Origin: Cyclobacteriaceae bacterium
GTDB taxonomy: Bacteria; Bacteroidota; Bacteroidia; Cytophagales; Cyclobacteriaceae
NCBI GenBank assembly: GCA_016787605.1
Contig: JAEUUE010000116.1
Location: 1-64,000 of the forward strand
Length of the DNA: 64,000 nucleotides
Direction: 5' to 3'
Below are positions 1-64,000 of the stretch, piece by piece (positions within the stretch are counted from its first letter, which is position 1; each line of letters starts with the position of its first letter). A program made the translations under genes and the position numbers. Under the pieces are notes generated by a model that was given only the letters and a program-made list of their open reading frames with translations, did not search any database and was not told the origin of the DNA.

Positions 1-41
1 AAATGTTCACCAGACTTTAAGTTTAAGCCTGGGGCTGTCAC

Positions 42-1265
42 CTAGTTTTTCCCGATGGAGCGAAGAAGGTTTACCGACATGTATCCCAGCAGGACAATGA
101 CAGCAACAATGGCGGCCCAAATGTACGTTCGAGTCGAGAAAAAGGTGTTAGACTCTTCAGTGGCGGCCGACACCACCTGAATGGGATCCAGCGTCAGCAA
201 AGGCGGTGCCACGGGAATGCTGGCCTTGAAGTGATCAAGATCATAAGCAGGTTTCGTCCAGGTCTCATCACCAAACTCCAGGGTGTAGTTCTCGCCCTTT
301 TTTAGCCATGCAGTCACATATCTATTCAATTGAAGGGCCTTGACTTCCTGGATTTCAAGCGGCGGGTTGTCTTGATTGTCAATGCTGATCCGAAAGGCAT
401 CGCTGTGCAGGGGGATTTCCAGTTGAGTGATATGCGTAGAACTCAGTTGGAAGTTCTCCCGGGCACGGAAAAAAGACTCAGCTACTCCCTGCCTGTTCGT
501 GCGCGTATCTCGTTCGAAGAGGGTGCCTGCGCGCAAGAAGTAAGGTTGGCCTTTCATAGACAAGTCGATGCGATCGATCCAGTATCGATGGTCAAACGTA
601 AGTGACAGGTATGTTTTTTTCTGACCTGCAGAATCGACTTGAGTGATGCGGGCAATTGGCACGGGCGTGTATTCGCCTTGCTCTTCGGATACATCGTAGT
701 ATCCTGCCCGGAGGATATTCAACGGTGCAGTCGTTGAATCACTCACCTGCAGCGAGTAGTAGAGGTAGTTGCTGAGCGGGAAGTCTACCATCCGCACTTC
801 CGAGGTTTCTGTTTGACTGGCTATAGAAGCAATGACAAATTGTTGCTTCACGGCGTACCAGGTGATTTTATCGTCGCTCCCGAGTAGTGAGGCCTTCTTG
901 GTTACTTCGGCGTTTTTGATTACCAGGCTAATGTTGTTGATGGCGCCCCGGGAAGGATTGGAAAGGATCCATGTTGTGCAGCAGGAAGAAACCTGTTTCC
1001 TTTCCAGGATTTCGTATTCGCGCAACGTTGTGGTGAACTTCCTGGGGGATGCTATACTGTAGAGGTATGGAACTTCCTGGCCTTGTGAATCAATGATCCG
1101 GACATTGATGGCGCCGGCCTCCAGGTGTTGACTTATGGCAGGAGTGAGGAGCGCCCGGTAGAAACCTTCGGAAGTGACAGGTTCGATGCGCGCTCGAGCC
1201 CGCAGTCCCTGGCCATGCGCGGCCATGACCGTAAGGGAAAATAGCAAGGAGACAAGGACTCTCAT
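42..1265 (-). CDS. DUF3999 family secreted, membrane-anchored protein
   Basis: 407 residues. An N-terminal signal peptide (about residues 1-19, ending near AAHGQ) precedes a long beta-rich extracytoplasmic region. One transmembrane helix lies near the C-terminus (about 381-401), followed by a short basic tail. This layout and the sequence around 'NVRIIDSQGQEVPYLY' fit DUF3999, a family of unknown function. The ATG overlaps the stop of the upstream DUF2339 gene (ATGA), so the two are translationally coupled. DUF2339 and DUF3999 commonly occur as a pair, which supports a joint envelope role. No catalytic motif is visible. The family call rests on recognition and context. Confidence 0.8.
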   Translation of the reverse strand: MRVLVSLLFSLTVMAAHGQGLRARARIEPVTSEGFYRALLTPAISQHLEAGAINVRIIDSQGQEVPYLYSIASPRKFTTTLREYEILERKQVSSCCTTWILSNPSRGAINNISLVIKNAEVTKKASLLGSDDKITWYAVKQQFVIASIASQTETSEVRMVDFPLSNYLYYSLQVSDSTTAPLNILRAGYYDVSEEQGEYTPVPIARITQVDSAGQKKTYLSLTFDHRYWIDRIDLSMKGQPYFLRAGTLFERDTRTNRQGVAESFFRARENFQLSSTHITQLEIPLHSDAFRISIDNQDNPPLEIQEVKALQLNRYVTAWLKKGENYTLEFGDETWTKPAYDLDHFKASIPVAPPLLTLDPIQVVSAATEESNTFFSTRTYIWAAIVAVIVLLGYMSVNLLRSIGKN

Positions 1266-3643
1266 GATTCAGTCACTTTTTCGGTGTCTTCCTGAAGAAG
1301 GATGCGTTTGAGGCGCTGGTACATGAAGGAGATGATCAGCAGCAAGGCACCCAATGAGATCAATGCGGCGATCTTGCCTCCCTCGGAAATGCCCCGGATG
1401 TCCACAAGGAATAGTTTCAGGAGGGTGACCAGGAACAAGGTAAGGGATATTAATCGCAGGTGCTTTTTCTTTTTGTTCAGGCCAAAAGCAATCAAACCGA
1501 AAGAAGCGAGGCCTCAAAGGATCGGGTATCCTATTTTGTGATTCTGAGTGATCAAGTCGTGGAGATCGTCGGGATTGGAATACCCGACGAGCAGCACGAG
1601 GTGGTCCAATTCGGCGCTGGCAACAAACACATAGAAGAGCACGAATCCCCAGGCATAGGCATTGTGGGTTGAGGCATTAAACTTGTCCAGTGTCCGAATC
1701 CGCTGCAGCGTAAGCCCGCTTAGGATCAGCGTGGCCACCAAGAGGAAGTAGTGCCCGGTAATGCCCGTTGCCGAGGCTTCATTCAGCAGGAATGAATTCC
1801 GCACAGCAACGACCTCAAAGTGATAGTAAAACGAGTACGACAACAGGCCCAGGATTCCAAAGAAGGCAATGTTGTTTCTGACCAGGTCGGGTAGGGTGAG
1901 GCGTTTTTCTATCTGCAGTATTCCGATCAGGTAGATCATATTGTACAGTCCGATCCATACGGAACGGGTTTGCGGCCAGTCGACAAAAACCTGTAATTGG
2001 TAACGCAATTCGAGCAGCAGCAGGGTATAGAGCACAACACCCGCACTCAGGGTGAGTACCATCCGATACTCCGGAAGCCACGATACGGTGGGTGGCTGTT
2101 TTCGGAGAAGGAGGAGGGTGAGGAGGATGCTGATAAAGGAGACAATACCCGTGGCAAAGCCTTTGTTCAGGAGCACGGGCATTACCTCCGTAGCACTGGT
2201 CCCATAAATTTGTGGCCAGTCCATCGCCAGGCTGATAATCATCAGGCCATTCACGATAAGTGATGACAACCCGATAAGCGTGATTCCGGATTTCTGATAC
2301 AGCCAAAGCAGCACCACCGCTTCAGCTGCCCAGAACATTGTGATGTGGTTCCCCTGTAGTTGGATAGGAGCAGCGAGGCTAGTGAACGTGAGGACCAGGC
2401 CTACCATCAAGTAGATGAGGTTCTTGTCAACGCCGTCTTTTCGGGAGAGCACGTAGGCAAAGGCGAAGCAGAAGATACCAATGCCGGCCGTGAATAGCCC
2501 ACGAAAGTCATCCCACGGGGGTTGTTTCAGGATAATCATGCCCGCGGCGAAGTAGAGGAAGGAGTTGCTCAACAAGAGCGTATAATCCAGCGCAGCAAAT
2601 GGTTTGCGCGAACGGATATTGTTGACGGCATGCATGGCAAAAAACACCACAAAGAAGGAGGTGGAAAAGAGAAGGCCGTTGCCCACCATGGCCGGATTGC
2701 CCGGATCAAATCGGGAGCCCAGCCATGAACCCACCAGAATAGCGGTAAAGACATAGCAGATGATATTGACGATATTCCACTTCTTGTAGATGGACAGGAT
2801 CAGCATGCCTATGTCCAGAACGAGGATATAGGTGAACAAGATGATATAGTTGCCCTCACCCGTGGAAACCATGAATGGCGAAGCGAATCCGCCGAGGATG
2901 GCAACAACAGCCAGTTCCACCCGATTGTACCCCAGGGAGAACAGTACGGCAAACAGTGTGATGACTACCATAATACCGAATGCCGCCGATTGAGTAAATA
3001 GTTCGTACTCATGGAAGGCGATGGCAATGGTCAAATACAGGACAGCGATGCCGCCACCCACGAGCACGGAACTAAACCCGGAAAACTGGTTTCGCATGCG
3101 GTGTGCAATCGCCAGCAAGATCCCGCCTGCCAGTATCCCAATAGTCACGCGACCGATTTCATTGATCCAGTTCTGGTCGATAGCATACTTCACAAAGAAC
3201 CCGATACCCAGCACCAGGATACCAATACCAATCTTGTTAGCGAGGTTTTCACCGACGAACTTCTCGAGGTCGGGGTTCCGTTCAAAGAAGCCAGGTTTCG
3301 GGGGTACCTTAGGGTAGTCCGATTTAGGGATGGCGGGGTTTTCAGCTTTCTGGAATTCTTCCTCAATCGGTTTGGCTTGCCAGGCGACCTTCTGTCCTTC
3401 TTTTGGTAAGGGTTCCTGGGTAGTGTCAGGAACGTAAGGTGGAATCACCGGTGGCTCCACGGGAGGTGTTACGGTCTTTTCCTTTACGGGTGACGCTTGT
3501 TCCGGCGGCCTTGTTTTATTGAGCCAATTGATTAATTCAGTAAGGCGCACATCCGTTTGCCTGATTCGTTCCTCAAGCGATCTCTTGATGCTGTTCAGCA
3601 TGAAAATGATGACCACAAGAAGAACAATAAGGATAAACTCCAT
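1262..3643 (-). pseudogene. DUF2339 polytopic membrane protein interrupted by an in-frame TGA
   Basis: A multi-helix membrane protein. An N-terminal helix, a short charged coil and a Pro-rich linker are followed by many hydrophobic segments typical of DUF2339. The reading frame runs to a TGA at 1514-1516 after 'HKIGYPIL'. The same frame then continues with 'GLASFGLIAFGLNKKKKHLR' and the rest of the family's C-terminal helices, ending at 1262 on the DUF3999 start. As I recall the family, a Trp is expected at the stop, so a single TGG to TGA change explains it. It could be a recent nonsense mutation, a base-call error or readthrough. I chose the ATG at 3643 because it opens directly on the first helix; an in-frame ATG at 3757 would add 38 residues and overlap the divergent gene. 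Confidence 0.72.
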
Positions 3644-3718
3644 GCGAAGGCGTTTGATGGATTTTGGTTTCTCAAGATAAGCGAAAATATTCCAAACCAT
3701 CAGACGAACGAGCGACCG

Positions 3719-3733
3719 GGTATTTGCAATACC
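3719..3733. promoter_or_regulatory. 15-bp perfect palindrome upstream of the CoA-transferase
   Basis: GGTATT-TGC-AATACC is a perfect inverted repeat with 6-bp arms, ending 8 bases before the ATG at 3742. It sits between two divergent genes, where an operator would be expected. No regulator gene lies beside it. Function is inferred from position and symmetry only. Confidence 0.3.
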
Positions 3734-3741
3734 TTTAAGGA

Positions 3742-4878
3742 ATGAATTCGGATACACCCTTTGCAGACCTGGTGGTATTGGAATTGGCCTCGGTGCTGGC
3801 GGGTCCCAGCGTGGGGCAGTTCTTCGCCGAACTGGGCGCCGAGGTGATCAAGATCGAGAACCCGCGGACGGGTGGCGACGTCACCCGAAGCTGGCGAGGC
3901 GCCGGCGAAAACACCGATGACCGCTCGGCGTATTTCTGTTCCTGCAACTGGGGAAAGAAGTCAGTCTTGCTGGATCTTTCGCTGGAAACGGATCGTGAAA
4001 AGATGCTTCGTCTTGCGGAGAAGTCGGACATAATCATAGCCAGCTATAAACCCGGTGATGCGGAGAAACTGGGTGTGGGGTACGAACAGATGAAGGCCGT
4101 TAACCCGGCAGTCATTTACGGAATGATCACCGGTTATGGTCCGGAGGATGACCGGGTGGGCTACGACGCAGTGATCCAGGCGGAGTCGGGCTTCATGGAC
4201 CTGAATGGCGAAAAAGACGGACCGCCCGTCAAGATGCCCGTCGCCCTGATTGACATCCTGGCTGCGCACCAGTTGAAAGAGGGGTTGTTGCTGGCGCTAT
4301 TGAAGAAGGAGAGAACGGGTGAGGGGAGCCGGGTGGAAGTTTCGCTGCTGGAGACGGCACTGGCGTCGCTGGCCAACCAGGCCACCAACTGGACGGTGGG
4401 CGGAAAGGTACCCTCGCGTCAGGGATCAGCCCATCCCAATATTGCACCGTATGGCGACACGTTTGTGACGGCCGACGGGAAACTACTGCTCCTTGCCGTG
4501 GGGAATGATCGGCAGTTTGAATCGTTGCTGGAAGCTGTCGGGATTCCCCCTTCCGATCGACGGGTTGCCGGACTGAAAACCAACCCCGACCGGGTCAGGA
4601 ACCGGGAAGAACTCAACGATTTGCTGGCGAGAGCCATTTCTAAATGTCAGAGCCTGGAGCTGGTGGGTGACCTTCACCGCCGCAAAGTGCCAGCCGGGCT
4701 GATTCGAAATGTTCGGGAAGCCCTGGAAGACCCGTTGTCCCGCCCGCTTCGATTGGATGCTGCCGGGCTCACCGGTCTTCGTGGTTTTGTGGGCGTCGGC
4801 CCGGGATGGGCCAGCCAATTGTCAGCCCCGCCGCATCTCGGGGAGCATACCCAGGAGGTGCTTTCACGGCTCCTATAG
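3742..4878 (+). CDS. class III (CaiB/BaiF) CoA-transferase
   Basis: 378 residues, typical for family III CoA-transferases, which move CoA between carboxylic acids through an aspartyl-CoA anhydride. The N-terminal stretch 'LELASVLAGPSVGQFFAELG' followed by EVIKIENP is the family signature. Asp171 in 'VALIDILAA' aligns with the catalytic Asp169 of formyl-CoA transferase. The substrate cannot be told from sequence; no oxalate or carnitine genes are nearby. The gene stands alone: divergent from the DUF2339 gene and closed by a strong terminator at 4884-4920. Confidence 0.88.
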   Translation: MNSDTPFADLVVLELASVLAGPSVGQFFAELGAEVIKIENPRTGGDVTRSWRGAGENTDDRSAYFCSCNWGKKSVLLDLSLETDREKMLRLAEKSDIIIASYKPGDAEKLGVGYEQMKAVNPAVIYGMITGYGPEDDRVGYDAVIQAESGFMDLNGEKDGPPVKMPVALIDILAAHQLKEGLLLALLKKERTGEGSRVEVSLLETALASLANQATNWTVGGKVPSRQGSAHPNIAPYGDTFVTADGKLLLLAVGNDRQFESLLEAVGIPPSDRRVAGLKTNPDRVRNREELNDLLARAISKCQSLELVGDLHRRKVPAGLIRNVREALEDPLSRPLRLDAAGLTGLRGFVGVGPGWASQLSAPPHLGEHTQEVLSRLL

Positions 4879-4883
4879 CTCTG

Positions 4884-4920
4884 GGTGTCCTACTCCTTAA
4901 GGTGTAGGACACCGGTTTTT
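4884..4920 (+). terminator. rho-independent terminator after the CoA-transferase gene
   Basis: A perfect 10-bp stem, GGTGTCCTAC (4884-4893) with GTAGGACACC (4904-4913), is followed by GG and five Ts. It starts 5 bases after the stop codon and isolates the CoA-transferase from the dcw operon. Confidence 0.8.
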
Positions 4921-4933
4921 GGCTTTTGGGGCA

Positions 4934-4960
4934 AACTTTCTCCCCACTCGGTCCCACTTT
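4934..4960 (-). promoter_or_regulatory. possible reverse-strand MraZ-box-like cluster
   Basis: On the minus strand AAAGTGG (4954-4960) is followed 10 bp on by CGAGTGG (4944-4950) and then, one base out of register, by AAAGTT (4934-4939). The first two match the unit and 10-bp period of the array at 5095-5121, but in the opposite direction about 135 bp upstream. Only one unit is perfect, so chance is a real alternative. Confidence 0.25.
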
Positions 4961-5094
4961 CCCCAGAGTCAAAATTCAATTTTTTTAACATTCTCATTAT
5001 TAGCCAATTGGCTAACTACCCCAATTCTGTTTGTGAAGACCATCCGAGGTCAAAAAGTGCCCTGAATGCACTGAAATTGAGGATTTATCCCAAA

Positions 5095-5121
5095 AAAGTG
5101 GTGTAAAGTGGAGGAAAGTGG
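5095..5121 (+). promoter_or_regulatory. MraZ operator: three AAAGTGG boxes with 10-bp period
   Basis: AAAGTGG occurs at 5095-5101, 5105-5111 and 5115-5121, each starting exactly 10 bp after the last, with 3-nt spacers. MraZ is known to bind short G-rich direct repeats (TGGG or AAAGTG type) at about this period upstream of its own gene. The array ends 12 bases before the -7 element at 5134, so binding would cover the upstream promoter region, as expected for autorepression. Confidence 0.7.
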
Positions 5122-5133
5122 GGTGAAATTACA

Positions 5134-5141
5134 TAAGTTTG
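5134..5141 (+). promoter_or_regulatory. Bacteroidota -7 element of the dcw operon promoter
   Basis: TAAGTTTG matches the Bacteroidota TAnnTTTG consensus exactly. It lies 67 bases before the mraZ ATG and directly downstream of the MraZ boxes. The predicted start site is near 5148, giving a leader of about 60 nt. No clear -33 TTTG is seen. Confidence 0.55.
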
Positions 5142-5207
5142 CTTATGAAGGACCTGTAGACCGTCCAAAGCGGTCGGCGGGGAGTTCACGACAACCACTA
5201 TATCGTC

Positions 5208-5651
5208 ATGACTTTCTTCACCAGTGAATTCGAGTGTAAGCTCGACGCCAAAGGCAGGCTCGTCCTGCCGTCGCGGATCAAGGCCCAGCTCCCGGAAGAC
5301 GGGGGTCACGAGCTCGTGATCCGTAAGGGCTTCGAGCCATGCCTCATTCTCTATCCCATGGTGGAGTTCAAGAAAGTCTTCTCAAAAATTTCGGGATTGA
5401 GCGAGTTCAACGAGGAGTACCGCAAACTGCAGCGGAGCTTCTTGTCGGGCGTCATCACCGTGGAGTTGGACAGCAACGGCCGCCTGTTGATCCCCCGGAA
5501 CCTGCTCATTTACGCCCAGCTCGACAAAGAAGCCCTCCTCGTGGGGACGGGCAGCAAAGTCGAAGTGTGGAACCCGACCGTCTACGAGAAGCACCAGATC
5601 ACCGATCCAAGTGAGTTGTCCAAGCTGGCAGGGAAGTATTTGAATGAGTAG
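5208..5651 (+). CDS. mraZ: transcriptional regulator MraZ
   Basis: 147 residues, full length. Two tandem MraZ/AbrB-like halves each carry the DNA-binding motif: DAKGR at 13-17 and DSNGR at 88-92, each followed by a hydrophobic stretch and a Pro. MraZ is the ring-forming repressor of the dcw operon and is its first gene here. The boxes it is expected to bind lie about 90-115 bp upstream. The stop overlaps the rsmH ATG by 8 bases. Confidence 0.95.
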   Translation: MTFFTSEFECKLDAKGRLVLPSRIKAQLPEDGGHELVIRKGFEPCLILYPMVEFKKVFSKISGLSEFNEEYRKLQRSFLSGVITVELDSNGRLLIPRNLLIYAQLDKEALLVGTGSKVEVWNPTVYEKHQITDPSELSKLAGKYLNE

Positions 5652-6573
5652 GGACTGGCTTCGCGCTATGACCTACCATCAACCTGTCATGCTGAAAGAG
5701 TGCCTCGAGGGGCTGCAAATCGACCCCGAAGGCACGTACGTCGATGTCACCTTTGGCGGCGGCGGACACAGCATGGCAATTCTCGAGCAACTGAAGGGCG
5801 GACGGCTCATCAGTTTCGACCAGGATGAAGATGCCGCCCGGGAGGCGGAGAAGATAACGCACCGTTCTTTTACATTTTGCCAGGCGAACTTCCGGTACCT
5901 CAAACAATACCTGAAGCTTCATGGGGTCACCCGGGTGAACGGCATGTTGGCCGACCTGGGCGTCTCGTCGCACCAGATCGACTCGCCGGAGCGCGGGTTT
6001 TCTACCCGGTTTTCAGGCCCGCTCGACATGCGGATGGATACGGGCGGGAAAATTACCGCCGCGGTCATCCTCAACACCTACTCCGAAGAAAAGCTGCACA
6101 AGCTCTTCGGGATGTACGGTGAACTGAAGAATGCGCGCACCGCCGCCCGGGAAGTAGTCAACGCCCGCAATCAGCGGAAACTGGCGACCACCCTTGACCT
6201 TAAAGAAGCCCTCCGGCATGTCGCCCCACGGGGAAAAGAGAATAAATACTTCGCCCAGGTGTTTCAGGCGCTCCGCATCGAAGTGAATGAAGAGATGCAG
6301 GCGCTCGAAAACTTTTTGCACCAAAGCGGCGAAGTGATTCAACCCGGGGGACGGCTGGTCATCATGAGCTATCACAGCCTCGAAGACCGGATGGTGAAAA
6401 ACTACCTCGCGACCGGCAAGGTGTTCGGGGAGCAGGAGAAGGACTTCTATGGCAACGTGATCAGGCCTTTTGACCCGGTCAACCGCAAGCCGATCGAAGC
6501 AACGCCGGAAGAAGTAGAACAAAATGCAAGAGCACGCAGTGCGAAACTGAGAATAGGAGAACGAAGAAGATAG
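5644..6573 (+). CDS. rsmH: 16S rRNA (cytosine(1402)-N(4))-methyltransferase RsmH
   Basis: 309 residues. It N4-methylates C1402 of 16S rRNA using S-adenosylmethionine. The SAM-binding glycine loop VDVTFGGGGH is at 33-42, DLGVSSHQID follows, and 'PGGRLVIMSYHSLEDRMVK' near the C-terminus is diagnostic of the family. The ATG at 5644 overlaps mraZ. A second ATG at 5671, just before the conserved 'YHQPVMLKE', is an alternative start and closer to the usual family N-terminus. Confidence 0.95.
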   Translation: MSRDWLRAMTYHQPVMLKECLEGLQIDPEGTYVDVTFGGGGHSMAILEQLKGGRLISFDQDEDAAREAEKITHRSFTFCQANFRYLKQYLKLHGVTRVNGMLADLGVSSHQIDSPERGFSTRFSGPLDMRMDTGGKITAAVILNTYSEEKLHKLFGMYGELKNARTAAREVVNARNQRKLATTLDLKEALRHVAPRGKENKYFAQVFQALRIEVNEEMQALENFLHQSGEVIQPGGRLVIMSYHSLEDRMVKNYLATGKVFGEQEKDFYGNVIRPFDPVNRKPIEATPEEVEQNARARSAKLRIGERRR

Positions 6574-6584
6574 ATTGAAAAGCT

Positions 6585-6980
6585 ATGGGTGAGAACAAGT
6601 TCAGAATCGAGCCGGAGCGCGGGAACCAGCCGCGGGTGAAAGAGTCATCCGGCGGAGGCCCCACACTCTTTTCAGGCATCGAACGCCGGCTCAAACTCGA
6701 GAACTATTTCGAAGAAGGGTTCCCGGTTCAGTACCTCCCGAAAATCCTTTTTGTCATGCTCCTCGGCCTGCTCTACATCAGCAACACCCACTATGCCGAG
6801 AAAACAGTTCGCCGTATCGACCAGGTTCAGTCGGAAGTAGAAGACCTCCGCGCCGACTATACCACGCTCAAATCAGACCTCATGTTCGCCAGCAAGCAGA
6901 GCGAAGTGGCCCGCAAGGTGAAAGCCATGGGCCTGAAAGAGAGCCTTCAGCCGCCGACCAAAATTGTAGTGGAAGAGTGA
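6585..6980 (+). CDS. ftsL: FtsL-like cell division protein
   Basis: 131 residues with bitopic topology: an N-terminal cytoplasmic part of about 50 residues, one transmembrane helix (51-67) and a periplasmic coiled coil (about 72-103). It fills the slot between rsmH and ftsI that ftsL occupies in dcw clusters. FtsL forms the FtsQLB divisome subcomplex. Sequence identity in this family is low, so the call leans on position and topology. Its stop overlaps the ftsI GTG (GTGA). Confidence 0.8.
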   Translation: MGENKFRIEPERGNQPRVKESSGGGPTLFSGIERRLKLENYFEEGFPVQYLPKILFVMLLGLLYISNTHYAEKTVRRIDQVQSEVEDLRADYTTLKSDLMFASKQSEVARKVKAMGLKESLQPPTKIVVEE

Positions 6981-9067
6981 ATATTAAGAAATCCATACTG
7001 ATCCGTGTACGCCTTGCCTTCCTGGCCGTGGTGGTCTTCGCCATCTGTGTGGCCGCCAAGGTGGGACATATCCAGTTCGTGGAAGGTGAAAAGTGGACGA
7101 AGATGGGCAACGACATCACCTTCGATTATAAGAAGGTGAAGGCTACCAGGGGCAATATCTACTCCGACAATGGGAGCCTGCTCGCCACGTCGCTGCCGTT
7201 CTACAAGGTGGCCATGGATCCCACGCTGGTCAAGGAAGAAATTTTCCGGGAGGGAATCGATTCGCTCGCCTACCTGCTGTCACGCTACTATAAGGACCGT
7301 TCGGCGACGGATTACAAGCGCATGATCATCGATGCCCGGAAGACCGACAAGCAATACATCGTACTCAACCGCAAGCAGATCAACTACCAGGCCAAGAAGG
7401 AGATGTCGGCATGGCCCATTTTCCGGGAAGGCCGTTTGCGCGGTGGGGTCTTGTTTGAAAAGATGGAAGTGCGCTACCGCCCCTTCAGCCACCTCAGCCG
7501 CCGCACCATCGGGTTCGTCAACGAAAACGGAAATGGGGCAGGACTCGAGTTCAGCTTTGAAAAGGCGCTGGGAGGCCAGGACGGGGAGGCGCTGTTCCAG
7601 AAGATAGCCGGCGGCACATGGAAGCCGGTGTTCGATGCCAACAACATCAAGTCGGTCGACGGACTGGACATTCAGACCACACTGGACATCAATCTCCAGG
7701 ATGTGGCAGAGACGGCGCTGTATGATGCGATGAAGGGCCACAATGCCGACGAAGGCACCGTGGTCGTAATGGAAGTGAAGACCGGCGAAATCAAGGCCAT
7801 CTCGAACCTCAGCAGTGACGGCCGTGGCGACTATGTCGAAAAATTCAACCACGCCATCGGCGGCAGCTTCGAGCCAGGATCAACCTACAAGTTGGTCACC
7901 ATGATGGCCCTGCTCGAGGAGACGGGCGTGCAACTCAGCGACAAGATTGAGACGGGCAACGGCGAATACACTTTTTACAGGAACAAAGTCCGCGACCATG
8001 AAGAAGGCGGCTACGGAACGATCACCGTGCAGCAGGCCTTCGAAGTATCCTCCAACATCGCGATGGCCAAGCTGGCCGACAAGCACTTTGGCCTGAAGCC
8101 CCAGAAGTTTGTGGATTACGCCGACCGGTTGAGACTCTCCAAACCGCTCGGGCTACAGATTACCGGCGAGTCGACACCCAAGATCCCGCGCCCCAAAGAC
8201 AAGGACTGGAGTGGCATCACGTTGCCCTGGATGGCCTACGGCTACGGGTTTGAGATGAGCCCTATGCACACGCTGGCTCTCTACAACGCGATCGCCAACG
8301 ACGGCAAAATGATCAAGCCGATAATCGTCAAGCGCATCATGAAGGCGGATGAGGTGGTCGAGGAGTTTGAGACTGAGGTACTGAACTCGAAAATCTGCTC
8401 CAACAAGACCCTCAACCAGCTTAAGCTGCTGTTGGAAGGCGTCGTAGACCGCGGAACGGCAGTCAACCTGAAGAATGCCCACTACCGCATCGCCGGGAAG
8501 ACAGGCACAGCGATGATCCTTGAAAATGGACGGTATATAAAGAAATATGTGACCAGTTTCGTCGGCTATTTCCCGGCCCATGAGCCGAAGTATACCTGCA
8601 TCGTCCTGGTGAAGAACCCGCGCGGCATCTATCAATACGGCAACAGCGTGGCCGGTCCGGTGTTCAAGCGGATCGCCGACAACATCTATTCCCGCGACCT
8701 GCAACTTCATCAGGCCATGGTGAAGAAGACGGTGACCGAAGCGGGCGTATTTCCCACCATCCGTGCCGGCCGGCAGGATGAACTGACGATGCTCTGCAAC
8801 GAGTTGGGGATTTCCAATCACTCGACCACGGAAGAAGAGTGGATCAAGGCGGTGAAAAACGGGAACTCCGTGGTTTGGCGCAAGAACCCGGTCGTCAAAG
8901 GACTGGTGCCCGACGTGCACGGAATGACGTTGCGTGATGCTATCTATCTCCTGGAGAAAAGCGGGCTGCGCGTTTCTGTCAACGGTCGTGGCCGGGTTAC
9001 GGAGCAGTCGATTTCACCGGGCACACGGATTTCAAAAGGAGCTCGTATTTACCTGCAACTCAGCTGA
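6977..9067 (+). CDS. ftsI: division-specific transpeptidase FtsI (class B PBP) with PASTA domain
   Basis: 696 residues, longer than E. coli FtsI (588) because of a C-terminal PASTA domain (about 640-696). One N-terminal transmembrane helix (about 7-27) is followed by the PBP dimerisation domain and the transpeptidase. Active-site motifs are intact: SxxK at Ser302 (STYK), SxN at 358-360 (SSN) and KTG at 508-510. It cross-links septal peptidoglycan together with FtsW, encoded downstream. The start is GTG, within GTGA overlapping ftsL. The PASTA domain recalls Spo VD and Firmicute PBP2x types and is usual in this phylum. Confidence 0.95.
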   Translation: MNIKKSILIRVRLAFLAVVVFAICVAAKVGHIQFVEGEKWTKMGNDITFDYKKVKATRGNIYSDNGSLLATSLPFYKVAMDPTLVKEEIFREGIDSLAYLLSRYYKDRSATDYKRMIIDARKTDKQYIVLNRKQINYQAKKEMSAWPIFREGRLRGGVLFEKMEVRYRPFSHLSRRTIGFVNENGNGAGLEFSFEKALGGQDGEALFQKIAGGTWKPVFDANNIKSVDGLDIQTTLDINLQDVAETALYDAMKGHNADEGTVVVMEVKTGEIKAISNLSSDGRGDYVEKFNHAIGGSFEPGSTYKLVTMMALLEETGVQLSDKIETGNGEYTFYRNKVRDHEEGGYGTITVQQAFEVSSNIAMAKLADKHFGLKPQKFVDYADRLRLSKPLGLQITGESTPKIPRPKDKDWSGITLPWMAYGYGFEMSPMHTLALYNAIANDGKMIKPIIVKRIMKADEVVEEFETEVLNSKICSNKTLNQLKLLLEGVVDRGTAVNLKNAHYRIAGKTGTAMILENGRYIKKYVTSFVGYFPAHEPKYTCIVLVKNPRGIYQYGNSVAGPVFKRIADNIYSRDLQLHQAMVKKTVTEAGVFPTIRAGRQDELTMLCNELGISNHSTTEEEWIKAVKNGNSVVWRKNPVVKGLVPDVHGMTLRDAIYLLEKSGLRVSVNGRGRVTEQSISPGTRISKGARIYLQLS

Positions 9068-10530
9068 TGGCCGAACTGCGCGACATATTATACAACGTAC
9101 GGATCACCTCCACAGTGGGCGACATGAACGTGGACGTCAAAGGAGTGGCCTTTGATTCACGCAAGGCGGAGGCCGGGTTTGCGTTTGTGGCCGTCAGAGG
9201 TACGCAGGCCGATGGCCACGCGTTTATCGACAAGGCCATTGCCCTCGGGGCCACCGTCGTAATCTGTGAGCAACTTCCGGAGAGTACGAACAACAGCGTG
9301 ACCTATGTCACGGTAAAAGATACTGCGCTGGCGCTGGGCGTCATTTGCGGCAACTTTTATGGCAACCCCTCGAAGAAGTTGAAACTGGTGGGCGTCACGG
9401 GGACCAATGGCAAGACTACCGTGGCTACCCTGCTGTACCAGTTATTTACGACGATGGGCAAGAAATGCGGCTTGCTGTCTACCGTCGAGAACCGCATCTT
9501 GGACAATGTCCTTCCCGCCACGCACACGACGCCCGACCCGATCCAGATCAACGTGCTCCTGACTCAGATGCTGGCCGAGGGCTGCACCCATGCCTTCATG
9601 GAAGTGAGCTCTCATGCCTGCGCCCAGGGCCGCATCGAAGGCCTGCACTTTACCGGGGCGCTGTTTACCAACATCACTCACGATCACCTTGACTACCATC
9701 GTACGTTCGAAAGCTACATTCGCGCCAAGAAAATCTTTTTCGACGGGCTTTCCACGGATGCCTTTGCCCTGATCAATGTCGATGACAAGCGCGGCATGGT
9801 GATGCTCCAGAACACGAAGGCGAAGAAGTATACCTACGGAATTAAGAAAATGGCGGACTACCGCGCCAAGGTGGTCACCAATTCACTGGATGGCCTGGAA
9901 CTGACGATTGACAACCGCAATGTGTGGTTCCGGCTGATCGGAGACTTCAATGCCTACAACCTGCTCGCGGTTTACTCTGCCGCCGTGCTGCTGGGAGAGG
10001 AATCCGAGGATGTCTTGTTGCGCTTGTCTTCCCTGGGCGGCGCGGTAGGACGGTTTGAGCGTGTATTGCCCGGTTCGAAGTTTACCGCCATCGTGGATTA
10101 TGCCCACACGCCCGACGCACTGAAGAATGTGCTGGAGACCATCACCAACTTCCGCAGCGGCGCCGAGCAGGTGATTACCGTGGTGGGGTGCGGCGGCAAC
10201 CGCGACAAGACCAAGCGCCCGCTCATGGCCGCGATCGCCTGCAAGTATTCCAACAAGGTCATTTTCACTTCCGATAACCCGCGCGACGAAGATCCGAAAG
10301 AGATCATCCGGGAAATGCAGCAGGGCGTAGGCCCCGCTGATGCGAAGAAAACACTGGTCATGGTAGACCGCGAGGAGGCCATCAAAACGGCCTGCATGCT
10401 GGCCAAAGAGAAAGACATCATTCTCGTTGCCGGCAAGGGGCATGAGACGTACCAGGAAGTGAAGGGAGTGAAGCGTCCGTTTGACGATCGGGAAGTGGTG
10501 GGGAGGATGCTTAAAATGTTTGCGAATTAA
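9067..10530 (+). CDS. murE: UDP-N-acetylmuramoyl-L-alanyl-D-glutamate--2,6-diaminopimelate ligase MurE
   Basis: 487 residues. It adds meso-diaminopimelate to UDP-MurNAc-L-Ala-D-Glu at the cost of ATP. The Mur-ligase P-loop GTNGKTT is at 112-118. The DNPR motif at 403-406, which reads the side chain of the incoming amino acid, indicates meso-DAP rather than lysine. The central and C-terminal Mur domains are complete. The ATG overlaps the ftsI stop by one base and the gene stop overlaps the mraY ATG. MurF, the next enzyme of the pathway, is not encoded next to it. Confidence 0.96.
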
Positions 10531-11756
10531 TGCTGTACTATTTTTTCAACTATATCGACCAACAGTTTGACTTCCCCGGCGCCGGTGTATTTCAATACAT
10601 TTCTTTCCGCGCCGGGGCAGCAGCAGTTCTGTCATTGTTGATTACCATCACCTTCGGCGAACAACTTATCGGCTATCTCCGCAAAAAGCAGGTGGGCGAG
10701 AGTATTCGCGACCTCGGCCTCGAGGGCCAAATGCAGAAGAAGGGCACGCCGACCATGGGCGGCTTGATCATCCTGGCCGGTATCCTGGTGCCTACCTTGT
10801 TGTTTGCCAAGCTCGACAATGTGTATGTCGTGCTGCTCATCGTCACCACCGTAGGCCTGGGATTGATCGGCTTCCTCGACGATTACATCAAAGTATTCAA
10901 GAAGAACAAGGAAGGTCTAGCCGGACGTTTCAAGATTGTAGGACAGGTGACGATCGGGCTCGTCGTGGGCCTCACCCTGTATTTCAACAGCGGCGTCGTG
11001 ATCGGAGAGAGGTCCCGCCCTGACCAGGCAGTGGAAACTTCTGTAGCCGGTCAGGAAGAGCCGACCACCTCCATGAAGCACGTGAAGTCAACCAAGACCA
11101 CGGTACCGTTTGTCAAGAACAACGAGTTGGACTACAGCCGGATATTGCCCTTCATCGACGAGAATTATACCTGGATCATCTACTCGCTGGTCGTTGTCCT
11201 GATCGTTACCGCTGTTTCCAACGGGGCGAACATAACCGATGGCATCGATGGGCTGGCGGCGGGAACGTGCGCCATCATCGGGCTCACGCTCGCTATCTTC
11301 GCTTACCTCTCCGGCCGGATCGACTTCAGCGCTTACCTGAACATCATGTACATCCCCAACCTCGGGGAGCTGGTGATTTTCTGTACGGCCTTCGTGGGCG
11401 CCTGCCTCGGCTTCCTCTGGTACAACGCCTTCCCCGCGCAGGTTTTCATGGGTGACACGGGGAGCTTGTCGCTGGGAGGCATCATCGCCGTGGTGGCGCT
11501 GGCGGTGCGCAAAGAGCTGATGATTCCGCTGCTTTGCGGGATCCTGCTGGTGGAGAATCTCTCGGTCATCATGCAAGTGTCGTACTTCAAATACACGAAG
11601 AAGAAGTATGGTGAAGGCCGGCGGATCTTTCTCATGTCGCCGCTGCACCACCACTACCAGAAGAAAAATATCCCCGAAGCCAAGATCGTCACGCGGTTCT
11701 GGATCGTGGGCATCCTCCTCGCAATTCTCACCCTGGCAACCCTTAAACTCCGGTAA
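10530..11756 (+). CDS. mraY: phospho-N-acetylmuramoyl-pentapeptide transferase MraY
   Basis: 408 residues, about 10 transmembrane helices. It transfers phospho-MurNAc-pentapeptide to undecaprenyl phosphate, forming lipid I at the inner membrane. Conserved loops seen: 'KKGTPTMGG', FLDDYIKV (Asp pair), '[12 protein letters not shown]', [10 protein letters not shown] and the histidine motif MSPLHHHYQ. It carries an extra hydrophilic loop of about 50 residues around 155-205, which makes it longer than E. coli MraY (360); similar insertions are usual in Bacteroidota. Confidence 0.96.
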
Positions 11757-11759
11757 TTC

Positions 11760-13124
11760 ATGAGCGAACGCATAGTCATATTGGGCGGAGGGGAAAGCGG
11801 AACCGGTGCGGCGATCCTGGCGAAAGCCAAAGGATATGATGTCTTCGTGTCCGACTCCGGAACGCTGTCCGACGCGTACCGCAATGACCTCGTGACGCAG
11901 GGAATCGGTTTTGAAGAGGGCGGACACACGGAAGAAAAAGTGCTGGAAGCCAACCTCATCATCAAGAGCCCGGGCATCCCGAAGAAGGCGGATATCGTGA
12001 AGAAAGCGAAGGCCCGGAAGATCACGGTCATCGACGAGATCGAATTCGCCTGCCGCTACATCAAGGGCAAGATCATTGCGATCACGGGTACCAACGGAAA
12101 GACCACGACCACCCTGCTGACTTATCACCTGCTCAAGACGGCCGGCTTCAATGTGGCCCTGGCTGGAAACGTGGGGGAAAGCCTGGCTCGCAAAGTGGCC
12201 GCCGCCGAATATGACTGGTATGTACTTGAAATCAGCAGCTTCCAGCTGGACGGCACGAAGAAATTCCATCCGCACATCGGCGTCCTTCTCAACATCACGC
12301 CCGATCACCTCGATCGGTACGATCATAAGATGGCCAACTACGTCAACAGCAAGTTCAAGCTGATCAAGAACATGACGTCGAAGGACTACTTTGTGTACTT
12401 CATTGACGACAAGATCTCCGGCGAGGAAGCACGCCAGCGGTCGACCGAAGCGTACCGCGTGGAGATTTCCCTCGACCCGGAGGCCATCACCACGGCCCGT
12501 TTCGACGGGAAGAAGATGGTCTTCCAGTTCGGAAAGAAGTCGTTCAAGATCGCCCAGTCGGAGACTACGCTCAAAGGCAGGCACAACCTGGTCAATACCA
12601 TGGCGGCGGTGTCGGCGGCCTACCTGGCCAAGGTACCCGATGCCGCTATCCGCGAAGGATTGAAGACTTTCAAGAACGCACCTCACCGCCTGGAATCAGT
12701 GGGCACCATCAACGGGGTGGAGTTTGTCAACGACTCAAAAGCCACGAATGTCGATTCCGTGATTTATGCGCTCGGCAGCTATACGCAGCCGCTGATCTGG
12801 ATCGCGGGTGGCCAGGACAAGGGCAATGATTATAACCTGATCAAAGACGAGGTAAAGCAGAAGGTGAAGACCCTGATCTGCCTGGGCAAGGACAACGAGA
12901 AGCTGAAACGCTTCTTCACCCCGTTGGTCCCCAAGGTGCTTGAGACGCAAGACGTGAAGTCGCTTGTACGGATGGCCCTGGAGGAAGCGAAGCCCGGCGA
13001 TGTGGTCCTCTTGTCGCCTGCCTGTGCCAGCTTCGACCTCTTTAAAAACTATATCGACCGCGGCAACCAGTTCCGTGAGGCCGTGCAGCAACTGAAGGAA
13101 GAGAAAGAAAAAGTAAACGCCTGA
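11760..13124 (+). CDS. murD: UDP-N-acetylmuramoylalanine--D-glutamate ligase MurD
   Basis: 454 residues. It ligates D-glutamate to UDP-MurNAc-L-Ala. An N-terminal Rossmann-like segment (IVILGGGESGTGAA) precedes the ATP loop GTNGKTT at 110-116, then 'NITPDHLDRYDH' and the C-terminal domain with 'NDSKATNVDS' and 'LLSPACASFDLF', which is typical of MurD. The gene starts 3 bases after mraY and ends 4 bases before ftsW, so it is operonic. Confidence 0.95.
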   Translation: MSERIVILGGGESGTGAAILAKAKGYDVFVSDSGTLSDAYRNDLVTQGIGFEEGGHTEEKVLEANLIIKSPGIPKKADIVKKAKARKITVIDEIEFACRYIKGKIIAITGTNGKTTTTLLTYHLLKTAGFNVALAGNVGESLARKVAAAEYDWYVLEISSFQLDGTKKFHPHIGVLLNITPDHLDRYDHKMANYVNSKFKLIKNMTSKDYFVYFIDDKISGEEARQRSTEAYRVEISLDPEAITTARFDGKKMVFQFGKKSFKIAQSETTLKGRHNLVNTMAAVSAAYLAKVPDAAIREGLKTFKNAPHRLESVGTINGVEFVNDSKATNVDSVIYALGSYTQPLIWIAGGQDKGNDYNLIKDEVKQKVKTLICLGKDNEKLKRFFTPLVPKVLETQDVKSLVRMALEEAKPGDVVLLSPACASFDLFKNYIDRGNQFREAVQQLKEEKEKVNA

Positions 13125-13128
13125 GGGT

Positions 13129-14298
13129 ATGAAGAAGATCAAAGAATGGGCTGATAATAACCTGCAGGGTGACCCGGTGATCTGGGCGGTCGTCTTCGCC
13201 CTGTCCCTGATCAGCATCCTGGTGGTGTACAGCTCCATTGGAACGCTGGCCTACAAGCGCACCGTCGCGCCGGAGATGTACCTGGTCAAGCACACGTTCA
13301 TGGTCTTCCTCGGCCTGGGCGCCATGTGGATCGGTCACAAAATCGACTACCGCTACTATTCGAAACTCTCCCGGCTGGCCCTGTGGGTAAGCGTGCCGCT
13401 GCTCGTGTACACCTTTACCAACGGTACCACGATCAACGATGCGGCGCGGTGGATCACCCTGCCCATTATCAATACGTCGTTCCAGCCTTCCGACTTCGCC
13501 AGCCTCGCCCTCATTATCAACCTGGCGAGCATGCTTTCGAAGAAGCAGCAAAACATTGAGGATATCAAGGAGTCGCTGATTCCGATGCTTATCTGGTGTG
13601 GTGTCATCTGCGGGCTCATTGCGCTCACCAACCTATCCACCGCCGTTCTCCTTTTCGCTACCTGCATGCTGGTGATGTTCATCGGTCGTGTGCCGGTGAA
13701 ATACCTGGCCATGCTGGTGCTCATCGGTCTCCTGGCCGGCGCGGTGGCCCTCAAATTCGGTGTGCGGGGAGAGACGGCCAAAAACCGGATCCTCAGCTTC
13801 ATCAACGGTACGGAACTTCCGTTCCAGGCCAAGCATGCCCGCATTGCCGTGGCCACCGGTGGCGTGTTCGGCAAAGGGCCGGGCAACAGCGACCAGCGCA
13901 ACATCCTTCCGCATCCCTACTCGGACTTTGTCTACGCGATTGTGATTGAAGAGTACGGTATGGTAGGGGGCGTGGTGGTGCTCCTGTTATACCTCATTCT
14001 CCTGCACCGGGGCATGAAGGCGGCCTACAATTCCGAGAGAGCCTTCGGGGGCCTGCTGTCCGCCGGGTTGAGTTTCGACCTGGTCTGCCAGGCCATGGTC
14101 AACATGGGTGTCGTGGTTGGACTCGGTCCGATCACCGGCCAGCCGTTGCCCTTGATCAGCATGGGGGGTACGGCGATGCTGTTCACCGGGTTGTCGGTGG
14201 GAATCATTCTCAGCGTAAGCCGTGGCGAGCAGGAAGAGAACTGGGGACAGGCCGGCAGTGGGGAGGAAAGTAAAAACGTTCAGGCGAAAGCAGCGTGA
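13129..14298 (+). CDS. ftsW: SEDS glycosyltransferase FtsW
   Basis: 389 residues, about 10 transmembrane helices. SEDS family enzymes polymerise lipid II glycan strands together with a class B PBP, here FtsI of the same operon. Family landmarks: 'NDAARWITLP', 'QPSDFASLA', 'GNSDQRNILPHPYSDFVYA' (signature with the conserved Pro-His) and 'TGQPLPLISMGGTAML' near the C-terminus. Its stop overlaps the GTG start of murG (GTGA). Confidence 0.94.
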   Translation: MKKIKEWADNNLQGDPVIWAVVFALSLISILVVYSSIGTLAYKRTVAPEMYLVKHTFMVFLGLGAMWIGHKIDYRYYSKLSRLALWVSVPLLVYTFTNGTTINDAARWITLPIINTSFQPSDFASLALIINLASMLSKKQQNIEDIKESLIPMLIWCGVICGLIALTNLSTAVLLFATCMLVMFIGRVPVKYLAMLVLIGLLAGAVALKFGVRGETAKNRILSFINGTELPFQAKHARIAVATGGVFGKGPGNSDQRNILPHPYSDFVYAIVIEEYGMVGGVVVLLLYLILLHRGMKAAYNSERAFGGLLSAGLSFDLVCQAMVNMGVVVGLGPITGQPLPLISMGGTAMLFTGLSVGIILSVSRGEQEENWGQAGSGEESKNVQAKAA

Positions 14299-15404
14299 GT
14301 GCACAACAACCATATCGCCTTATCATCAGCGGCGGAGGCACCGGCGGCCACGTATTCCCGGCCGTCGCCATTGCCAACGCTTTCCGCGAACGTCACCCGG
14401 ATGCCGATATCCTCTTTGTGGGTGCCGAAGGGAAGATGGAAATGATCCGCGTGCCGGAAGCGGGTTACAAAATTATCGGCCTGTGGATCGCCGGGTTGCA
14501 GCGCAAGCTTACCCTGTCGAACCTGATGTTTCCCGTGAAGTTGATCGCCAGCCTTTGGAAAGCCAGGAAGATCGTGAAAGAGTTTCGCCCGCATGTGGCC
14601 GTTGGAACCGGCGGTTACGCAAGCGGTCCCCTGATGCTGGCTGCCACCCGGATGGGCATACCGGCGTTGCTCCAGGAGCAGAATTCCTACGCGGGTCTTA
14701 CCAACAAGCAGTTAGCGGCCAAGGTCCAGCGAATTTGTGTGGCCTACCCGGGCATGGATGCCTATTTCCCTGCCGGCAAGATCGTCATGACCGGGAATCC
14801 CGTGCGGAAAGATATCCTCGATGTGACCTCCAAGCGGCCCCAGGCGTTGAGTCACTTTGGCTTTTCCGATACCGAACGTACCCTGCTCGTCCTGGGCGGC
14901 AGCGGAGGAGCGCGTACGATCAACGAAAGTGTACTCGCCGGACTCGACTCCCTGATCAAGGCCAACGTGCAGGTGATCTGGCAGACGGGCAAAGTGTATT
15001 ACGAGAGTGTGAAAGCCCAGGTGGCTGATAAAGATCTGCGCAACGTGAGGCTCTATGACTTCCTGAAAGAAATGGATCTCGCCTATGCCGCCGCGCATGT
15101 GGTCGTTTCACGGGCCGGCGCTCTTTCGATCTCCGAACTCTGCCTTACGCGCAAGCCGGCCGTGCTGGTGCCTTCGCCCAACGTGGCCGAGGATCACCAG
15201 GCCAAGAATGCCATGGCGCTGGTCAAAGAGGATGCGGCCATCATGATTGCCGATAAAGACGCAAAAGAAAAACTGACCGGCGAGGTGCTGGCCCTCCTGG
15301 GAGACCGGGCCCGCTGCGAACGGCTCAGCACCCGCATCGCCACCCTGGGCAGGCCCAATGCGGCACAGGATATCGTCAACGAAATCGAAAAGCTGATCGC
15401 ATGA
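14295..15404 (+). CDS. murG: UDP-N-acetylglucosamine--lipid I GlcNAc transferase MurG
   Basis: 369 residues, GT-B fold, full length. It converts lipid I to lipid II at the inner face of the membrane. The N-terminal glycine loop GGGTGGH is at 13-19; 'LLQEQNSYAGLTNK' and the C-terminal donor-site region 'VVSRAGALSISELC' are conserved. The GTG start overlaps the ftsW stop; the gene end overlaps the murC ATG (ATGA). Confidence 0.95.
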   Translation: MSAQQPYRLIISGGGTGGHVFPAVAIANAFRERHPDADILFVGAEGKMEMIRVPEAGYKIIGLWIAGLQRKLTLSNLMFPVKLIASLWKARKIVKEFRPHVAVGTGGYASGPLMLAATRMGIPALLQEQNSYAGLTNKQLAAKVQRICVAYPGMDAYFPAGKIVMTGNPVRKDILDVTSKRPQALSHFGFSDTERTLLVLGGSGGARTINESVLAGLDSLIKANVQVIWQTGKVYYESVKAQVADKDLRNVRLYDFLKEMDLAYAAAHVVVSRAGALSISELCLTRKPAVLVPSPNVAEDHQAKNAMALVKEDAAIMIADKDAKEKLTGEVLALLGDRARCERLSTRIATLGRPNAAQDIVNEIEKLIA

Positions 15405-16789
15405 GGTTTAGTGACTACCATAGCATCTACTTTCTCGGCATCGGAGGCATCGGCATGAGCGCACTGGCCCGGTGGTTCAAGAAGAAGGGACTTCGCATCG
15501 CCGGCTACGACCGCACCCCCACACCGCTTACCCACGAGCTGCTGGAGGAGGGGATGGAACTTCACTTTGAGGACAAGGTGGAATTCATTCCCGGCTATAT
15601 CTCGAAGGAAAAGACCCTGGTCATCTACACGCCGGCTATCCCGAAGGATCATGCGGAGTTCAACTACCTCAAGGAGCAGCAATTTACCATCCTGAAGCGG
15701 TCGGAGGTGCTCGGGCTGATTTCCAAGGATTATCATACCATCGCGGTGGCGGGCACGCACGGCAAGACCACCACCTCGTCCATGGTGGCCCACATCCTCA
15801 AGACCGCCGAACGTAACATGGTGGCCTTCCTCGGTGGAATCACGGCCAACTACGATTCCAACCTCGTCATGCATGGCGAAGTTTCCAAAGACACGGTCGT
15901 GGTGGCTGAGGCTGACGAGTTTGACCGCTCTTTCCTGCGCCTGCATCCTCACAGCGCTGTGGTGACCTCGGCCGATCCGGACCATCTGGACATTTATGGC
16001 GACCATGCCACCATGCTGGAAGCTTACCGGCAGTTCATCGCGCAGATTGAGCCGAAAGGAAGCCTGGCCATCCATCACACGGTGGTCTCGCTCGCCGAAG
16101 CGAATAAAAATATTTCCGTAACGACGTATGGATTGAACCAGGGGCAATTTTTTGCCGGCAACGTCACCGCCAAAGGCGGGTTTTTTACCTTCGATTTTCA
16201 GGGCAAAACCCAGAAGATCGAATCCATCCAGCTTGGCGTCCCTGGCTTCCATAACGTGGAAAATGCGGTGGCGGCGATTCTCTCCGTACGCCACCTCAGC
16301 ATCGACCCGCAGGTAATCCGGGAGGCGCTCTCCTCATTCAAGGGCGTGAAGCGCCGCTTCGAGATGGTGTACAACCGGAATGGTTGTGTGTTCGTGGACG
16401 ACTATGCCCATCACCCCGCGGAGATCGAAGCGTTCCTGAAGTCGCTCCGGGCCATGTATGAAGGCCGGAAACTGACGGTGATCTTCCAGCCTCACCTGTT
16501 TACGCGCACACGCGACTTCGCCGATGGGTTCGCGAAGAGCCTGAGCCTGGCCGACGAATTGATCCTGCTCGACATTTACCCCGCCCGTGAACTTCCCCTC
16601 CCGGGCGTTACCGCCGACCTGATCTTCAACCAGCTCACCTGCCCGGTAAAGATCAAGACGACGAAAAAAGACCTTCTCTCCACACTCGACGCCATGGATC
16701 TCGAGATCGTCGCCACCGTGGGGGCCGGAGACATCGATTTGTTCGTGAAACCTATACGAAAAATGCTGAGCAAGCGCTATGAAGCTTAA
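15401..16789 (+). CDS. murC: UDP-N-acetylmuramate--L-alanine ligase MurC
   Basis: 462 residues. It adds L-alanine to UDP-MurNAc, the first amino-acid step. An N-terminal dinucleotide-fold loop (FLGIGGIGMSALA) precedes the ATP loop GTHGKTT at 118-124, 'TSADPDHLDIYGD' and 'DDYAHHPAEI', all MurC features. The THGK form separates it from MurD and MurE. It overlaps murG upstream and ftsQ by 11 bases downstream. Confidence 0.95.
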   Translation: MRFSDYHSIYFLGIGGIGMSALARWFKKKGLRIAGYDRTPTPLTHELLEEGMELHFEDKVEFIPGYISKEKTLVIYTPAIPKDHAEFNYLKEQQFTILKRSEVLGLISKDYHTIAVAGTHGKTTTSSMVAHILKTAERNMVAFLGGITANYDSNLVMHGEVSKDTVVVAEADEFDRSFLRLHPHSAVVTSADPDHLDIYGDHATMLEAYRQFIAQIEPKGSLAIHHTVVSLAEANKNISVTTYGLNQGQFFAGNVTAKGGFFTFDFQGKTQKIESIQLGVPGFHNVENAVAAILSVRHLSIDPQVIREALSSFKGVKRRFEMVYNRNGCVFVDDYAHHPAEIEAFLKSLRAMYEGRKLTVIFQPHLFTRTRDFADGFAKSLSLADELILLDIYPARELPLPGVTADLIFNQLTCPVKIKTTKKDLLSTLDAMDLEIVATVGAGDIDLFVKPIRKMLSKRYEA

Positions 16790-17543
16790 TTTCTCCATAC
16801 GGCACGAAATACGCATTGCGCTGGGATTGATCCTGGTTTTCTTCCTGATTGCCTTCAGCGAGCGCAAACAGGGGGGTGTGCTGTGCACCAACGTCGTGGT
16901 GGAATTGGAAAATATCCATGACAACCACTTCCTGGATGAAAGCGATGTGGCCCGGCTGGTGGAGCGAAGCACGCCTTCCCTGAAGGGGATGGCCATCAAT
17001 CGCCTTGACCTTCGCGCCATCGAGAAGACCTTGCTCCTGGACCGCCACATCAGCGATGCCGAGCTCTATGGAGATCTGAAGGGAAACCTCATTGTCCGCG
17101 TGGAGTTGCGCAGGCCGGTGGCCCGCATTGTGCAGGACGACGCGCCCGACGCCTATGTGGCCGAAGATGGCGTGATCATGGGCATTTCCGACAAGTTTTC
17201 GTCACGGGTTATGATTCTCAGCGGCAAGGGCATGAAGCCGATGGTGGAAGCGGGCGATCTCACCAAAACGGAGACCGGGCAGAAATTAAAGGAGATGATC
17301 GAATATATCCTGGAGGATTCGTTCTGGGCGGCCCAGGTGGCGCAGATGGATCTCAATTCCAGGGGTGAGATCACCATCTACCCGCAGGTCACCGGACAGG
17401 TGGTCGAGTTTGGATCCCCCGACAACTTCGAGACCAAGCTGCGGAAGCTCATGGTCTTTTATAAGGATATCCTGCCCCAGAAAGGCTGGACGAAATATGA
17501 ACGCGTGAACCTGACGTACGAAGGACAAATTATTGCACGATAA
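16779..17543 (+). CDS. ftsQ: cell division protein FtsQ
   Basis: 254 residues. A short cytoplasmic N-terminus and one transmembrane helix (about 12-27) precede a periplasmic part. The region after the helix ('LENIHDNHFLDESDVARLVE') resembles a POTRA domain, followed by the beta region of FtsQ/DivIB. It would join FtsL in recruiting FtsW and FtsI. Identity to model FtsQ is weak, as is normal; the call rests on topology and on position between murC and ftsA. Confidence 0.85.
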   Translation: MKLNFSIRHEIRIALGLILVFFLIAFSERKQGGVLCTNVVVELENIHDNHFLDESDVARLVERSTPSLKGMAINRLDLRAIEKTLLLDRHISDAELYGDLKGNLIVRVELRRPVARIVQDDAPDAYVAEDGVIMGISDKFSSRVMILSGKGMKPMVEAGDLTKTETGQKLKEMIEYILEDSFWAAQVAQMDLNSRGEITIYPQVTGQVVEFGSPDNFETKLRKLMVFYKDILPQKGWTKYERVNLTYEGQIIAR

Positions 17544-17597
17544 ACCACGTTATAGAAACCACAATTTTTTAAACAACCACTAAACACGTTTTCAGCT

Positions 17598-18911
17598 ATG
17601 GAAAAGGAAAAAATAGTCGTAGGCCTCGACATCGGCACAACCAAGATTTGTGCGATCGTCGGGCGCAAGAACGAGTATGGTAAACTCGAGGTGCTCGGGA
17701 TGGGCAAAGCCGAGTCGGAGGGGGTCATCAAGGGCATTGTGACCAACATCGACAAGACGGTGCTGGCCATTGAGAAGGCTGTCAAGGAGGCCAGCGACAT
17801 GTCGGGCATCGATATCGGCGTGGTCAACGTCGGTATCGCCGGGCAGCATATCCGCAGCACCATCCACCATGGCAGCATCACGAGGTCGTCCAACGACAAC
17901 GAGATCAGTATCGAAGACGTGAGCCGCCTGACCGAGGACATGTACCGCATCGTGATCCCCCCGGGCAGCGAAATCATCCACGTCATGCCCCAGGATTATA
18001 CGGTCGACTACGAAGAAGGCATCAAGGATCCGGTGGGCATGAGCGGGGTGAAACTGGAGGCTGACTTCCACATCATCACGGCCCAGACCAGCGCCATCAA
18101 CAACATCAACAAGTGCGTGCGCCGGGCAGGCCTCGAAATCGACAACCTGATCCTCGAGCCCCTGGCGTCGAGCCTGGCGGTGCTCAGCGATGAGGAGAAA
18201 GAAGCCGGTGTATGCATCATCGATATCGGCGGCGGAACGACCGACATCGCGATTTTCTACGACAACATCATCCGGCATACGGCTGTCATCCCCTTCGGTG
18301 GCAACATCCTGACCAACGATATCCAGACGGGTCTGATGGTAATGGCCAAGCAGGCCGAGCAGCTGAAGACCAAGTTCGGCAAGGCCATTGCCGAGGAGGC
18401 CAATCCGAACGAGATTGTTTCCATCCCGGGCATCCGCAACCGGTCGGCCAAGGAGATCTCGGTCAAGAACCTGTCGAGCATTATCCAGGCGCGCATGGAG
18501 GAAATCATCGAGATGGCCCACACGGAAATCATCAGTTCCGGCTTCGAGAACCGTCTTGCCGGCGGCATCGTGATTACCGGCGGTGGTGCCCAGCTCCACA
18601 GCCTGCGCCACCTGGTGGAATACATGACGGGCATGGACACCCGCATCGGTTATCCCAACGAGCACCTGGGCAAGAGCAAGCTCGAGGCCGTGAAGAGCCC
18701 GATGTATGCCACGGCCGTCGGCCTGGTACTTGCCGGCTTCCGTTCGCTCGATGAGCGCGAAGAGCGCTACCGCGAAGCTATGGAGAACAAGGTTACCGTC
18801 AAGGTGAAGAAGTCTTCACCCCGGGCGGCCACCTCCGACTTCTTCAGCAGTATCCTCAACAAGACGAAGGGATTGCTGATCGACGACCTCGATGGCAAAA
18901 ACGAATACTAG
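17598..18911 (+). CDS. ftsA: cell division protein FtsA
   Basis: 437 residues, an actin-fold ATPase that tethers FtsZ to the membrane. Visible motifs: the phosphate-1 loop GLDIGTTKICAIVG near the N-terminus, phosphate-2 'CIIDIGGGTTDIAIF', adenosine loop 'GGIVITGGGAQL', and the FtsA-specific 1C region after about residue 85. The C-terminal tail would hold the membrane-targeting helix. The 54-bp gap before the ATG and the 30-bp gap before ftsZ both contain an ACCACTAAAC-type sequence. Confidence 0.95.
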   Translation: MEKEKIVVGLDIGTTKICAIVGRKNEYGKLEVLGMGKAESEGVIKGIVTNIDKTVLAIEKAVKEASDMSGIDIGVVNVGIAGQHIRSTIHHGSITRSSNDNEISIEDVSRLTEDMYRIVIPPGSEIIHVMPQDYTVDYEEGIKDPVGMSGVKLEADFHIITAQTSAINNINKCVRRAGLEIDNLILEPLASSLAVLSDEEKEAGVCIIDIGGGTTDIAIFYDNIIRHTAVIPFGGNILTNDIQTGLMVMAKQAEQLKTKFGKAIAEEANPNEIVSIPGIRNRSAKEISVKNLSSIIQARMEEIIEMAHTEIISSGFENRLAGGIVITGGGAQLHSLRHLVEYMTGMDTRIGYPNEHLGKSKLEAVKSPMYATAVGLVLAGFRSLDEREERYREAMENKVTVKVKKSSPRAATSDFFSSILNKTKGLLIDDLDGKNEY

Positions 18912-18941
18912 TTCAGAAGAAACCACTAAACCACTACTATC

Positions 18942-20765
18942 ATGTTTCAACCCGGAACGACCTACAAATTCGACCTGCCTTCCCGGCACTCGAAGTCGAT
19001 CATCAAGGTGGTCGGCGTCGGCGGAGGCGGCAGCAACGCGGTGAATCACATGTACAAACTCGGCATCAAGGATGTGGAGTTTATCGTGTGCAACACCGAT
19101 CTCCAGGCGCTTAACAGCAGCCCGGTACCCAACAAATTGCAGATCGGCACCAACCTGACGGAAGGGCTGGGCTGCGGCGCCAACCCTGAAGTGGGACGCG
19201 CAGCGGCTATGGAAAGCAAAGAGCAGATCCGCGAAGTGCTGCAGGGCACCAAAATGGTGTTTATCACCGCGGGCATGGGCGGCGGCACCGGTACCGGCGC
19301 AGCGCCGGTCATCGCCAAGATCGCCAAGGAGATGGATATCCTCACCGTGGGAATCGTCACCATGCCGTTTGCCTTTGAAGGCCGCAAAAAGTCGGGGCAG
19401 GCACAGGCCGGACTCGAAGCCATGCGCTCGAGCTGCGACACGGTGCTGGCTATCCTCAACGACCAGCTTCGCCAGATGTTTGGCAACCTGTCGATCAGCC
19501 AGGCTTTCGGAGAAGCCGACGGCGTACTGACGACAGCGGCCAAGAGCATTGCCGAGATTATCACCCTCGCCGGGTATGTCAACGTCGACTTCCAGGATGT
19601 GCGCACCGTCATGCTCAATGCCGGCGCCGCTGTCATGGGCTCGGCCGAAACCAGCGGGGAAGACCGCGCCATTCGGGCGGCACAGCAGGCCCTGGCCTCG
19701 CCGCTGCTCGAGAACTGCGACATCATGGGTGCCAAGCGCATCCTGCTCTCGATCATGTCCGGAGAGGCCGCCGAACTCCAGATGGACGAACTGAGCACCA
19801 TCACCGAATATATCCAGGAACAGGCGGGCGACGAATGCGAAGTGATCTTCGGTCACGGCGTCGACACGGCCCTGGGCAACGCCATCCGCGTCACCGTGAT
19901 TGCCACGGGTTTTGCCGGTCAGGGCCGCACCGAGCCCCGCAAAAAGTCGGAGGATAAGAAGGTACTGGATCTCGAGAAAAGCACACGCCACGAGGAGGAA
20001 TGGGTAGACAACTCGGTGAACGAACGCAACTACGAGATTGAACTGAAAATCACGGAAGAGACCCATTACGTGGAAACCTATGCGGACGAGCCGGTGACCA
20101 CATTTTCGCCGGACCCGGAGCCGGAAGCGGAATTGGAGCTGGTGCCGGTAGCCAATGCCCCGGAGTCCGTGCAAACGGAGTGGGTGCTCGACCCGATGCC
20201 GTCGATGGAGTCAGTCGAGCCGTTGACCCCGGAGGTGACGGCGCCCCAGGAGCCTGAAGCGATGATGGCCGAAGAGCCGGAAGTAAAGAAGGAGGAGGAG
20301 CGCCCCGTGGCGAAAGAGGAATTCCCGGCCGTGCCTCCGCGCCAGATCTCGCTCTTCGACCAGGAAGATGTGATCGCCCGGAAGCCGGAACCTCCGGCCG
20401 AAGAGGAGTTCTCATTGGAGGAAGAAGAAGTGCGGTACAAAGACGACCGTGAGGAATTTGAAGTGGGCCGCGAAACCGCAGCCGACCAGGTCATAAACGA
20501 AGAAGGACTGATGGAAATGCGCAAAACAAAAGAGCGCCTGCAGCAGCAGGCCAAAGAGCGGAGGGAGAAGCTAAAGTCCGCCCGTAAGCAGGAGATGAGC
20601 AAGGAAGAGTTCAACGAGAAGTGGACGATGCCGGCCTACCTGCGCCGGGGCGTGAAAATGGAAAATGTGCCGCATTCCTCCGAGCGGTTCATTTCCAAGT
20701 ACAATCTCAACGACGACAACTCGTTGTTGGGCAACAATAAGTTTCTTCACGATAACGTGGACTAA
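18942..20765 (+). CDS. ftsZ: cell division protein FtsZ with long C-terminal linker
   Basis: 607 residues, clearly longer than the 380-residue E. coli protein. The GTPase core (about 1-335) has the tubulin loop GGGTGTG at 113-119 and the N-terminal 'GVGGGGSNAVNHM'. A very acidic linker rich in Pro, Glu and Val spans about 335-560 and is expected to be disordered. The conserved C-terminal peptide that binds FtsA is probably 'WTMPAYLRRG' at 561-570. Unusually, 37 more residues follow it, rich in Asn and Asp. This is the last gene of the dcw operon. Confidence 0.96.
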   Translation: MFQPGTTYKFDLPSRHSKSIIKVVGVGGGGSNAVNHMYKLGIKDVEFIVCNTDLQALNSSPVPNKLQIGTNLTEGLGCGANPEVGRAAAMESKEQIREVLQGTKMVFITAGMGGGTGTGAAPVIAKIAKEMDILTVGIVTMPFAFEGRKKSGQAQAGLEAMRSSCDTVLAILNDQLRQMFGNLSISQAFGEADGVLTTAAKSIAEIITLAGYVNVDFQDVRTVMLNAGAAVMGSAETSGEDRAIRAAQQALASPLLENCDIMGAKRILLSIMSGEAAELQMDELSTITEYIQEQAGDECEVIFGHGVDTALGNAIRVTVIATGFAGQGRTEPRKKSEDKKVLDLEKSTRHEEEWVDNSVNERNYEIELKITEETHYVETYADEPVTTFSPDPEPEAELELVPVANAPESVQTEWVLDPMPSMESVEPLTPEVTAPQEPEAMMAEEPEVKKEEERPVAKEEFPAVPPRQISLFDQEDVIARKPEPPAEEEFSLEEEEVRYKDDREEFEVGRETAADQVINEEGLMEMRKTKERLQQQAKERREKLKSARKQEMSKEEFNEKWTMPAYLRRGVKMENVPHSSERFISKYNLNDDNSLLGNNKFLHDNVD

Positions 20766-20924
20766 GGTGAGTCGTCACTCGCTCCTCGTCATTCGTTTCT
20801 CGTCGCCTATGATGCGATACTCGTTGGCCGTTCGGCTAAAGTTCTGTGAGTGGTTTCAGAACTTGCTCCGTAGGTCATGGTCGAGTGGCGAGAAGCGAGT
20901 AGCGAGCAACGAGCGGCGAGCACC
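20766..20924. repeat. large imperfect inverted repeat built of CGAG-type units
   Basis: The left arm (20766-20807) reads on its reverse strand as a run of GACGAG/AACGAA/GACGAG-like units. The right arm (20881-20924) is a run of GGCGAG/AAGCGAG/AGCGAG/AACGAG units, and the arms pair over about 40 bp with roughly 80 percent identity. Between them lies a perfect 8-bp hairpin, AAGTTCTG (20839-20846) with CAGAACTT (20857-20864), and a small GCCG-TT-CGGC hairpin. The element starts directly after the ftsZ stop and may act as an mRNA end structure. It resembles a palindromic intergenic repeat, not a CRISPR. Confidence 0.6.
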
Positions 20925-21020
20925 CAAGGCATGGCACATCTGGCGTGACTGGTCATTTACTCCATTCGTAGTGGTTGTTGGCAGTAAATATTTTTTGCCG
21001 GCGCCAGAGTGCCTTCTTTT

Positions 21021-21117
21021 TGACCGGGCGACTGTTGGCAGTCGTCGGTGGCTGCGTCCTATTCCTCCCCGCCGCGTGTGGGGAGGGTTCGACGTGTGGC
21101 CCCGGTGATTTTTTAGC
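21021..21117 (+). ncRNA. possible structured non-coding RNA
   Basis: ACCGGG (21023-21028) can pair with CCCGGT (21101-21106), closing a domain that holds two perfect hairpins: CGACTG-ttgg-CAGTCG (21029-21044) and CCTCCCC-9 nt-GGGGAGG (21064-21086). A T-run follows (21109-21114). A second copy of the closing strand, CCCGGTC (21122-21128), matches GACCGGG perfectly, so two exclusive closures are possible. I see no convincing coding frame. A Bacteroidota 6S-type RNA or an attenuator are possibilities; the sequence alone does not decide. Confidence 0.3.
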
Positions 21118-21147
21118 TGCTCCCGGTCGAAGGTTTTTTTAACCTGG

Positions 21148-21180
21148 AAAGCCGCCTGTACGAGGGCGGCTTTCTGCTTT
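21148..21180 (+). terminator. rho-independent terminator
   Basis: AAAGCCGCC (21148-21156) pairs perfectly with GGCGGCTTT (21165-21173) across an 8-nt loop, followed by CTGCTTTT. It closes the ftsZ-distal non-coding region. From here to the ATG at 21500 (about 320 bp, noticeably A+T-richer) I see no gene, only the presumed promoter region of the next operon. Confidence 0.65.
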
Positions 21181-21499
21181 TGGGAGGCGCTGGCATAGTT
21201 ATCCTCCGGATCCACAAGACTCAAAATCATTGTAATCAGTGAGACAAGAAAGATAGTTAAGGTATCTTGCGTAAGGAGATTGAAGAAGTATCAGGAACGC
21301 CTGGATCACAGTTGGTAATGTTTGTCTCCGACAGTTGGATTGTGTATTTTGGCTACTAATCAATGATGGGTGATTTGGATGGGATACGAGATTGAAATTT
21401 CGGATCGATTACTTGGTCATTAGGTGACTTTTGTCCCGCGCCTACGGTTACCATCAAGCACATGGCTTGGTTGTCAAGGCTTCTTAATTAGTAGTTGCA

Positions 21500-22324
21500 A
21501 TGCCGAACGATTCGCTAGGTCAGGAAAGTGAAGTGGTGAATATCGGTCAATGGGAACACGTGGATGTTCCAATACTTTTGACATTGCTCCCCGTGGTGGT
21601 GGCTTTTGCTTTTGTGGTATTTGTGCTCTATCGTTCGAGGCGGGAGGCTTATTTCAAAGAAAAGGAGACTTCCTTTAGACTGACCATTGCGGAAATGGAG
21701 ATGAAGGTTCTCCGTTCCCAGGTTAACCCCCACTTTATCTTCAATTGCTTAAATTCCATTCAACATTTTATTCACGGAAACAACAGTACTGCTGCCAGTG
21801 AGTATTTAGTCAAATTTTCACGCTTGATTCGGCATGTCTTGGAGGCATCCCATGAGCGACTGATACCCCTGTCGGAAGAAATCTTGGCGCTTACGTTATA
21901 CTTGGAATTGGAGCAATTGCGTACTCGGGGAGCCTTCAACTTTGAGTTTCTTATTGACGAGAAAATCAAGTCGGATGAGTTTTATGTTCCGCCTCTTTTC
22001 GTTCAGCCGTTGGTGGAGAACGCTATATGGCATGGCCTTGCTAACCGATCTGAAGGAGGCGTTATCAGATTAACTCTTGAATTGGCGGAGGGGATGTTGA
22101 AGTGGACCATTGATGATAATGGTGGTATTGCCGAAAGGAAGTTGAAACCCTATGATTTATCTGCCTTTGTGAAGCGAAACTCCCGGGGGCTAGAGCTGAT
22201 CGAAGATCGCATCGCTGTGATTAATAGGATTTATGCAATAGATAGGCATGGTCCTGCGCAATTGACGCGTGATAAGTTGCCGGAGGGAACCCGGGTTACC
22301 ATAACGTTGCCCTATGAGAACTGA
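21500..22324 (+). CDS. LytS/YehU-type sensor histidine kinase
   Basis: 274 residues. One transmembrane helix (about 24-44) and a short linker precede a His_kinase (PF06580) domain with the phosphoacceptor His78 in 'QVNPHFIFNCLNSIQHF'. The HATPase region has its N-box at 'PLVENAIWHGL' (Asn174) and a G-box 'TIDDNGG'. There is no periplasmic sensor domain, so the signal probably comes from a membrane partner. The gene overlaps the LytTR regulator by 11 bases, giving a two-component pair. Base composition is clearly more A+T-rich than the dcw genes. Confidence 0.92.
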   Translation: MPNDSLGQESEVVNIGQWEHVDVPILLTLLPVVVAFAFVVFVLYRSRREAYFKEKETSFRLTIAEMEMKVLRSQVNPHFIFNCLNSIQHFIHGNNSTAASEYLVKFSRLIRHVLEASHERLIPLSEEILALTLYLELEQLRTRGAFNFEFLIDEKIKSDEFYVPPLFVQPLVENAIWHGLANRSEGGVIRLTLELAEGMLKWTIDDNGGIAERKLKPYDLSAFVKRNSRGLELIEDRIAVINRIYAIDRHGPAQLTRDKLPEGTRVTITLPYEN

Positions 22325-23072
22325 GCCATATCGTGTAGTGATCGTGGAAGATGACCTTGATCAGCAAGACCTGTTGATTCAATGGTTGAATGACTATGGA
22401 AATTTTGAAGTTTTGGCCGTTGCCAGGGATGTACCTTCCGGCATCAAAGCGCTTTCCCAATCTCATCCTGATTTGGTTATTCTCGATGTACTGTTGCCAC
22501 CTGGCAATTGCTTTGAGTTGTTGGAGGCGCTGGAGCATTTTACATTCAAGATCATTTTTACAACAGCATTTGATGGTTACGCTATACGGGCTTTCCGGCT
22601 TGCGGCTGTCGACTACCTGCTGAAGCCTTTGGATCGTACGGAGTTTTTCTTGGCAATTCGAAGATTTGAGAGTTTGATTGAGGTCAAGGATCACCTATCA
22701 AGAGTGCATATGGTGCTGGCTAGTATCAGAGGGAATGCGGCTGGAGGAGAACGGGCAGCCCTCCCGACACTAAAGGGCTTTATTTCCGTGCCAATCCGGG
22801 ATATTGTGCGATGTGAGTCGGATAATACCTATACGAGCGTTTTTACCGTAGACAAGCGAAGATTGGTCATTTCAAGAACGTTGAAGGAGTGTGAGCGACA
22901 GCTTCAGGAGTTTAATTTTTGCCGGGTTCATAATTCTCACCTGGTGAACTTGATTCATGTAGTTGAGTACCAAAGAGGGGAGGGGGGCGTAATCCGGATG
23001 ATCGACGGTTCCACAATTGACGTATCGCGTCGTCGAAAAGACGAATTTCTTCGCCGTTTCAACATGCTCTGA
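22314..23072 (+). CDS. LytTR-family DNA-binding response regulator
   Basis: 252 residues. The receiver domain (about 6-125) has the acidic pocket E12-D13-D14, the phosphoacceptor Asp58 in 'DLVILDVLLPPG' and a Lys in 'LLKPLD'. A C-terminal LytTR domain (about 150-250) has 'RDIVRCESDNTYTSV' and 'FCRVHNSHLVNL', both conserved in the family. It is the partner of the LytS-type kinase upstream. Targets are unknown; the three genes immediately downstream are candidates by position. Confidence 0.93.
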   Translation: MRTEPYRVVIVEDDLDQQDLLIQWLNDYGNFEVLAVARDVPSGIKALSQSHPDLVILDVLLPPGNCFELLEALEHFTFKIIFTTAFDGYAIRAFRLAAVDYLLKPLDRTEFFLAIRRFESLIEVKDHLSRVHMVLASIRGNAAGGERAALPTLKGFISVPIRDIVRCESDNTYTSVFTVDKRRLVISRTLKECERQLQEFNFCRVHNSHLVNLIHVVEYQRGEGGVIRMIDGSTIDVSRRRKDEFLRRFNML

Positions 23073-23182
23073 GTAATCCCGTATTCTACGGTTTATTGAC
23101 CAGAGCCTTAACCCAAACCGCCAAACGCTAATTGGTGGTTCTTTCCGCCTGAACGCTGTCTTAGCTTCGTTTGAGATTATCT

Positions 23183-23494
23183 ATGAGAACCCCGAAGCTT
23201 GTTGTCTCAGTCTACGCAGGAGCCAGTACCTTATGGCTTTATTTGGATGACCAACTTATCCTTAGAGACAGTTCTGAAGCTACAATTGAGCTGCTGCCGG
23301 GTTCGGAATATGTCGTTTTCTGGTATGTGAAGGGCCTTCCGGGTAGTACGTATTCCATCTGCATTTCTTCACCTCGCGAAGCAGAATATCAGCTTACCAA
23401 GACCCTGTTGGGCTCTGGAAAAGACCATGGCTCTCTACTTTTCTCCATCCATGCGGGTAGGTCAACCGTGAAATCAAATCCTGTACCATCATGA
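23183..23494 (+). CDS. small protein of unknown function
   Basis: 103 residues from the ATG at 23183; an in-frame TTG at 23171 would add four. No signal peptide, transmembrane helix or known motif. The predicted content is mainly beta strand, with several aromatics ('YVVFWYVKGLPGSTYSI'). The stop overlaps the ATG of the lipoprotein gene (ATGA), which argues that this frame is translated. I do not recognise the family. Confidence 0.55.
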   Translation: MRTPKLVVSVYAGASTLWLYLDDQLILRDSSEATIELLPGSEYVVFWYVKGLPGSTYSICISSPREAEYQLTKTLLGSGKDHGSLLFSIHAGRSTVKSNPVPS

Positions 23495-24315
23495 AGCGAC
23501 TAACTAAATCCATGACCGTAATTCTGCTGAGCCTTGCATCGTGCGGCCAGCCTGAACCAACAAGCGATGTGGCTTTGCGGACTACAGACAGTGCCGGGAT
23601 CATTCCCATCGGTGGCCATGCTCACCTGTTTCCGACCGACTCATCAGTAAGGCTGATGTTTAACCTGGTTAGCTCAGCTCAATTGGCTAAATACAGTGAG
23701 AATTTTGGTTGGGGCGGCAGTTTCCCTGCATCTGCTTTTCGGGTATCCGCGATTAACCAGGGAGTTATGCTATGGTACTGTTTTCGAGGCGGTTCAAGAC
23801 CTGACCTTTTTTTGGCCCTGGAACACCTGGAGGAGTACGACCCGCATAACCTTCCACGGGGACCTATACAGACGGAATTGACGGTGCCTACAGCCATTTT
23901 CCGAGTGAATCCCGAATCCCTGAAAAGTGAAAGCGATATTCGTGACTACCTCAAGGAGACCGGAGATGTTTCTGGTTGGAAAACATTGAACGCCGGAGAG
24001 ATAAGGCGATATATTGCCAGTGCGGACTCCCTCTTCACTCTATATCCCGACATCCATGGGGAACGCTATAACAGTTATATGTTTGGCTTCTTTTCCGCTC
24101 GTCACGAGGCTGCCTTCGATGCCTTTATTGCGTCTGCGGGAGAAAATGGGTATATTCGTTACTATTTTGGCTATGACGAACGAGAAAGACCAAACCGAAT
24201 TCGCATTATCCTGATGGCCGTGAATGCCAAGGGGGTAAATCAAGCTATGGCCAGGGTCAGCGAAGAAGGATATGGTACAATGCAGCGCTCTTGGCCCCCT
24301 CCACCAATTGATTGA
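23491..24315 (+). CDS. putative lipoprotein of unknown function
   Basis: 274 residues. The N-terminus 'MKRLTKSMTVILLSLASCGQ' is a lipoprotein signal with a lipobox ending at Cys18; no Asp follows the Cys. The mature part has no motif I know; it is rich in aromatic residues and has a Tyr-rich C-terminal half. It overlaps the small gene upstream by 4 bases and the membrane protein gene downstream by 44. The arrangement suggests a surface or periplasmic component working with the LytS/LytTR pair, but this is inference from order only. Confidence 0.7.
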   Translation: MKRLTKSMTVILLSLASCGQPEPTSDVALRTTDSAGIIPIGGHAHLFPTDSSVRLMFNLVSSAQLAKYSENFGWGGSFPASAFRVSAINQGVMLWYCFRGGSRPDLFLALEHLEEYDPHNLPRGPIQTELTVPTAIFRVNPESLKSESDIRDYLKETGDVSGWKTLNAGEIRRYIASADSLFTLYPDIHGERYNSYMFGFFSARHEAAFDAFIASAGENGYIRYYFGYDERERPNRIRIILMAVNAKGVNQAMARVSEEGYGTMQRSWPPPPID

Positions 24316-24973
24316 TGATTTCTTCTTAGACGCTTCGCTTCTAAAGATTGTATCTACACTTTCTATAATTTTTCCTTTAGGTTGGAGCGGTGCAAGACTC
24401 AAGTCATCCGGCTATTTCGGAAAGGTATTTTTCTGCTTTCTATTGCTGGGCCTGGTAGCGGATGTCCTGGGTTGGTGCGTAAATGCTCTGCGACCGGCCA
24501 ATGAATTCATACACGTGTTCAATTCTTATGCGCTGGCGGAAGCATTGTTCTTCTTCTGGCTTGTCCGATCCCTCTCAACGGCCTCGGCTTTACGGCGGTT
24601 GTCCTTTTTCTTCCTGGTTTGTGCGCCAGTCTCATGGCTTGTAGTTCTGGCATGGCCGGTCTTCAAGACTGGAAAGCTTGGACAAATTATGCCATTCATC
24701 GTTGCGTATGAAGTGATCATATCCTTTCTTGCCGGGTTTGGCTTGTTGGAATTAGCTGAGAAAGAGACTCATTTGTTGTATTCCTGGCGCTTCTGGTTCT
24801 TGATGGGTGTATTCTTCTATTGTTTCTGCACTTTCTTTGTCATGGCTTTTCTTGGCAAGGAATTGCTTTTTAGTTTGTGGCCCATAAATAACATGATCAA
24901 CATCTTAACCTACCTTTTTTACTGTCTGGGTTGGTGGCGGTATGGGCAGCCCCGTCAGCAGCCTATGGCATAG
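24272..24973 (+). CDS. seven-helix membrane protein of unknown function
   Basis: 233 residues, almost all in seven hydrophobic segments separated by short loops, with many Phe and Trp; the C-terminus is short and cytoplasmic. There is no catalytic motif. The start is uncertain: the ATG at 24272 overlaps the lipoprotein gene by 44 bases, and an in-frame TTG at 24308 is an alternative. Seven-helix proteins of this size accompany kinases in Bacteroidota, so a sensory role is a reasonable guess. The 279 bp after it hold no gene I can support. Confidence 0.65.
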   Translation: MVQCSALGPLHQLIDDFFLDASLLKIVSTLSIIFPLGWSGARLKSSGYFGKVFFCFLLLGLVADVLGWCVNALRPANEFIHVFNSYALAEALFFFWLVRSLSTASALRRLSFFFLVCAPVSWLVVLAWPVFKTGKLGQIMPFIVAYEVIISFLAGFGLLELAEKETHLLYSWRFWFLMGVFFYCFCTFFVMAFLGKELLFSLWPINNMINILTYLFYCLGWWRYGQPRQQPMA

Positions 24974-25252
24974 TCGCAGGATCACCCTCTCCGTTTTCCA
25001 TCTTGAGTCCACCGATTTTCGGCTTGAACTTGCCGGATTCTAATCGGGGTTCAGGTTTTGGATTTAAGGTTGTACTTTGTTGAACACCCCGAAGCGCGCA
25101 TCCGGTGTCGGAATTTCTTGTATCGGATTGCAGCAAGTATTTGATAGCTGGCCAAAACTCCCCGTTGAGATACGGAGGAGGATCATTGTTAGTATGAAGG
25201 AACTGAAGATGGCCTGATTGGAGAAGAGGCGAGAGTATTGCGCATATGGGAT

Positions 25253-28200
25253 ATGGGGAACGAGACGATTGATTTTAGATTGCTTTTTGAGTCCGCACCG
25301 GGGCTCTATCTCGTATTGACGCCCGACTTTACTATTGTCGGGGCAAGTGATGCCTATTTGTCTGCTACTTTGACCAAGCGGGAAGGCATTGTAGGTAGAA
25401 ACCTGTTCGAGGTGTTCCCTGACAATCCAAATGATCCTTCCGCAGACGGTGTGAGGAATCTTCAATCGTCCCTTAATTACGTGCTGCATAATAAAGGCAT
25501 CCATAAGATGGAGATCCAGAAGTACGATATCCAGCTACCTGACGGAAATTTCGAGGCGCGCTATTGGGGTCCGATGAACATTCCTGTGTTGAATGAAGGT
25601 GGGGAGGTGGTTTACATAATTCACAATGTAACCGATTTGACGGCGCAGGAGTTCGCGAAAAGGGAGAGCCAGGCGTCCACGCGAAAAGCTCAATTGCTGC
25701 TGCAGTCCTGCATCGAGAGCCTTCAAGACATCCTGGTGTTTTCAGTTGACAAGGAATTCCGCATTCTGCATTTCAATTACGCTTTTAAGCAAGCTACGGC
25801 CCAGGCATACGGCAGCATCGTTGAAACAGGCGTTAGCCTGCTTGACTGTATAACCAACAAGGAGGATCGTTCAAAGGCCAAAGTGAATCTCAAAAGAGCC
25901 ATGAGCGGAGAAAAGCTGGTAACTGTGCAGGAGTTTGGAGAGCTGGACAGAAGCTATTTTGAGACGCGATATAATCCGCTGATCAATGACGAGGGAGAGA
26001 TCATAGGCGCTACAGTGCTGACTGCCAACATTACAGACCGAATGAGGACGGAGCGGGAGATTCGCAGACTGGCCTCCATTGTGGATTCCAGCTTCGATGC
26101 CGTCTTCAGTAAGGCGCTGGATGGTAGCATTATCAGCTGGAACAAAGGAGCGGAACGACTGTTTGGCTATAGCGAGAAAGAAGCCATTGGGAGGGATAGC
26201 AGGGTGCTTATGGAAGATAGCGAATACGCACGGGAAGCATCTGTTGTTTCAAGGGTGATTGCAGGTGAAATGGTCGATCACTACGAGACCGTTCGTGTAC
26301 ACCGTGATGGGAGAAAAATAGACGTGTCGCTTTCTATTTCGCCGCTAAAGGATCAGCAAGGCAACGTGGTAGGCATATCCAAGATTGCCCGTGACATAAC
26401 AGACCGTAAGCAAGCCGAGGAGAGTATCCGTATCATGAATGTTCAGTTAGAAGAGGCCAGAAGAATCGCCGAGCTGGCTAATCAAACCAAGAGCCAATTT
26501 CTGGCGAATATGTCGCACGAAATCCGTACGCCCCTCAATGCAGTAATCGGCCTGACACACTTGCTCATGCAAACGGAGTTATCTGCCAAGCAAAAGGACT
26601 ACCTCGATAAGATCGGGTCATCCAGTGATTCCCTGCTCCGGATCATCAATGATATCCTTGACTTCTCCAAGGTGGAGGCGGGGAAGCTGACATTGGAGGA
26701 GAGCAACTTTGACCTGGAGGAGGTTTTTCAGCAATTGGGAAACCTCATTACCTACAAGGCAAATGCTAAGGGACTGGAAGTGGCTTTCGGAATTGAGAGC
26801 CAAGTCCCGACCTACCTGATTGGAGATTCCGGAAGATTGGAGCAAATATTGATGAATCTCTGCAGTAACGCCGTTAAGTTCACGGATCGGGGAGAGGTAA
26901 TCGTTGATGTGAAGTTGGCGGGTGAAGAAGGTGACCGGGTGAATCTGGCTTTTTCTGTCCGTGACACCGGTATTGGCATGGATCAGGTTCAGATCAGTCG
27001 GCTGTTTCAGCCCTTTATCCAGGCCGACAATACCATTACTAGAAAATATGGAGGAACGGGACTTGGCTTGTCGATCATCAAGCGGCTGGTGGAACTCATG
27101 GATGGAACGGTCGCTGTGGAAAGTTCGCCCGGCCGTGGCAGCCGTTTCCACTTCAATATCTGGCTGAAAAAGCAAATCTATCAGCGCAAGATGCCCATAC
27201 CCTCGGTGGATTTGCGTAAGTGGCACGTCCTGCTGGTTGATGACAATGAGGCTGCCCGGAACATTCTTAAGGAGGCCCTGGGATCATTGTCTTTCCGGAT
27301 TACTGCTGTTAGTTCTGGGGTTCAGGCTATTCACTACCTCAAGAACAATTTTCACCATGATCCCGTAAAGCTAATCCTGATGGATTGGAGTATGCCTGAG
27401 ATGGACGGTATTGAGACCGCGAGGATCATCCGGGCGGACGATCAGTTGCAGGGCATTAAGATCATGATGATCTGTTCCAGCTATACCAATGATGCCTTGC
27501 TTCAAAGTATGGATGAAATGGGGATTTCTGCAATCCTGACCAAGCCTATTCGGTATTCCCATTTGTACGATTCTATTGTACGAGCCATGGAAGATGGTAC
27601 AAAGAGACATGTGCGAGTGGAAAAAAGCAAGGTCATTTCGGCCAATCACCATGAGGGTAACCTGCTTCTTGCGGAGGACAATGAGATAAACCAGTTGGTC
27701 GCCATTGAACTGCTTCAGGGGTTCGGGTTCAAGGTGACCGTGGCGCATAACGGGCAAGAAGCCGTACAAATGGTGGAGCAAAGCTTCAGAAAGGGATCTC
27801 TATATGACCTTGTTCTTATGGACGTCCGAATGCCGATCATGGGCGGCCCCGATGCTTCGCGGGAGATCCGAAAACTGAGGGGGTGCGAGGAGGTACCCAT
27901 TATCGCGATGACCGCAGATGCTATGGTAACCGTGAAGGAAGAATGCCTAGCTGCGGGAATGAATGACTTTGTAAGCAAGCCAATCAATCCCAACACGCTA
28001 TTGGAGACGATCGAAAAGTGGCTCTCCGTAAGAAGAAGACCAGTCGCCATGAGAAACGAAAGGACCTCATCCGAGGAGAATATTCCTCAGGGAATCGATT
28101 TGGCCCTGGGCCTTTCATATGTCGGTGGCAACCGGAGATTTTACCGGGAGTTGTTGAATAAGTTCATTGCTGACCACAAGAATTATACAAATGAGCTCAA

Positions 28201-28426
28201 GACCCTGATTGATTCCGGGGTGCGCGAGGAGGCAATACGATTGGTCCACTCGCTCAAGGGCACGGCCGGGAGTTTGGGTATGACACGCCTCCATAACCTT
28301 AGTAAAGAGTTACAGGAGATTCTTACGATTGGGTCGACTAGTGATGTAGATAAACTTGCGAAGGGATTAAAAGATGAGTTGGACTCAGTCATGAAAGGAA
28401 TAAGTCAACTAGATAAAACAGAATAA
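25253..28426 (+). CDS. hybrid sensor histidine kinase: 3 PAS, HisKA, HATPase, 2 receivers, HPt
   Basis: About 1057 residues from the ATG at 25253; a TTG 15 bases upstream is less likely. No transmembrane helix, so cytoplasmic. Order: three PAS-type domains (about 1-390), HisKA with His422 in 'NMSHEIRTPL', HATPase (about 465-640, G-boxes 'DTGIGM' and 'GGTGLGLSI'), receiver 1 with Asp711 in 'LILMDWSMP', receiver 2 with Asp857 in 'LVLMDVRMP', and a C-terminal HPt with His999 in 'LVHSLKGTAGSLGM'. All phosphorelay residues are present. The stop overlaps the next ATG (TAATG). The likely output is the HPt and receiver-cyclase proteins encoded directly downstream. The ligand of the PAS domains is unknown. 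Confidence 0.93.
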   Translation: MGNETIDFRLLFESAPGLYLVLTPDFTIVGASDAYLSATLTKREGIVGRNLFEVFPDNPNDPSADGVRNLQSSLNYVLHNKGIHKMEIQKYDIQLPDGNFEARYWGPMNIPVLNEGGEVVYIIHNVTDLTAQEFAKRESQASTRKAQLLLQSCIESLQDILVFSVDKEFRILHFNYAFKQATAQAYGSIVETGVSLLDCITNKEDRSKAKVNLKRAMSGEKLVTVQEFGELDRSYFETRYNPLINDEGEIIGATVLTANITDRMRTEREIRRLASIVDSSFDAVFSKALDGSIISWNKGAERLFGYSEKEAIGRDSRVLMEDSEYAREASVVSRVIAGEMVDHYETVRVHRDGRKIDVSLSISPLKDQQGNVVGISKIARDITDRKQAEESIRIMNVQLEEARRIAELANQTKSQFLANMSHEIRTPLNAVIGLTHLLMQTELSAKQKDYLDKIGSSSDSLLRIINDILDFSKVEAGKLTLEESNFDLEEVFQQLGNLITYKANAKGLEVAFGIESQVPTYLIGDSGRLEQILMNLCSNAVKFTDRGEVIVDVKLAGEEGDRVNLAFSVRDTGIGMDQVQISRLFQPFIQADNTITRKYGGTGLGLSIIKRLVELMDGTVAVESSPGRGSRFHFNIWLKKQIYQRKMPIPSVDLRKWHVLLVDDNEAARNILKEALGSLSFRITAVSSGVQAIHYLKNNFHHDPVKLILMDWSMPEMDGIETARIIRADDQLQGIKIMMICSSYTNDALLQSMDEMGISAILTKPIRYSHLYDSIVRAMEDGTKRHVRVEKSKVISANHHEGNLLLAEDNEINQLVAIELLQGFGFKVTVAHNGQEAVQMVEQSFRKGSLYDLVLMDVRMPIMGGPDASREIRKLRGCEEVPIIAMTADAMVTVKEECLAAGMNDFVSKPINPNTLLETIEKWLSVRRRPVAMRNERTSSEENIPQGIDLALGLSYVGGNRRFYRELLNKFIADHKNYTNELKTLIDSGVREEAIRLVHSLKGTAGSLGMTRLHNLSKELQEILTIGSTSDVDKLAKGLKDELDSVMKGISQLDKTE

Positions 28427-29310
28427 TGTTGCGACAATGGTTAAATAGAATTTTTGGGCCGACGCCAAATTATGCGGTTGGGGACACCGTACAGCCTGTT
28501 TCGGGTGTGCGTGAACTCATGGTAATAACTAGAATTATTATCGAAAATGATACGCCCCGGTTGCATTGTCATTGGTTGGACTCGGTAACCCAAGAGAAGC
28601 GGGAGCGATGGTTTTCGGAGAGTGAACTTGAACCTTTTGATTGGCGCCGGCCCATGCAAAGCACATCGCTCAGCAGCCGGACGATGGGACTGGAGCGGCG
28701 TGGTGATTCGGTCCAATTCGAGAGCCAGCCAGCAATGGAGGAGTTTGATGGCGTTGATGTTCAGCAGGGACTTTCCCATCTAATGGGCAACCAGGAGCTT
28801 TTTGAGAAAATGCTAAGGAAGTTTGCGGATCAGCAGAGTGATTTTGTGGAAGAAATTAATAGGAAGATTACTGGTGGTGAATGGGAGGAAGTACGGAGGA
28901 TGGCCCATACGTTGAAAGGCTTGGCAGGAACATTGGGTATGACTAATCTCCAAAGCCTTTCTAGTCAGCTAGAGACTGAATCGTTACGGAGGGATGCCGG
29001 TGCTCTGCCTGCCCCTGTTGCTCAATTGTCTGCAGAATTGAGTAAGATCATCCGATCCATCCGGTCCACTATCAAGGAACATCCAAGTGTAGTAGAAGTT
29101 CCCAAGCCCTCCAACCTCGGTTCTGCCTTGGATAAGTTGGAGAAGACCTTATTGGATGGCAACCCAGATGCCCTAAGGCATCTGGATGGAATCGGCAGAA
29201 TTGAAGGTTGTGAAAGGGAACTTGGCGACTTGCGAAAATCTGTGGACGCCTACCGGTTTGACCATGCGTCAGAAGTTCTAAGAACTATTAGGAACAGGAT
29301 TAAGGCATAA
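28426..29310 (+). CDS. HPt phosphotransfer protein with N-terminal DUF2158 (YodC)-like domain
   Basis: 294 residues. Residues about 15-72 look like a small DUF2158/YodC-type barrel: 'VGDTVQPVSG' followed by 'CHWLD' and 'WFSESELEPF'. A HPt domain follows (about 105-200) with His161 in 'AHTLKGLAGTLGM', closely similar to the HPt at the end of the upstream kinase. The last 90 residues are helical and unassigned. It is coupled to the kinase gene (TAATG) and lies 17 bases before the receiver-cyclase gene, the position expected of a phosphotransfer intermediate. The DUF2158 call is by eye. Confidence 0.8.
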   Translation: MLRQWLNRIFGPTPNYAVGDTVQPVSGVRELMVITRIIIENDTPRLHCHWLDSVTQEKRERWFSESELEPFDWRRPMQSTSLSSRTMGLERRGDSVQFESQPAMEEFDGVDVQQGLSHLMGNQELFEKMLRKFADQQSDFVEEINRKITGGEWEEVRRMAHTLKGLAGTLGMTNLQSLSSQLETESLRRDAGALPAPVAQLSAELSKIIRSIRSTIKEHPSVVEVPKPSNLGSALDKLEKTLLDGNPDALRHLDGIGRIEGCERELGDLRKSVDAYRFDHASEVLRTIRNRIKA

Positions 29311-29327
29311 GAAAAAGATCGAAATAC

Positions 29328-30494
29328 ATGGGGTTGGAGCTAAACATTCTGAACAAGAGCATATTGATTGTGGATGATACGCCGGCAAACCTCGATGTGC
29401 TAAATGAGATTCTAAGGAATTTCAAAAGAACGGTGGCTACCGACGGTATTCAGGCACTGAAACTGACGCTAAACGGCGCTGCTCCAGACCTCATTCTGTT
29501 AGATATTGAAATGCCTGGAATTAGCGGATTTGAGGTTTGCCGTCAGCTGAAAAGTAACCCTGAGACGGCAAGAATCCCAGTCATTTTTCTTACCAGTAAT
29601 TCCGACAAACGAGTTACGGTTGAAGGATTCAAGCTTGGCGCTTCGGACTTCATGACTAAGCCGTTTGACCCGGATGAGCTAATGGTCAGGATACGAACGC
29701 AATTGGAGTTGGCGGACTCACGCAATCGCCTGGAAGCCATGCTCTATCAAATGGAGGTCAGTTCCGATCTACTCAAAAGCGCGGGTGACGAATTGCTTTT
29801 ACAGAAGACCGAGTTGGAAGAATCGAGGCGTAAGTCGGACTCTTTACTTCTCAATGTGCTGCCAGGTGAAATAGCGGATGAACTGAAGACTAAAGGTTCT
29901 GTTACCCCCCGCCATTATCCTATGGCTTCTGTGCTGTTTGCCGATCTGGTAGGATTTACACGGATCAGCGTGGGGCTTTCTCCGAAGGACTTGCTGGACG
30001 AACTCGGGAATTTGTTTTTCGAGTTCGACAAGATCATTGAAAAGTGCAACATGGAGAAGATAAAGACGTTGGGCGATGGTTATATGGCAGCGGGTGGCCT
30101 GCCGGTAAAAAACAGCTCAAACCCGGTGGATTCTGTTTCGGCTGCTCTTGAAATGGTGGAATGTGTAAGTGAACGAAAGCAGGCCAACCTGCAGAAAGGT
30201 TTCCCGCCATGGGATATACGGATTGGAGTCCACACCGGGCCGGTGGTGGCGGGTGTTATTGGGAAGAGCAAGTTTTCCTATGATATCTGGGGTGCGACAG
30301 TAAATACCGCCAGCAGAATGGAGGCGGCTAGTGAGGCTGGCAAGGTCAATATTTCGGGCATCACCTACCAGTTGGTAAAGGACAAGTTTGTGTGTACTCC
30401 GAGGGGTAGTATCGAAGTCAAGAATATGGGTAAAATGGACATGTACTTTGCAGAGCGGAGAATGGCAGGTACCGACTTGTTTCGGTTGACATGA
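29328..30494 (+). CDS. receiver-domain class III adenylate cyclase
   Basis: 388 residues. The receiver domain (about 8-125) is intact, with phosphoacceptor Asp59 in 'LILLDIEMPG' and TKPF. A short coiled linker leads to a class III cyclase domain (about 195-380). Metal-binding Asp206 (FADLVGFT) and Asp250 (LGDGYM) are present. Lys246 in 'EKIKTLGDG' and Asp319 in 'YDIWGATVN' match the adenine-selecting Lys and Asp of adenylate cyclases, not the Glu and Cys of guanylate cyclases. The 'NTASRME' Asn and Arg are also intact. cAMP production controlled by phosphorylation is therefore likely. A cNMP-binding protein is encoded two genes downstream. Confidence 0.92.
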   Translation: MGLELNILNKSILIVDDTPANLDVLNEILRNFKRTVATDGIQALKLTLNGAAPDLILLDIEMPGISGFEVCRQLKSNPETARIPVIFLTSNSDKRVTVEGFKLGASDFMTKPFDPDELMVRIRTQLELADSRNRLEAMLYQMEVSSDLLKSAGDELLLQKTELEESRRKSDSLLLNVLPGEIADELKTKGSVTPRHYPMASVLFADLVGFTRISVGLSPKDLLDELGNLFFEFDKIIEKCNMEKIKTLGDGYMAAGGLPVKNSSNPVDSVSAALEMVECVSERKQANLQKGFPPWDIRIGVHTGPVVAGVIGKSKFSYDIWGATVNTASRMEAASEAGKVNISGITYQLVKDKFVCTPRGSIEVKNMGKMDMYFAERRMAGTDLFRLT

Positions 30495-30539
30495 GCACGA
30501 TGAAATATCTACCCATTAACATTAACTAATTCAAAGCTT

Positions 30540-31940
30540 ATGAAACAGGATTCTAACTTCTTCATGGTAGCTCTGTTTTTTATGGCCTCAATGGGCCTGA
30601 GTTTTGCACAGCAAGATCAATCCCTTGGCGGTGGCCAGATCAACTTGGCACAAAATATCGAGACGGCGATTATTGCAGAGCCGCTCAATGGAAGAGTAAA
30701 CACACCGTTTATTGAGTATGGGCCAACGTTGACCAAAGATGGGAAGCGACTTTATTTTAGTCGCCAAGGGTTCGCCGGAAATGTTGGAGGGGTGGAAGAT
30801 GAAGATATCTGGTTTAGCATTTTTGATGAAGCCACCCAGGACTGGTTGGAGGCAAAGAATATCGGTCCTCCATTGAATACCGAGGGACCCAATTTCGTTT
30901 GTGGCGTGGGTGTAAATGGTGACACCATTTTGTTGGGAAACGTGTACAGCAAGCGGGGAAAGATGAAAGCTGGACTTTCTCTTTCAATTAAGGAGGGCGA
31001 TACCTGGTCCTTTCCCCAGCCGGTAGCCATTCGAAATGACTACAATCTTTCGGAGCGTGCAAGTTTCGACGTGTCAAATGATCGAAAGGCCCTGCTGATT
31101 GCCCAACGCAAAGTTGATTCCCATGGAGGGCTTGATCTTTATGTGGCATTGAGAAATTCGGAATCTAAGTATCCATACGCGGCCAAGGAGAGCATTAATT
31201 TGGGGCCCGTGATTAATTCGGTTGGCGACGAAACTTCTCCTTTTCTCGCTTATGACAATAAGACACTTTACTTTGCCTCCAATGGTCATAATGGCTACGG
31301 TAAATTTGACATTTTTGTTTCACGCAGACTGGATGACACCTGGACGAATTGGACGAAGCCTGAAAATCTGGGTGCAGGCATTAATACGCCCTTTGATGAC
31401 ACTTTTTTTGGGTTTACTCCAAGGAGCAGATATGCATACTATTCCCGAGGGTTAACCCCAACGAACACGGACATCTATCGACTGGATATGACCTATCTGT
31501 TTAAGCCAAGTTCAAAGCCGCTGGATCAAATGGACGAGCTTATCGATGCCGCTCAAGTAGGGCAGTCCCTAGTTCTTGATTCTGTGTTTTTGGATGATAA
31601 CTATGAAATGCGCCCGGAGTCGATGCGCAAGATGAGGTATATACTCAGCTATATGAAATTCTTTAGAAACTACCGGATACTGATCACTGCCCATTCGAAC
31701 AAGCACGACTCGCGTGATATAAGCCATGTGCTTTCCGTGGCGAGGGCCGTAAAAGTTGTCGACTTCCTTGTGGGCAATGGGATTGATAGAGACCGACTGG
31801 AGTTCCAGGGATATGGACATGATGTGGTGGTGAACATGGATAATCTACCAACATTGAAAAGTATGAAGTCGCGGGTAGCCTCCTCAGTAGAGTTTCGCCT
31901 AATCGGATACACAGCCGGAAGCCAGACGACCTTTCGGTAA
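30540..31940 (+). CDS. PD40 beta-propeller / OmpA-like secreted protein
   Basis: 466 residues. A signal peptide (about 1-23, ending SFAQ) precedes WD40-like PD40 repeats (about 55-320) marked by 'DGKRLYFSRQ' and 'NKTLYFASNGHNGYGKFDI', then a C-terminal OmpA-like domain (about 335-460). In the peptidoglycan-binding site the usual GHTD is 'AHSN', so the diaminopimelate-contacting Asp is Asn387. The Arg of LSxxRA is kept as Arg402, exactly 15 residues later as in A. baumannii OmpA (D271, R286). The 'NRRVE' end is also degenerate. It may bind peptidoglycan weakly or not at all. It lies in a tightly spaced set with the cyclase (45-bp gap). Confidence 0.85.
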   Translation: MKQDSNFFMVALFFMASMGLSFAQQDQSLGGGQINLAQNIETAIIAEPLNGRVNTPFIEYGPTLTKDGKRLYFSRQGFAGNVGGVEDEDIWFSIFDEATQDWLEAKNIGPPLNTEGPNFVCGVGVNGDTILLGNVYSKRGKMKAGLSLSIKEGDTWSFPQPVAIRNDYNLSERASFDVSNDRKALLIAQRKVDSHGGLDLYVALRNSESKYPYAAKESINLGPVINSVGDETSPFLAYDNKTLYFASNGHNGYGKFDIFVSRRLDDTWTNWTKPENLGAGINTPFDDTFFGFTPRSRYAYYSRGLTPTNTDIYRLDMTYLFKPSSKPLDQMDELIDAAQVGQSLVLDSVFLDDNYEMRPESMRKMRYILSYMKFFRNYRILITAHSNKHDSRDISHVLSVARAVKVVDFLVGNGIDRDRLEFQGYGHDVVVNMDNLPTLKSMKSRVASSVEFRLIGYTAGSQTTFR

Positions 31941-31984
31941 ATAGTTCAGGTGGGCCTAGTCAGCAACTGTCGCTTCGTATTGGA

Positions 31985-33178
31985 ATGAAAGGCGGATTGG
32001 AAATAGTGAGACCCCATAGTATTCGCAACCATCCTGTATTCAAGGGCTTGCAGGATGATGAACTCGTTAAGGTTTGTTCTTTTTTTGAGTTTGAAACCTT
32101 GAGTGACAACCAATGGCTGCTGCAAGAGGGTAAGGGCACTTCTTCTGAACTTTATCTTGTTGTTTCGGGGCAGTTAGAAATAGTGCGTAGAGTTGAAGAG
32201 AGCCCAGGGTCCGGATTGCGGGGTTTGCATGAGCGAGGGTTTAATGTAGCTGTTCTTTCAGAAGGGGATGCCTTTGGTGAGTTGAGCTTCGTCGATGGCG
32301 GGTATCGCTCGGCAAGTGTGCGGTGTATCACTAATGCGAAACTCCTGAAACTTTCTAAAGAAAGCTATCAACAGTTAGAGGGCTTGTATCCCAAGTTATC
32401 CGGTTGTCTAATGCGAAACCTGGTTGGAGTTACAGGGAGAATGCTGAAGAAGACCACAGATAATGAAATTATCATTCTGAGGAGAGAGTTGGAAGGCGCT
32501 CAAATGCAGTCCAAGTCGAATCTCTTCTTCTCTTATGTGATAGGGCTCCTATGTGTATATAACCTCGCCATCCAGCAGCTGACAAGTCTTTCAATGGATT
32601 CGAGTCGTGCATCTTTGCTGAGCGCCGCGGTCATACTGATTTTTTGTGGTGCCCTTGCTCTCATGATCCATCAAAGTAAACTGCCTATTCAGTTCTTTGG
32701 CCTCACGACACGAAATTGGAAGAAGGCCCTGGGCGAATCTGCGGCCTGGTCATTTGCTCTCATTTCTGTTCTGGTAGTGGTAAAGTGGATGTTGATCATG
32801 TATGTTCCACGTTACCATTACTTGGAAGTGTTTTCTTTTGACTTTGCGCATACTAGGTATCTTGCCTTTAATTTTATCCTGTATGGGCTTCATTCGCCAC
32901 TTCAAGAGTTTATTGTTCGTGGTGTGTTGCAAGGCAGCCTTCAGCGTTTTTTTAAAGGTCGTAATGTTACGTTTAGGGCAATTCTAATTTCTAACGCAAT
33001 ATTTTCAGCTACGCACGTTCATTTGCTGGGTGGCCTCTTTGGTGCCATTGTGTTTGTTCCTGGTCTTTTCTGGGGTTGGATGTATGCCCGCCACCAGAAT
33101 CTGATTGGTGTGAGCCTCTCCCACATGTTAATCGGCTGGGCAGCACTTTTTTTTCTCAGTTTAGAGAGTTTATTCTAA
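31985..33178 (+). CDS. cyclic nucleotide-binding domain fused to a CPBP (Rce1-like) membrane domain
   Basis: 397 residues. An N-terminal cNMP-binding domain (about 10-150) has an intact phosphate-binding cassette, 'GDAFGE' at 94-99 and Arg108 in 'YRSASV'. After a helix come about six transmembrane segments of CPBP (CAAX protease/bacteriocin-processing) type. Motif 1, normally EExxxR, is QEFIVR (Gln307, Glu308, Arg312). Motif 2, FxxxH, is intact (Phe340, His344). The last motif has His380, but Gly384 where Asn or Asp is expected. By comparison with Rce1, where the first Glu is catalytic, the domain may be inactive or altered. It is a plausible cAMP effector for the cyclase two genes upstream. 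Confidence 0.82.
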   Translation: MKGGLEIVRPHSIRNHPVFKGLQDDELVKVCSFFEFETLSDNQWLLQEGKGTSSELYLVVSGQLEIVRRVEESPGSGLRGLHERGFNVAVLSEGDAFGELSFVDGGYRSASVRCITNAKLLKLSKESYQQLEGLYPKLSGCLMRNLVGVTGRMLKKTTDNEIIILRRELEGAQMQSKSNLFFSYVIGLLCVYNLAIQQLTSLSMDSSRASLLSAAVILIFCGALALMIHQSKLPIQFFGLTTRNWKKALGESAAWSFALISVLVVVKWMLIMYVPRYHYLEVFSFDFAHTRYLAFNFILYGLHSPLQEFIVRGVLQGSLQRFFKGRNVTFRAILISNAIFSATHVHLLGGLFGAIVFVPGLFWGWMYARHQNLIGVSLSHMLIGWAALFFLSLESLF

Positions 33179-33185
33179 AGGTCTC

Positions 33186-34763
33186 ATGCTGCGAGCCCGG
33201 AGAGTATCGACGATGCTGGTTCTTGCTTTACTTATTAAGGCAAGCCTGATTGGGTTGGCTAGTGTGTTAACCATTGACATACCGCGATTCATAGGACTCA
33301 CTGACTCCGGTCATGCTTCGCTGATTGCGTATGCGCCAGAAGTGTGGCTTGCATTGCTGGCCCTTGTGTTTGGCACTCTGATTATTGTCGTATCGATTGC
33401 TTCGGAAAATACACCAAGACTAGTTGACATATTTATTGGCGACGCATGGGGAAGACTTTATATATGGGTTATCATGTTTTCAACGCTTGAGAATGTCCTG
33501 CTTCAGTTGGCAACGGCCAATCCGGCAATGTTCTGGTCAAATATGATGTTTATTAACAATTATGTCCTGCTTCCTCTTGTCCTTTTGTTTGCCATTCCTT
33601 TCACGTTTCACATTCTGAAACTGACCAAGAATACCAATGTTATAGCCTACATTTTCGAGGAGAATATTCATGCGATTCATCATTCGTCGACAACTAACAA
33701 AAAGGCTATTGAGCAGAGTCAGATGGTGCTGTTCGAAACGCTTAACCAAATGCATGACCTGCTTCAGTATATACAGTTTAAAGAGCCAAAAGGAGACATT
33801 ATCAGCAGATTGGGGAGGTCGGTACGGCATTATCTCATGGCAAAACGGTCCTTCCCTGACCAATTTTTCGGATTGAGCCAATATGTTAAAGATGACATTT
33901 CGTTTCGAACACTGCAAGAGAGGTATCAGAAGATTGAAAGCAGCAAGATATTCTATGAGCAAAAGGCCTTATGGGTTCTCAATGCGGTTTATCTGCATGT
34001 AATCGACGAAGGGCATCCTGATTTGGCTTCCATGTGCGGTTATGAGCTCTCTGAAATTGGAAGGACAGCCATCCAGCAGAATGACCTTGCCGTTACCGAA
34101 GCGGCTATCATGGAGTTTAATACACTGCTCCGAAATGGGATCAATCATGCATTGAAGTCGAAAGAAATAGGAAATGCTTTTAATATAATTCATCACTACA
34201 ATCAACTGATTTTTGCACTGATTGAGAATAAGGACGAAATGAGGGTTGAGCGTTGTTGCCATTACATGAGCCGATATGGAGAAGAATTATACAGGCTAAG
34301 CGAGATGGAGCCACAGCTGAAGTTCCTTGTTGATGTGATTGCATGGGCATTAAAAAAGAATGTGATGTACTTGGTTGAAAGGGAGTTCTCCAAAAACATA
34401 CAGCAAGATGTGTTGAGAGGATTCTGCAACTTGAGTGAGATAAGCCAAGCAACACGTGGAGTCAAGGGGGGGCTTAGGCTAATCAAAATCTCCCTATGTC
34501 TATTCTACATGAGTAAAGATGATTATGGCTCGGTAAATTCCATAGTTGATTCCTTGTCTAATCAGTGGAAGGTGGGAGGCAGCGAATCTCTGCTTAGAGA
34601 ATGGGAAGAAAGTTACGCAAGATTAATAGCAGAGAACGAGACATTTTGGGAAGGAACTGACCGTGGGATTGTCAACATTTATTTTACAGGTCACCAGGAT
34701 CAGATTCCTCGCCTTCGGGAGCACGTTCAGGTTCGTATTGGGAACCAAGAATCTGTGCACTGA
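33186..34763 (+). CDS. membrane protein with large helical cytoplasmic domain, unknown function
   Basis: 525 residues. Four transmembrane segments lie in the first 145 residues (about 10-30, 48-70, 92-112, 125-145). They are followed by about 370 mostly helical residues without a recognisable enzyme motif and with several His-rich turns (HAIHH, IIHHYN). The stretch 'SIASENTPRLVDIF' between the second and third helices recalls DUF2254 proteins, but I am not sure. It starts 7 bases after the cNMP-CPBP gene, so the two are surely co-transcribed. It is the last gene of the A+T-rich island and among its most A+T-rich. Confidence 0.75.
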   Translation: MLRARRVSTMLVLALLIKASLIGLASVLTIDIPRFIGLTDSGHASLIAYAPEVWLALLALVFGTLIIVVSIASENTPRLVDIFIGDAWGRLYIWVIMFSTLENVLLQLATANPAMFWSNMMFINNYVLLPLVLLFAIPFTFHILKLTKNTNVIAYIFEENIHAIHHSSTTNKKAIEQSQMVLFETLNQMHDLLQYIQFKEPKGDIISRLGRSVRHYLMAKRSFPDQFFGLSQYVKDDISFRTLQERYQKIESSKIFYEQKALWVLNAVYLHVIDEGHPDLASMCGYELSEIGRTAIQQNDLAVTEAAIMEFNTLLRNGINHALKSKEIGNAFNIIHHYNQLIFALIENKDEMRVERCCHYMSRYGEELYRLSEMEPQLKFLVDVIAWALKKNVMYLVEREFSKNIQQDVLRGFCNLSEISQATRGVKGGLRLIKISLCLFYMSKDDYGSVNSIVDSLSNQWKVGGSESLLREWEESYARLIAENETFWEGTDRGIVNIYFTGHQDQIPRLREHVQVRIGNQESVH

Positions 34764-34800
34764 GAATAATTTTGACCCTCTCTATAATCGGATCATGCGG

Positions 34801-35559
34801 TTAGTCAGGGGTCTCAACGCGGCGCAAATATTCCCTCGCTTTCTCCAGATCCTCGGGCGTATCGACGCACATTCCTTCTTCGGCATCGGTCTCCACGGTC
34901 TTGATCCGGTAACCGTTTTCGATCCAGCGCAGTTGCTCCAGCGATTCCGCGCGCTCGAGGGGTGAAACCGGGAGTTGTGTGATAGCCTTGAGGATGTCGC
35001 TGCGATAGGCATACAACCCCATGTGGCGATAGAAAACGGTATGTTTAAGCCATTCTTCCTGCGGCACTTTCTGTACGAAGGGAATGGGTGAGCGGCTGAA
35101 GTACAAGGCTTCGCGCCGGTGGTTCAGCACCACCTTGGCCTCCGTCGGCGCCAGCAACTGCTCGAGGGTGGTGATCTTCTGTATCAGCGTGGCCAGTTCG
35201 GTGTCCTGGTCCAGCGAGGCGCACAGCAGGTCAATCTGCGCCGGGTCGATGAATGGTTCGTCGCCCTGGACGTTGACTACAAAATCGAAGGTTGACTTCT
35301 GCTGATTGAGCGTTTCGAAGCACCGATCCGTGCCGCTCGGGTGATCGGGGGAAGTGAGGCTGGCCTTTCCGCCGAAGGCCACCACGTGATCGTAGATTTC
35401 CCGGTGGTCGGTAGCCACCACGATCTCTGACAGCCGGGTGGATTTGCTGCATTGACGGTAGACGCGCTCCACCATCGAGCGGCCCAGGAGGTCGGCCAGC
35501 GGCTTGCCGGGAAAACGGGTGGATGCGTACCGGGCAGGGATTACACCAAGAATCTTCAT
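34801..35559 (-). CDS. kdsB: 3-deoxy-manno-octulosonate cytidylyltransferase KdsB
   Basis: 252 residues, full length. It activates Kdo as CMP-Kdo for lipopolysaccharide core synthesis, in the cytoplasm. The N-terminal nucleotide-binding motif 'GVIPARYASTRFPGKPL' is diagnostic; 'NVQGDEPFI' and 'RSPIPF' follow. The ATG overlaps the stop of the upstream NfeD-type gene (ATGA). Base composition returns to the high GC of the rest of the window from here. Confidence 0.95.
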   Translation of the reverse strand: MKILGVIPARYASTRFPGKPLADLLGRSMVERVYRQCSKSTRLSEIVVATDHREIYDHVVAFGGKASLTSPDHPSGTDRCFETLNQQKSTFDFVVNVQGDEPFIDPAQIDLLCASLDQDTELATLIQKITTLEQLLAPTEAKVVLNHRREALYFSRSPIPFVQKVPQEEWLKHTVFYRHMGLYAYRSDILKAITQLPVSPLERAESLEQLRWIENGYRIKTVETDAEEGMCVDTPEDLEKAREYLRRVETPD

Positions 35560-36893
35560 TCGGTTTTCTTTACGCGGAGAGAAGTGCCTTCGGCGGCGAT
35601 CACTTCGATGGGGTCGCCCTTGTCGACAAAGTCGCCCCGTGTGTAGGCATCAAATACGTTGCCGCCCACCATCACCTTGCCACTGGGACGGAGTACCGTG
35701 TAGGCGGTGCCGCGCTGACCGACGATGTCGGCAGGGAAGAGATTGGACGTATAACCCTGTTCTTTTTCCTGTGTTTCGGTAAGTGCAATATTCTTGAATG
35801 CCTGGGTGCGGGTCAGCTTCGGTCCCGCGATGAAGAGCAGCATGACCCCGCCGGTAAGTCCCCCCACGGCGGCGAACAGGGCCACGACGATATCCCCGAG
35901 CGGCACAAAGTCGAAGTTGAAGAAATCGTTATTGAGCATGATCAGGACAAGCGAGGTAATCGTGAGCGCGATGCCGGCGACACCCGCAACCCCGAACCCC
36001 GGGATCACAAACAGCTCCAGGATGATGAGGACAATCCCCACGAACAACGCCAGGATCTCCCAATACTCGGCCAGGCCGTTCAGGTAGTACGGCACCAGGT
36101 ACAAGACGAGGGCCACGATGGCGGCCAGGAGCGGAAAACCGATGCCGGGGGTCTGGAGTTCAAAATAGATTCCGCCGATGATGATGAGGATCAGCAGGCC
36201 GCTGATGAACGGGTTCAGAAAGAAAGCGATGATCCGCTCGGTGACGCCTAACTTGAAGTGTTCGATATCGTAGTTGTTGACGCCATTCTTCTTGAGAATT
36301 TCTTCAATGCTTTCCACCTTTCCTTCGCAGTATCCGTTGGCGATCGCCTCGCTGGTTGTAAACGTGATTACTTTGCCTGCTTGCTTGACACTATCAACCA
36401 CCACCTTCTCGTCCACCATGCCTTCGGCGATACGGGGGTCACGCCCGTTTTCCTCGGCCGTGGAACGCATGATCGATCGCATGTACGACTGGTACTTGTC
36501 CGGCGCGGCTTCACCGCCGGTTCCGGTTACTACGGTAGCGGCCCCGATGCTTGCCCCTGGCGACATGTAGATGCTGTCGCAGGCGATGGAAATGAGGGCT
36601 CCTGCCGAGGCGGCGTCGGAGTTGATGAACACCCAGATGGGCTTTTTGAACCCCATGATTTTGTCGACGATTTCCTTCGCGTCGGTGAGGATGCCTCCAT
36701 AGGTGTCCATTTCCACGATTACGTAATCAGCCTTTGTTTCTTCGGCGTGTTCCAGCGCCAGGGTCACATAGCGGAGCATCCGGGGATCAATCTCGGCCTT
36801 GATTTCCATGACCATTACTTTTGGCCTGGTTTGTGCAGCGGCAGTTCCCAGGAGTGCCGAGAGGAAAAGAACGAATAGGCCTGACGCTTTCAT
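35556..36893 (-). CDS. NfeD-family membrane-bound ClpP-class serine protease
   Basis: 445 residues. A signal peptide (1-21) precedes a ClpP-class protease domain with the Ser-Lys dyad: Ser96 in 'DAASAG' and Lys133 in 'DKYQSY', close to Ser97 and Lys138 of P. horikoshii 1510-N. About five transmembrane helices (230-365) and a C-terminal NfeD OB-fold domain (about 385-440, 'DIVGQRGTAYTVLRPSGKV') follow. Family members cleave membrane proteins such as stomatins; no stomatin/SPFH gene is adjacent here. It is coupled to kdsB by ATGA. Confidence 0.88.
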   Translation of the reverse strand: MKASGLFVLFLSALLGTAAAQTRPKVMVMEIKAEIDPRMLRYVTLALEHAEETKADYVIVEMDTYGGILTDAKEIVDKIMGFKKPIWVFINSDAASAGALISIACDSIYMSPGASIGAATVVTGTGGEAAPDKYQSYMRSIMRSTAEENGRDPRIAEGMVDEKVVVDSVKQAGKVITFTTSEAIANGYCEGKVESIEEILKKNGVNNYDIEHFKLGVTERIIAFFLNPFISGLLILIIIGGIYFELQTPGIGFPLLAAIVALVLYLVPYYLNGLAEYWEILALFVGIVLIILELFVIPGFGVAGVAGIALTITSLVLIMLNNDFFNFDFVPLGDIVVALFAAVGGLTGGVMLLFIAGPKLTRTQAFKNIALTETQEKEQGYTSNLFPADIVGQRGTAYTVLRPSGKVMVGGNVFDAYTRGDFVDKGDPIEVIAAEGTSLRVKKTE

Positions 36894-36907
36894 GGATTGA
36901 ATTTTGA

Positions 36908-36915
36908 CAAAAATA
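36908..36915 (-). promoter_or_regulatory. -7 element of the NfeD-kdsB operon
   Basis: On the minus strand TATTTTTG fits TAnnTTTG exactly, 14 bases before the NfeD-type gene's ATG. This predicts a very short leader of about 8 nt. The 97-bp gap it sits in also serves the divergent LysM operon. Confidence 0.45.
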
Positions 36916-36990
36916 CTAAGGAAAACGACGTGCAGGGGTTGTGGGATGGCGGCGGGAAGTGGTAATTTTATAGGTCATTGATAGGAGATT

Positions 36991-37983
36991 ATGTTCCAGG
37001 TATTGTTGATCGGTTTGCTCACCCTTTCGCCCGGCGATTCACTCCGCATGGAGATGATCAACGGCAAGCCTCATGTGGTACACCAGGTAGGCGAGAAGGA
37101 GACACTGTACGGACTATCCAAGCGCTACGGGACTACCGTGGCCGATATCCTGGCCGTAAACCCGACGGCTGACGCCGGCCTTGAAGTGGGACAAATCCTG
37201 AAGATTCCCTATGGTGGCAAGCCCAAGGCCCCCGATGCGGTCAAGACGGCACAGGGAATTGTCCATCGCGTGGCGGCCAAAGAGACCATGTTCAGCATTG
37301 CCCGGCATTACAATGTGTCGGTCGATGATATCAAAGCCTGGAACAACCTGAAAGACGGGAACCTGTCGGTGGGCCAGGAAATACTGATCAAGTCAAAATC
37401 AGCTGAGCCTGTTGCTGAGCCGAAGCCCCAGGCCACACCGTCGGCCGCCAAGACGCATACCGTGGCGCCGAAGGAGACTCTTTTTTCCATCGCGAGAACC
37501 TACGGCATGACCGTGGCCCAGTTGAAGGAGTGGAACAGCCTTTCTACCGATGAAGTGAAGATCGGGCAGGTCCTTACGGTGGCTGCCCCGGCACCAGGCG
37601 CTGCGCCGGCTGTCCCGGTTGTCGTCGCGCCAACCCCTGCGCCTGCACCTACGGGTGTGCAACCTGCAGTGACCCCGCCGGCGGAGACGGTCAAGATTTC
37701 AGAAAGTCTTAGTGGCGCGAGTGAGCAGAAGGAGACAGGAATGGCCGCGTTGCTCCAGGGCACCGAGGGCAACCGCAAGTACCTCGCTCAGCACCCGACC
37801 ATCAATCCCGGTACGATCCTGAAGATCCGGAACCTCACCACCAACCAGGAAGTGTTTGTGCGGGTGACGGGTCCTCCGTCCGCCCCTGATCCGGCGGTGA
37901 TGATTTTCATTTCCCGTTCTGCCTTTGATCGGCTGGGGGCCACGGGGCCTTCCTTCCGCGCCGAGCTCACGTACTATAAGTAA
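36991..37983 (+). CDS. secreted protein with three LysM domains
   Basis: 330 residues. A short hydrophobic N-terminus (about 1-13) is a weak signal sequence. Three LysM peptidoglycan-binding repeats lie at about 28-72, 88-131 and 151-194 ('KETLYGLSKRYG', 'KETMFSIARHYN', 'KETLFSIARTYG'). A Pro/Ala/Val linker (195-235) leads to a C-terminal domain of about 90 residues with 'GTILKIRNLTTNQEVFVRV', which resembles an RlpA-like double-psi barrel. No amidase motif is seen. It is the first gene of an operon with the OmpA-type gene 5 bases downstream, suggesting an envelope-anchoring role. Confidence 0.85.
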   Translation: MFQVLLIGLLTLSPGDSLRMEMINGKPHVVHQVGEKETLYGLSKRYGTTVADILAVNPTADAGLEVGQILKIPYGGKPKAPDAVKTAQGIVHRVAAKETMFSIARHYNVSVDDIKAWNNLKDGNLSVGQEILIKSKSAEPVAEPKPQATPSAAKTHTVAPKETLFSIARTYGMTVAQLKEWNSLSTDEVKIGQVLTVAAPAPGAAPAVPVVVAPTPAPAPTGVQPAVTPPAETVKISESLSGASEQKETGMAALLQGTEGNRKYLAQHPTINPGTILKIRNLTTNQEVFVRVTGPPSAPDPAVMIFISRSAFDRLGATGPSFRAELTYYK

Positions 37984-37988
37984 GCGAC

Positions 37989-39098
37989 ATGAAGGCGCGC
38001 GGCCATTGGGTAGCGGCTTTCCTGTCTTTGACGCTCGTCGCCAAAGGTCAAAACCTGGTTATCAACCCCAGCTTCGAGGAGCGCAACCGTTGTCCTAACC
38101 ACTTCAGTGCGAACCAGCGAGACTTTAGCCTGCCCGGATGGCGATCCGCCAATACCGGCACGCCAGATTATTACAACCAGTGCAGCTGGGGTGACTGTGA
38201 CGTCCCGTTCAATTGGGCGGGTGAATCCAATGCACACTCCGGCATCGCCTATTCCGGCATTTACGTGTGGAACCGTCCTGCCAAAACGCCCCGAAGCTAT
38301 CGGGAATACATTCACGGGGAGTTGTCGGAACCGCTTAAGAAGGACAAGCGCTACCGCATTGAGTTCTATTTCAAACTGGCTTCCTATTCCGTGTATACGG
38401 CCGACCGGGTGGGGCTCATGCTCACGGATTCGGTCTTCTTTCAGGCCAACGACCAGGTGATCGATCGTATGCCTGCCTTGCTTTGGATCGGACGGGAGCC
38501 GCTCACTTCCGGGGGGTGGGAGTTGGCCTCCGGTGAATACCGCGCCGTAGGTGGAGAACGGTACGTCGTGATCGGCAATTTCTTCGACAACCTAAGCACA
38601 CAGTTTGCTCAATTGGAGACCCGAAAGGGACGAAGCCCAATGTTGAATGGGAGCGCTTATTTCTATATCGACGACGTCGCCGTGATCCCGCTTGATCCTC
38701 CCGACCCGCCCATAGAAACGCCGCTGGTTTGGAGCGACGGAAAGGAAGTGAAACCGGAGGAGGTGTATGTCCTCAAAAACATCCAGTTCGAGTTTGACCA
38801 GTACGTGCTGCTCCCTGTTTCCTTCCCCGAGTTGGACAAGGTGGCCGAGATTCTCACCCGGCAACCAGCCTGGCGGGCGGAGCTGGCCGGGCATACCGAC
38901 TACATCGGCAGCGAAGAGTATAACCTGGAACTGAGCCGCAACCGGGCCAACAGCGTGCGGGCTTACCTCATTGCAAAAGGCATTTCTCCCGAACGCCTTT
39001 CAGCGCAGGGATTTGGCAAAAGCCGCCCGTTGGTCAGTGATAAGGATGACAACGCCCGCATGATCAACCGGCGTGTCGAGGTTAAGTTTCTCAAATGA
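37989..39098 (+). CDS. OmpA-family protein with N-terminal beta-sandwich domain
   Basis: 369 residues. A signal peptide (about 1-19) precedes an N-terminal domain opening with 'NLVINPSFEERNRCPN', a type common before OmpA domains in Bacteroidota and similar to galactose-binding-like sandwiches. It has four Cys in the first 80 residues. A C-terminal OmpA domain (about 255-369) has an intact peptidoglycan site: Asp in GHTD, Arg in 'LSRNRA', and NRRVEV at the end. It would anchor to the cell wall, next to the LysM protein. Its stop overlaps the following ATG (ATGA). Confidence 0.9.
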   Translation: MKARGHWVAAFLSLTLVAKGQNLVINPSFEERNRCPNHFSANQRDFSLPGWRSANTGTPDYYNQCSWGDCDVPFNWAGESNAHSGIAYSGIYVWNRPAKTPRSYREYIHGELSEPLKKDKRYRIEFYFKLASYSVYTADRVGLMLTDSVFFQANDQVIDRMPALLWIGREPLTSGGWELASGEYRAVGGERYVVIGNFFDNLSTQFAQLETRKGRSPMLNGSAYFYIDDVAVIPLDPPDPPIETPLVWSDGKEVKPEEVYVLKNIQFEFDQYVLLPVSFPELDKVAEILTRQPAWRAELAGHTDYIGSEEYNLELSRNRANSVRAYLIAKGISPERLSAQGFGKSRPLVSDKDDNARMINRRVEVKFLK

Positions 39099-39904
39099 CC
39101 AGGCGTACGGTCACCGACCCTGTCGGGCTCAAGGCCTTCCTCGACGAGATGGCCGATCGGTTTAACCGGCCGGAGTTCATCGTCCATGACCCCATTTCCA
39201 TCCCGCACCGGTTTACCAAGCGCCAGGATATCGAGATCGCGGGGCTTTTTGCGGCCACCCTGGCATGGGGGCAGCGGGTAACCATAATCCGCAGTAGTGA
39301 AAGACTCATGACCCTGATGGGTGAGTCGCCGCATGAGTTCATCCTCAACCACCGCCCCTCAGACCTCAAGAAACTGGAATCCTTTGTTCACCGGACCTTC
39401 AACAGTACCGACTTGCTCTATTTCATCAGCTTTCTCCAGTCGCACTACCGTGATCATGCATCCCTGGAAGAGCTGTTTCAGGTCGCTCCCGATGAGCCGA
39501 CGGTCGAGAACGGACTGATCCGTTTTCATAATCGGTTCTTCAGCCTGCCCGACTTTCCCGGGCGCACCCGCAAGCACGTGGCTACACCGGCAAGAAAATC
39601 GGCCTGCAAGCGACTCAACATGTTTCTCCGCTGGATGGTGCGCTCCGACAACCGCGGGGTGGATTTTGGCTTGTGGAAGAAAATCAAACCTGCACAGCTG
39701 GTCTGCCCGTGCGACATCCACGTCGAGCGGGTGTCTCGAAGGCTGAAGCTCATCCGGCGTAAAGCCCTGGATTGGCAGACGGCCCTGGAGCTGACCGACA
39801 ACCTTCGCCGCCTCGATCCTGTGGACCCGGTGCGGTACGATTTTGCGCTGTTTGGCCTGGGTGTTATGGATGCTGAGCCGCCGCGCGCCGCAGGCGGTCG
39901 TTGA
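39095..39904 (+). CDS. TIGR02757 family protein of unknown function
   Basis: 269 residues. Features: 'DPISIPHRF' and 'DIEIAGLFAATLAWGQR' at the N-terminus, 'RLNMFLRWMVR' and 'CDIHVERVSRRL' in the middle, and 'DPVRYDFALFGLG' at the C-terminus, all characteristic of TIGR02757. The helix-rich fold and the conserved 'RLNMFLRWMVR...D' pattern recall helix-hairpin-helix DNA repair proteins, but no activity is known to me. It is coupled to the OmpA gene by ATGA. The last 14 residues overlap the convergent tsaC-like gene by 41 bp. Confidence 0.88.
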   Translation: MTRRTVTDPVGLKAFLDEMADRFNRPEFIVHDPISIPHRFTKRQDIEIAGLFAATLAWGQRVTIIRSSERLMTLMGESPHEFILNHRPSDLKKLESFVHRTFNSTDLLYFISFLQSHYRDHASLEELFQVAPDEPTVENGLIRFHNRFFSLPDFPGRTRKHVATPARKSACKRLNMFLRWMVRSDNRGVDFGLWKKIKPAQLVCPCDIHVERVSRRLKLIRRKALDWQTALELTDNLRRLDPVDPVRYDFALFGLGVMDAEPPRAAGGR

Positions 39905-40826
39905 TGGCACGGCCTAATCCTTTTTCAGGAACTTCTTCGGCCACAACAGCGTCCACATCGGATTGGTCCAGGGAACGCAGCATACCGAAGAGGTTGCGCG
40001 CCGCCTCGTGAAGGTCACCGGAGGGTGACAAGACAAGCTGGTTCCTGTACGCAGGGTAAGGCGTGCGGAAAGAAAGTATTCCGGGGTTCCTGAGTTGATG
40101 CTGTTGGATCAGTTGATCAATGTCGCCGAGATAGAAAAGTTTCGCCGGGGCGTAGTGCTTCTGCAGTTGCCCGGGCGCCTGGGGCTGAGAACTGGAGTGA
40201 GTCCGGACGACGGCAGGTCCGACGAGCGATTCGATCTGTTCGACGCCGATGCCGCCGAGCCGGTAGACCACGGGTTGTCCGTCTTCCCAGCCGACGATTG
40301 TGGATTCGATGCCCACCCGGCACGGACCTCCGTCGAGTATGTAGGGAATCTTCCGCCCCAGTTGATGCCTGACGTGGTCGGCGGTGGTGGGACTTACGTA
40401 GCCGAAGGCATTGGCGCTGGGTGCCGCCAGCGGAAAATCAAGCCTCGAGAGCAGGTCGCGCGTCAGTGGATGATCGGGGCAGCGAAGACCCACCCGGTCG
40501 AGGCCGGAGGTAACAATGTCGGGGATGATATCTTTCTTGGGAAGCAGGAGCGTGAGCGGGCCGGGCCAGATATTCCGGGCCAGCGCTTCCGCCTGGGGTG
40601 GGGCATCTCGCAGGTAGTTTTGCGCCTTCTCCCACGACGCAACATGGACGATCAGCGGATCGAACCGGGGGCGTCCCTTGGCTTCAAAAATGCTGACTAC
40701 CGTGTCGGTGTCCAGCGCGTTGCCGGCTAGCCCGTACACCGTTTCGGTCGGGATGGCCACGAGTTTTCCTTCCTTCAGGAGTTTCGCTGCCGTATCCGTG
40801 GAGGTGCCGACAGTGGCTTCGGTCAT
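39864..40826 (-). CDS. L-threonylcarbamoyladenylate synthase (Sua5/YrdC/YwlC)
   Basis: 320 residues, the long Sua5 type: a YrdC domain (about 10-195) plus a C-terminal Sua5 domain (about 215-320). It makes threonylcarbamoyl-AMP from threonine, bicarbonate and ATP for the t6A37 modification of tRNAs reading ANN codons. Motifs seen: 'GKLVAIPTETVYGLAGNA' at the start of the YrdC fold, 'KGRPRFDPLIVHV', and 'SANAFGYVSPTTADHV'. It ends inside the convergent TIGR02757 gene. Confidence 0.93.
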   Translation of the reverse strand: MTEATVGTSTDTAAKLLKEGKLVAIPTETVYGLAGNALDTDTVVSIFEAKGRPRFDPLIVHVASWEKAQNYLRDAPPQAEALARNIWPGPLTLLLPKKDIIPDIVTSGLDRVGLRCPDHPLTRDLLSRLDFPLAAPSANAFGYVSPTTADHVRHQLGRKIPYILDGGPCRVGIESTIVGWEDGQPVVYRLGGIGVEQIESLVGPAVVRTHSSSQPQAPGQLQKHYAPAKLFYLGDIDQLIQQHQLRNPGILSFRTPYPAYRNQLVLSPSGDLHEAARNLFGMLRSLDQSDVDAVVAEEVPEKGLGRAINDRLRRAAAQHP

Positions 40827-40856
40827 GGCTCAAAATTGCAGGAAAAAAACCAGATT

Positions 40857-41390
40857 TTATCGCGGAAGTTTTGCCCGCAACCGGAGCAGCGAGGGCTCCG
40901 CATTGTAGCGTTCCAGTTCAGCCAGGGGAACCCAACGTACGTCGAACGACTCCTCGCTGACGACCACCTGCTCATCCATCGAAGCCCGAAAGAGGTAACG
41001 TACGTCGTAGTGGTCGTGAGCCGGGAAGTCTTTCCGCTCCGGGATGGGATGCACATCCAGGTCGAAGATATCGGGCTGCAGCAGGTCAAGCTGCATCACG
41101 CCGGTCTCTTCGTTCGCTTCGCGCCGCGCTACTCCGGCTACATATTGGTCGCCGTCGGCATGACCACCGGGTTGGAGCCAGCGATTGAGTTTGGCGTGGT
41201 GAACCAGGAGGGTATGGGTAAAGGCTGGATCGACCAGGAAGGCTGATCCGGTAATGTGACCGGGCAGGTGCGTGCGCTCAAAGGCATCGGGATGCACCAG
41301 CAGGTCGAGATATCGCTGAGCCGTCTCCGCCTCGGAGGGCCATTGCGTCATGTACTTGCGGATGGCGTCCGCCAGCGCCTCCAGGGTCAT
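40857..41390 (-). CDS. Nudix hydrolase
   Basis: 177 residues. The Nudix box is complete: 'GGHADGDQYVAGVARREANE' followed by ETGV matches Gx5Ex7REUxEExGU, with the Glu residues that bind Mg2+. Upstream are 'HITGSAFLVDP' and 'HTLLVHHAKLNRWLQPGGH', typical of a pyrophosphohydrolase of the NUDT type. The substrate cannot be predicted. Its ATG overlaps the stop of the small secreted-protein gene upstream (ATGA). Confidence 0.9.
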   Translation of the reverse strand: MTLEALADAIRKYMTQWPSEAETAQRYLDLLVHPDAFERTHLPGHITGSAFLVDPAFTHTLLVHHAKLNRWLQPGGHADGDQYVAGVARREANEETGVMQLDLLQPDIFDLDVHPIPERKDFPAHDHYDVRYLFRASMDEQVVVSEESFDVRWVPLAELERYNAEPSLLRLRAKLPR

Positions 41391-41734
41391 CGGATGATGA
41401 CGGTGGCCTTGTTGATCTTGTTGGCTTCCAGCTTGCCGATCTGTTCACCCGCTCCTGCGTTGTCCAGGTCTCCTTTGCGAACAATGACAAAATAAGGGAT
41501 GGCTTTCAGCTCCTTGAATTTGACTACGCCTTTGGCATCGGTGGTCCCGGTGGCCGCCGGGTTCTTCTCTTCGGTGTAGTTGGCTTCCGTCTCGTAGAGG
41601 TTCACAGTAGCCCCCTGCACGGTGTTGCCGAGTTCATCCCGGACCGTAAGATTCAACGAGGTCTTGATCAGTTGGGCGCCGGACAGCGTCAATGCAGCCG
41701 CGAGCAGGATCGCCAGGAAATGAAATCTTTTCAT
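41387..41734 (-). CDS. small secreted protein with carboxypeptidase-regulatory-like fold
   Basis: 115 residues. A signal peptide (about 1-19, ending near LSGAQ) precedes a single beta-sandwich: 'LNLTVRDELGNTVQGATVNL' and 'DAKGVVKFKELKAIPYF' are typical of CarboxypepD_reg/SpaA-type Ig-like domains. It could be a surface or periplasmic adhesion module. It is transcribed ahead of the Nudix gene from a good TAnnTTTG promoter at 41769-41776. Confidence 0.72.
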   Translation of the reverse strand: MKRFHFLAILLAAALTLSGAQLIKTSLNLTVRDELGNTVQGATVNLYETEANYTEEKNPAATGTTDAKGVVKFKELKAIPYFVIVRKGDLDNAGAGEQIGKLEANKINKATVIIR

Positions 41735-41768
41735 GGGTATCGGGTTTACAGCATCTCAGGATGCCGAG

Positions 41769-41776
41769 CAAAGGTA
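41769..41776 (-). promoter_or_regulatory. -7 element upstream of the small secreted-protein gene
   Basis: TACCTTTG on the minus strand is a perfect TAnnTTTG match, 34 bases before the ATG at 41734. It predicts a leader of about 28 nt. Confidence 0.5.
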
Positions 41777-41829
41777 ATGCCGGAGGCGGAAACCTCAGCG
41801 CGGCGGGCCTTCAAATTGAGCGGATACTT

Positions 41830-44800
41830 TCAGCGAAGGAGGGCTACCCCGCCACGCTTTTCCTGGACTCCCTTCTCGGGACGGAAGGAACTGACATAGC
41901 GGATGACGTATGAATACGAGCCGCCCGGGGCCGGCTGGCTCAGGGAGTTGTTGATACCGCCGTTCCACTTGAAGTCTTTGTCGTTGGACGTGAACACCAA
42001 TTCCCCCCACCGGTTGAAGATAAAGATGCTGAAATCATCGGTGATGAAGCTGGTGATCGCGAAGAAGTTCTTGTTCAGGTCTACGCTGGACGAGGGGCGG
42101 AAGGCATTGGGCGCCTCAATCACCGGGAGGCAGTCGTTGAGCACCTCTACCTCATCGGGCGCCACGCAGCCGAAGGAATTCGTCAGTTGTACGCGGTAGA
42201 GTCCTTCGCTGTCGGCCGTGTAAACCTGCTGGGTATAGCCCAGGCTCAGTTGATTCTTGAACCAATCGTACCGGGTGAAGGGACCGGGGTCGAGATCTAC
42301 CTGCGAGGTGGCCGGATCCGTGTTCTCGGGATCGTTGCAGATCACCACCTGGTTGGGCAACAGGCCCACGGGAAGGGGAGCCCTGTCAATGGTGATGTTT
42401 CCCTCCGAAGTGCAGACCGATTTGGTGATTTGCACTTTGTAGACCCCTTCGGCGGTTTGTTGGGTGGTCGAGGCCGTCTCCCCGGTCAGCGATACGCCGT
42501 CGCGGAACCAGGCATAACTGACGCCCGTAGCGGAGGTGACAGCCGTCAGGGTAAACGGCTGCCCGTCTTCGCAGGCAATCGTCGAAGTGACCGCCGCATT
42601 AACAACGCCCACCACCTGCGCAACTTTGGCCGCCGAGCGGGGTGACGTGCATCCGCTCAAGACGCTGAACACCTCTGATTGGAAGGTGTTGCCATCATCG
42701 GCTACGCCCAGTGCAAGGAATTGACCCAGCGCACTAATGGTTCCCGATCCGTTGCGGTACCAGCGGTAGGTGTAATTGCCGGAAGGTGAGGCGGTGAGGA
42801 TGACCTGGTTCTGGCAAGGGTCGCTCTGCGTGAAATCAGCTGTCGGGTTGTCCAACACCACAGGATTATCCAGGTTGTTGGGGCAAGTTCCCACGCCTCC
42901 CGACACGGCGATATTGTACGTGAAGGATCCCTGTCCGCTGACCTGGATGGTTGGTCCGTTGGTGGCACCCACGATGCCCGGCCCTGTCCAGGTGTAAGCC
43001 GTGGCGCCGGGAGCATTGGCCGTGATCGTTGGAGGTGAAGCGCAGATGTTATTCGTAAACGTAATGGCGATCGGCGCACCGGGGTTGATGTTAAAGTTGT
43101 TGAGGATAAACGTACACCCGCCGTTGTCGGAGACTTCGATGGTATAAAGGCCCGTATAGGTTCCCTTCGTAATAGGGTTGGTGTTGAAAACTGCGGTACC
43201 GATTCCGGTGTTTGTGTCAATTACGGTTCCTGAACCGTCGAGTACGCGGTACTGCAGGGGGAGTGCTACGGCGGTAGTCGTCACTTGCAGCGTTACCGGG
43301 TCGCAGTTGGGAGCAACAGCTGCGGCGTTGGCTGTGAACGCATTTTCCGAGAGCCCGAATGACTGCGCAATGGAACACTGCGATATCTGGTCGAGTATGA
43401 TGGCGGAATAGGTGCCGGCATCTAGCCCGTTGAAGTTGATCACTTGCGGCGCCAGCTGGTCAAGTCCTTGTTGGTTATACCCGCCCGGACCGGTAATGAA
43501 ATACGAGTACGGTCCCGTCGGAGGAGCAGTGGTCGCCAGCGACAAGGCAAGCGTGCCATCGGGAACCGGCATGTTACAGCTGGTGAGGTTGGTGCCGTTC
43601 AGGGTAAACGACGGTGAGGCCACGATGGTAATCGTGAGATCCTCGGTAATTGAACAAAGCGTGACGGGGTCTGTGACGACCACCTGGTATTGGTCGACGC
43701 CAGGGTTGGTGGTCAGCAAGGCACGGCTTTGCCCGGAAGTGGGACCGCCGCCGTTGGGGCCGGTAACCGTCCATGCGTAGGTGGCGCCTGGATTTTGGGC
43801 ATTGAGTGCGGCCGTAAAGGAATTCTGACACAGCGTTTGATCAGGCCCCAGGTCCAGCTGGGGCCGGTTATCCGCTACCAGGCTGGTTCCATCCGAAGTA
43901 CAGCCGTTGACATCCGTGATCGTGACCGAAATAATGGACTGTTCTATGACGACTACGGTTCGCGTGGTGTCTCCGGTCGTCCAGAAATAGGTGAGGCCAG
44001 GCAGGTTTCCGGTGTTGGCATCCAGGGTGACCGGGCCATTGCAGAGAGCGGCTGCGCCCGGGATCGTTGGCGGAGCAGGAGGATCAAAGATGGTGACGTT
44101 GCGGGTCAGGGTTGTATCCAGGCCACAGCGGTTGGTGAGTCGAAGAGAGACGAGGTATGTTTGGGCCGGCGGCGCATAGAGGTGATCCACGGTGCCGTTG
44201 GTGTCGGTACCGCCGTCGCCGAAAGTCCAGAAGAACTCATCGATCGCATCGGTTGGCGTGCCGATGAAGGTGGTCGGTGTGCCCAGGCATACGCCCGACA
44301 CATCGATGGCAGGCCCGGACACGGCATTGGAGATCTGCTGGATAAAGTTGGGCAGGCCCAGGCGTGAATTGGTGCCGGCAGCCAGGGCAAAACCATTCAG
44401 GGTGAAGGATGAAAACCGGGTGGTGTCATCGTCGGCCTGGATCGTGCCCAGGAAGTCGCTGCCGGTTCCGTTGACGGCAACGTAGAGCGTGCCATTAGGT
44501 CCCTGCTGGATCGCACCCAACTCGGCGGCCTCGGTGATCTTCTGTTTGAAGTACGGGTTGCCGATGGAGTCGATGAAGTATTCAAAAATGTGGGATGATC
44601 CGGCGCTCTTGTTGACGGTGGCGAAAAGCTTGTTGCCGCCGGGTGAGAATTCTACGCCGTATACCTGGCCGTTGGGTTCCTTCAGATCGATTTTACGATA
44701 GTTGGTCAATACCCCGCTGGAATCGACCAGCGTGAACAGTTCGAGGAGGTTGCTGCTGCCCGGCGTGGAAAGGGCGACGGCCAGCATGTTGAGCGGACCA

Positions 44801-47025
44801 AGTTTCATGTATCCTTCCGAGTTTTCCAGCGGGCTGGTGTTGTGGTCGGACCCGATGGCGGTAATAACAGGGTTGCCGATGCCCGCGGCGGTAATCGGAT
44901 AAGCCCGGAAGCTGTTGTTGCCGGCTTCGTGAATGATCAGCCAGCGCCCGCTGGCGGTGATGCGCTCGGTGCTCCGGCTGAAGAGCGGGAGGCTTTGCTG
45001 GACGATATCGCCCAGCCCGCCGTTTTGCTTGAGATCAAAGAGGCTGTAACGAACCATGTTCCCGGATCCTCCGTTGACGGCTTCATTGGTGAATATATAA
45101 TAGAGTGTTTCATCTCCGGGCACGGGCACCACAATGCTGGATTGCGACGCCTGTGGGTCACCACCAATCCCGGTGGCAATGAGGGCGTGGGTCTTGTCAT
45201 AGACGTTGTTGCCATCGGTGTAGAAAATGGTCTGGCCGTTCCGGTCGCAGATGATCGCGCAGCCCTCCGGGGCGTCCATGGCGCCATCCGACAGGGCAAC
45301 CGGCGGCGGAATGTTGAAGTCTATCCCAGCCTTGTTACCGAAATACCAGATGTTGGATCGCTGATCCTGGAGACCGTATTCCTTGACGTTGACTCCCGCA
45401 TAGGCCGAGCAACCGGAGCCGTCCGTTACCACCACATAATAATAGCCCGCAGAGTCGGGCGTCAAATCAGGCCCGGTGTCACCATTCGACCAGATGTAAC
45501 TGGTAGCCGTACCACCGGTGACGCTCACAGTTACCTTGAATTGAGCAGGCGACGCAGATCCCCTGGGCGGGGGAAACTCGCTGCGGCAGGCGGTGGTATC
45601 CTGGACAAGGTTGAGTTGGAGGGGAAATGGAGCGATCGTTACTGCTTTGGTGGCGGTCTGAGTTTGATCCTGGTAGAAAGCCGTCAGCGTGACGTTGTAG
45701 GTCTGGGGAGCGCCGTATAAATGCACCGGGCTCCAGGCGTTGGAACCGTTCCCATCGGCAAAGTCCCAGCGCAGGCTGTCGGCCGCGGGTGAAACGTTAG
45801 GGAAAAAGCTGGTGGGATTATTCTGGCACGTACCGGCAAACGTGAAATCCACCGTGAGTGGCACCTGGGTGCGGGGGGCAAACGAAGGGAACTGCGTGCC
45901 TTGAAAGGAAATTGTGCTGAGTACGGAGGGTGTGTACAGGACGTCGCTGGAGATGCTGTCGCAATCTTGGATCCGGCCGAGGAGAAAGGGCCCTGCAGCG
46001 GCGGCCTGGTACAGATGATAGATGGCGCTGTCGGGAGCTATCTGCAAGCCATAGCTGCGGAATACCGGCGCAGGCAGGATGGAAGTCAGCGACGCCGTGG
46101 GATTCGAATAGTCATATTGAAATACGTCGGGGGCCACGGTGCCATCGCCGTGGCGCGACAAGTACAGGTAACGACCGGTGGGCGAGAATTCGATATCGTA
46201 GATCGACTGGTTGGAGAAGGTTGGCAGGCCGGAGTTCACGATGTAGCGGTCGAAGGCCAGCGTGCCGGTGGCGTTGTTGATAGTGAGAATGATGGCGTCG
46301 GTATTGGTATCCTGGGGTGACACCGCGAGGCGACCTGTACCGGCATGATAAGCAATATTTGCTGCGGCCATGGGCACGGCGATTCCGGAGAAGTTGGTGG
46401 TATTGAAGGTGCCGGTATAGCTCGCTGCGTTGATGGGAGTGACGGAGAAGGTCTGCGAATTGATCTGCTGCGTGACCAGGTAAAAGTCAATGCCATTGGC
46501 GTCGGGGATGATGATCATCCCTTCGGCGCGGTTGACCAGGCCCGGAACGGCGGTATTCTTCGATTCCACGTCACCGAGTGCCGGCGTGGGAAACGGGGCG
46601 TTGCCGAAGAGGTTCATGTCGACGACGCTCACGCTGATGCTACCGCCGGCGGGAAAGTTGGCCGTATTGGTGAACACGAAATACTTGCCGGGCTGACCGG
46701 GCACGGGGCAGATGGTGGTGGGCTGGTTGCCGGAGGAATTGGCCGTCAATCCGCCCCCATTGGGCATCACCAGGTGGGAGGCATCATAGATATTTACCCC
46801 GTCGGTATAGAAAAAGAGGTTGCCGTTGAGGGGGCTTGAGGCGGTACTGCTGCCCCCGGTTCCGAAGGGTATGCCTTTGGAAACGAGGGTGGGAACCCGG
46901 GTGACCCGGTTGAACCGTATAGCCTGAGTGGAATTGCCGAAAAACCAGTTATATCGCTCCAGGTTTTGAGACAACCCGGCCAGCGACAGCGTGAGAAGAA
47001 AGGTGAGGAGGATTAGTCTTCGCAT
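41830..47025 (-). CDS. giant T9SS type B sorting-domain protein with PKD repeats
   Basis: About 1731 residues. The ATG at 47025 opens directly on the signal peptide MRRLILLTFLLTLSLAGLSQ; ATGs at 47040 and 47052 lie further out. The protein holds two copies of a propeller-PKD unit: a propeller opening with 'RYNWFFGNS' and ending in a PKD domain ('LRWDFADGNGSN'), and a second opening with 'NIWYFGNKAGIDF' (about residue 560) and ending in 'FFWTFGDGGTDTNG' (about 930). More Ig-like repeats follow. The end is a gliding-motility-type C-terminal domain ('FSIFIFNRWGELVF', 'NGG', 'GGSYSYVIRY'), the type B signal for T9SS export. It is divergent from the porP/sprF gene, its expected partner. Confidence 0.9.
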   Translation of the reverse strand: MRRLILLTFLLTLSLAGLSQNLERYNWFFGNSTQAIRFNRVTRVPTLVSKGIPFGTGGSSTASSPLNGNLFFYTDGVNIYDASHLVMPNGGGLTANSSGNQPTTICPVPGQPGKYFVFTNTANFPAGGSISVSVVDMNLFGNAPFPTPALGDVESKNTAVPGLVNRAEGMIIIPDANGIDFYLVTQQINSQTFSVTPINAASYTGTFNTTNFSGIAVPMAAANIAYHAGTGRLAVSPQDTNTDAIILTINNATGTLAFDRYIVNSGLPTFSNQSIYDIEFSPTGRYLYLSRHGDGTVAPDVFQYDYSNPTASLTSILPAPVFRSYGLQIAPDSAIYHLYQAAAAGPFLLGRIQDCDSISSDVLYTPSVLSTISFQGTQFPSFAPRTQVPLTVDFTFAGTCQNNPTSFFPNVSPAADSLRWDFADGNGSNAWSPVHLYGAPQTYNVTLTAFYQDQTQTATKAVTIAPFPLQLNLVQDTTACRSEFPPPRGSASPAQFKVTVSVTGGTATSYIWSNGDTGPDLTPDSAGYYYVVVTDGSGCSAYAGVNVKEYGLQDQRSNIWYFGNKAGIDFNIPPPVALSDGAMDAPEGCAIICDRNGQTIFYTDGNNVYDKTHALIATGIGGDPQASQSSIVVPVPGDETLYYIFTNEAVNGGSGNMVRYSLFDLKQNGGLGDIVQQSLPLFSRSTERITASGRWLIIHEAGNNSFRAYPITAAGIGNPVITAIGSDHNTSPLENSEGYMKLGPLNMLAVALSTPGSSNLLELFTLVDSSGVLTNYRKIDLKEPNGQVYGVEFSPGGNKLFATVNKSAGSSHIFEYFIDSIGNPYFKQKITEAAELGAIQQGPNGTLYVAVNGTGSDFLGTIQADDDTTRFSSFTLNGFALAAGTNSRLGLPNFIQQISNAVSGPAIDVSGVCLGTPTTFIGTPTDAIDEFFWTFGDGGTDTNGTVDHLYAPPAQTYLVSLRLTNRCGLDTTLTRNVTIFDPPAPPTIPGAAALCNGPVTLDANTGNLPGLTYFWTTGDTTRTVVVIEQSIISVTITDVNGCTSDGTSLVADNRPQLDLGPDQTLCQNSFTAALNAQNPGATYAWTVTGPNGGGPTSGQSRALLTTNPGVDQYQVVVTDPVTLCSITEDLTITIVASPSFTLNGTNLTSCNMPVPDGTLALSLATTAPPTGPYSYFITGPGGYNQQGLDQLAPQVINFNGLDAGTYSAIILDQISQCSIAQSFGLSENAFTANAAAVAPNCDPVTLQVTTTAVALPLQYRVLDGSGTVIDTNTGIGTAVFNTNPITKGTYTGLYTIEVSDNGGCTFILNNFNINPGAPIAITFTNNICASPPTITANAPGATAYTWTGPGIVGATNGPTIQVSGQGSFTYNIAVSGGVGTCPNNLDNPVVLDNPTADFTQSDPCQNQVILTASPSGNYTYRWYRNGSGTISALGQFLALGVADDGNTFQSEVFSVLSGCTSPRSAAKVAQVVGVVNAAVTSTIACEDGQPFTLTAVTSATGVSYAWFRDGVSLTGETASTTQQTAEGVYKVQITKSVCTSEGNITIDRAPLPVGLLPNQVVICNDPENTDPATSQVDLDPGPFTRYDWFKNQLSLGYTQQVYTADSEGLYRVQLTNSFGCVAPDEVEVLNDCLPVIEAPNAFRPSSSVDLNKNFFAITSFITDDFSIFIFNRWGELVFTSNDKDFKWNGGINNSLSQPAPGGSYSYVIRYVSSFRPEKGVQEKRGGVALLR

Positions 47026-47195
47026 CCGGAAAGGTTCCATCGTTCGCTCCATTACCCAACCTGCTGATTCTTAGTTACCATCGCAATCCTAAAACGATCA
47101 AACCACACGAAAGTATATAATTTGGCCGAATTTGTCGTTAGGTAACCGTGTCCTCCGGCTTTCATAAACGCGTCAAAACGATTTACTTTGCTCAA

Positions 47196-48263
47196 ATGAG
47201 GAAACATGCTTCCCCCATCCTGGTGTACCGGGTACTTCGGTTACTGGTGGTATTGATTCCGGCGGTTTCCCTTTCGGTAACTGCCCAGGATCCGCAGTTT
47301 TCTCAATTCTATGCCGCGCCGCTGTATATGAACCCCGCCTTTGCCGGGTCTACCCAGCAGGGTCGTGTGGGCATTAACTATCGCAACCAGTGGCCTTCGA
47401 TCGACGCCAACTTCACCACCGTTTCAGCCTATGCCGACTTCTTCATCGAAGACAAGAATAGCGGAATAGGGGGTATACTTACACGCGACTACGTTGGCAT
47501 CGTGGGACTTCAGTCGATCAGCCTCGGGCTTCAGTACGCGTATCAACTTCAGTTGACCAAAGACATCTCTTTCCGCCCGGGTGTGCAGGTGGCGGTTTTC
47601 AACCGCTCGATTAATTTCAGCGACCTCCGCTTCGGCGACCAGTTTGATCCAAGCACCGGCCAGTTGGTGAATCCCACCGGCGAAGTACTCAACACCGGGC
47701 AAAGCGCATTCTTTCCTGACTTGTCTTTTGGCGGACTGTTCTTCTCCCAGAATGCGTGGCTGGGGGTGGCGGTTCATCACATCACCGAACCCAATCAATC
47801 CATTCTCGGTGAGAATGATTTTCTCGATCGCAAGCTTTCTATCCATGGCGGATGGAAATTCTACTTCAAGCCCGGTGTGATGGGTACCGGCTTCCTGGCT
47901 AAGCCGCGCGAGCGGAGCCTTGCTCCCGTATTCCAGTATCGCAGCCAGGGTCCCTACAGCCAGGCGGATGTCGGGTTGTATTATACGTTCGAGCCGTTGA
48001 TTATCGGTACGTGGTACCGGGGAATTCCGTTCAACTCGGTCAACGGCTATGCCAACAACGAGTCCATCGTGCTGCTCGTGGGCCTGACCCTGAAAGGGGA
48101 GAAGGACATTCTGAATATCGGCTACAGCTATGACTATACGATTTCCCAGTTGGGTATCGCCAGCGGAGGTGCGCACGAGTTCAGCCTCGTGTACTCATGG
48201 CCTACCCGCAACCCCCGCAAGCCGCCGAAAGACAAACTGGTAATCCCCTGTCCCGATTTTTAA
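47196..48263 (+). CDS. PorP/SprF family T9SS-associated outer membrane protein
   Basis: 355 residues from the ATG at 47196, which opens on a signal peptide; a GTG at 47148 would add 16 residues. The mature protein begins 'QDPQFSQFYAAPLYMNPAFA', the hallmark of PorP/SprF. The rest is a beta barrel with many Tyr, Phe and Gly and ends in an aromatic (DF). SprF-type proteins help export or anchor type B cargo, which fits the giant type B protein divergently encoded. A TATAATTTG (47116-47124) upstream may be its promoter, one base off consensus spacing. Confidence 0.93.
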   Translation: MRKHASPILVYRVLRLLVVLIPAVSLSVTAQDPQFSQFYAAPLYMNPAFAGSTQQGRVGINYRNQWPSIDANFTTVSAYADFFIEDKNSGIGGILTRDYVGIVGLQSISLGLQYAYQLQLTKDISFRPGVQVAVFNRSINFSDLRFGDQFDPSTGQLVNPTGEVLNTGQSAFFPDLSFGGLFFSQNAWLGVAVHHITEPNQSILGENDFLDRKLSIHGGWKFYFKPGVMGTGFLAKPRERSLAPVFQYRSQGPYSQADVGLYYTFEPLIIGTWYRGIPFNSVNGYANNESIVLLVGLTLKGEKDILNIGYSYDYTISQLGIASGGAHEFSLVYSWPTRNPRKPPKDKLVIPCPDF

Positions 48264-48270
48264 TGTTTGA

Positions 48271-48374
48271 AGGTGCTGGTGTGTTGATGTGTTGATGTGC
48301 GGAGTGAAACTGTTTTTGTACTTCAACACCTCAACACTTGAGCACCTCAAAACCTTAGCACCTCAACACCTCAT
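48271..48374. repeat. imperfect inverted repeat of TTGAGGTG-type units after porP
   Basis: The left arm (48271-48302) has GTGTTGATG units. The right arm (48320-48347), CTTCAACACCTCAACACTTGAG-like, pairs with it over about 28 bp with roughly five mismatches. A third stretch (48351-48374) repeats the right-arm sequence and ends on the stop of the next, convergent gene. The structure could terminate transcription from both sides. It resembles in design the CGAG-type repeat after ftsZ. Confidence 0.55.
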
Positions 48375-49339
48375 TCTCCCGGGTGTAGTTTGCAGAAGTC
48401 ATCCATCCCCATATGCATCAGGGCATCGCCCGCATTGACGACGGGATTGTTGTTGAGGCCGACGATGTATCCCGTTACCGGCGACTTGATTTGTTCGCGA
48501 AACTCCCCGAACGGATCCGTGATGCTGCCCACCAGCTGGTTCTTGTGAATAAGATCGCCCGCCTGGATCTGCGGGTGAAAGATGCCTGCGGTCCTGGCCC
48601 GGATCCAGGAGGAGTTCCACACAATTCGTGATTCGATTTTGGGTTCAGGGGCCCAGTCGATCATCTGCAGAAATTTCATTAGCCTCAGCGTGCCGTGGAT
48701 TCCTTCTTCGATGGCCGCGGCATCCATGCGCAGCGATTCCCCGCCTTCGTACACGATGATATTCTTTCCTTGCTTGGCCGCTGTCTGCCGGAGCGAATGC
48801 GGACGGAAGGGAGAGTCGATGGTAAACGGTGCGTGGAAGGCGTGGGCCAACTCCACGTTGCGCGGGTCCTGCATCACGCAGCGTACCTGGGGATAGTTGG
48901 TGCGCATGGCGCCGCCGGTATGGAAGTCGACGCCGACGTCGATGAACGGGATGATGTCATGCGTCAGGTGCCAGGCCACCCGTGAGGCGAGTGAGCCGTT
49001 GCGGCTGCCCGGGAATGACCGGTTAACATCTTTGCCATCCGGCACCTCGCGGGAGTAATTCAAGAATCCGTACACGTTGATGATGGGCATGCAGACCGTG
49101 GTGCCGCGCAGCACTTTGTGGTGGCCGCCGTCGATGATGCGACGAACGATCTCCATGCCGTTGATTTCATCGCCGTGCATGCCGGCGGTGAGGGCCAGGG
49201 TGGGTCCGTCGACGGGAGCGCGATAAACATAGATCGGCGTATCGATCTGCGTGCGCGAGGGGAGACGGGCGATGTTGATATTGATCTCCTTGAACTCACC
49301 CGGTCTTATGGGCTGGCCGGCGATGGTTAGTTCTTTCAT
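48371..49339 (-). CDS. succinylglutamate desuccinylase/aspartoacylase-family zinc enzyme
   Basis: 322 residues. A zinc carboxypeptidase-like fold with ligands His55 and Glu58 in 'GMHGDEINGMEIV' and a third His in 'GVDFHTGG'; the catalytic Glu is in 'VYEGGE'. The C-terminal part ('SPVTGYIVG', 'VNAGDALMHMG') is a beta barrel as in AstE-like proteins. It lies 11 bases after a RimK-type ligase in a three-gene operon. In that setting the likely substrate is an N-acylated or glutamylated peptide rather than free succinylglutamate, which is inference. Confidence 0.88.
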   Translation of the reverse strand: MKELTIAGQPIRPGEFKEININIARLPSRTQIDTPIYVYRAPVDGPTLALTAGMHGDEINGMEIVRRIIDGGHHKVLRGTTVCMPIINVYGFLNYSREVPDGKDVNRSFPGSRNGSLASRVAWHLTHDIIPFIDVGVDFHTGGAMRTNYPQVRCVMQDPRNVELAHAFHAPFTIDSPFRPHSLRQTAAKQGKNIIVYEGGESLRMDAAAIEEGIHGTLRLMKFLQMIDWAPEPKIESRIVWNSSWIRARTAGIFHPQIQAGDLIHKNQLVGSITDPFGEFREQIKSPVTGYIVGLNNNPVVNAGDALMHMGMDDFCKLHPGE

Positions 49340-49350
49340 GATTCAGCGAC

Positions 49351-50259
49351 TCAGGCGTTTATTTTGTCCTTCTGAATCTTCAGTTTCCCGGCGTTGCATT
49401 CCAGGAACTGGATGATCTTTCCGGCAATGTCCACCTTGGTGGCCCCTTCAATCCCCTCCAGCCCGGGGCTCGAATTCACTTCGATGATGAGCGGGCCGCG
49501 TCGTGACGGGAGCATGTCGACGCCGGCGACGCCCAGGCCCATTTTCTTGGCGGCCGTGATCGCGGCATGTTTTTCCTGGCGGTTGAGTTTGACGACGGTG
49601 GCGATGCCGCCCCGGTGAAGGTTGGAGCGAAACTCACCGTCGCGGGCCTGCCGCCGCATGGCGCCCACCACCTCGCCGTTGACGACGAAGGCCCGGATAT
49701 CGGCACCCTTGGCTTCCTTGACAAACTCCTGGACAATGATTCGGGCCTTAACTCCGTGGAAAGCTTCAATGACGGACTGGGCGGCTTTCTTGTTTTCGGC
49801 CAGCACGACCCCAAGTCCCTGTGTGCCTTCCAGGAGTTTGATGACGACCGGTGCGCCGCCTACCGCTTCCACCACCCCCTCCGTGTCGCGGGAGTAGTCC
49901 ATAAATATGGTCTTGGGCAGGCCCAACCCTGCCCGGGAGAGAATCTGCAGGCTGCGGAGTTTGTCGCGCGACCGGATAAGGGCCTGCGATTCAACGGCGG
50001 TAAACACCTTCATCATCTCAAATTGCCGTACCACGGCCGCGCCGTAGAAGGTCACCGAGGCCCCGATGCGGGGAATAACCGCGTCGAAGTAGTCGAGCTT
50101 GCGGCCCTGGTACCACACCATGGGATTCTTCTTTTCAATCACCAGCATGCACTTCATGTGATCGATGATCTCCACTTTATGTCCGCGTTCTTCCCCGGCT
50201 TCCTTGAGCCTCCGGGTGGAGTATAGCTTCGAGTCGCGGGAGAGGATAGCGATATTCAT
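49351..50259 (-). CDS. rimK: RimK-family ATP-grasp alpha-L-glutamate ligase
   Basis: 302 residues, typical length. N-terminal '[18 protein letters not shown]' and '[13 protein letters not shown]', ATP-grasp residues '[14 protein letters not shown]', and the metal-binding end '[15 protein letters not shown]' are all RimK signatures. RimK adds glutamates to the C-terminus of ribosomal protein S6 and makes poly-alpha-glutamate. It overlaps the RimB-like gene upstream by 4 bases and is followed by the aspartoacylase-like gene, so ligase, protease and deacylase are produced together. Confidence 0.92.
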
Positions 50260-50717
50260 CGGGGAAGCGTTCCGGTCTGTGCTTTATGAAGGTAAGATAT
50301 GTCTTTTTTGGTGACGTCGATCAGGAAGCGGTGTCGCAGGATCTTGCGGCCGAGAAGCACCGGGAAACGGAGGTTACCCCGGTTGCTCAGGGAAAACTCG
50401 GCCCGGATGAGCCGACCGTGAATGCGGATTCTCGATTTGATCACATAGCGAAGTTCGGCTTCACCGAAAGAATTGCGGACCTCGCGTTGTACGAAATCAC
50501 GGACACGGAAAGGCGTTCCGGTAAACTCGGGGTGTTCTTCATCGAGCAGGATGAACTCCAACTGCCCGTCGACGACGCGTGTGTGACTGCAATGCAGGCT
50601 GCAACTGTAGGCGCCGGTGTCGACTTTGGCCTGAATATTTTCTAACCCGAGGTCGGGGAGGTCCACCCGGTCAGACCGGCCGAGGATTTGTGGAGTAGTT
50701 TTTTTCCGGCGTTTCAA
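50256..50717 (-). CDS. RimB-like retropepsin (RimK-associated ATP-dependent zinc protease family)
   Basis: 153 residues. The motif '[14 protein letters not shown]' with Asp33-Thr-Gly is the retropepsin-like active site of the Zn_protease/RimK-associated family (PF05618); '[11 protein letters not shown]' with 'FLIDV' is the conserved C-terminal part. RimB-type proteins trim or oppose RimK-added glutamates in Pseudomonas. It is the first gene of the rimK operon; its ATGA overlaps rimK. Confidence 0.85.
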
Positions 50718-50820
50718 AATTATTGTGCTTTCGGGGCAAATGTACTGGCTATCAGTATTCTCGAACGTGATTTTGCACGGTGCAGCGCTCCCGGATTTGT
50801 CGTGATATCTGGCCCAGACA

Positions 50821-50870
50821 AGGTAAGTAGTAATACTATTTTCACGGTTAGTAATAGTAAAAGTTTACCT
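50821..50870. promoter_or_regulatory. 50-bp dyad between the rimK operon and susC
   Basis: AGGTAA (50821-50826) mirrors TTACCT (50865-50870), and TACTATT (50834-50840) mirrors AATAGTA (50853-50859), around nearly the same centre (50846). TAGTAATA also occurs twice, 21 bp apart (50828 and 50849), two helical turns. It lies about 90 bases upstream of the susC ATG and about 100 from the divergent operon start. A weak -7 match, TAACTTTA, is at 50923-50930. Operator function is inferred. Confidence 0.35.
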
Positions 50871-50957
50871 TCTACGCGCAAAATAACCCACGGAGGGTTT
50901 TTATTCTAGGGTCGCGTTTTTCTAACTTTAACACTTTACTAACCTAAACCACATATT

Positions 50958-53900
50958 ATGAGGAAGTATTTACTCGTACTATTTGCGTTAGCTTTTGCGT
51001 TCAGTGCCCTGGCGCAAGAGCGGACGATCTCCGGTAAGGTTACCTCCGCCGAAGACGGCGCGGGACTTCCCGGAGTAAACGTAGTACTTAAGGGCACCTC
51101 CAACGGTACCGTTACCGATGCCGAAGGAAACTACAAACTCGCTGTCCCTTCAACGGGTGGCACGTTGCAGTTCTCCTTCATCGGTTTTGCTACCCAGGAG
51201 GTTGACATCGGTGAACGTTCGGTGGTGGATGCCAGTCTGAAATCCGACATCGAGACGCTGACCGAAGTGGTGGTTACCGCCCAGGCCATCCAGCAGGACA
51301 AGCGTGCCCTCGGTTATTCGGTGACGAGCGTAGGCGGAAACGTCGTGGCGCAGAAGCCGGAAGCTGACCTGGCCCGTTTGCTGCAAGGGAAAATCCCGGG
51401 TGTGAACATCACAAACACCGGTGGTGTATCCGGAACGGGTACCAACATCGTAATCCGGGGTTATACCTCGATTACCGGTGACAAGCAGCCGCTCTGGATC
51501 GTGGACGGCGTACCGTTCAACTCCAGCACCAACGCACAGGGCGACTTCCTCAGTGGTAACCAGGCAACGCCCAGCCGCTTCCTCGATCTCGACCCCAACA
51601 ACATTGAGCGTATCGACGTGCTCAAGGGCCTTAGCGCCGCCGTATTGTACGGTGAGCAGGGCCGCAACGGGGTTATGATCGTGACGACCAAGAACGCCCG
51701 CAAGAAAAAGGAGCGCTTCGAGGTTAACCTCAACCAGACTTATTTCGTGACGGAGATCGCCTCCATGCCGGAGTTGCAGAACAACTACGGTAACGGTTTC
51801 GACCAGAACTGGGGATTCTTCTTCAGTAACTGGGGACCGAAATTCGGAAGCCTCAATGCTCCCGACTCCATCCCGAACCCGGTAACGAATACCAACGCCA
51901 CCAAGAATGAATTCCCCGAATTGCTGGGCACCAAGGTTCCTTACCAGGCTTACCCCAACAACGTAAAGGACTTCTTCAAGCAGGGCTTCTCAGCCAACAC
52001 GTCGTTGAACGTGAGCGGCGGTACCGAAACCATGAGCTATAACGCCTCCCTGAGCTACCTGGAGGACGAAGGATTCATCCCGAACAACACGCTGTCCAAG
52101 CTGAACTTCGGTATTGGTTTCAACGCCCAGGTGACGGAGAAATTCAATGTGAGCACCAGCTTCAACTATGCGTCCACCGAGCAAAAGACCCCTCCGATTT
52201 CTGCCGGTACTGGTAACGGACCTTCTGGAGCAGGTTCTTCCGTGTTCGCCAACGTATTCTTCGTACCCCGCAACATCGACCTGATGGGGCTTCCTTTTGA
52301 AACCCCTACCACGAAAATGAGTGCCTACTACCGGGCTGGTAACGACCTGGAAAACCCTCGTTGGACGGCCAAATACTCCCGCTCCATCAACGACGTGACG
52401 CGCTTCTTCGGCCGGACGGCATTCAGCTACCGGATCATGGAAGGACTGGATGTCACCTATCGTGTGGGTCTGGATACCTATACGGAGTACCAGCAGTACC
52501 AGATCAACAAAGGTGGTCCGCAGAACATCAACGGTCTCTACCGTACGGTTACCGGCCAGAATACCATCTGGAACAATGACTTCTTCATCTCCTATAACAA
52601 GGACATCAATGAAGATTTCAACGTGAATGCAACGGCTGGTATCCAAAACCGGAATGACCGTTACATCCAGGATGGTATGGAGAGCGCGCAGCAGGTGGTG
52701 TTTGGTTTCATGAACCACTCCAACTTCCTGACCCACTCCAATATCAACAGCTTTACGGGTGGTAACCTGAACTATGAGCGCAAGACCATCCTGACTGGTT
52801 ACTACGCGACGGCAACGTTGGGATACAAGGACTATGCCTATATCAACCTGCAGGGCCGCTATGACCGGAAGTCGACGGTTGAAGTAGAGAACCAGGGTAT
52901 CTTCTACCCCAGCGTTAGCTTGAGCTTCATCCCGACCACGGCGTTTGGTTTTGAATCGGATAAGATCAACCAGATCAAGGTTCGCTTGAACTACGGTACG
53001 TCGGCCGGTTACCCGGATGCCTATGGTACCCGGAACGTATTGATCTCCAATGCCCGCGCATTCCTTAACGATGCCGGCCGTGAAGTGGTAGCCAACACGC
53101 TGGCCAACCGCCTGGGTAACCCGAACCTCAAGCCTGAGCTGTTCTCAGAGATCGAAGCCGGTGTAGAAGGAACTTTCTTCAAGAACCGCCTCGGCATCGA
53201 CCTTTCGCTGTACACCCGTACGACCACTGACCTGATCACGGATGCCCCGCTGGATCCCTCCACGGGATATACGGTTACCCGCATTAACGTGGGTAAGAGT
53301 TCCACCAAGGGCCTTGAGTTGTCCATCCGCGGAACACCCGTCAAGATCGGTGACTTCCAGTGGGATGTTACCTTGAACTGGTGGGCATATCGCTCGCAGA
53401 TCGACGAGTTGGGCTTCGGTCTGACCCGTGTACAGATCCCCGGCGGTGGTTTCCAGGACCTGGGTAACTATGCTGTTGCCGGAGAGCCTTACAACGTGAT
53501 CTACGGAAGCTATGTACCCCGTGACCCGGCTACCGGCGAGCGGATCGTGGGTTCCGACGGTAACTACCTCTTCTCGGATGATATCGCCCGGATCGGCGAC
53601 CCGAACCCGCTGTGGAATGCTTCCTTGTTCAATACGTTCATGTACAAAGGATTCACCCTCAGCGCCCAACTCGAGTACCGTCATGGTGGCGACATCTGGT
53701 CGGCTACTACGGCTACCCTCATCGGACGCGGTGTTTCCAAGTTCGTGGACTTTGACCACGACCGCACGTTCACGCTGCCTGGTGTGAAGGCCAACCCGAA
53801 CGCCGGTGCTCCTGGCGAGGCGGACTATATCCCGAATGATATCCAGATCACCTCGGCCGGCGTATATTTTGCCAACGTAGCCTTCGGTCCCAGCGACCTG

Positions 53901-54167
53901 CAGATCTACGACGGTACGACCATCCGCCTGCGCGACATTACGCTGAACTATGATCTGCCGCAGTCGCTGATCCAGAAGACGCCTTTCAAGCGCGTTTCCA
54001 TCGGTATCTCCGGCCAGAACCTCTGGTTCAAGGCGGTGAACTTCCCGAAAGAAATGAACTTCGATACGGACGTATTGAGCACAGGTGTGGGTAACGGTCT
54101 TGGATTCGACATGTTTACCGGCCCCAGTGCCCGTCGCTTCGGTGGTATGATCAAGATTACCTTCTAA
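50958..54167 (+). CDS. SusC/RagA-family TonB-linked outer membrane protein
   Basis: 1069 residues. A signal peptide (about 1-20, ending SALAQ) precedes a CarboxypepD_reg domain (about 23-97, 'ISGKVTSAEDGAGLPGVNVV'), a TonB-box-like stretch, a plug ('LLQGKIPGVNI', 'IVIRGYTSITGDKQPLWIVDGVPF') and a 22-strand-type barrel ending 'FGGMIKITF'. It forms the gated pore of a nutrient uptake complex with the SusD lipoprotein 10 bases downstream. No glycoside hydrolase, protease or sigma/anti-sigma gene is nearby, so the substrate is unknown. Confidence 0.95.
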   Translation: MRKYLLVLFALAFAFSALAQERTISGKVTSAEDGAGLPGVNVVLKGTSNGTVTDAEGNYKLAVPSTGGTLQFSFIGFATQEVDIGERSVVDASLKSDIETLTEVVVTAQAIQQDKRALGYSVTSVGGNVVAQKPEADLARLLQGKIPGVNITNTGGVSGTGTNIVIRGYTSITGDKQPLWIVDGVPFNSSTNAQGDFLSGNQATPSRFLDLDPNNIERIDVLKGLSAAVLYGEQGRNGVMIVTTKNARKKKERFEVNLNQTYFVTEIASMPELQNNYGNGFDQNWGFFFSNWGPKFGSLNAPDSIPNPVTNTNATKNEFPELLGTKVPYQAYPNNVKDFFKQGFSANTSLNVSGGTETMSYNASLSYLEDEGFIPNNTLSKLNFGIGFNAQVTEKFNVSTSFNYASTEQKTPPISAGTGNGPSGAGSSVFANVFFVPRNIDLMGLPFETPTTKMSAYYRAGNDLENPRWTAKYSRSINDVTRFFGRTAFSYRIMEGLDVTYRVGLDTYTEYQQYQINKGGPQNINGLYRTVTGQNTIWNNDFFISYNKDINEDFNVNATAGIQNRNDRYIQDGMESAQQVVFGFMNHSNFLTHSNINSFTGGNLNYERKTILTGYYATATLGYKDYAYINLQGRYDRKSTVEVENQGIFYPSVSLSFIPTTAFGFESDKINQIKVRLNYGTSAGYPDAYGTRNVLISNARAFLNDAGREVVANTLANRLGNPNLKPELFSEIEAGVEGTFFKNRLGIDLSLYTRTTTDLITDAPLDPSTGYTVTRINVGKSSTKGLELSIRGTPVKIGDFQWDVTLNWWAYRSQIDELGFGLTRVQIPGGGFQDLGNYAVAGEPYNVIYGSYVPRDPATGERIVGSDGNYLFSDDIARIGDPNPLWNASLFNTFMYKGFTLSAQLEYRHGGDIWSATTATLIGRGVSKFVDFDHDRTFTLPGVKANPNAGAPGEADYIPNDIQITSAGVYFANVAFGPSDLQIYDGTTIRLRDITLNYDLPQSLIQKTPFKRVSIGISGQNLWFKAVNFPKEMNFDTDVLSTGVGNGLGFDMFTGPSARRFGGMIKITF

Positions 54168-54177
54168 GCCTAAATCG

Positions 54178-55914
54178 ATGAATACCATGAAAAAAAGAAC
54201 GAACAATACAATCAAAGGGGTAGTCTTTGCCTTGGGCTTGCTTACTGCTATTGCCTGTACGGAAGGACTGGACAGCAACCTGAACAACCCCAGCGCCCTG
54301 GCGCCCGAACAGGCCAGCAATGAATACATCTGGAACGGGATCCAGTTGAGTTTTGCCAACTTCTACCTCAACGTGACTGACTTCGGTCAGGACCTCACCC
54401 GTATGAGGAATTTGTATGGCTCCATCTACGAGAACGCGTATACCCAGAACAACTTCAACGGGATCTGGCTGAGCGCTTACTCGGACGTAATGGTTAACTC
54501 CAACCTGTTGCTTGATAAGACCAAGGAAAATCCTGCTACAACGACGGTGGAATACAATCCGTTCTATCAGGGAACTACCAAGGTGATGAAGGCCTATGTC
54601 CTGCTGACCCTGGTGGACTATTTTGGAGACGTTCCTTACGCTGAGGCGTTCAATACCAGCAACTTTAACCCTGCAGCCCAAAGCGGTGCGGCGGTTTACG
54701 ATTCGGCCCAGAACCTGCTCCAGTCGGCGGTGGCTGACCTGAACTTGGTGGTTTCCGGTACTCCGAAGCCTGCGTATGATCTCTACTATAATGGTGTTGC
54801 TGCGGGCTGGAGAAAGGCGGCCAATTCCTTGCTGTTTAAGTTGCACCTGAACAGGCGACTCATTGATCCTGCCGGTTCGGATGCAGCCATGGCTGCCTTG
54901 ATTACCGCCAACGACATGATCAACTCGAATGCCGACGATTTCAGCTTCAAGTTTACGGCCAATAGCCAGACGAACCCGAACACCTTCCATCCATGGTTCT
55001 ACGGCAGCTACCTGACCAGCTCGGGCCCGTACATGTCCAACTCGTACATGAAGGAGTTGTATGACGGAAAGGGATTCAAGGATCCCCGCCTGCGGTACTA
55101 CTTCTACCGCCAGGTAAACCAGCCGACAACCGATGTGAACGAGTTGACTTGCTCCATCCCGGTATTCCCGTACACCACGTTTCCTCCGGCTCACTATCCT
55201 CCGGGCACGGCTTATTGCCAGCTTCCTGAAGGATACTGGGGTCGCGACCACCTCAACTTTGAAGGTACGCCTCCCGATGGTCTGAAGAAGACGACTTACG
55301 GACTGTATCCGGCCGGTGGCCGTTTCGACGCCAACGACGCGAAGCCAGTGACCGACCAGGGTCTGTCTTCCGGTGGAAAAGGAAAAGGTATCCTCCCGAT
55401 CATGATGAGTTCGTTTGTACTCTTCATGCGCGCCGAGCATGCCCTGATGAAGCCTGCTTCCGACCCGGTTGGCGCAAGAGCGCTGCTGGAGCAAGCCATT
55501 CGCCGCTCCATTGACCGCGTGATGACCTTTATTCCCTCTGCAGTGAATCCGTCATTTGCTCCTTCGGCCACGGGTATCAATACTTACGTGAACACCGTGT
55601 TGGCCCGCTATGACGTTGCAACGCCGACTGCTCCCAACACCACGTTGCAGGAAACCAAACTGGATGTGATCTGTAAGGAGTACTGGATCGCCCTGTGGGG
55701 TAATGGTGTGGAGTCCTATAACATGTACCGCCGCACAGGTCGTCCTACCGGCATGCAGCCAGCCCTGGCCGCTGATCCGGGCAATTTCTACCGGTCACTC
55801 ACTTATCCCGGTGTGTACATTGTTCGGAACAACCAGGCAACGCAGAAACCGGACAACAAGGTAAAGGTCTTCTGGGATCCTGGTACCCAGTATCCGGACG
55901 GGTTCATTTATTAA
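54178..55914 (+). CDS. SusD/RagB-family surface lipoprotein
   Basis: 578 residues. A lipoprotein signal ends at the Cys in 'LLTAIACTEG'; an ATG at 54187 is an alternative start. The family TPR-rich fold is shown by 'YQGTTKVMKAYVLLTLVDYF', followed by GDVPYAEAF, and by the C-terminal 'GVESYNMYRRTGRP'. It is the lid and ligand-binding partner of the SusC pore. The substrate is not predictable; the 'YFGDVPY' region is common to the family. Confidence 0.94.
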   Translation: MNTMKKRTNNTIKGVVFALGLLTAIACTEGLDSNLNNPSALAPEQASNEYIWNGIQLSFANFYLNVTDFGQDLTRMRNLYGSIYENAYTQNNFNGIWLSAYSDVMVNSNLLLDKTKENPATTTVEYNPFYQGTTKVMKAYVLLTLVDYFGDVPYAEAFNTSNFNPAAQSGAAVYDSAQNLLQSAVADLNLVVSGTPKPAYDLYYNGVAAGWRKAANSLLFKLHLNRRLIDPAGSDAAMAALITANDMINSNADDFSFKFTANSQTNPNTFHPWFYGSYLTSSGPYMSNSYMKELYDGKGFKDPRLRYYFYRQVNQPTTDVNELTCSIPVFPYTTFPPAHYPPGTAYCQLPEGYWGRDHLNFEGTPPDGLKKTTYGLYPAGGRFDANDAKPVTDQGLSSGGKGKGILPIMMSSFVLFMRAEHALMKPASDPVGARALLEQAIRRSIDRVMTFIPSAVNPSFAPSATGINTYVNTVLARYDVATPTAPNTTLQETKLDVICKEYWIALWGNGVESYNMYRRTGRPTGMQPALAADPGNFYRSLTYPGVYIVRNNQATQKPDNKVKVFWDPGTQYPDGFIY

Positions 55915-55930
55915 TCTAACTGACGACACA

Positions 55931-56884
55931 ATGAAAAACAGAAATAAAATCATAGCCGTCCTGTTCGCGCTGGGGCTGGGATTTTCCTGTACGGACGAAA
56001 GCACCTATCCGATCGACTTTGATAAGGTGAATAATTCCAATGCAGGAATCCTGTCGCAGGTGAGCGTTATCTCGGTTGCCTTCGATAAGTTCAATATCCC
56101 GGGCGCCAAGTACGAGGTAACACTAGAAGCCAACGATGCAAACCGCGGTAAGTTGTTTACCTCGGTCGACATCTTTGTTTCTTACGTGGACCGTACTCCT
56201 TCCTCGGCAAATGGAAATAATTCCAAAACCGAAGTGAAGATCAAGACCCACCAGGCTTCTGAGTTTGTAGTAGACGGTACCACGGGGCTTCCCCGCCTGA
56301 CCGTTTCGATTACAGCTCCGGAGACCCTGACGGCTCTTGGCCTTGTGGCCGGGGAGCTTGAGGGTTCTGACCAGTTCGTTTATCGCCAGGCCATGAACTT
56401 CCCTGATGGCCGGGTGTTCTCGAGCAACAACGTGACCACAGCCATCGCCTCGGGCGGGGGTGTGTACAAGTCACCTTTCCAGAACGTGGTAGCTGTAGTG
56501 TGCCCTTCCGATCTCGGAGGCACCATCAACTACAAGACCTACGTGTTTGCAGCCGTTGTTCCGATCGCACCCTGTCAGCCGTTCGTTACCGGTACCACCA
56601 CCTGGGATGAACTGGGACCTGGTGCGTATGCCGTGGAAGACGCCACGTTCGGTCAGTATGATTGCGCGTGGAACGACAACCCGGCTTCAGGGGTTACCCT
56701 GAATGACGCCTGCAACATCCTGTCCCTGACCGGAAGCGATCAGTATGGCCTCATCTATACGTTCTCCATCTTCTCCAATGACGGCACCACGCTGGTGATC
56801 GATTGGTCAAACGATTATGGAGATGTCGGAAGATCGGAATTGACTCGCACAGGTAAGACCTGGCCCCTTGGCCTGACCTTCTGA
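55931..56884 (+). CDS. lipoprotein of a SusCD locus, unknown function
   Basis: 317 residues. The lipoprotein signal 'MKNRNKIIAVLFALGLGFSC' has its Cys at 20. The mature part is beta-rich with three to four Cys in the last third and may form one or two Ig-like domains ('ISVAFDKFNIPGAKYEVTLE'). It lies 16 bases after susD and before a strong terminator, so it is the third gene of the operon. Such extra lipoproteins often act as surface glycan- or ligand-binding partners; that role is inferred. Confidence 0.75.
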   Translation: MKNRNKIIAVLFALGLGFSCTDESTYPIDFDKVNNSNAGILSQVSVISVAFDKFNIPGAKYEVTLEANDANRGKLFTSVDIFVSYVDRTPSSANGNNSKTEVKIKTHQASEFVVDGTTGLPRLTVSITAPETLTALGLVAGELEGSDQFVYRQAMNFPDGRVFSSNNVTTAIASGGGVYKSPFQNVVAVVCPSDLGGTINYKTYVFAAVVPIAPCQPFVTGTTTWDELGPGAYAVEDATFGQYDCAWNDNPASGVTLNDACNILSLTGSDQYGLIYTFSIFSNDGTTLVIDWSNDYGDVGRSELTRTGKTWPLGLTF

Positions 56885-56906
56885 TCTGAGCGTTCAGACT
56901 TCTTTG

Positions 56907-56937
56907 AAAAGCCCGGCTATTTAGCCGGGCTTTTCTT
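56907..56937 (+). terminator. terminator of the susCD operon
   Basis: A near-perfect hairpin, AAAAGCCCGGCTA (56907-56919) and TAGCCGGGCTTTT (56922-56934), continues into TTTTCTTATT. Flanking As and Ts on both sides mean it could also work on the minus strand. Confidence 0.85.
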
Positions 56938-56948
56938 ATTATTGCGCC

Positions 56949-57668
56949 ATGATAAATAGGACTGGAATTCTGCTGTGGGCGCTGACCCTGTGCCTCCCGT
57001 ACACTGTGGTAGGACAGGTGAGCAATGAGGAATTGAGGACCATGCGAATCTTGGGCGACCTGGAAAGGGAGTCGAGACCCTTCCGGAGCAACTCCGCCAA
57101 CGGCCCTGAGGTGGAGGGCGACTCCTACTTGTGGAAGAATTGGAGCCCCGGCAGCCTGACGTTGTACCGCGAAAACAAGACGTATGAGATCAGTGGCCTC
57201 AAATACGATGTGCTGAACTTCGGCCTCGACATCTATTTTGAATCCGACAAAATCAAATCGCTGGACGGTAACCTGGTACAGTCGTTCGAGTATAAGGATT
57301 CCGTGACCCAGATACCGCACCGCTTTGTCAACGGCAAGAATTTTACCCGTGACGGTGCACCAGTCCGGGGTTTCCTGGAGGTGCTGTGCTGGGGAAAAGT
57401 AGACGTGTACGCATTCACCGAAGCCACCCTGCTCAAACCAAACTACAACGTAGCCATCGGTTCGGGCAGCAAGAATTACCAGATCTATAAGAAGCGCGTT
57501 CTTCTTTACAGCACGGCCACCGAACTCCGGTCCCTGAGCCGCAAGGAGTTGGAGACGTTATGGAGTGAGCGTGCCGACGAGATGAAGAAGTTTCAGAAGA
57601 TCAACAAGCTCAACCCGTCCCGCGAACGCGACCTGATGCTCATGGTCGACTACTTCAATACCCTCTGA
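56949..57668 (+). CDS. secreted protein of unknown function
   Basis: 239 residues. A signal peptide (about 1-22, ending VVGQ) precedes a mixed alpha/beta mature part with a Lys/Glu-rich helical C-terminus ('LSRKELETLWSERADEMKKF'). No family is recognised. It follows the susCD terminator by 15 bases and is convergent with the DUF2911 gene. Confidence 0.65.
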   Translation: MINRTGILLWALTLCLPYTVVGQVSNEELRTMRILGDLERESRPFRSNSANGPEVEGDSYLWKNWSPGSLTLYRENKTYEISGLKYDVLNFGLDIYFESDKIKSLDGNLVQSFEYKDSVTQIPHRFVNGKNFTRDGAPVRGFLEVLCWGKVDVYAFTEATLLKPNYNVAIGSGSKNYQIYKKRVLLYSTATELRSLSRKELETLWSERADEMKKFQKINKLNPSRERDLMLMVDYFNTL

Positions 57669-57670
57669 AA

Positions 57671-57708
57671 CAAAAAACCCGGAGCCCAGGGGATGCCTGA
57701 ACTCCGGG
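57671..57708 (-). terminator. terminator of the DUF2911 gene
   Basis: On the minus strand CCCGGAG (57702-57708) pairs with CTCCGGG (57678-57684), followed by six Ts. It lies between convergent genes; an internal AGGCATCCCCTGG stretch adds pairing in the loop. Confidence 0.7.
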
Positions 57709-57729
57709 ATGCCTGAACGGCGATACTTC

Positions 57730-58251
57730 CTATCCTTTCTTCACCTTGAAGGCAACCAGGGTGTTTTCCCACTGGAGGGTAACCTGGTCTTTTTCCACGC
57801 CGATCGCAAAGGTCTCTACAAAAGCAGGTGTCTTTCCAGGTTTCACATTCACCCGGAGCACATCGTTGCTCTCCTTGTAGCTGTAGGCACCCCACTGGCC
57901 CGTGGCCTTCTGAAAAATGATGGTCCACTCCGTTTCGCCGGGAATGGAGAAGAGCTCGTACTTGCCGGCCGCCAGCGTCTTGCCCTCTACCTGGATGGGC
58001 TTGTCAATTTCAAACGTGGTGGCTTCGTTGGCACCCGTGCGCCATACCTTGCCGAAAGGCTCAATTCCACCCAGCATCTTCCTGCCCTTGGCGGAAGGAG
58101 CCGAGTAGTCAATCTTAACTTTCACGCCGTCGATGCTGCCCTCAGCCGTACGTGGCGGGCTGGGCCGCTTGCTTTTATCCTGTCCTTGCGCGAAGCCGAT
58201 TACGGCTGCCAGGGCGAGCAGAAATACCGTCATAACTGTTCTCTTGATCAT
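57730..58251 (-). CDS. DUF2911 domain secreted protein
   Basis: 173 residues. A signal peptide (about 1-22, ending GFAQ) precedes a DUF2911 domain: 'VKIDYSAPSAKGRKMLGGI' followed by EPFGKVWRTGANEAT and 'AGKYELFSIPGE' are diagnostic. The family is beta-rich, exported and of unknown function, common in Bacteroidota. It stands as a single gene with its own terminator. Confidence 0.9.
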   Translation of the reverse strand: MIKRTVMTVFLLALAAVIGFAQGQDKSKRPSPPRTAEGSIDGVKVKIDYSAPSAKGRKMLGGIEPFGKVWRTGANEATTFEIDKPIQVEGKTLAAGKYELFSIPGETEWTIIFQKATGQWGAYSYKESNDVLRVNVKPGKTPAFVETFAIGVEKDQVTLQWENTLVAFKVKKG

Positions 58252-58348
58252 AGTTTGATTGGTTTAAGTGAATGATGGAAAGCGCAGGAAGCTGCGCTGG
58301 TGTTCTAACGGTAACAGGCGGGCAATAGTTCGGCCGAAGGCCTGGAAT

Positions 58349-59683
58349 TTACCTGCCCCCGAATGGGTTAAGGGCTGACAGGGCACGCTTTCCTCCGCCC
58401 ATTTTGTTCATGGTCTTCATCATCTTGCGAAGCTCGGTAAACTGCTTCAGCAACTGGTTTACCTGCTGCACGGAAGTGCCACTCCCTTTGGCGATGCGCT
58501 CCTTGCGGCTGCTATTGATGATCTCCGGATTCTCGCGCTCCTTGATGGTCATCGACTGGATGATGGCCTCCAGCGGTTTGAAGGCGTTGTCGTCGACGTT
58601 GACGTCTTTCATCGCCTTGCCCACGCCGGGAATCATGCCCAGCAGGTCCTTCATATTGCCCATCTTCTTGATCTGGGCCAGCTGGTTAAGGAAGTCGTTA
58701 AGGTCGAACTGGTTCTTGCGGATCTTCTTTTGAAGGCGGTCGGCTTCCTCCTGGTCAAAGGCCTCCTGCGCCTTTTCGACAAGCCCGACCACATCGCCCA
58801 TGCCCAGGATCCTGCCCGCCATCCGGTCGGGGTAGAAGCGGTCCAGGGCTTCCATCTTCTCACCGGAGCTGATGAACTTGATCGGCTTCTCGGTGATCCG
58901 ACGGATGGACAGAGCAGCGCCACCGCGGGTGTCGCCGTCCATCTTGCTGAGAACCACCCCGTCGAAATTGATCCGGTCATTGAATGCCTTGGCGGTGTTC
59001 ACGGCATCCTGGCCGGTCATGGCATCTACGACGAAGAGGGTCTCGGAAGGCTTGAGTGTATCTTTCAGCGACGCAATCTCCTGCATCATTTCCTCGTCGA
59101 CAGCCAGGCGTCCGGCCGTATCGACGATAACGACACGGTGATTGTTCTGCCGCGCATGCTCGAGCGCCGCTTTGGCGATCTTCAGCGGATCCTTCGTCTC
59201 CTTATCGGTGTAAATGTCTACGCCAACCTGGGCAGCCAGTACGGTGAGCTGGTCGATGGCCGCCGGACGGTACACGTCGCAGGCGGCTAGGAGCACCTGA
59301 CGGCCCTGGCGCTTGAGGTAGTTGGCGAGCTTGCCCGAAAAGGTGGTCTTTCCCGAACCCTGGAGGCCCGCGATGAGGATAATGGCCGGGTTTCCTTCAA
59401 TCCGGATGTCCTCGCTGGTGCCTCCCATGAGCTGGGTCAGCTCGTCGTTGGTGATCTTGGTCAGGAGCTGGCCCGGTGAGATTGACGTAAGCACATTCTG
59501 GCCCATGGCCTTGGCCTTGATCTCGTCGGTGACTTCCTTGGCGACTTTGTAGTTGACGTCCGCATCGATGAGGGCCTTGCGGATTTCCTTGATGGTCCCG
59601 GCCACGTTGATCTCCGTAATCCGCCCCTGGCCCTTCAGGGTCTGGATGGCTTTATCAATCTTATGGCTTAAACTTTCAAACAT
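58349..59683 (-). CDS. ffh: signal recognition particle protein Ffh (SRP54)
   Basis: 444 residues: N domain (1-95), GTPase G domain with GLQGSGKTT at 106-114, 'DTAGRLAVDEEMM' and TKMDGDTRGGAAL-type loops (here SKMDGDTRGG), and a methionine-rich M domain (about 325-444) that binds 4.5S RNA and signal peptides. It guides nascent membrane and exported proteins to FtsY at the inner membrane. A monocistronic gene; a near match TACCTTCG (59758-59765, minus strand) may be its -7 element. Confidence 0.96.
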   Translation of the reverse strand: MFESLSHKIDKAIQTLKGQGRITEINVAGTIKEIRKALIDADVNYKVAKEVTDEIKAKAMGQNVLTSISPGQLLTKITNDELTQLMGGTSEDIRIEGNPAIILIAGLQGSGKTTFSGKLANYLKRQGRQVLLAACDVYRPAAIDQLTVLAAQVGVDIYTDKETKDPLKIAKAALEHARQNNHRVVIVDTAGRLAVDEEMMQEIASLKDTLKPSETLFVVDAMTGQDAVNTAKAFNDRINFDGVVLSKMDGDTRGGAALSIRRITEKPIKFISSGEKMEALDRFYPDRMAGRILGMGDVVGLVEKAQEAFDQEEADRLQKKIRKNQFDLNDFLNQLAQIKKMGNMKDLLGMIPGVGKAMKDVNVDDNAFKPLEAIIQSMTIKERENPEIINSSRKERIAKGSGTSVQQVNQLLKQFTELRKMMKTMNKMGGGKRALSALNPFGGR

Positions 59684-59817
59684 GGGCTCGGATTCAAAAA
59701 ATGGTTGGATTTCAGGATTACGGTCAAAAGCGCGCTGTTTTCGCGCAATTTAGACCGCGAAGGTAGTGGTACCACGCAATTAGCGCAAGGGCGCCCTAAT
59801 CCCTGCCATCCTGAATG

Positions 59818-61011
59818 CTAGTCGTGACGGAACAGGGTCAACGGGTACGCTTCACCCACCGCGGCCGTTGCCCCCTGCGGTATTTCCAGGAAGCCATCCA
59901 CCTCGCGCAAATTGGCAAAGTCACCGGATCCCCCTCCGGGCACCGGGTAGGCCATTTGAATTCCTTTTTCATGTTTTATCCTGACCTGTACAAAGTGCGT
60001 GAGGTCAGCGTTTTTCAGCTCAACGGGCGCAGCCAGCACCGCGTTCGCCTCAGGAGGCTTAATGCCCATGGTGCCCAGCAACCACGGACGGATGTACCGA
60101 TAGAAGCAAAGAAATGACGATACCGGGTTTCCCGGGAGTCCGAAGATCACCTGCTTTTTTGTAGTACCGAAAAAAATCGGCTTGCCGGGTTTCTGGCTTA
60201 CCTGGTGAAAGATGGTTTCTACGCCGAGGTGCTTCAGTGCTGCCGGTACAAAATCGAATTTGCCTTTGGATACACCCCCGCTCAAGATGACTACTTCGTA
60301 GATCTTGAACAGCTTCTCCAGCTCACGCTCCATGATATTCTGGTCATCCGGAAGGTGAAACAAATCAACCGGGCAACCCATCTGGTGCAGGACGGCCCGC
60401 AGCGCGTGACTGTTCGACCGCCGAATCTGGTGGGGAAGAGGGCGGTCGTGAACATCCACCAATTCGTTGCCGGTCGACACTATGGCTGTTTTTGGAAAAC
60501 GGTACACGGTGCATTCCAGCCATCCTATCGCGGCGAGCAAGGCCACTTCGCCGATAGCCAGCCGGGTGCCGGGCGACAGCAGGGTGTCCCCGCGCTTGGC
60601 GTCCTGGGCCCGGGGGTGTACGTGTTGGCCCCGCGTGATGTTCTTCGTCTTGAGTTTGGCCATGTCGTGCACCACGGTGACATCCTCATAACGGATGACG
60701 GTATCGCAGCCAATGGGCAGCATGGCGCCGGTCATCACCTCGATGCAATTCTTGTCATTCTTCAGGGTCAGTCTCGGCTGGCCGGCGGGCTGAAGTCCTT
60801 CCACCCGAAAGCCTTCCCAGCCCTCCTCGATGGCCTGGTAGTTGACGGCGATACCGTCCATGGCCACACGGTCAAAAGGAGGGAAGTCACGGTCGGCCTT
60901 GATGGACTCTGCGATAACCCTGCCCACCGCTTCCTCGATTTTGATGCGTTCGGTTCCGGGTCGATAAACTTGTGCGAGAATAAGCCGGGTGGCTTCGGCT
61001 ACGCTGACCAT
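59818..61011 (-). CDS. moeA: molybdopterin molybdenumtransferase MoeA
   Basis: 397 residues, full length. It inserts molybdate into adenylylated molybdopterin. Motifs: 'SVAEATRLIL' at the start, 'DRVAMDGIAVNY' in the N-terminal domain, the MoCF-binding stretch 'VVILSGGVSKGKFDFVPAAL', and 'GLPGNPVSSF' in the C-terminal part. It is divergent from moaC with a 33-bp gap. Confidence 0.95.
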   Translation of the reverse strand: MVSVAEATRLILAQVYRPGTERIKIEEAVGRVIAESIKADRDFPPFDRVAMDGIAVNYQAIEEGWEGFRVEGLQPAGQPRLTLKNDKNCIEVMTGAMLPIGCDTVIRYEDVTVVHDMAKLKTKNITRGQHVHPRAQDAKRGDTLLSPGTRLAIGEVALLAAIGWLECTVYRFPKTAIVSTGNELVDVHDRPLPHQIRRSNSHALRAVLHQMGCPVDLFHLPDDQNIMERELEKLFKIYEVVILSGGVSKGKFDFVPAALKHLGVETIFHQVSQKPGKPIFFGTTKKQVIFGLPGNPVSSFLCFYRYIRPWLLGTMGIKPPEANAVLAAPVELKNADLTHFVQVRIKHEKGIQMAYPVPGGGSGDFANLREVDGFLEIPQGATAAVGEAYPLTLFRHD

Positions 61012-61019
61012 GAATTGGT

Positions 61020-61027
61020 TATTTTTG
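61020..61027 (+). promoter_or_regulatory. -7 element of moaC
   Basis: TATTTTTG fits TAnnTTTG exactly, 17 bases before the moaC ATG at 61045, predicting a leader of about 11 nt. It lies in the 33-bp gap between divergent moeA and moaC. Confidence 0.45.
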
Positions 61028-61044
61028 ATTCAAGATAGGAAGAA

Positions 61045-61524
61045 ATGAAGAGCAAGCTAAGTCATGTCGACCGATCGGGGACCCCGCGGATGGTGAATGT
61101 GGGCGGCAAGAAGGAGACGCAACGAAGCGCGACCGCCTGTGCCAGGGTGTGGCTGGGTCCGGCGATCATGAAGCAGCTTCAGGGCGAAGAAATCCGGCTG
61201 GCGAAAGGACCTGTTTTTCAAACTGCTATCCTGGCCGGCATCCAGGGTGCCAAGAAGACCGCTGACCTGATTCCGCTCTGTCATCCGCTGAGCCTGGAAG
61301 ATTGTTCGGTGACCGTTCGCTCGGAAGGCGAATACGCGATCATCGAAGCCACCGCGAATATTACGGCAAAGACCGGGGTGGAGATGGAGGCCCTCACGGC
61401 GGTGTCAGTGGCGGCGCTGACCCTTTACGACATGTGCAAGGCCTTGTCGCATGACATTCGCATCGAGTCCATCCACCTGCTCAGCAAGCGGGGAGGAAAG
61501 AGGGACTTTGTGAGAAAGGCCTGA
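61045..61524 (+). CDS. moaC: cyclic pyranopterin monophosphate synthase MoaC
   Basis: 159 residues, full length. It converts the MoaA product, 3',8-cyclo-7,8-dihydro-GTP, to cyclic pyranopterin monophosphate. Conserved motifs: 'MVNVGGKKETQRSATA', 'IPLCHPLSLE' with the catalytic-site Cys-His, and 'AKTGVEMEALTAVSVAAL' followed by DMCKA. A single gene on the plus strand between minus-strand moeA and moaE. Confidence 0.96.
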   Translation: MKSKLSHVDRSGTPRMVNVGGKKETQRSATACARVWLGPAIMKQLQGEEIRLAKGPVFQTAILAGIQGAKKTADLIPLCHPLSLEDCSVTVRSEGEYAIIEATANITAKTGVEMEALTAVSVAALTLYDMCKALSHDIRIESIHLLSKRGGKRDFVRKA

Positions 61525-61531
61525 CATGACG

Positions 61532-61571
61532 AAGGCCTGCCGCCATGCCGGTGAGCAGGACGACAGGCCTT
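61532..61571. terminator. possible stem-loop between convergent moaC and moaE
   Basis: AAGGCCTG (61532-61539) pairs perfectly with CAGGCCTT (61564-61571) across a 24-nt loop. There is no T-run on either strand, so it is at best a weak terminator. Confidence 0.25.
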
Positions 61572-61590
61572 GCCTGCGATCAGCACATGA

Positions 61591-62028
61591 TCAGTTCATG
61601 GGCGCTGAGGCTTGAATTTTCGGTTGGGCTCCTACCCACTCTTCGCCATCTTCAAATACTTCCTTCTTGAAGATCGGCACATTTTCTTTCAGCTTATCGA
61701 TGATATATTGGCAAGCTTCAAAGGACTCCTTGCGGTGCTTGGTTGCCACGGCGACAACGACGGCTACTTCCCCGGGCTTGAGCGTGCCAATCCGGTGACT
61801 TACTGCCCATCCCATCAAGGGCCACTTATGCGCGGCGTCGTCGATGATCTTCCGGGTTTCATTAACGGCCATGCCTTCATAGGCCTCGTATTCCAGCCAC
61901 ACCACGTTCTTGTTATGAGCCGTGTTGCGTACGGTACCAATGAAAACATTAACGGCCCCCGCACCAAGGCTGGAGGCCGTTTCGATGACCTTTGGGATGT
62001 CAATCGGCTTTTCGGTGATTTTGATCAT
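61591..62028 (-). CDS. moaE: molybdopterin synthase catalytic subunit MoaE
   Basis: 145 residues from the ATG at 62028 (MIKITEKPID); an ATG at 62052 would add eight. It transfers sulfur from MoaD thiocarboxylate to the precursor. 'GAVNVFIGTVRNTAHNKNV' followed by LEYEAYEGMA, 'HRIGTLKPGEVAVVVAV' and 'HRKESFEACQYIID' followed by KLKENVPIFKKE are family features, including the Lys pair of the active site. moaD lies about 130 bases upstream on the same strand. Confidence 0.94.
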   Translation of the reverse strand: MIKITEKPIDIPKVIETASSLGAGAVNVFIGTVRNTAHNKNVVWLEYEAYEGMAVNETRKIIDDAAHKWPLMGWAVSHRIGTLKPGEVAVVVAVATKHRKESFEACQYIIDKLKENVPIFKKEVFEDGEEWVGAQPKIQASAPMN

Positions 62029-62156
62029 ATGCGTAGTGATTTGGGTAATCAATCAGACACTGAGATCAATGTACCGAATCGATCCAGCCAAGGCAATGAG
62101 TTTTATCAGTATTTCGGGGAGGGCGAAAAATGGGGTCGCGGAGGCCCCGGGAACCC

Positions 62157-62396
62157 TCAGCCGCCGCTGACGGGCGGTATCAGCACCACCTCGTCATCGG
62201 GTTTGACGGGCTGGCTGTCGTCGGCATATTCCTGGTTTACCGCCACCAGGAGAGAGGGCAGGTTACCCAGGGAGGGGTAGGTATTGAGCAGCGCCTGCCG
62301 CAGGGCGCCGACCGTCTTTCCAGGAACCTCCAGTTCGAAGGACTTCCCGGCGATGTCCCGTACGATTCCGTAGGCAAAAACGCGAACTTTCATCAT
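62157..62396 (-). CDS. moaD: molybdopterin synthase sulfur carrier subunit MoaD
   Basis: 79 residues, a ubiquitin-fold protein that ends in the required Gly-Gly (78-79, 'LIPPVSGG'), which is adenylated and thiocarboxylated. 'VRVFAYGIVRDIAGKSFEL' opens the fold. A shorter start one codon in (the second Met) is equally possible. It is divergent from moaA; no moeB-like activating gene is visible in the window. Confidence 0.93.
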   Translation of the reverse strand: MMKVRVFAYGIVRDIAGKSFELEVPGKTVGALRQALLNTYPSLGNLPSLLVAVNQEYADDSQPVKPDDEVVLIPPVSGG

Positions 62397-62451
62397 GCCG
62401 GGGCGAAACTACAATTTTTTGGCCGCACCTGACTATCTTTCGAGACACGCT

Positions 62452-63438
62452 ATGCTTTTCGATAACCATCAGCGCCCCTTGAACTACGTGCGGTTGGCCG
62501 TTACCGACCGGTGCAACCTGCGGTGCTTTTACTGCATGCCGGAGGAGGGGATACGCTACGTGGCCAAAAAAGAGCTGCTGACGTTCGAGGAGATTGAACG
62601 GCTGGTTCGGCTGCTGGCGTCCATGGGGATATCCAAAGTGCGTGTCACCGGAGGTGAGCCCTTTGTCCGTAACGACCTGATGAAACTCCTGCGAACGCTG
62701 ACGGATATACCGGGCATCGAGCAAGTGCACCTGACCACCAACGGGGTGCTTACCGCTCCGCATGTTCCGGAGTTAAAGGCGTTGGGAATTCGCTCGGTCA
62801 ACCTGAGCCTCGATACCCTGGACAAGACCCGCTTTCGCGAAATCACCCGCCGCGACGAATTTGACCGCGTGTGGCGAACCTTTGAGTCACTTCTGGAACA
62901 TGACATCCCGGTGAAGATCAATGCCGTCGTGATGGACGGAAAAAATACCGACGACATCCTCCCACTGGCGGCGTTGACCCGCGAACTTCCCGTGTCCGTG
63001 CGATTCATCGAAGAGATGCCGTTCAACGGCGAGGGCCAGCACTATCCCGTGCTGCATTGGACCCACGCCCGGATTCTTGCCGCACTGAAACAGGGGTACC
63101 CCACGCTGGAACGAAGACCTGATCCTCCGCATGCCACTGCCATGCATTATCAGGTTCCAGGTCATCTTGGCGACATCGGCATCATCGCTGCCTTCAGCCG
63201 CACGTTCTGCGGTACCTGTAACCGTATTCGGGTGACGGCCCAAGGCGAACTTAAGACCTGCCTGTATGACAATGGGGTTCTGAGCCTGCGTGATTTGCTT
63301 CGAATGGGCAAGACTGATGACGAGTTAAAAACCTCATTGCTGGAATCCTTTTCGCAACGCCCCCGCGACGGATTTGAAGCAGAATCCCGGCGAACTGACC
63401 CGGCGATAGCCGAGTCGATGGCGACCATCGGCGGATAA
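62452..63438 (+). CDS. moaA: GTP 3',8-cyclase MoaA
   Basis: 328 residues from the ATG at 62452, which gives the usual family length; an ATG at 62395 would overlap moaD. A radical SAM enzyme that starts molybdopterin synthesis from GTP. The SAM cluster Cys are C21, C25 and C28 (CNLRCFYC). The second cluster has C253 and C256 ('FCGTCNRIRVT') and C270 ('ELKTC'). The C-terminal Gly-Gly tail needed for activity is present ('TIGG'). Confidence 0.96.
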   Translation: MLFDNHQRPLNYVRLAVTDRCNLRCFYCMPEEGIRYVAKKELLTFEEIERLVRLLASMGISKVRVTGGEPFVRNDLMKLLRTLTDIPGIEQVHLTTNGVLTAPHVPELKALGIRSVNLSLDTLDKTRFREITRRDEFDRVWRTFESLLEHDIPVKINAVVMDGKNTDDILPLAALTRELPVSVRFIEEMPFNGEGQHYPVLHWTHARILAALKQGYPTLERRPDPPHATAMHYQVPGHLGDIGIIAAFSRTFCGTCNRIRVTAQGELKTCLYDNGVLSLRDLLRMGKTDDELKTSLLESFSQRPRDGFEAESRRTDPAIAESMATIGG

Positions 63439-63450
63439 GATCAGGACCCA

Positions 63451-64000
63451 ATGGACTACCTGCTCGTAGTTTCCTTCTTTGCGATTGCGATGATCTATGC
63501 CTCCGTTGGCTTCGGCGGCGGCACCAGCTACCTGGCGCTCATGGCCATGATGGCCGTCCCTTTTGAGACCATGAGGCCTGCCGCGCTGCTCTGTAACATC
63601 GTAGTGGTTACCGGCGGAACATGGATCTTCTACCGTGAAGGCCTGCTGGATATTCGTCAGAGCTGGCCCTTCCTGGTCTTCAGTGTCCCCTTGGCCTTTG
63701 TGGGCGGTTATTTTCCGATTCGTGAAGGAACGTTCTTTATCATCCTGGGGCTTACGCTGATCGTGGCGGCCATCGTGCTGTGGTTCCAGGATAACTTGTC
63801 AGGCAGCGGGACGGTTCGTGAAGGTTCCCCCTGGTACCAGGGGGCACTGCTGGGAGGAGGAATAGGTTTTCTTTCCGGTTTGGTGAGCGTCGGCGGCGGA
63901 ATCTTCCTTTCCCCTTTGCTTCACTTTCTTGGGTGGGATCACGCCAAAAAGATTTCTGCACTGGCCAGCGCCTTTATCCTGGTGAATTCGTTAGGCGGCC
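63451..64000 (+). CDS. TauE/SafE-family sulfite exporter-like permease, truncated by window end
   Basis: The first 183 residues are in the window and no stop is reached. Hydrophobic segments with the family's glycine-rich repeats are seen in both halves: 'SVGFGGGTSYLALMAMM' near residue 25 and 'GLVSVGGGIFLSPLLHFLG' near 155, the mark of the TauE/SafE inverted repeat. The family exports sulfite or organosulfur anions. It starts 12 bases after moaA and is probably co-transcribed, which hints at sulfite metabolism by a molybdoenzyme such as sulfite oxidase encoded outside the window. Confidence 0.9.
   Translation, partial: MDYLLVVSFFAIAMIYASVGFGGGTSYLALMAMMAVPFETMRPAALLCNIVVVTGGTWIFYREGLLDIRQSWPFLVFSVPLAFVGGYFPIREGTFFIILGLTLIVAAIVLWFQDNLSGSGTVREGSPWYQGALLGGGIGFLSGLVSVGGGIFLSPLLHFLGWDHAKKISALASAFILVNSLGG

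What the first reader, a model, noticed from the sequence alone, without database searches (positions are those of the whole stretch)
25253..34763. Possible phosphorelay-to-cAMP-to-membrane-effector pathway
Six closely spaced genes encode, in order, a hybrid kinase with all phosphorelay residues, a HPt protein, a receiver-cyclase with adenylate-specific Lys246 and Asp319, an exported PD40/OmpA-like protein, a cNMP-binding domain fused to a CPBP membrane domain, and a membrane protein. The largest gap between them is 45 bp. Signal detection, cAMP synthesis and a cAMP receiver are thus in one set. I know of no described system with this chain.
Basis: partly seen in the sequence, partly recalled or inferred. 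Interest (0 to 1): 0.75.

Follow-up and report, generated by a model that had tools for sequence, protein, structure and literature searches.

The report
Kinase, adenylate cyclase, CNB-CPBP gene block
A block of six adjacent bacterial genes, probably acquired from elsewhere, sets a kinase-controlled maker of the messenger cAMP beside a membrane protein built to bind such a messenger; the full set was not seen in the other genomes sampled, but its halves recur separately and the membrane protein belongs to a family scattered over distant bacteria.

Summary
In detail: six same-strand genes (25253-34763; largest gap 45 bp) encode a soluble PAS hybrid kinase (HisKA-REC-REC-HPt), an HPt protein, a receiver-adenylate cyclase with its six catalytic residues including Lys246/Asp319, a PD40-OmpA protein, a CNB-CPBP membrane protein and a DUF2254-like membrane protein. 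They lie in a 14-kb low-GC accessory block between ftsZ and kdsB. The kinase-to-cyclase half is well supported: the two closest cyclase relatives are kinase-REC-cyclase fusions. The cyclase-to-CNB-CPBP half is not conserved: none of 12 other CNB-CPBP loci has a class III cyclase in the flanks fetched, and of 9 other stand-alone REC-cyclases one (L126) has a membrane-fused CNB gene nearby, of a different type. New here: CNB-CPBP proteins also occur in Alphaproteobacteria, Legionella, a Gemmatimonadetes and an Opitutae MAG; their CPBP motif is QE, never EE (13 of 13); in one the CNB signature is replaced by a receiver; neighbours include kinases, phospholipid genes or a cyclic-nucleotide phosphodiesterase-like gene. 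Most likely a cAMP-sensing, non-classical CPBP regulator. New variant of a known kind; chain unproven.

The parts
25253..28426 (+). Soluble hybrid histidine kinase, 1057 aa: PAS regions - HisKA - HATPase_c - REC - REC - HPt (possible TTG start at 25238)
   Evidence: ORF; Pfam; residues; no hydrophobic segment
28426..29310 (+). HPt protein, 294 aa; Hpt domain at residues 129-206, His161; no Pfam match for the first 117 residues
29328..30494 (+). Response-regulator class III adenylate cyclase, 388 aa: REC (Asp59) + catalytic domain (Asp206, Lys246, Asp250, Asp319, Asn326, Arg330)
   Evidence: nearest relatives are kinase-REC-cyclase fusions
30540..31940 (+). PD40 propeller + OmpA-like protein, 466 aa, with an N-terminal hydrophobic segment (probably exported); similar to the CHU_0125 and PorE models of NCBIfam, far below their cut-offs
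31985..33178 (+). CNB-CPBP membrane protein, 397 aa: cNMP_binding (38-131; cassette FGELSFVDGGYRSASV from residue 97) + Rce1-like (297-383; motifs QEFIVR, FSATH, SHMLIG)
   Evidence: distant full-length relatives
33186..34763 (+). Membrane protein, 525 aa, distant DUF2254-like; three hydrophobic segments in the first 140 residues and a long remainder; homologues in 17 other genomes of the order are not beside a REC-cyclase or CNB-CPBP gene
20766..34800 (.). Low-GC accessory block between ftsZ (18942-20765 +) and kdsB (34801-35559 -): GC 0.472 against 0.561 in the rest of the window; GC3 0.46-0.58 in the six genes and the four upstream genes measured, 0.70-0.82 in five flanking genes
21500..23072 (+). 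LytS-type kinase (21500-22324) and LytTR regulator (22314-23072) in the same block; not shown to belong to the pathway

Best explanation
A horizontally acquired signalling block in which a cytoplasmic PAS-domain hybrid kinase drives a His-Asp-His-Asp relay (its own REC/HPt and/or the separate HPt protein) to the receiver of an adenylate cyclase; the cAMP made is sensed locally by the CNB domain of the neighbouring CNB-CPBP protein. That protein is most likely not a standard CAAX-type protease (its first catalytic Glu is Gln in every family member seen) but a ligand-gated membrane regulator or chaperone acting on a membrane partner, the best candidate being the adjacent DUF2254-like protein, with the PD40-OmpA protein linking the effect to the envelope. 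Shown by sequence: gene order, domains, catalytic and phospho-acceptor residues, foreign composition and variable site of the block, existence of the CNB-CPBP family. Inferred: operon transcription (about 0.85), adenylate cyclase activity (0.85), kinase-to-cyclase phosphotransfer (0.7), cAMP binding by the CNB domain (0.7), this cyclase feeding this CNB-CPBP protein (0.5), the CPBP domain acting without classical proteolysis (0.6), the partner being the DUF2254-like protein (0.3).
For: Six genes on one strand with gaps of -1, 17, 45, 44 and 7 bp. Phosphorelay and cyclase residues intact. The two closest relatives of the REC-cyclase are fusions 4HB-GAF-HisKA-HATPase-REC-cyclase (1289 aa, L124 and L125; 45% identity in both the REC and the cyclase part; domains run for L124). 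The two stand-alone REC-cyclases listed for the same order (L126, L127) each have a kinase gene adjacent. L126 also has an MFS-HEAT-CNB membrane protein beside the kinase: 1 of 2 stand-alone REC-cyclases against 0 of 46 other cyclase loci of the order with a membrane-fused CNB gene in the fetched flanks (p about 0.04; small and post hoc). The CNB cassette GE-x8-R is kept in 9 of 13 full-length CNB-CPBP members, the window's included; the CNB domain matches CRP-family, PKA-regulatory-subunit and SthK chains by sequence. In Legionella maioricensis the CNB-CPBP gene is followed on the same strand, 86 bp on, by an MBL-fold protein over the cut-off of Pfam Anti-Pycsar_Apyc1, a family named after a cyclic-nucleotide-degrading enzyme (activity recalled). 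QE, never EE, in 13 of 13 members. Precedents for CPBP proteins acting as signalling partners: Abx1, with its Glu and His residues dispensable (PMC3578759, passages), and SpdC (PMC5854430, passages).
Against: No other CNB-CPBP locus examined has a class III cyclase in its fetched flanks: 0 of 12. Full-length CNB-CPBP was matched only in the own genome among 39 relatives, 291 genomes of the order and 395 of the phylum (only a few candidates per genome were scored). Seven further stand-alone REC-cyclases in the phylum sample have no CNB gene nearby, and five of these (L243-L247) sit between UvrA-family and DAHP synthase genes with no kinase match nearby. In L127 the adjacent kinase is followed by an OmpR-type regulator. 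The own genome has three more cyclase places and six more CNB places, so cAMP need not be private. The DUF2254-like gene is in none of 17 other loci beside a REC-cyclase or CNB-CPBP gene; single kinase, receiver, PD40 or other-type cyclase matches occur in L029, L035, L042, L043, L044 and L045. Four of 13 family members lack the GE-x8-R cassette, so cNMP binding is not universal in the family.
Confidence: 0.45

Rival explanations
1. Coincidental neighbours on an accessory island: the kinase-HPt-REC-cyclase set and the CNB-CPBP plus DUF2254-like genes are separate cargoes brought together between ftsZ and kdsB. CNB-CPBP then answers to general cellular cAMP or to another ligand.
For: Each half recurs without the other. 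The block has foreign composition, and the ftsZ-kdsB interval varies: of 15 same-genus loci fetched, two (L269, L270) have ftsZ and kdsB separated by only two and one genes, one (L271) by about 15 kb of other genes, and twelve have no ftsZ within the stretch. Three further cyclase places and six further CNB places exist in the genome.
Against: Gaps of 45 bp or less through all six genes look tighter than unrelated cargo would be (inference; gaps). L126 shows an independent assembly of the same logic.
Confidence: 0.3
2. CNB-CPBP is a signal-gated membrane regulator of phospholipid or envelope homeostasis whose input can be a cyclic nucleotide or phosphorylation; in this genome its controlling kinase system came along, and the cyclase serves other targets.
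For: In three loci of the alphaproteobacterial sample: a run GDPD - desaturase - CNB-CPBP - CDP-alcohol phosphatidyltransferase (L181), CNB-CPBP 8 bp before a GDPD gene (L184), and a REC-CPBP form 112 bp before a CDP-alcohol phosphatidyltransferase gene (L183). Kinase genes lie nearby in L182 (directly upstream, same strand, a hybrid kinase with HPt), L183, L186 and L106. L183 has an N-terminal receiver and no recognisable CNB signature.
Against: Only 3 of 12 loci were seen to have lipid genes adjacent, and none is in the window block; neighbours of L110 other than a lone receiver protein were not identified, and those of the other loci only in part. Neighbours elsewhere are an MBL-fold gene (L105), DUF6962 (L106), a methyltransferase (L107), a ferritin-like gene (L108) and a B12-binding radical SAM gene (L185-L187).
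Confidence: 0.25
3. A Pycsar-like anti-phage system: a class III cyclase makes a cyclic mononucleotide that opens a CNB-transmembrane effector.
For: PADLOC Pycsar cyclase models match the cyclase (best E 5.5e-17) and Pycsar effector models match the CNB domain (best E 2.2e-05). The block is accessory and lies in a variable site.
Against: The matches cover only the cyclase or CNB domain. The cyclase carries the adenine-reading Lys/Asp pair and a receiver, beside a kinase relay. Of the other four proteins three match no PADLOC model, and the kinase matches two candidates weakly (PDC-M43B, E 1.9e-06, in its kinase core; SduA, E 0.0076).
Confidence: 0.05
4. CNB-CPBP feeds back on the histidine kinase through membrane contacts, as Abx1 and SpdC do.
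For: CPBP proteins Abx1 and SpdC bind kinases (PMC3578759, PMC5854430; passages). A hybrid kinase gene is directly upstream of CNB-CPBP in L182.
Against: Abx1 and SpdC contact transmembrane parts of kinases; the window kinase has no predicted hydrophobic segment, and the two cytoplasmic kinases of S. aureus did not bind SpdC.
Confidence: 0.1

Closest known systems
Cyanobacterial CyaC (adenylate cyclase activated by autophosphorylation and phosphotransfer; Kasahara and Ohmori 1999, seen here only as a reference title in PMC1183210)
   Same: Phosphotransfer controls an adenylate cyclase. The relative L124 has kinase, receiver and cyclase in one chain, as CyaC does (domain detail of CyaC recalled).
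   Different: In the window the parts are separate proteins with an added HPt protein, and a membrane CNB-CPBP gene follows.
Abx1 and SpdC (CPBP/Abi-domain regulators of histidine kinases; PMC3578759, PMC5854430, passages)
   Same: CPBP membrane domain used as a signalling partner; in Abx1 the catalytic residues are dispensable.
   Different: No cyclic-nucleotide-binding domain is mentioned in the passages read; they act through membrane parts of kinases.
Myxosortase MrtX / MmRce1 (glutamic-type CPBP proteases; PMC11980579, passages)
   Same: Rce1-like domain with conserved His motifs.
   Different: They have EExxxR and HxxxN motifs; the CNB-CPBP members have QE in place of EE.
CNB-fused membrane proteins (SthK channels; MFS-HEAT-CNB proteins such as L126)
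   Same: A CNB domain joined to a membrane domain.
   Different: The membrane domain is CPBP, not a channel or transporter.
Pycsar
   Same: Class III-like cyclase with a CNB-membrane protein nearby.
   Different: Adenine-type residues, receiver and kinase relay; no sign of defence function.

Membership tests
Phosphorelay-controlled class III adenylate cyclase | Intact catalytic residues with the adenine-reading Lys/Asp pair | tested here: met
   (residue roles recalled)
Phosphorelay-controlled class III adenylate cyclase | Receiver with phospho-acceptor Asp fused to the cyclase, kinase and HPt encoded beside it | tested here: met
   kinase-REC-cyclase fusions in L124/L125
Phosphorelay-controlled class III adenylate cyclase | Phosphotransfer changes cyclase activity | not testable with these tools
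   needs purified proteins
Glutamic-type CPBP intramembrane protease | EExxxR in motif 1 | tested here: not met
   QEFIVR in the window; of 13 full-length members 0 have EExxxR, 13 have QE, 12 have QExxxR. No survey of motif 1 in CPBP proteins at large was made.
Glutamic-type CPBP intramembrane protease | FxxxH motif and terminal His | tested here: met
   FSATH and SHMLIG in the window; His344 and His380 invariant in the 8-row alignment A2
cAMP-binding CNB protein | Phosphate-binding cassette with GE-x8-R | tested here: met
   FGELSFVDGGYRSASV
cAMP-binding CNB protein | Binds cAMP | not testable with these tools
   needs a binding assay
Conserved cyclase/CNB-CPBP pathway | Cyclase and CNB-CPBP genes co-occur in other genomes | tested here: not met
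   0 of 12 other CNB-CPBP loci have a class III cyclase in the fetched flanks
Pycsar | Pyrimidine cyclase plus CNB effector with defence activity | tested here: inconclusive
   cyclase residues point to adenine; only domain-level PADLOC matches; activity not testable
DUF2254 | Match above the Pfam cut-off | tested here: not met
   window protein 16.2 bits against 28.8; 11 of 17 members of A1 match DUF2254 at E <= 0.1, best 8e-06

The most novel reading that the evidence does not exclude
CNB-CPBP proteins are an undescribed, phylum-crossing class of signal-gated pseudo-proteases (QE in place of EE) in which cAMP or a receiver domain switches a membrane CPBP module that controls phospholipid or envelope partners; the window block is a self-contained, mobile kinase-to-cAMP-to-membrane circuit built on it, and L126 is an independent assembly of the same logic with a transporter-CNB effector.
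Probability: 0.25. Interest if true: 0.75.

Novelty: new variant of a known kind. Interest (0 to 1): 0.5.

Why it matters
Most work on bacterial cAMP concerns CRP-type transcription factors (recalled). A pathway in which a phosphorelay makes cAMP that acts directly on a membrane CPBP protein would join two-component and cAMP signalling without transcription, and would give a function to a CPBP branch that lacks the standard first Glu. CNB-CPBP genes were found here in the window's organism (phylum named by no call; PorE- and CHU_0125-like genes suggest Bacteroidota), Alphaproteobacteria, Legionella, and a Gemmatimonadetes and an Opitutae MAG, so the idea can be tested in a harmless organism.

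Tried and rejected
Opitutae L110: the 502-aa ORF after CNB-CPBP looked like a partner of the size of the window membrane protein, but it shows no similarity (blastp E 3.8, phmmer no hit) and its Arg-rich sequence looks antisense; rejected. Membrane partner as a guide to the operon: none of 17 loci with the DUF2254-like gene, some on short contigs, has a REC-cyclase or CNB-CPBP neighbour. Matches to the CNB-CPBP protein in 108 other phylum genomes cover only the CNB part or only the CPBP part and were not counted as members. Private second messenger: not supported, since the genome has other cyclase and CNB places. No structure could be predicted. A sequence search found no solved structure for the CPBP part. 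No promoter claim is made.

Limits: the genome search scored at most 6 candidates per genome for the cyclase, and drew samples; one search listed only part of its matches. One search searched with one protein and finds close relatives only; L107 and L108 are the same species. The CNB and cyclase HMMs were built from fetched matches and can miss degenerate domains. The 40 cyclase loci came from the longer list, taken from the top and by genome, not at random; with 8 loci fetched earlier they make the 48. Several loci of the CNB-CPBP set had Pfam run on few neighbours. Of the loci, L109 and L111-L116 (7 of 12) match only the CPBP part and were left out of the counts.

They changed: kinase HPt His is 999, not 998; L127's kinase has its own OmpR-type neighbour; UvrA and DAHP synthase neighbours confirmed in 5 of 5; L241's receiver confirmed; L106 also has a kinase nearby.
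Full report
Observation. All six genes are present where stated, on the + strand, with gaps of -1, 17, 45, 44 and 7 bp. Pfam confirms the domains named, except that the sixth protein is only a distant DUF2254 relative. The kinase (25253-28426) has PAS regions, HisKA, HATPase, two receivers and its own HPt domain (His999), and no predicted hydrophobic segment; it is probably a cytoplasmic sensor. The HPt protein has His161. The REC-cyclase has Asp59 in its receiver and Asp206, Asp250, Lys246, Asp319, Asn326 and Arg330 in its catalytic domain (residue roles recalled). Its best solved-structure matches are adenylyl cyclases. The CNB part of the fifth protein keeps a phosphate-binding cassette, FGELSFVDGGYRSASV, and matches CRP-family, PKA-regulatory-subunit and SthK chains by sequence.

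Setting. The left flank runs from a murD gene (11760) through ftsA to ftsZ, which ends at 20765; the right flank is a kdsB-like cytidylyltransferase and an NfeD gene ('kdsB' from Pfam CTP_transf_3 and by eye). The interval 20766-34800 has GC 0.472 against 0.561 for the rest of the window; GC3 is 0.46-0.58 in the ten block genes measured and 0.70-0.82 in five flanking genes. Of 40 genomes of the genus searched, 36 besides the own have the NfeD gene; I fetched the stretch beside it in 15. In two (L269, L270) ftsZ and kdsB are separated by only two and one genes, none of which matches a block protein; in a third (L271) by about 15 kb of other genes; in the other twelve ftsZ was not in the stretch, and in four of those (L272, L273, L276, L277) the gene beside NfeD does not match kdsB either. 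The site is variable and the block looks accessory. It also carries a LytS-type kinase and a LytTR regulator.

Kinase to cyclase. Among 291 genomes of the order, 66 (own included) have a match to the cyclase protein at E <= 1e-60, but apart from the window only four listed places align from the receiver on (the list was cut). Two (G126, G071) lie in proteins of 1289 aa; L124 has 4HB, GAF, HisKA, HATPase, REC and cyclase domains and L125 the same blastp pattern. This fusion is the best support that a kinase feeds this receiver. The other two (L126, L127) are stand-alone REC-cyclases, each next to a kinase gene; in L127 an OmpR-type regulator follows the kinase, so that kinase may serve it instead. 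In a sample of 296 genomes of the phylum there are eight more full-length places, seven of them stand-alone; two of the seven (L241, L242) have kinases nearby, and five (L243-L247) sit between UvrA-family and DAHP synthase genes with no kinase match in the stretch. So 4 of 9 have a kinase close by.

Cyclase to CNB-CPBP. Full-length CNB-CPBP was matched only in the own genome among 39 relatives, 291 order genomes and 395 phylum genomes (few candidates per genome scored). One scan of the species-genome collection gave 12 loci, five of them full-length: Legionella maioricensis, a Gemmatimonadetes MAG, two Novispirillum itersonii assemblies and an Opitutae MAG. A profile search of 240 genomes of the class of G695 (N. 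itersonii; Alphaproteobacteria) gave eight full-length places in seven genomes, seven of them new. I examined all 12 (L105-L108, L110, L181-L187). With an HMM built from fetched cyclases none of the 12 has a class III cyclase in its flanks. Flanks are under 1 kb on one side in L108, L110 and L185, and under 4 kb on one side in L182 and on the other side of L110. Of the six genomes behind L105-L110, five have class III cyclases somewhere (not Anaerobacillus, L109, whose protein lacks the CNB part), and the ten cyclase loci fetched there do not overlap L105-L110.

A parallel. In L126 (genome G041, same order, other family) an MFS-HEAT-CNB protein, a 7TMR-type kinase and a REC-cyclase lie in a row on one strand. 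Of 48 cyclase loci of the order other than the window that were scanned, it alone has a membrane-fused CNB gene in the flanks; three have soluble CNB genes (L191, L208, L226). Of the two stand-alone REC-cyclases of the order one has it, against 0 of 46 others (p about 0.04; small, post hoc). With the seven phylum cases it is 1 of 9.

What CNB-CPBP is. Of 13 full-length members (the window's and the 12 above) 13 have QE in motif 1, 12 QExxxR and none EExxxR; all 13 have an [FY]xxxH motif and a His near the C-terminus. L183 has a receiver in front and no recognisable CNB signature. In CPBP proteases motif 1 is EExxxR, the first Glu and a His activating water (PMC11980579, passages; PMC3578759, passages). 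A fixed Gln argues for a selected change rather than decay and for a role other than standard proteolysis; I did not measure how common QE is among CPBP proteins at large, and two CPBP-only relatives (L109, L131) have it too. Abx1 works with its Glu and His residues replaced and binds a kinase; SpdC binds ten of sixteen S. aureus kinases through membrane parts; LnsB is a CPBP relative without the catalytic motifs (PMC7387801, passages). Neighbours differ by lineage: GDPD, desaturase or CDP-alcohol phosphatidyltransferase genes in L181, L183 and L184; kinase genes in L182, L183, L186 and L106; a B12-binding radical SAM gene divergent from it in L185-L187; a ferritin-like gene in L108; an Apyc1-type MBL gene in Legionella. 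The last is the best hint, outside the window, that a cyclic nucleotide is the ligand in part of the family.

Judgement. The block most likely is a real relay-to-cAMP-to-membrane circuit, but the last step rests on adjacency in one genome; I put the whole chain at 0.45. The parts are known kinds in a new combination. Print: in the library searched, none of the 8 papers holds both 'cyclic nucleotide-binding domain' and 'CPBP'. Of the 15 papers, 12 were listed; none of these holds both 'cyclic nucleotide-binding' and 'Abi domain', and five hold 'cyclic nucleotide-binding' with 'CAAX', all on other subjects by title. The 2 papers do not hold 'CPBP'. This covers only that open-access library and those terms.

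Noticed in passing
L126:8631-15633: MFS-HEAT-CNB membrane protein, 7TMR-type kinase and REC-cyclase in a row on one strand: a parallel assembly of kinase, cyclase and membrane CNB protein.
   Followed up: partly
L183:9408-11078: A receiver domain in front of the CPBP module (556 aa) without a recognisable CNB signature, near a CDP-alcohol phosphatidyltransferase gene and a kinase gene; a CNB protein with a weak ZIP-transporter match lies close by (13917-15293).
   Followed up: partly
L105:9965-12096: Legionella maioricensis CNB-CPBP gene followed by an Apyc1-type MBL-fold gene (cyclic-nucleotide phosphodiesterase-like).
   Followed up: partly
L185:3897-6757, L186:7625-10418, L187:7641-10452: CNB-CPBP divergent from a B12-binding radical SAM gene in these three loci.
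   Followed up: no
L134:5017-11508 and L135:4800-12618: Twice in the own genome an MFS-HEAT-CNB protein is followed, directly or one gene on, by an nSTAND1 NTPase with WD40 repeats (Pfam).
   Followed up: partly
window 20766-34800: The ftsZ-kdsB interval is a variable site in the genus; here it carries a low-GC block that also holds a LytS/LytTR pair.
   Followed up: partly
L242:9203-11446: A REC-cyclase followed by an Apyc1-type MBL-fold gene.
   Followed up: no
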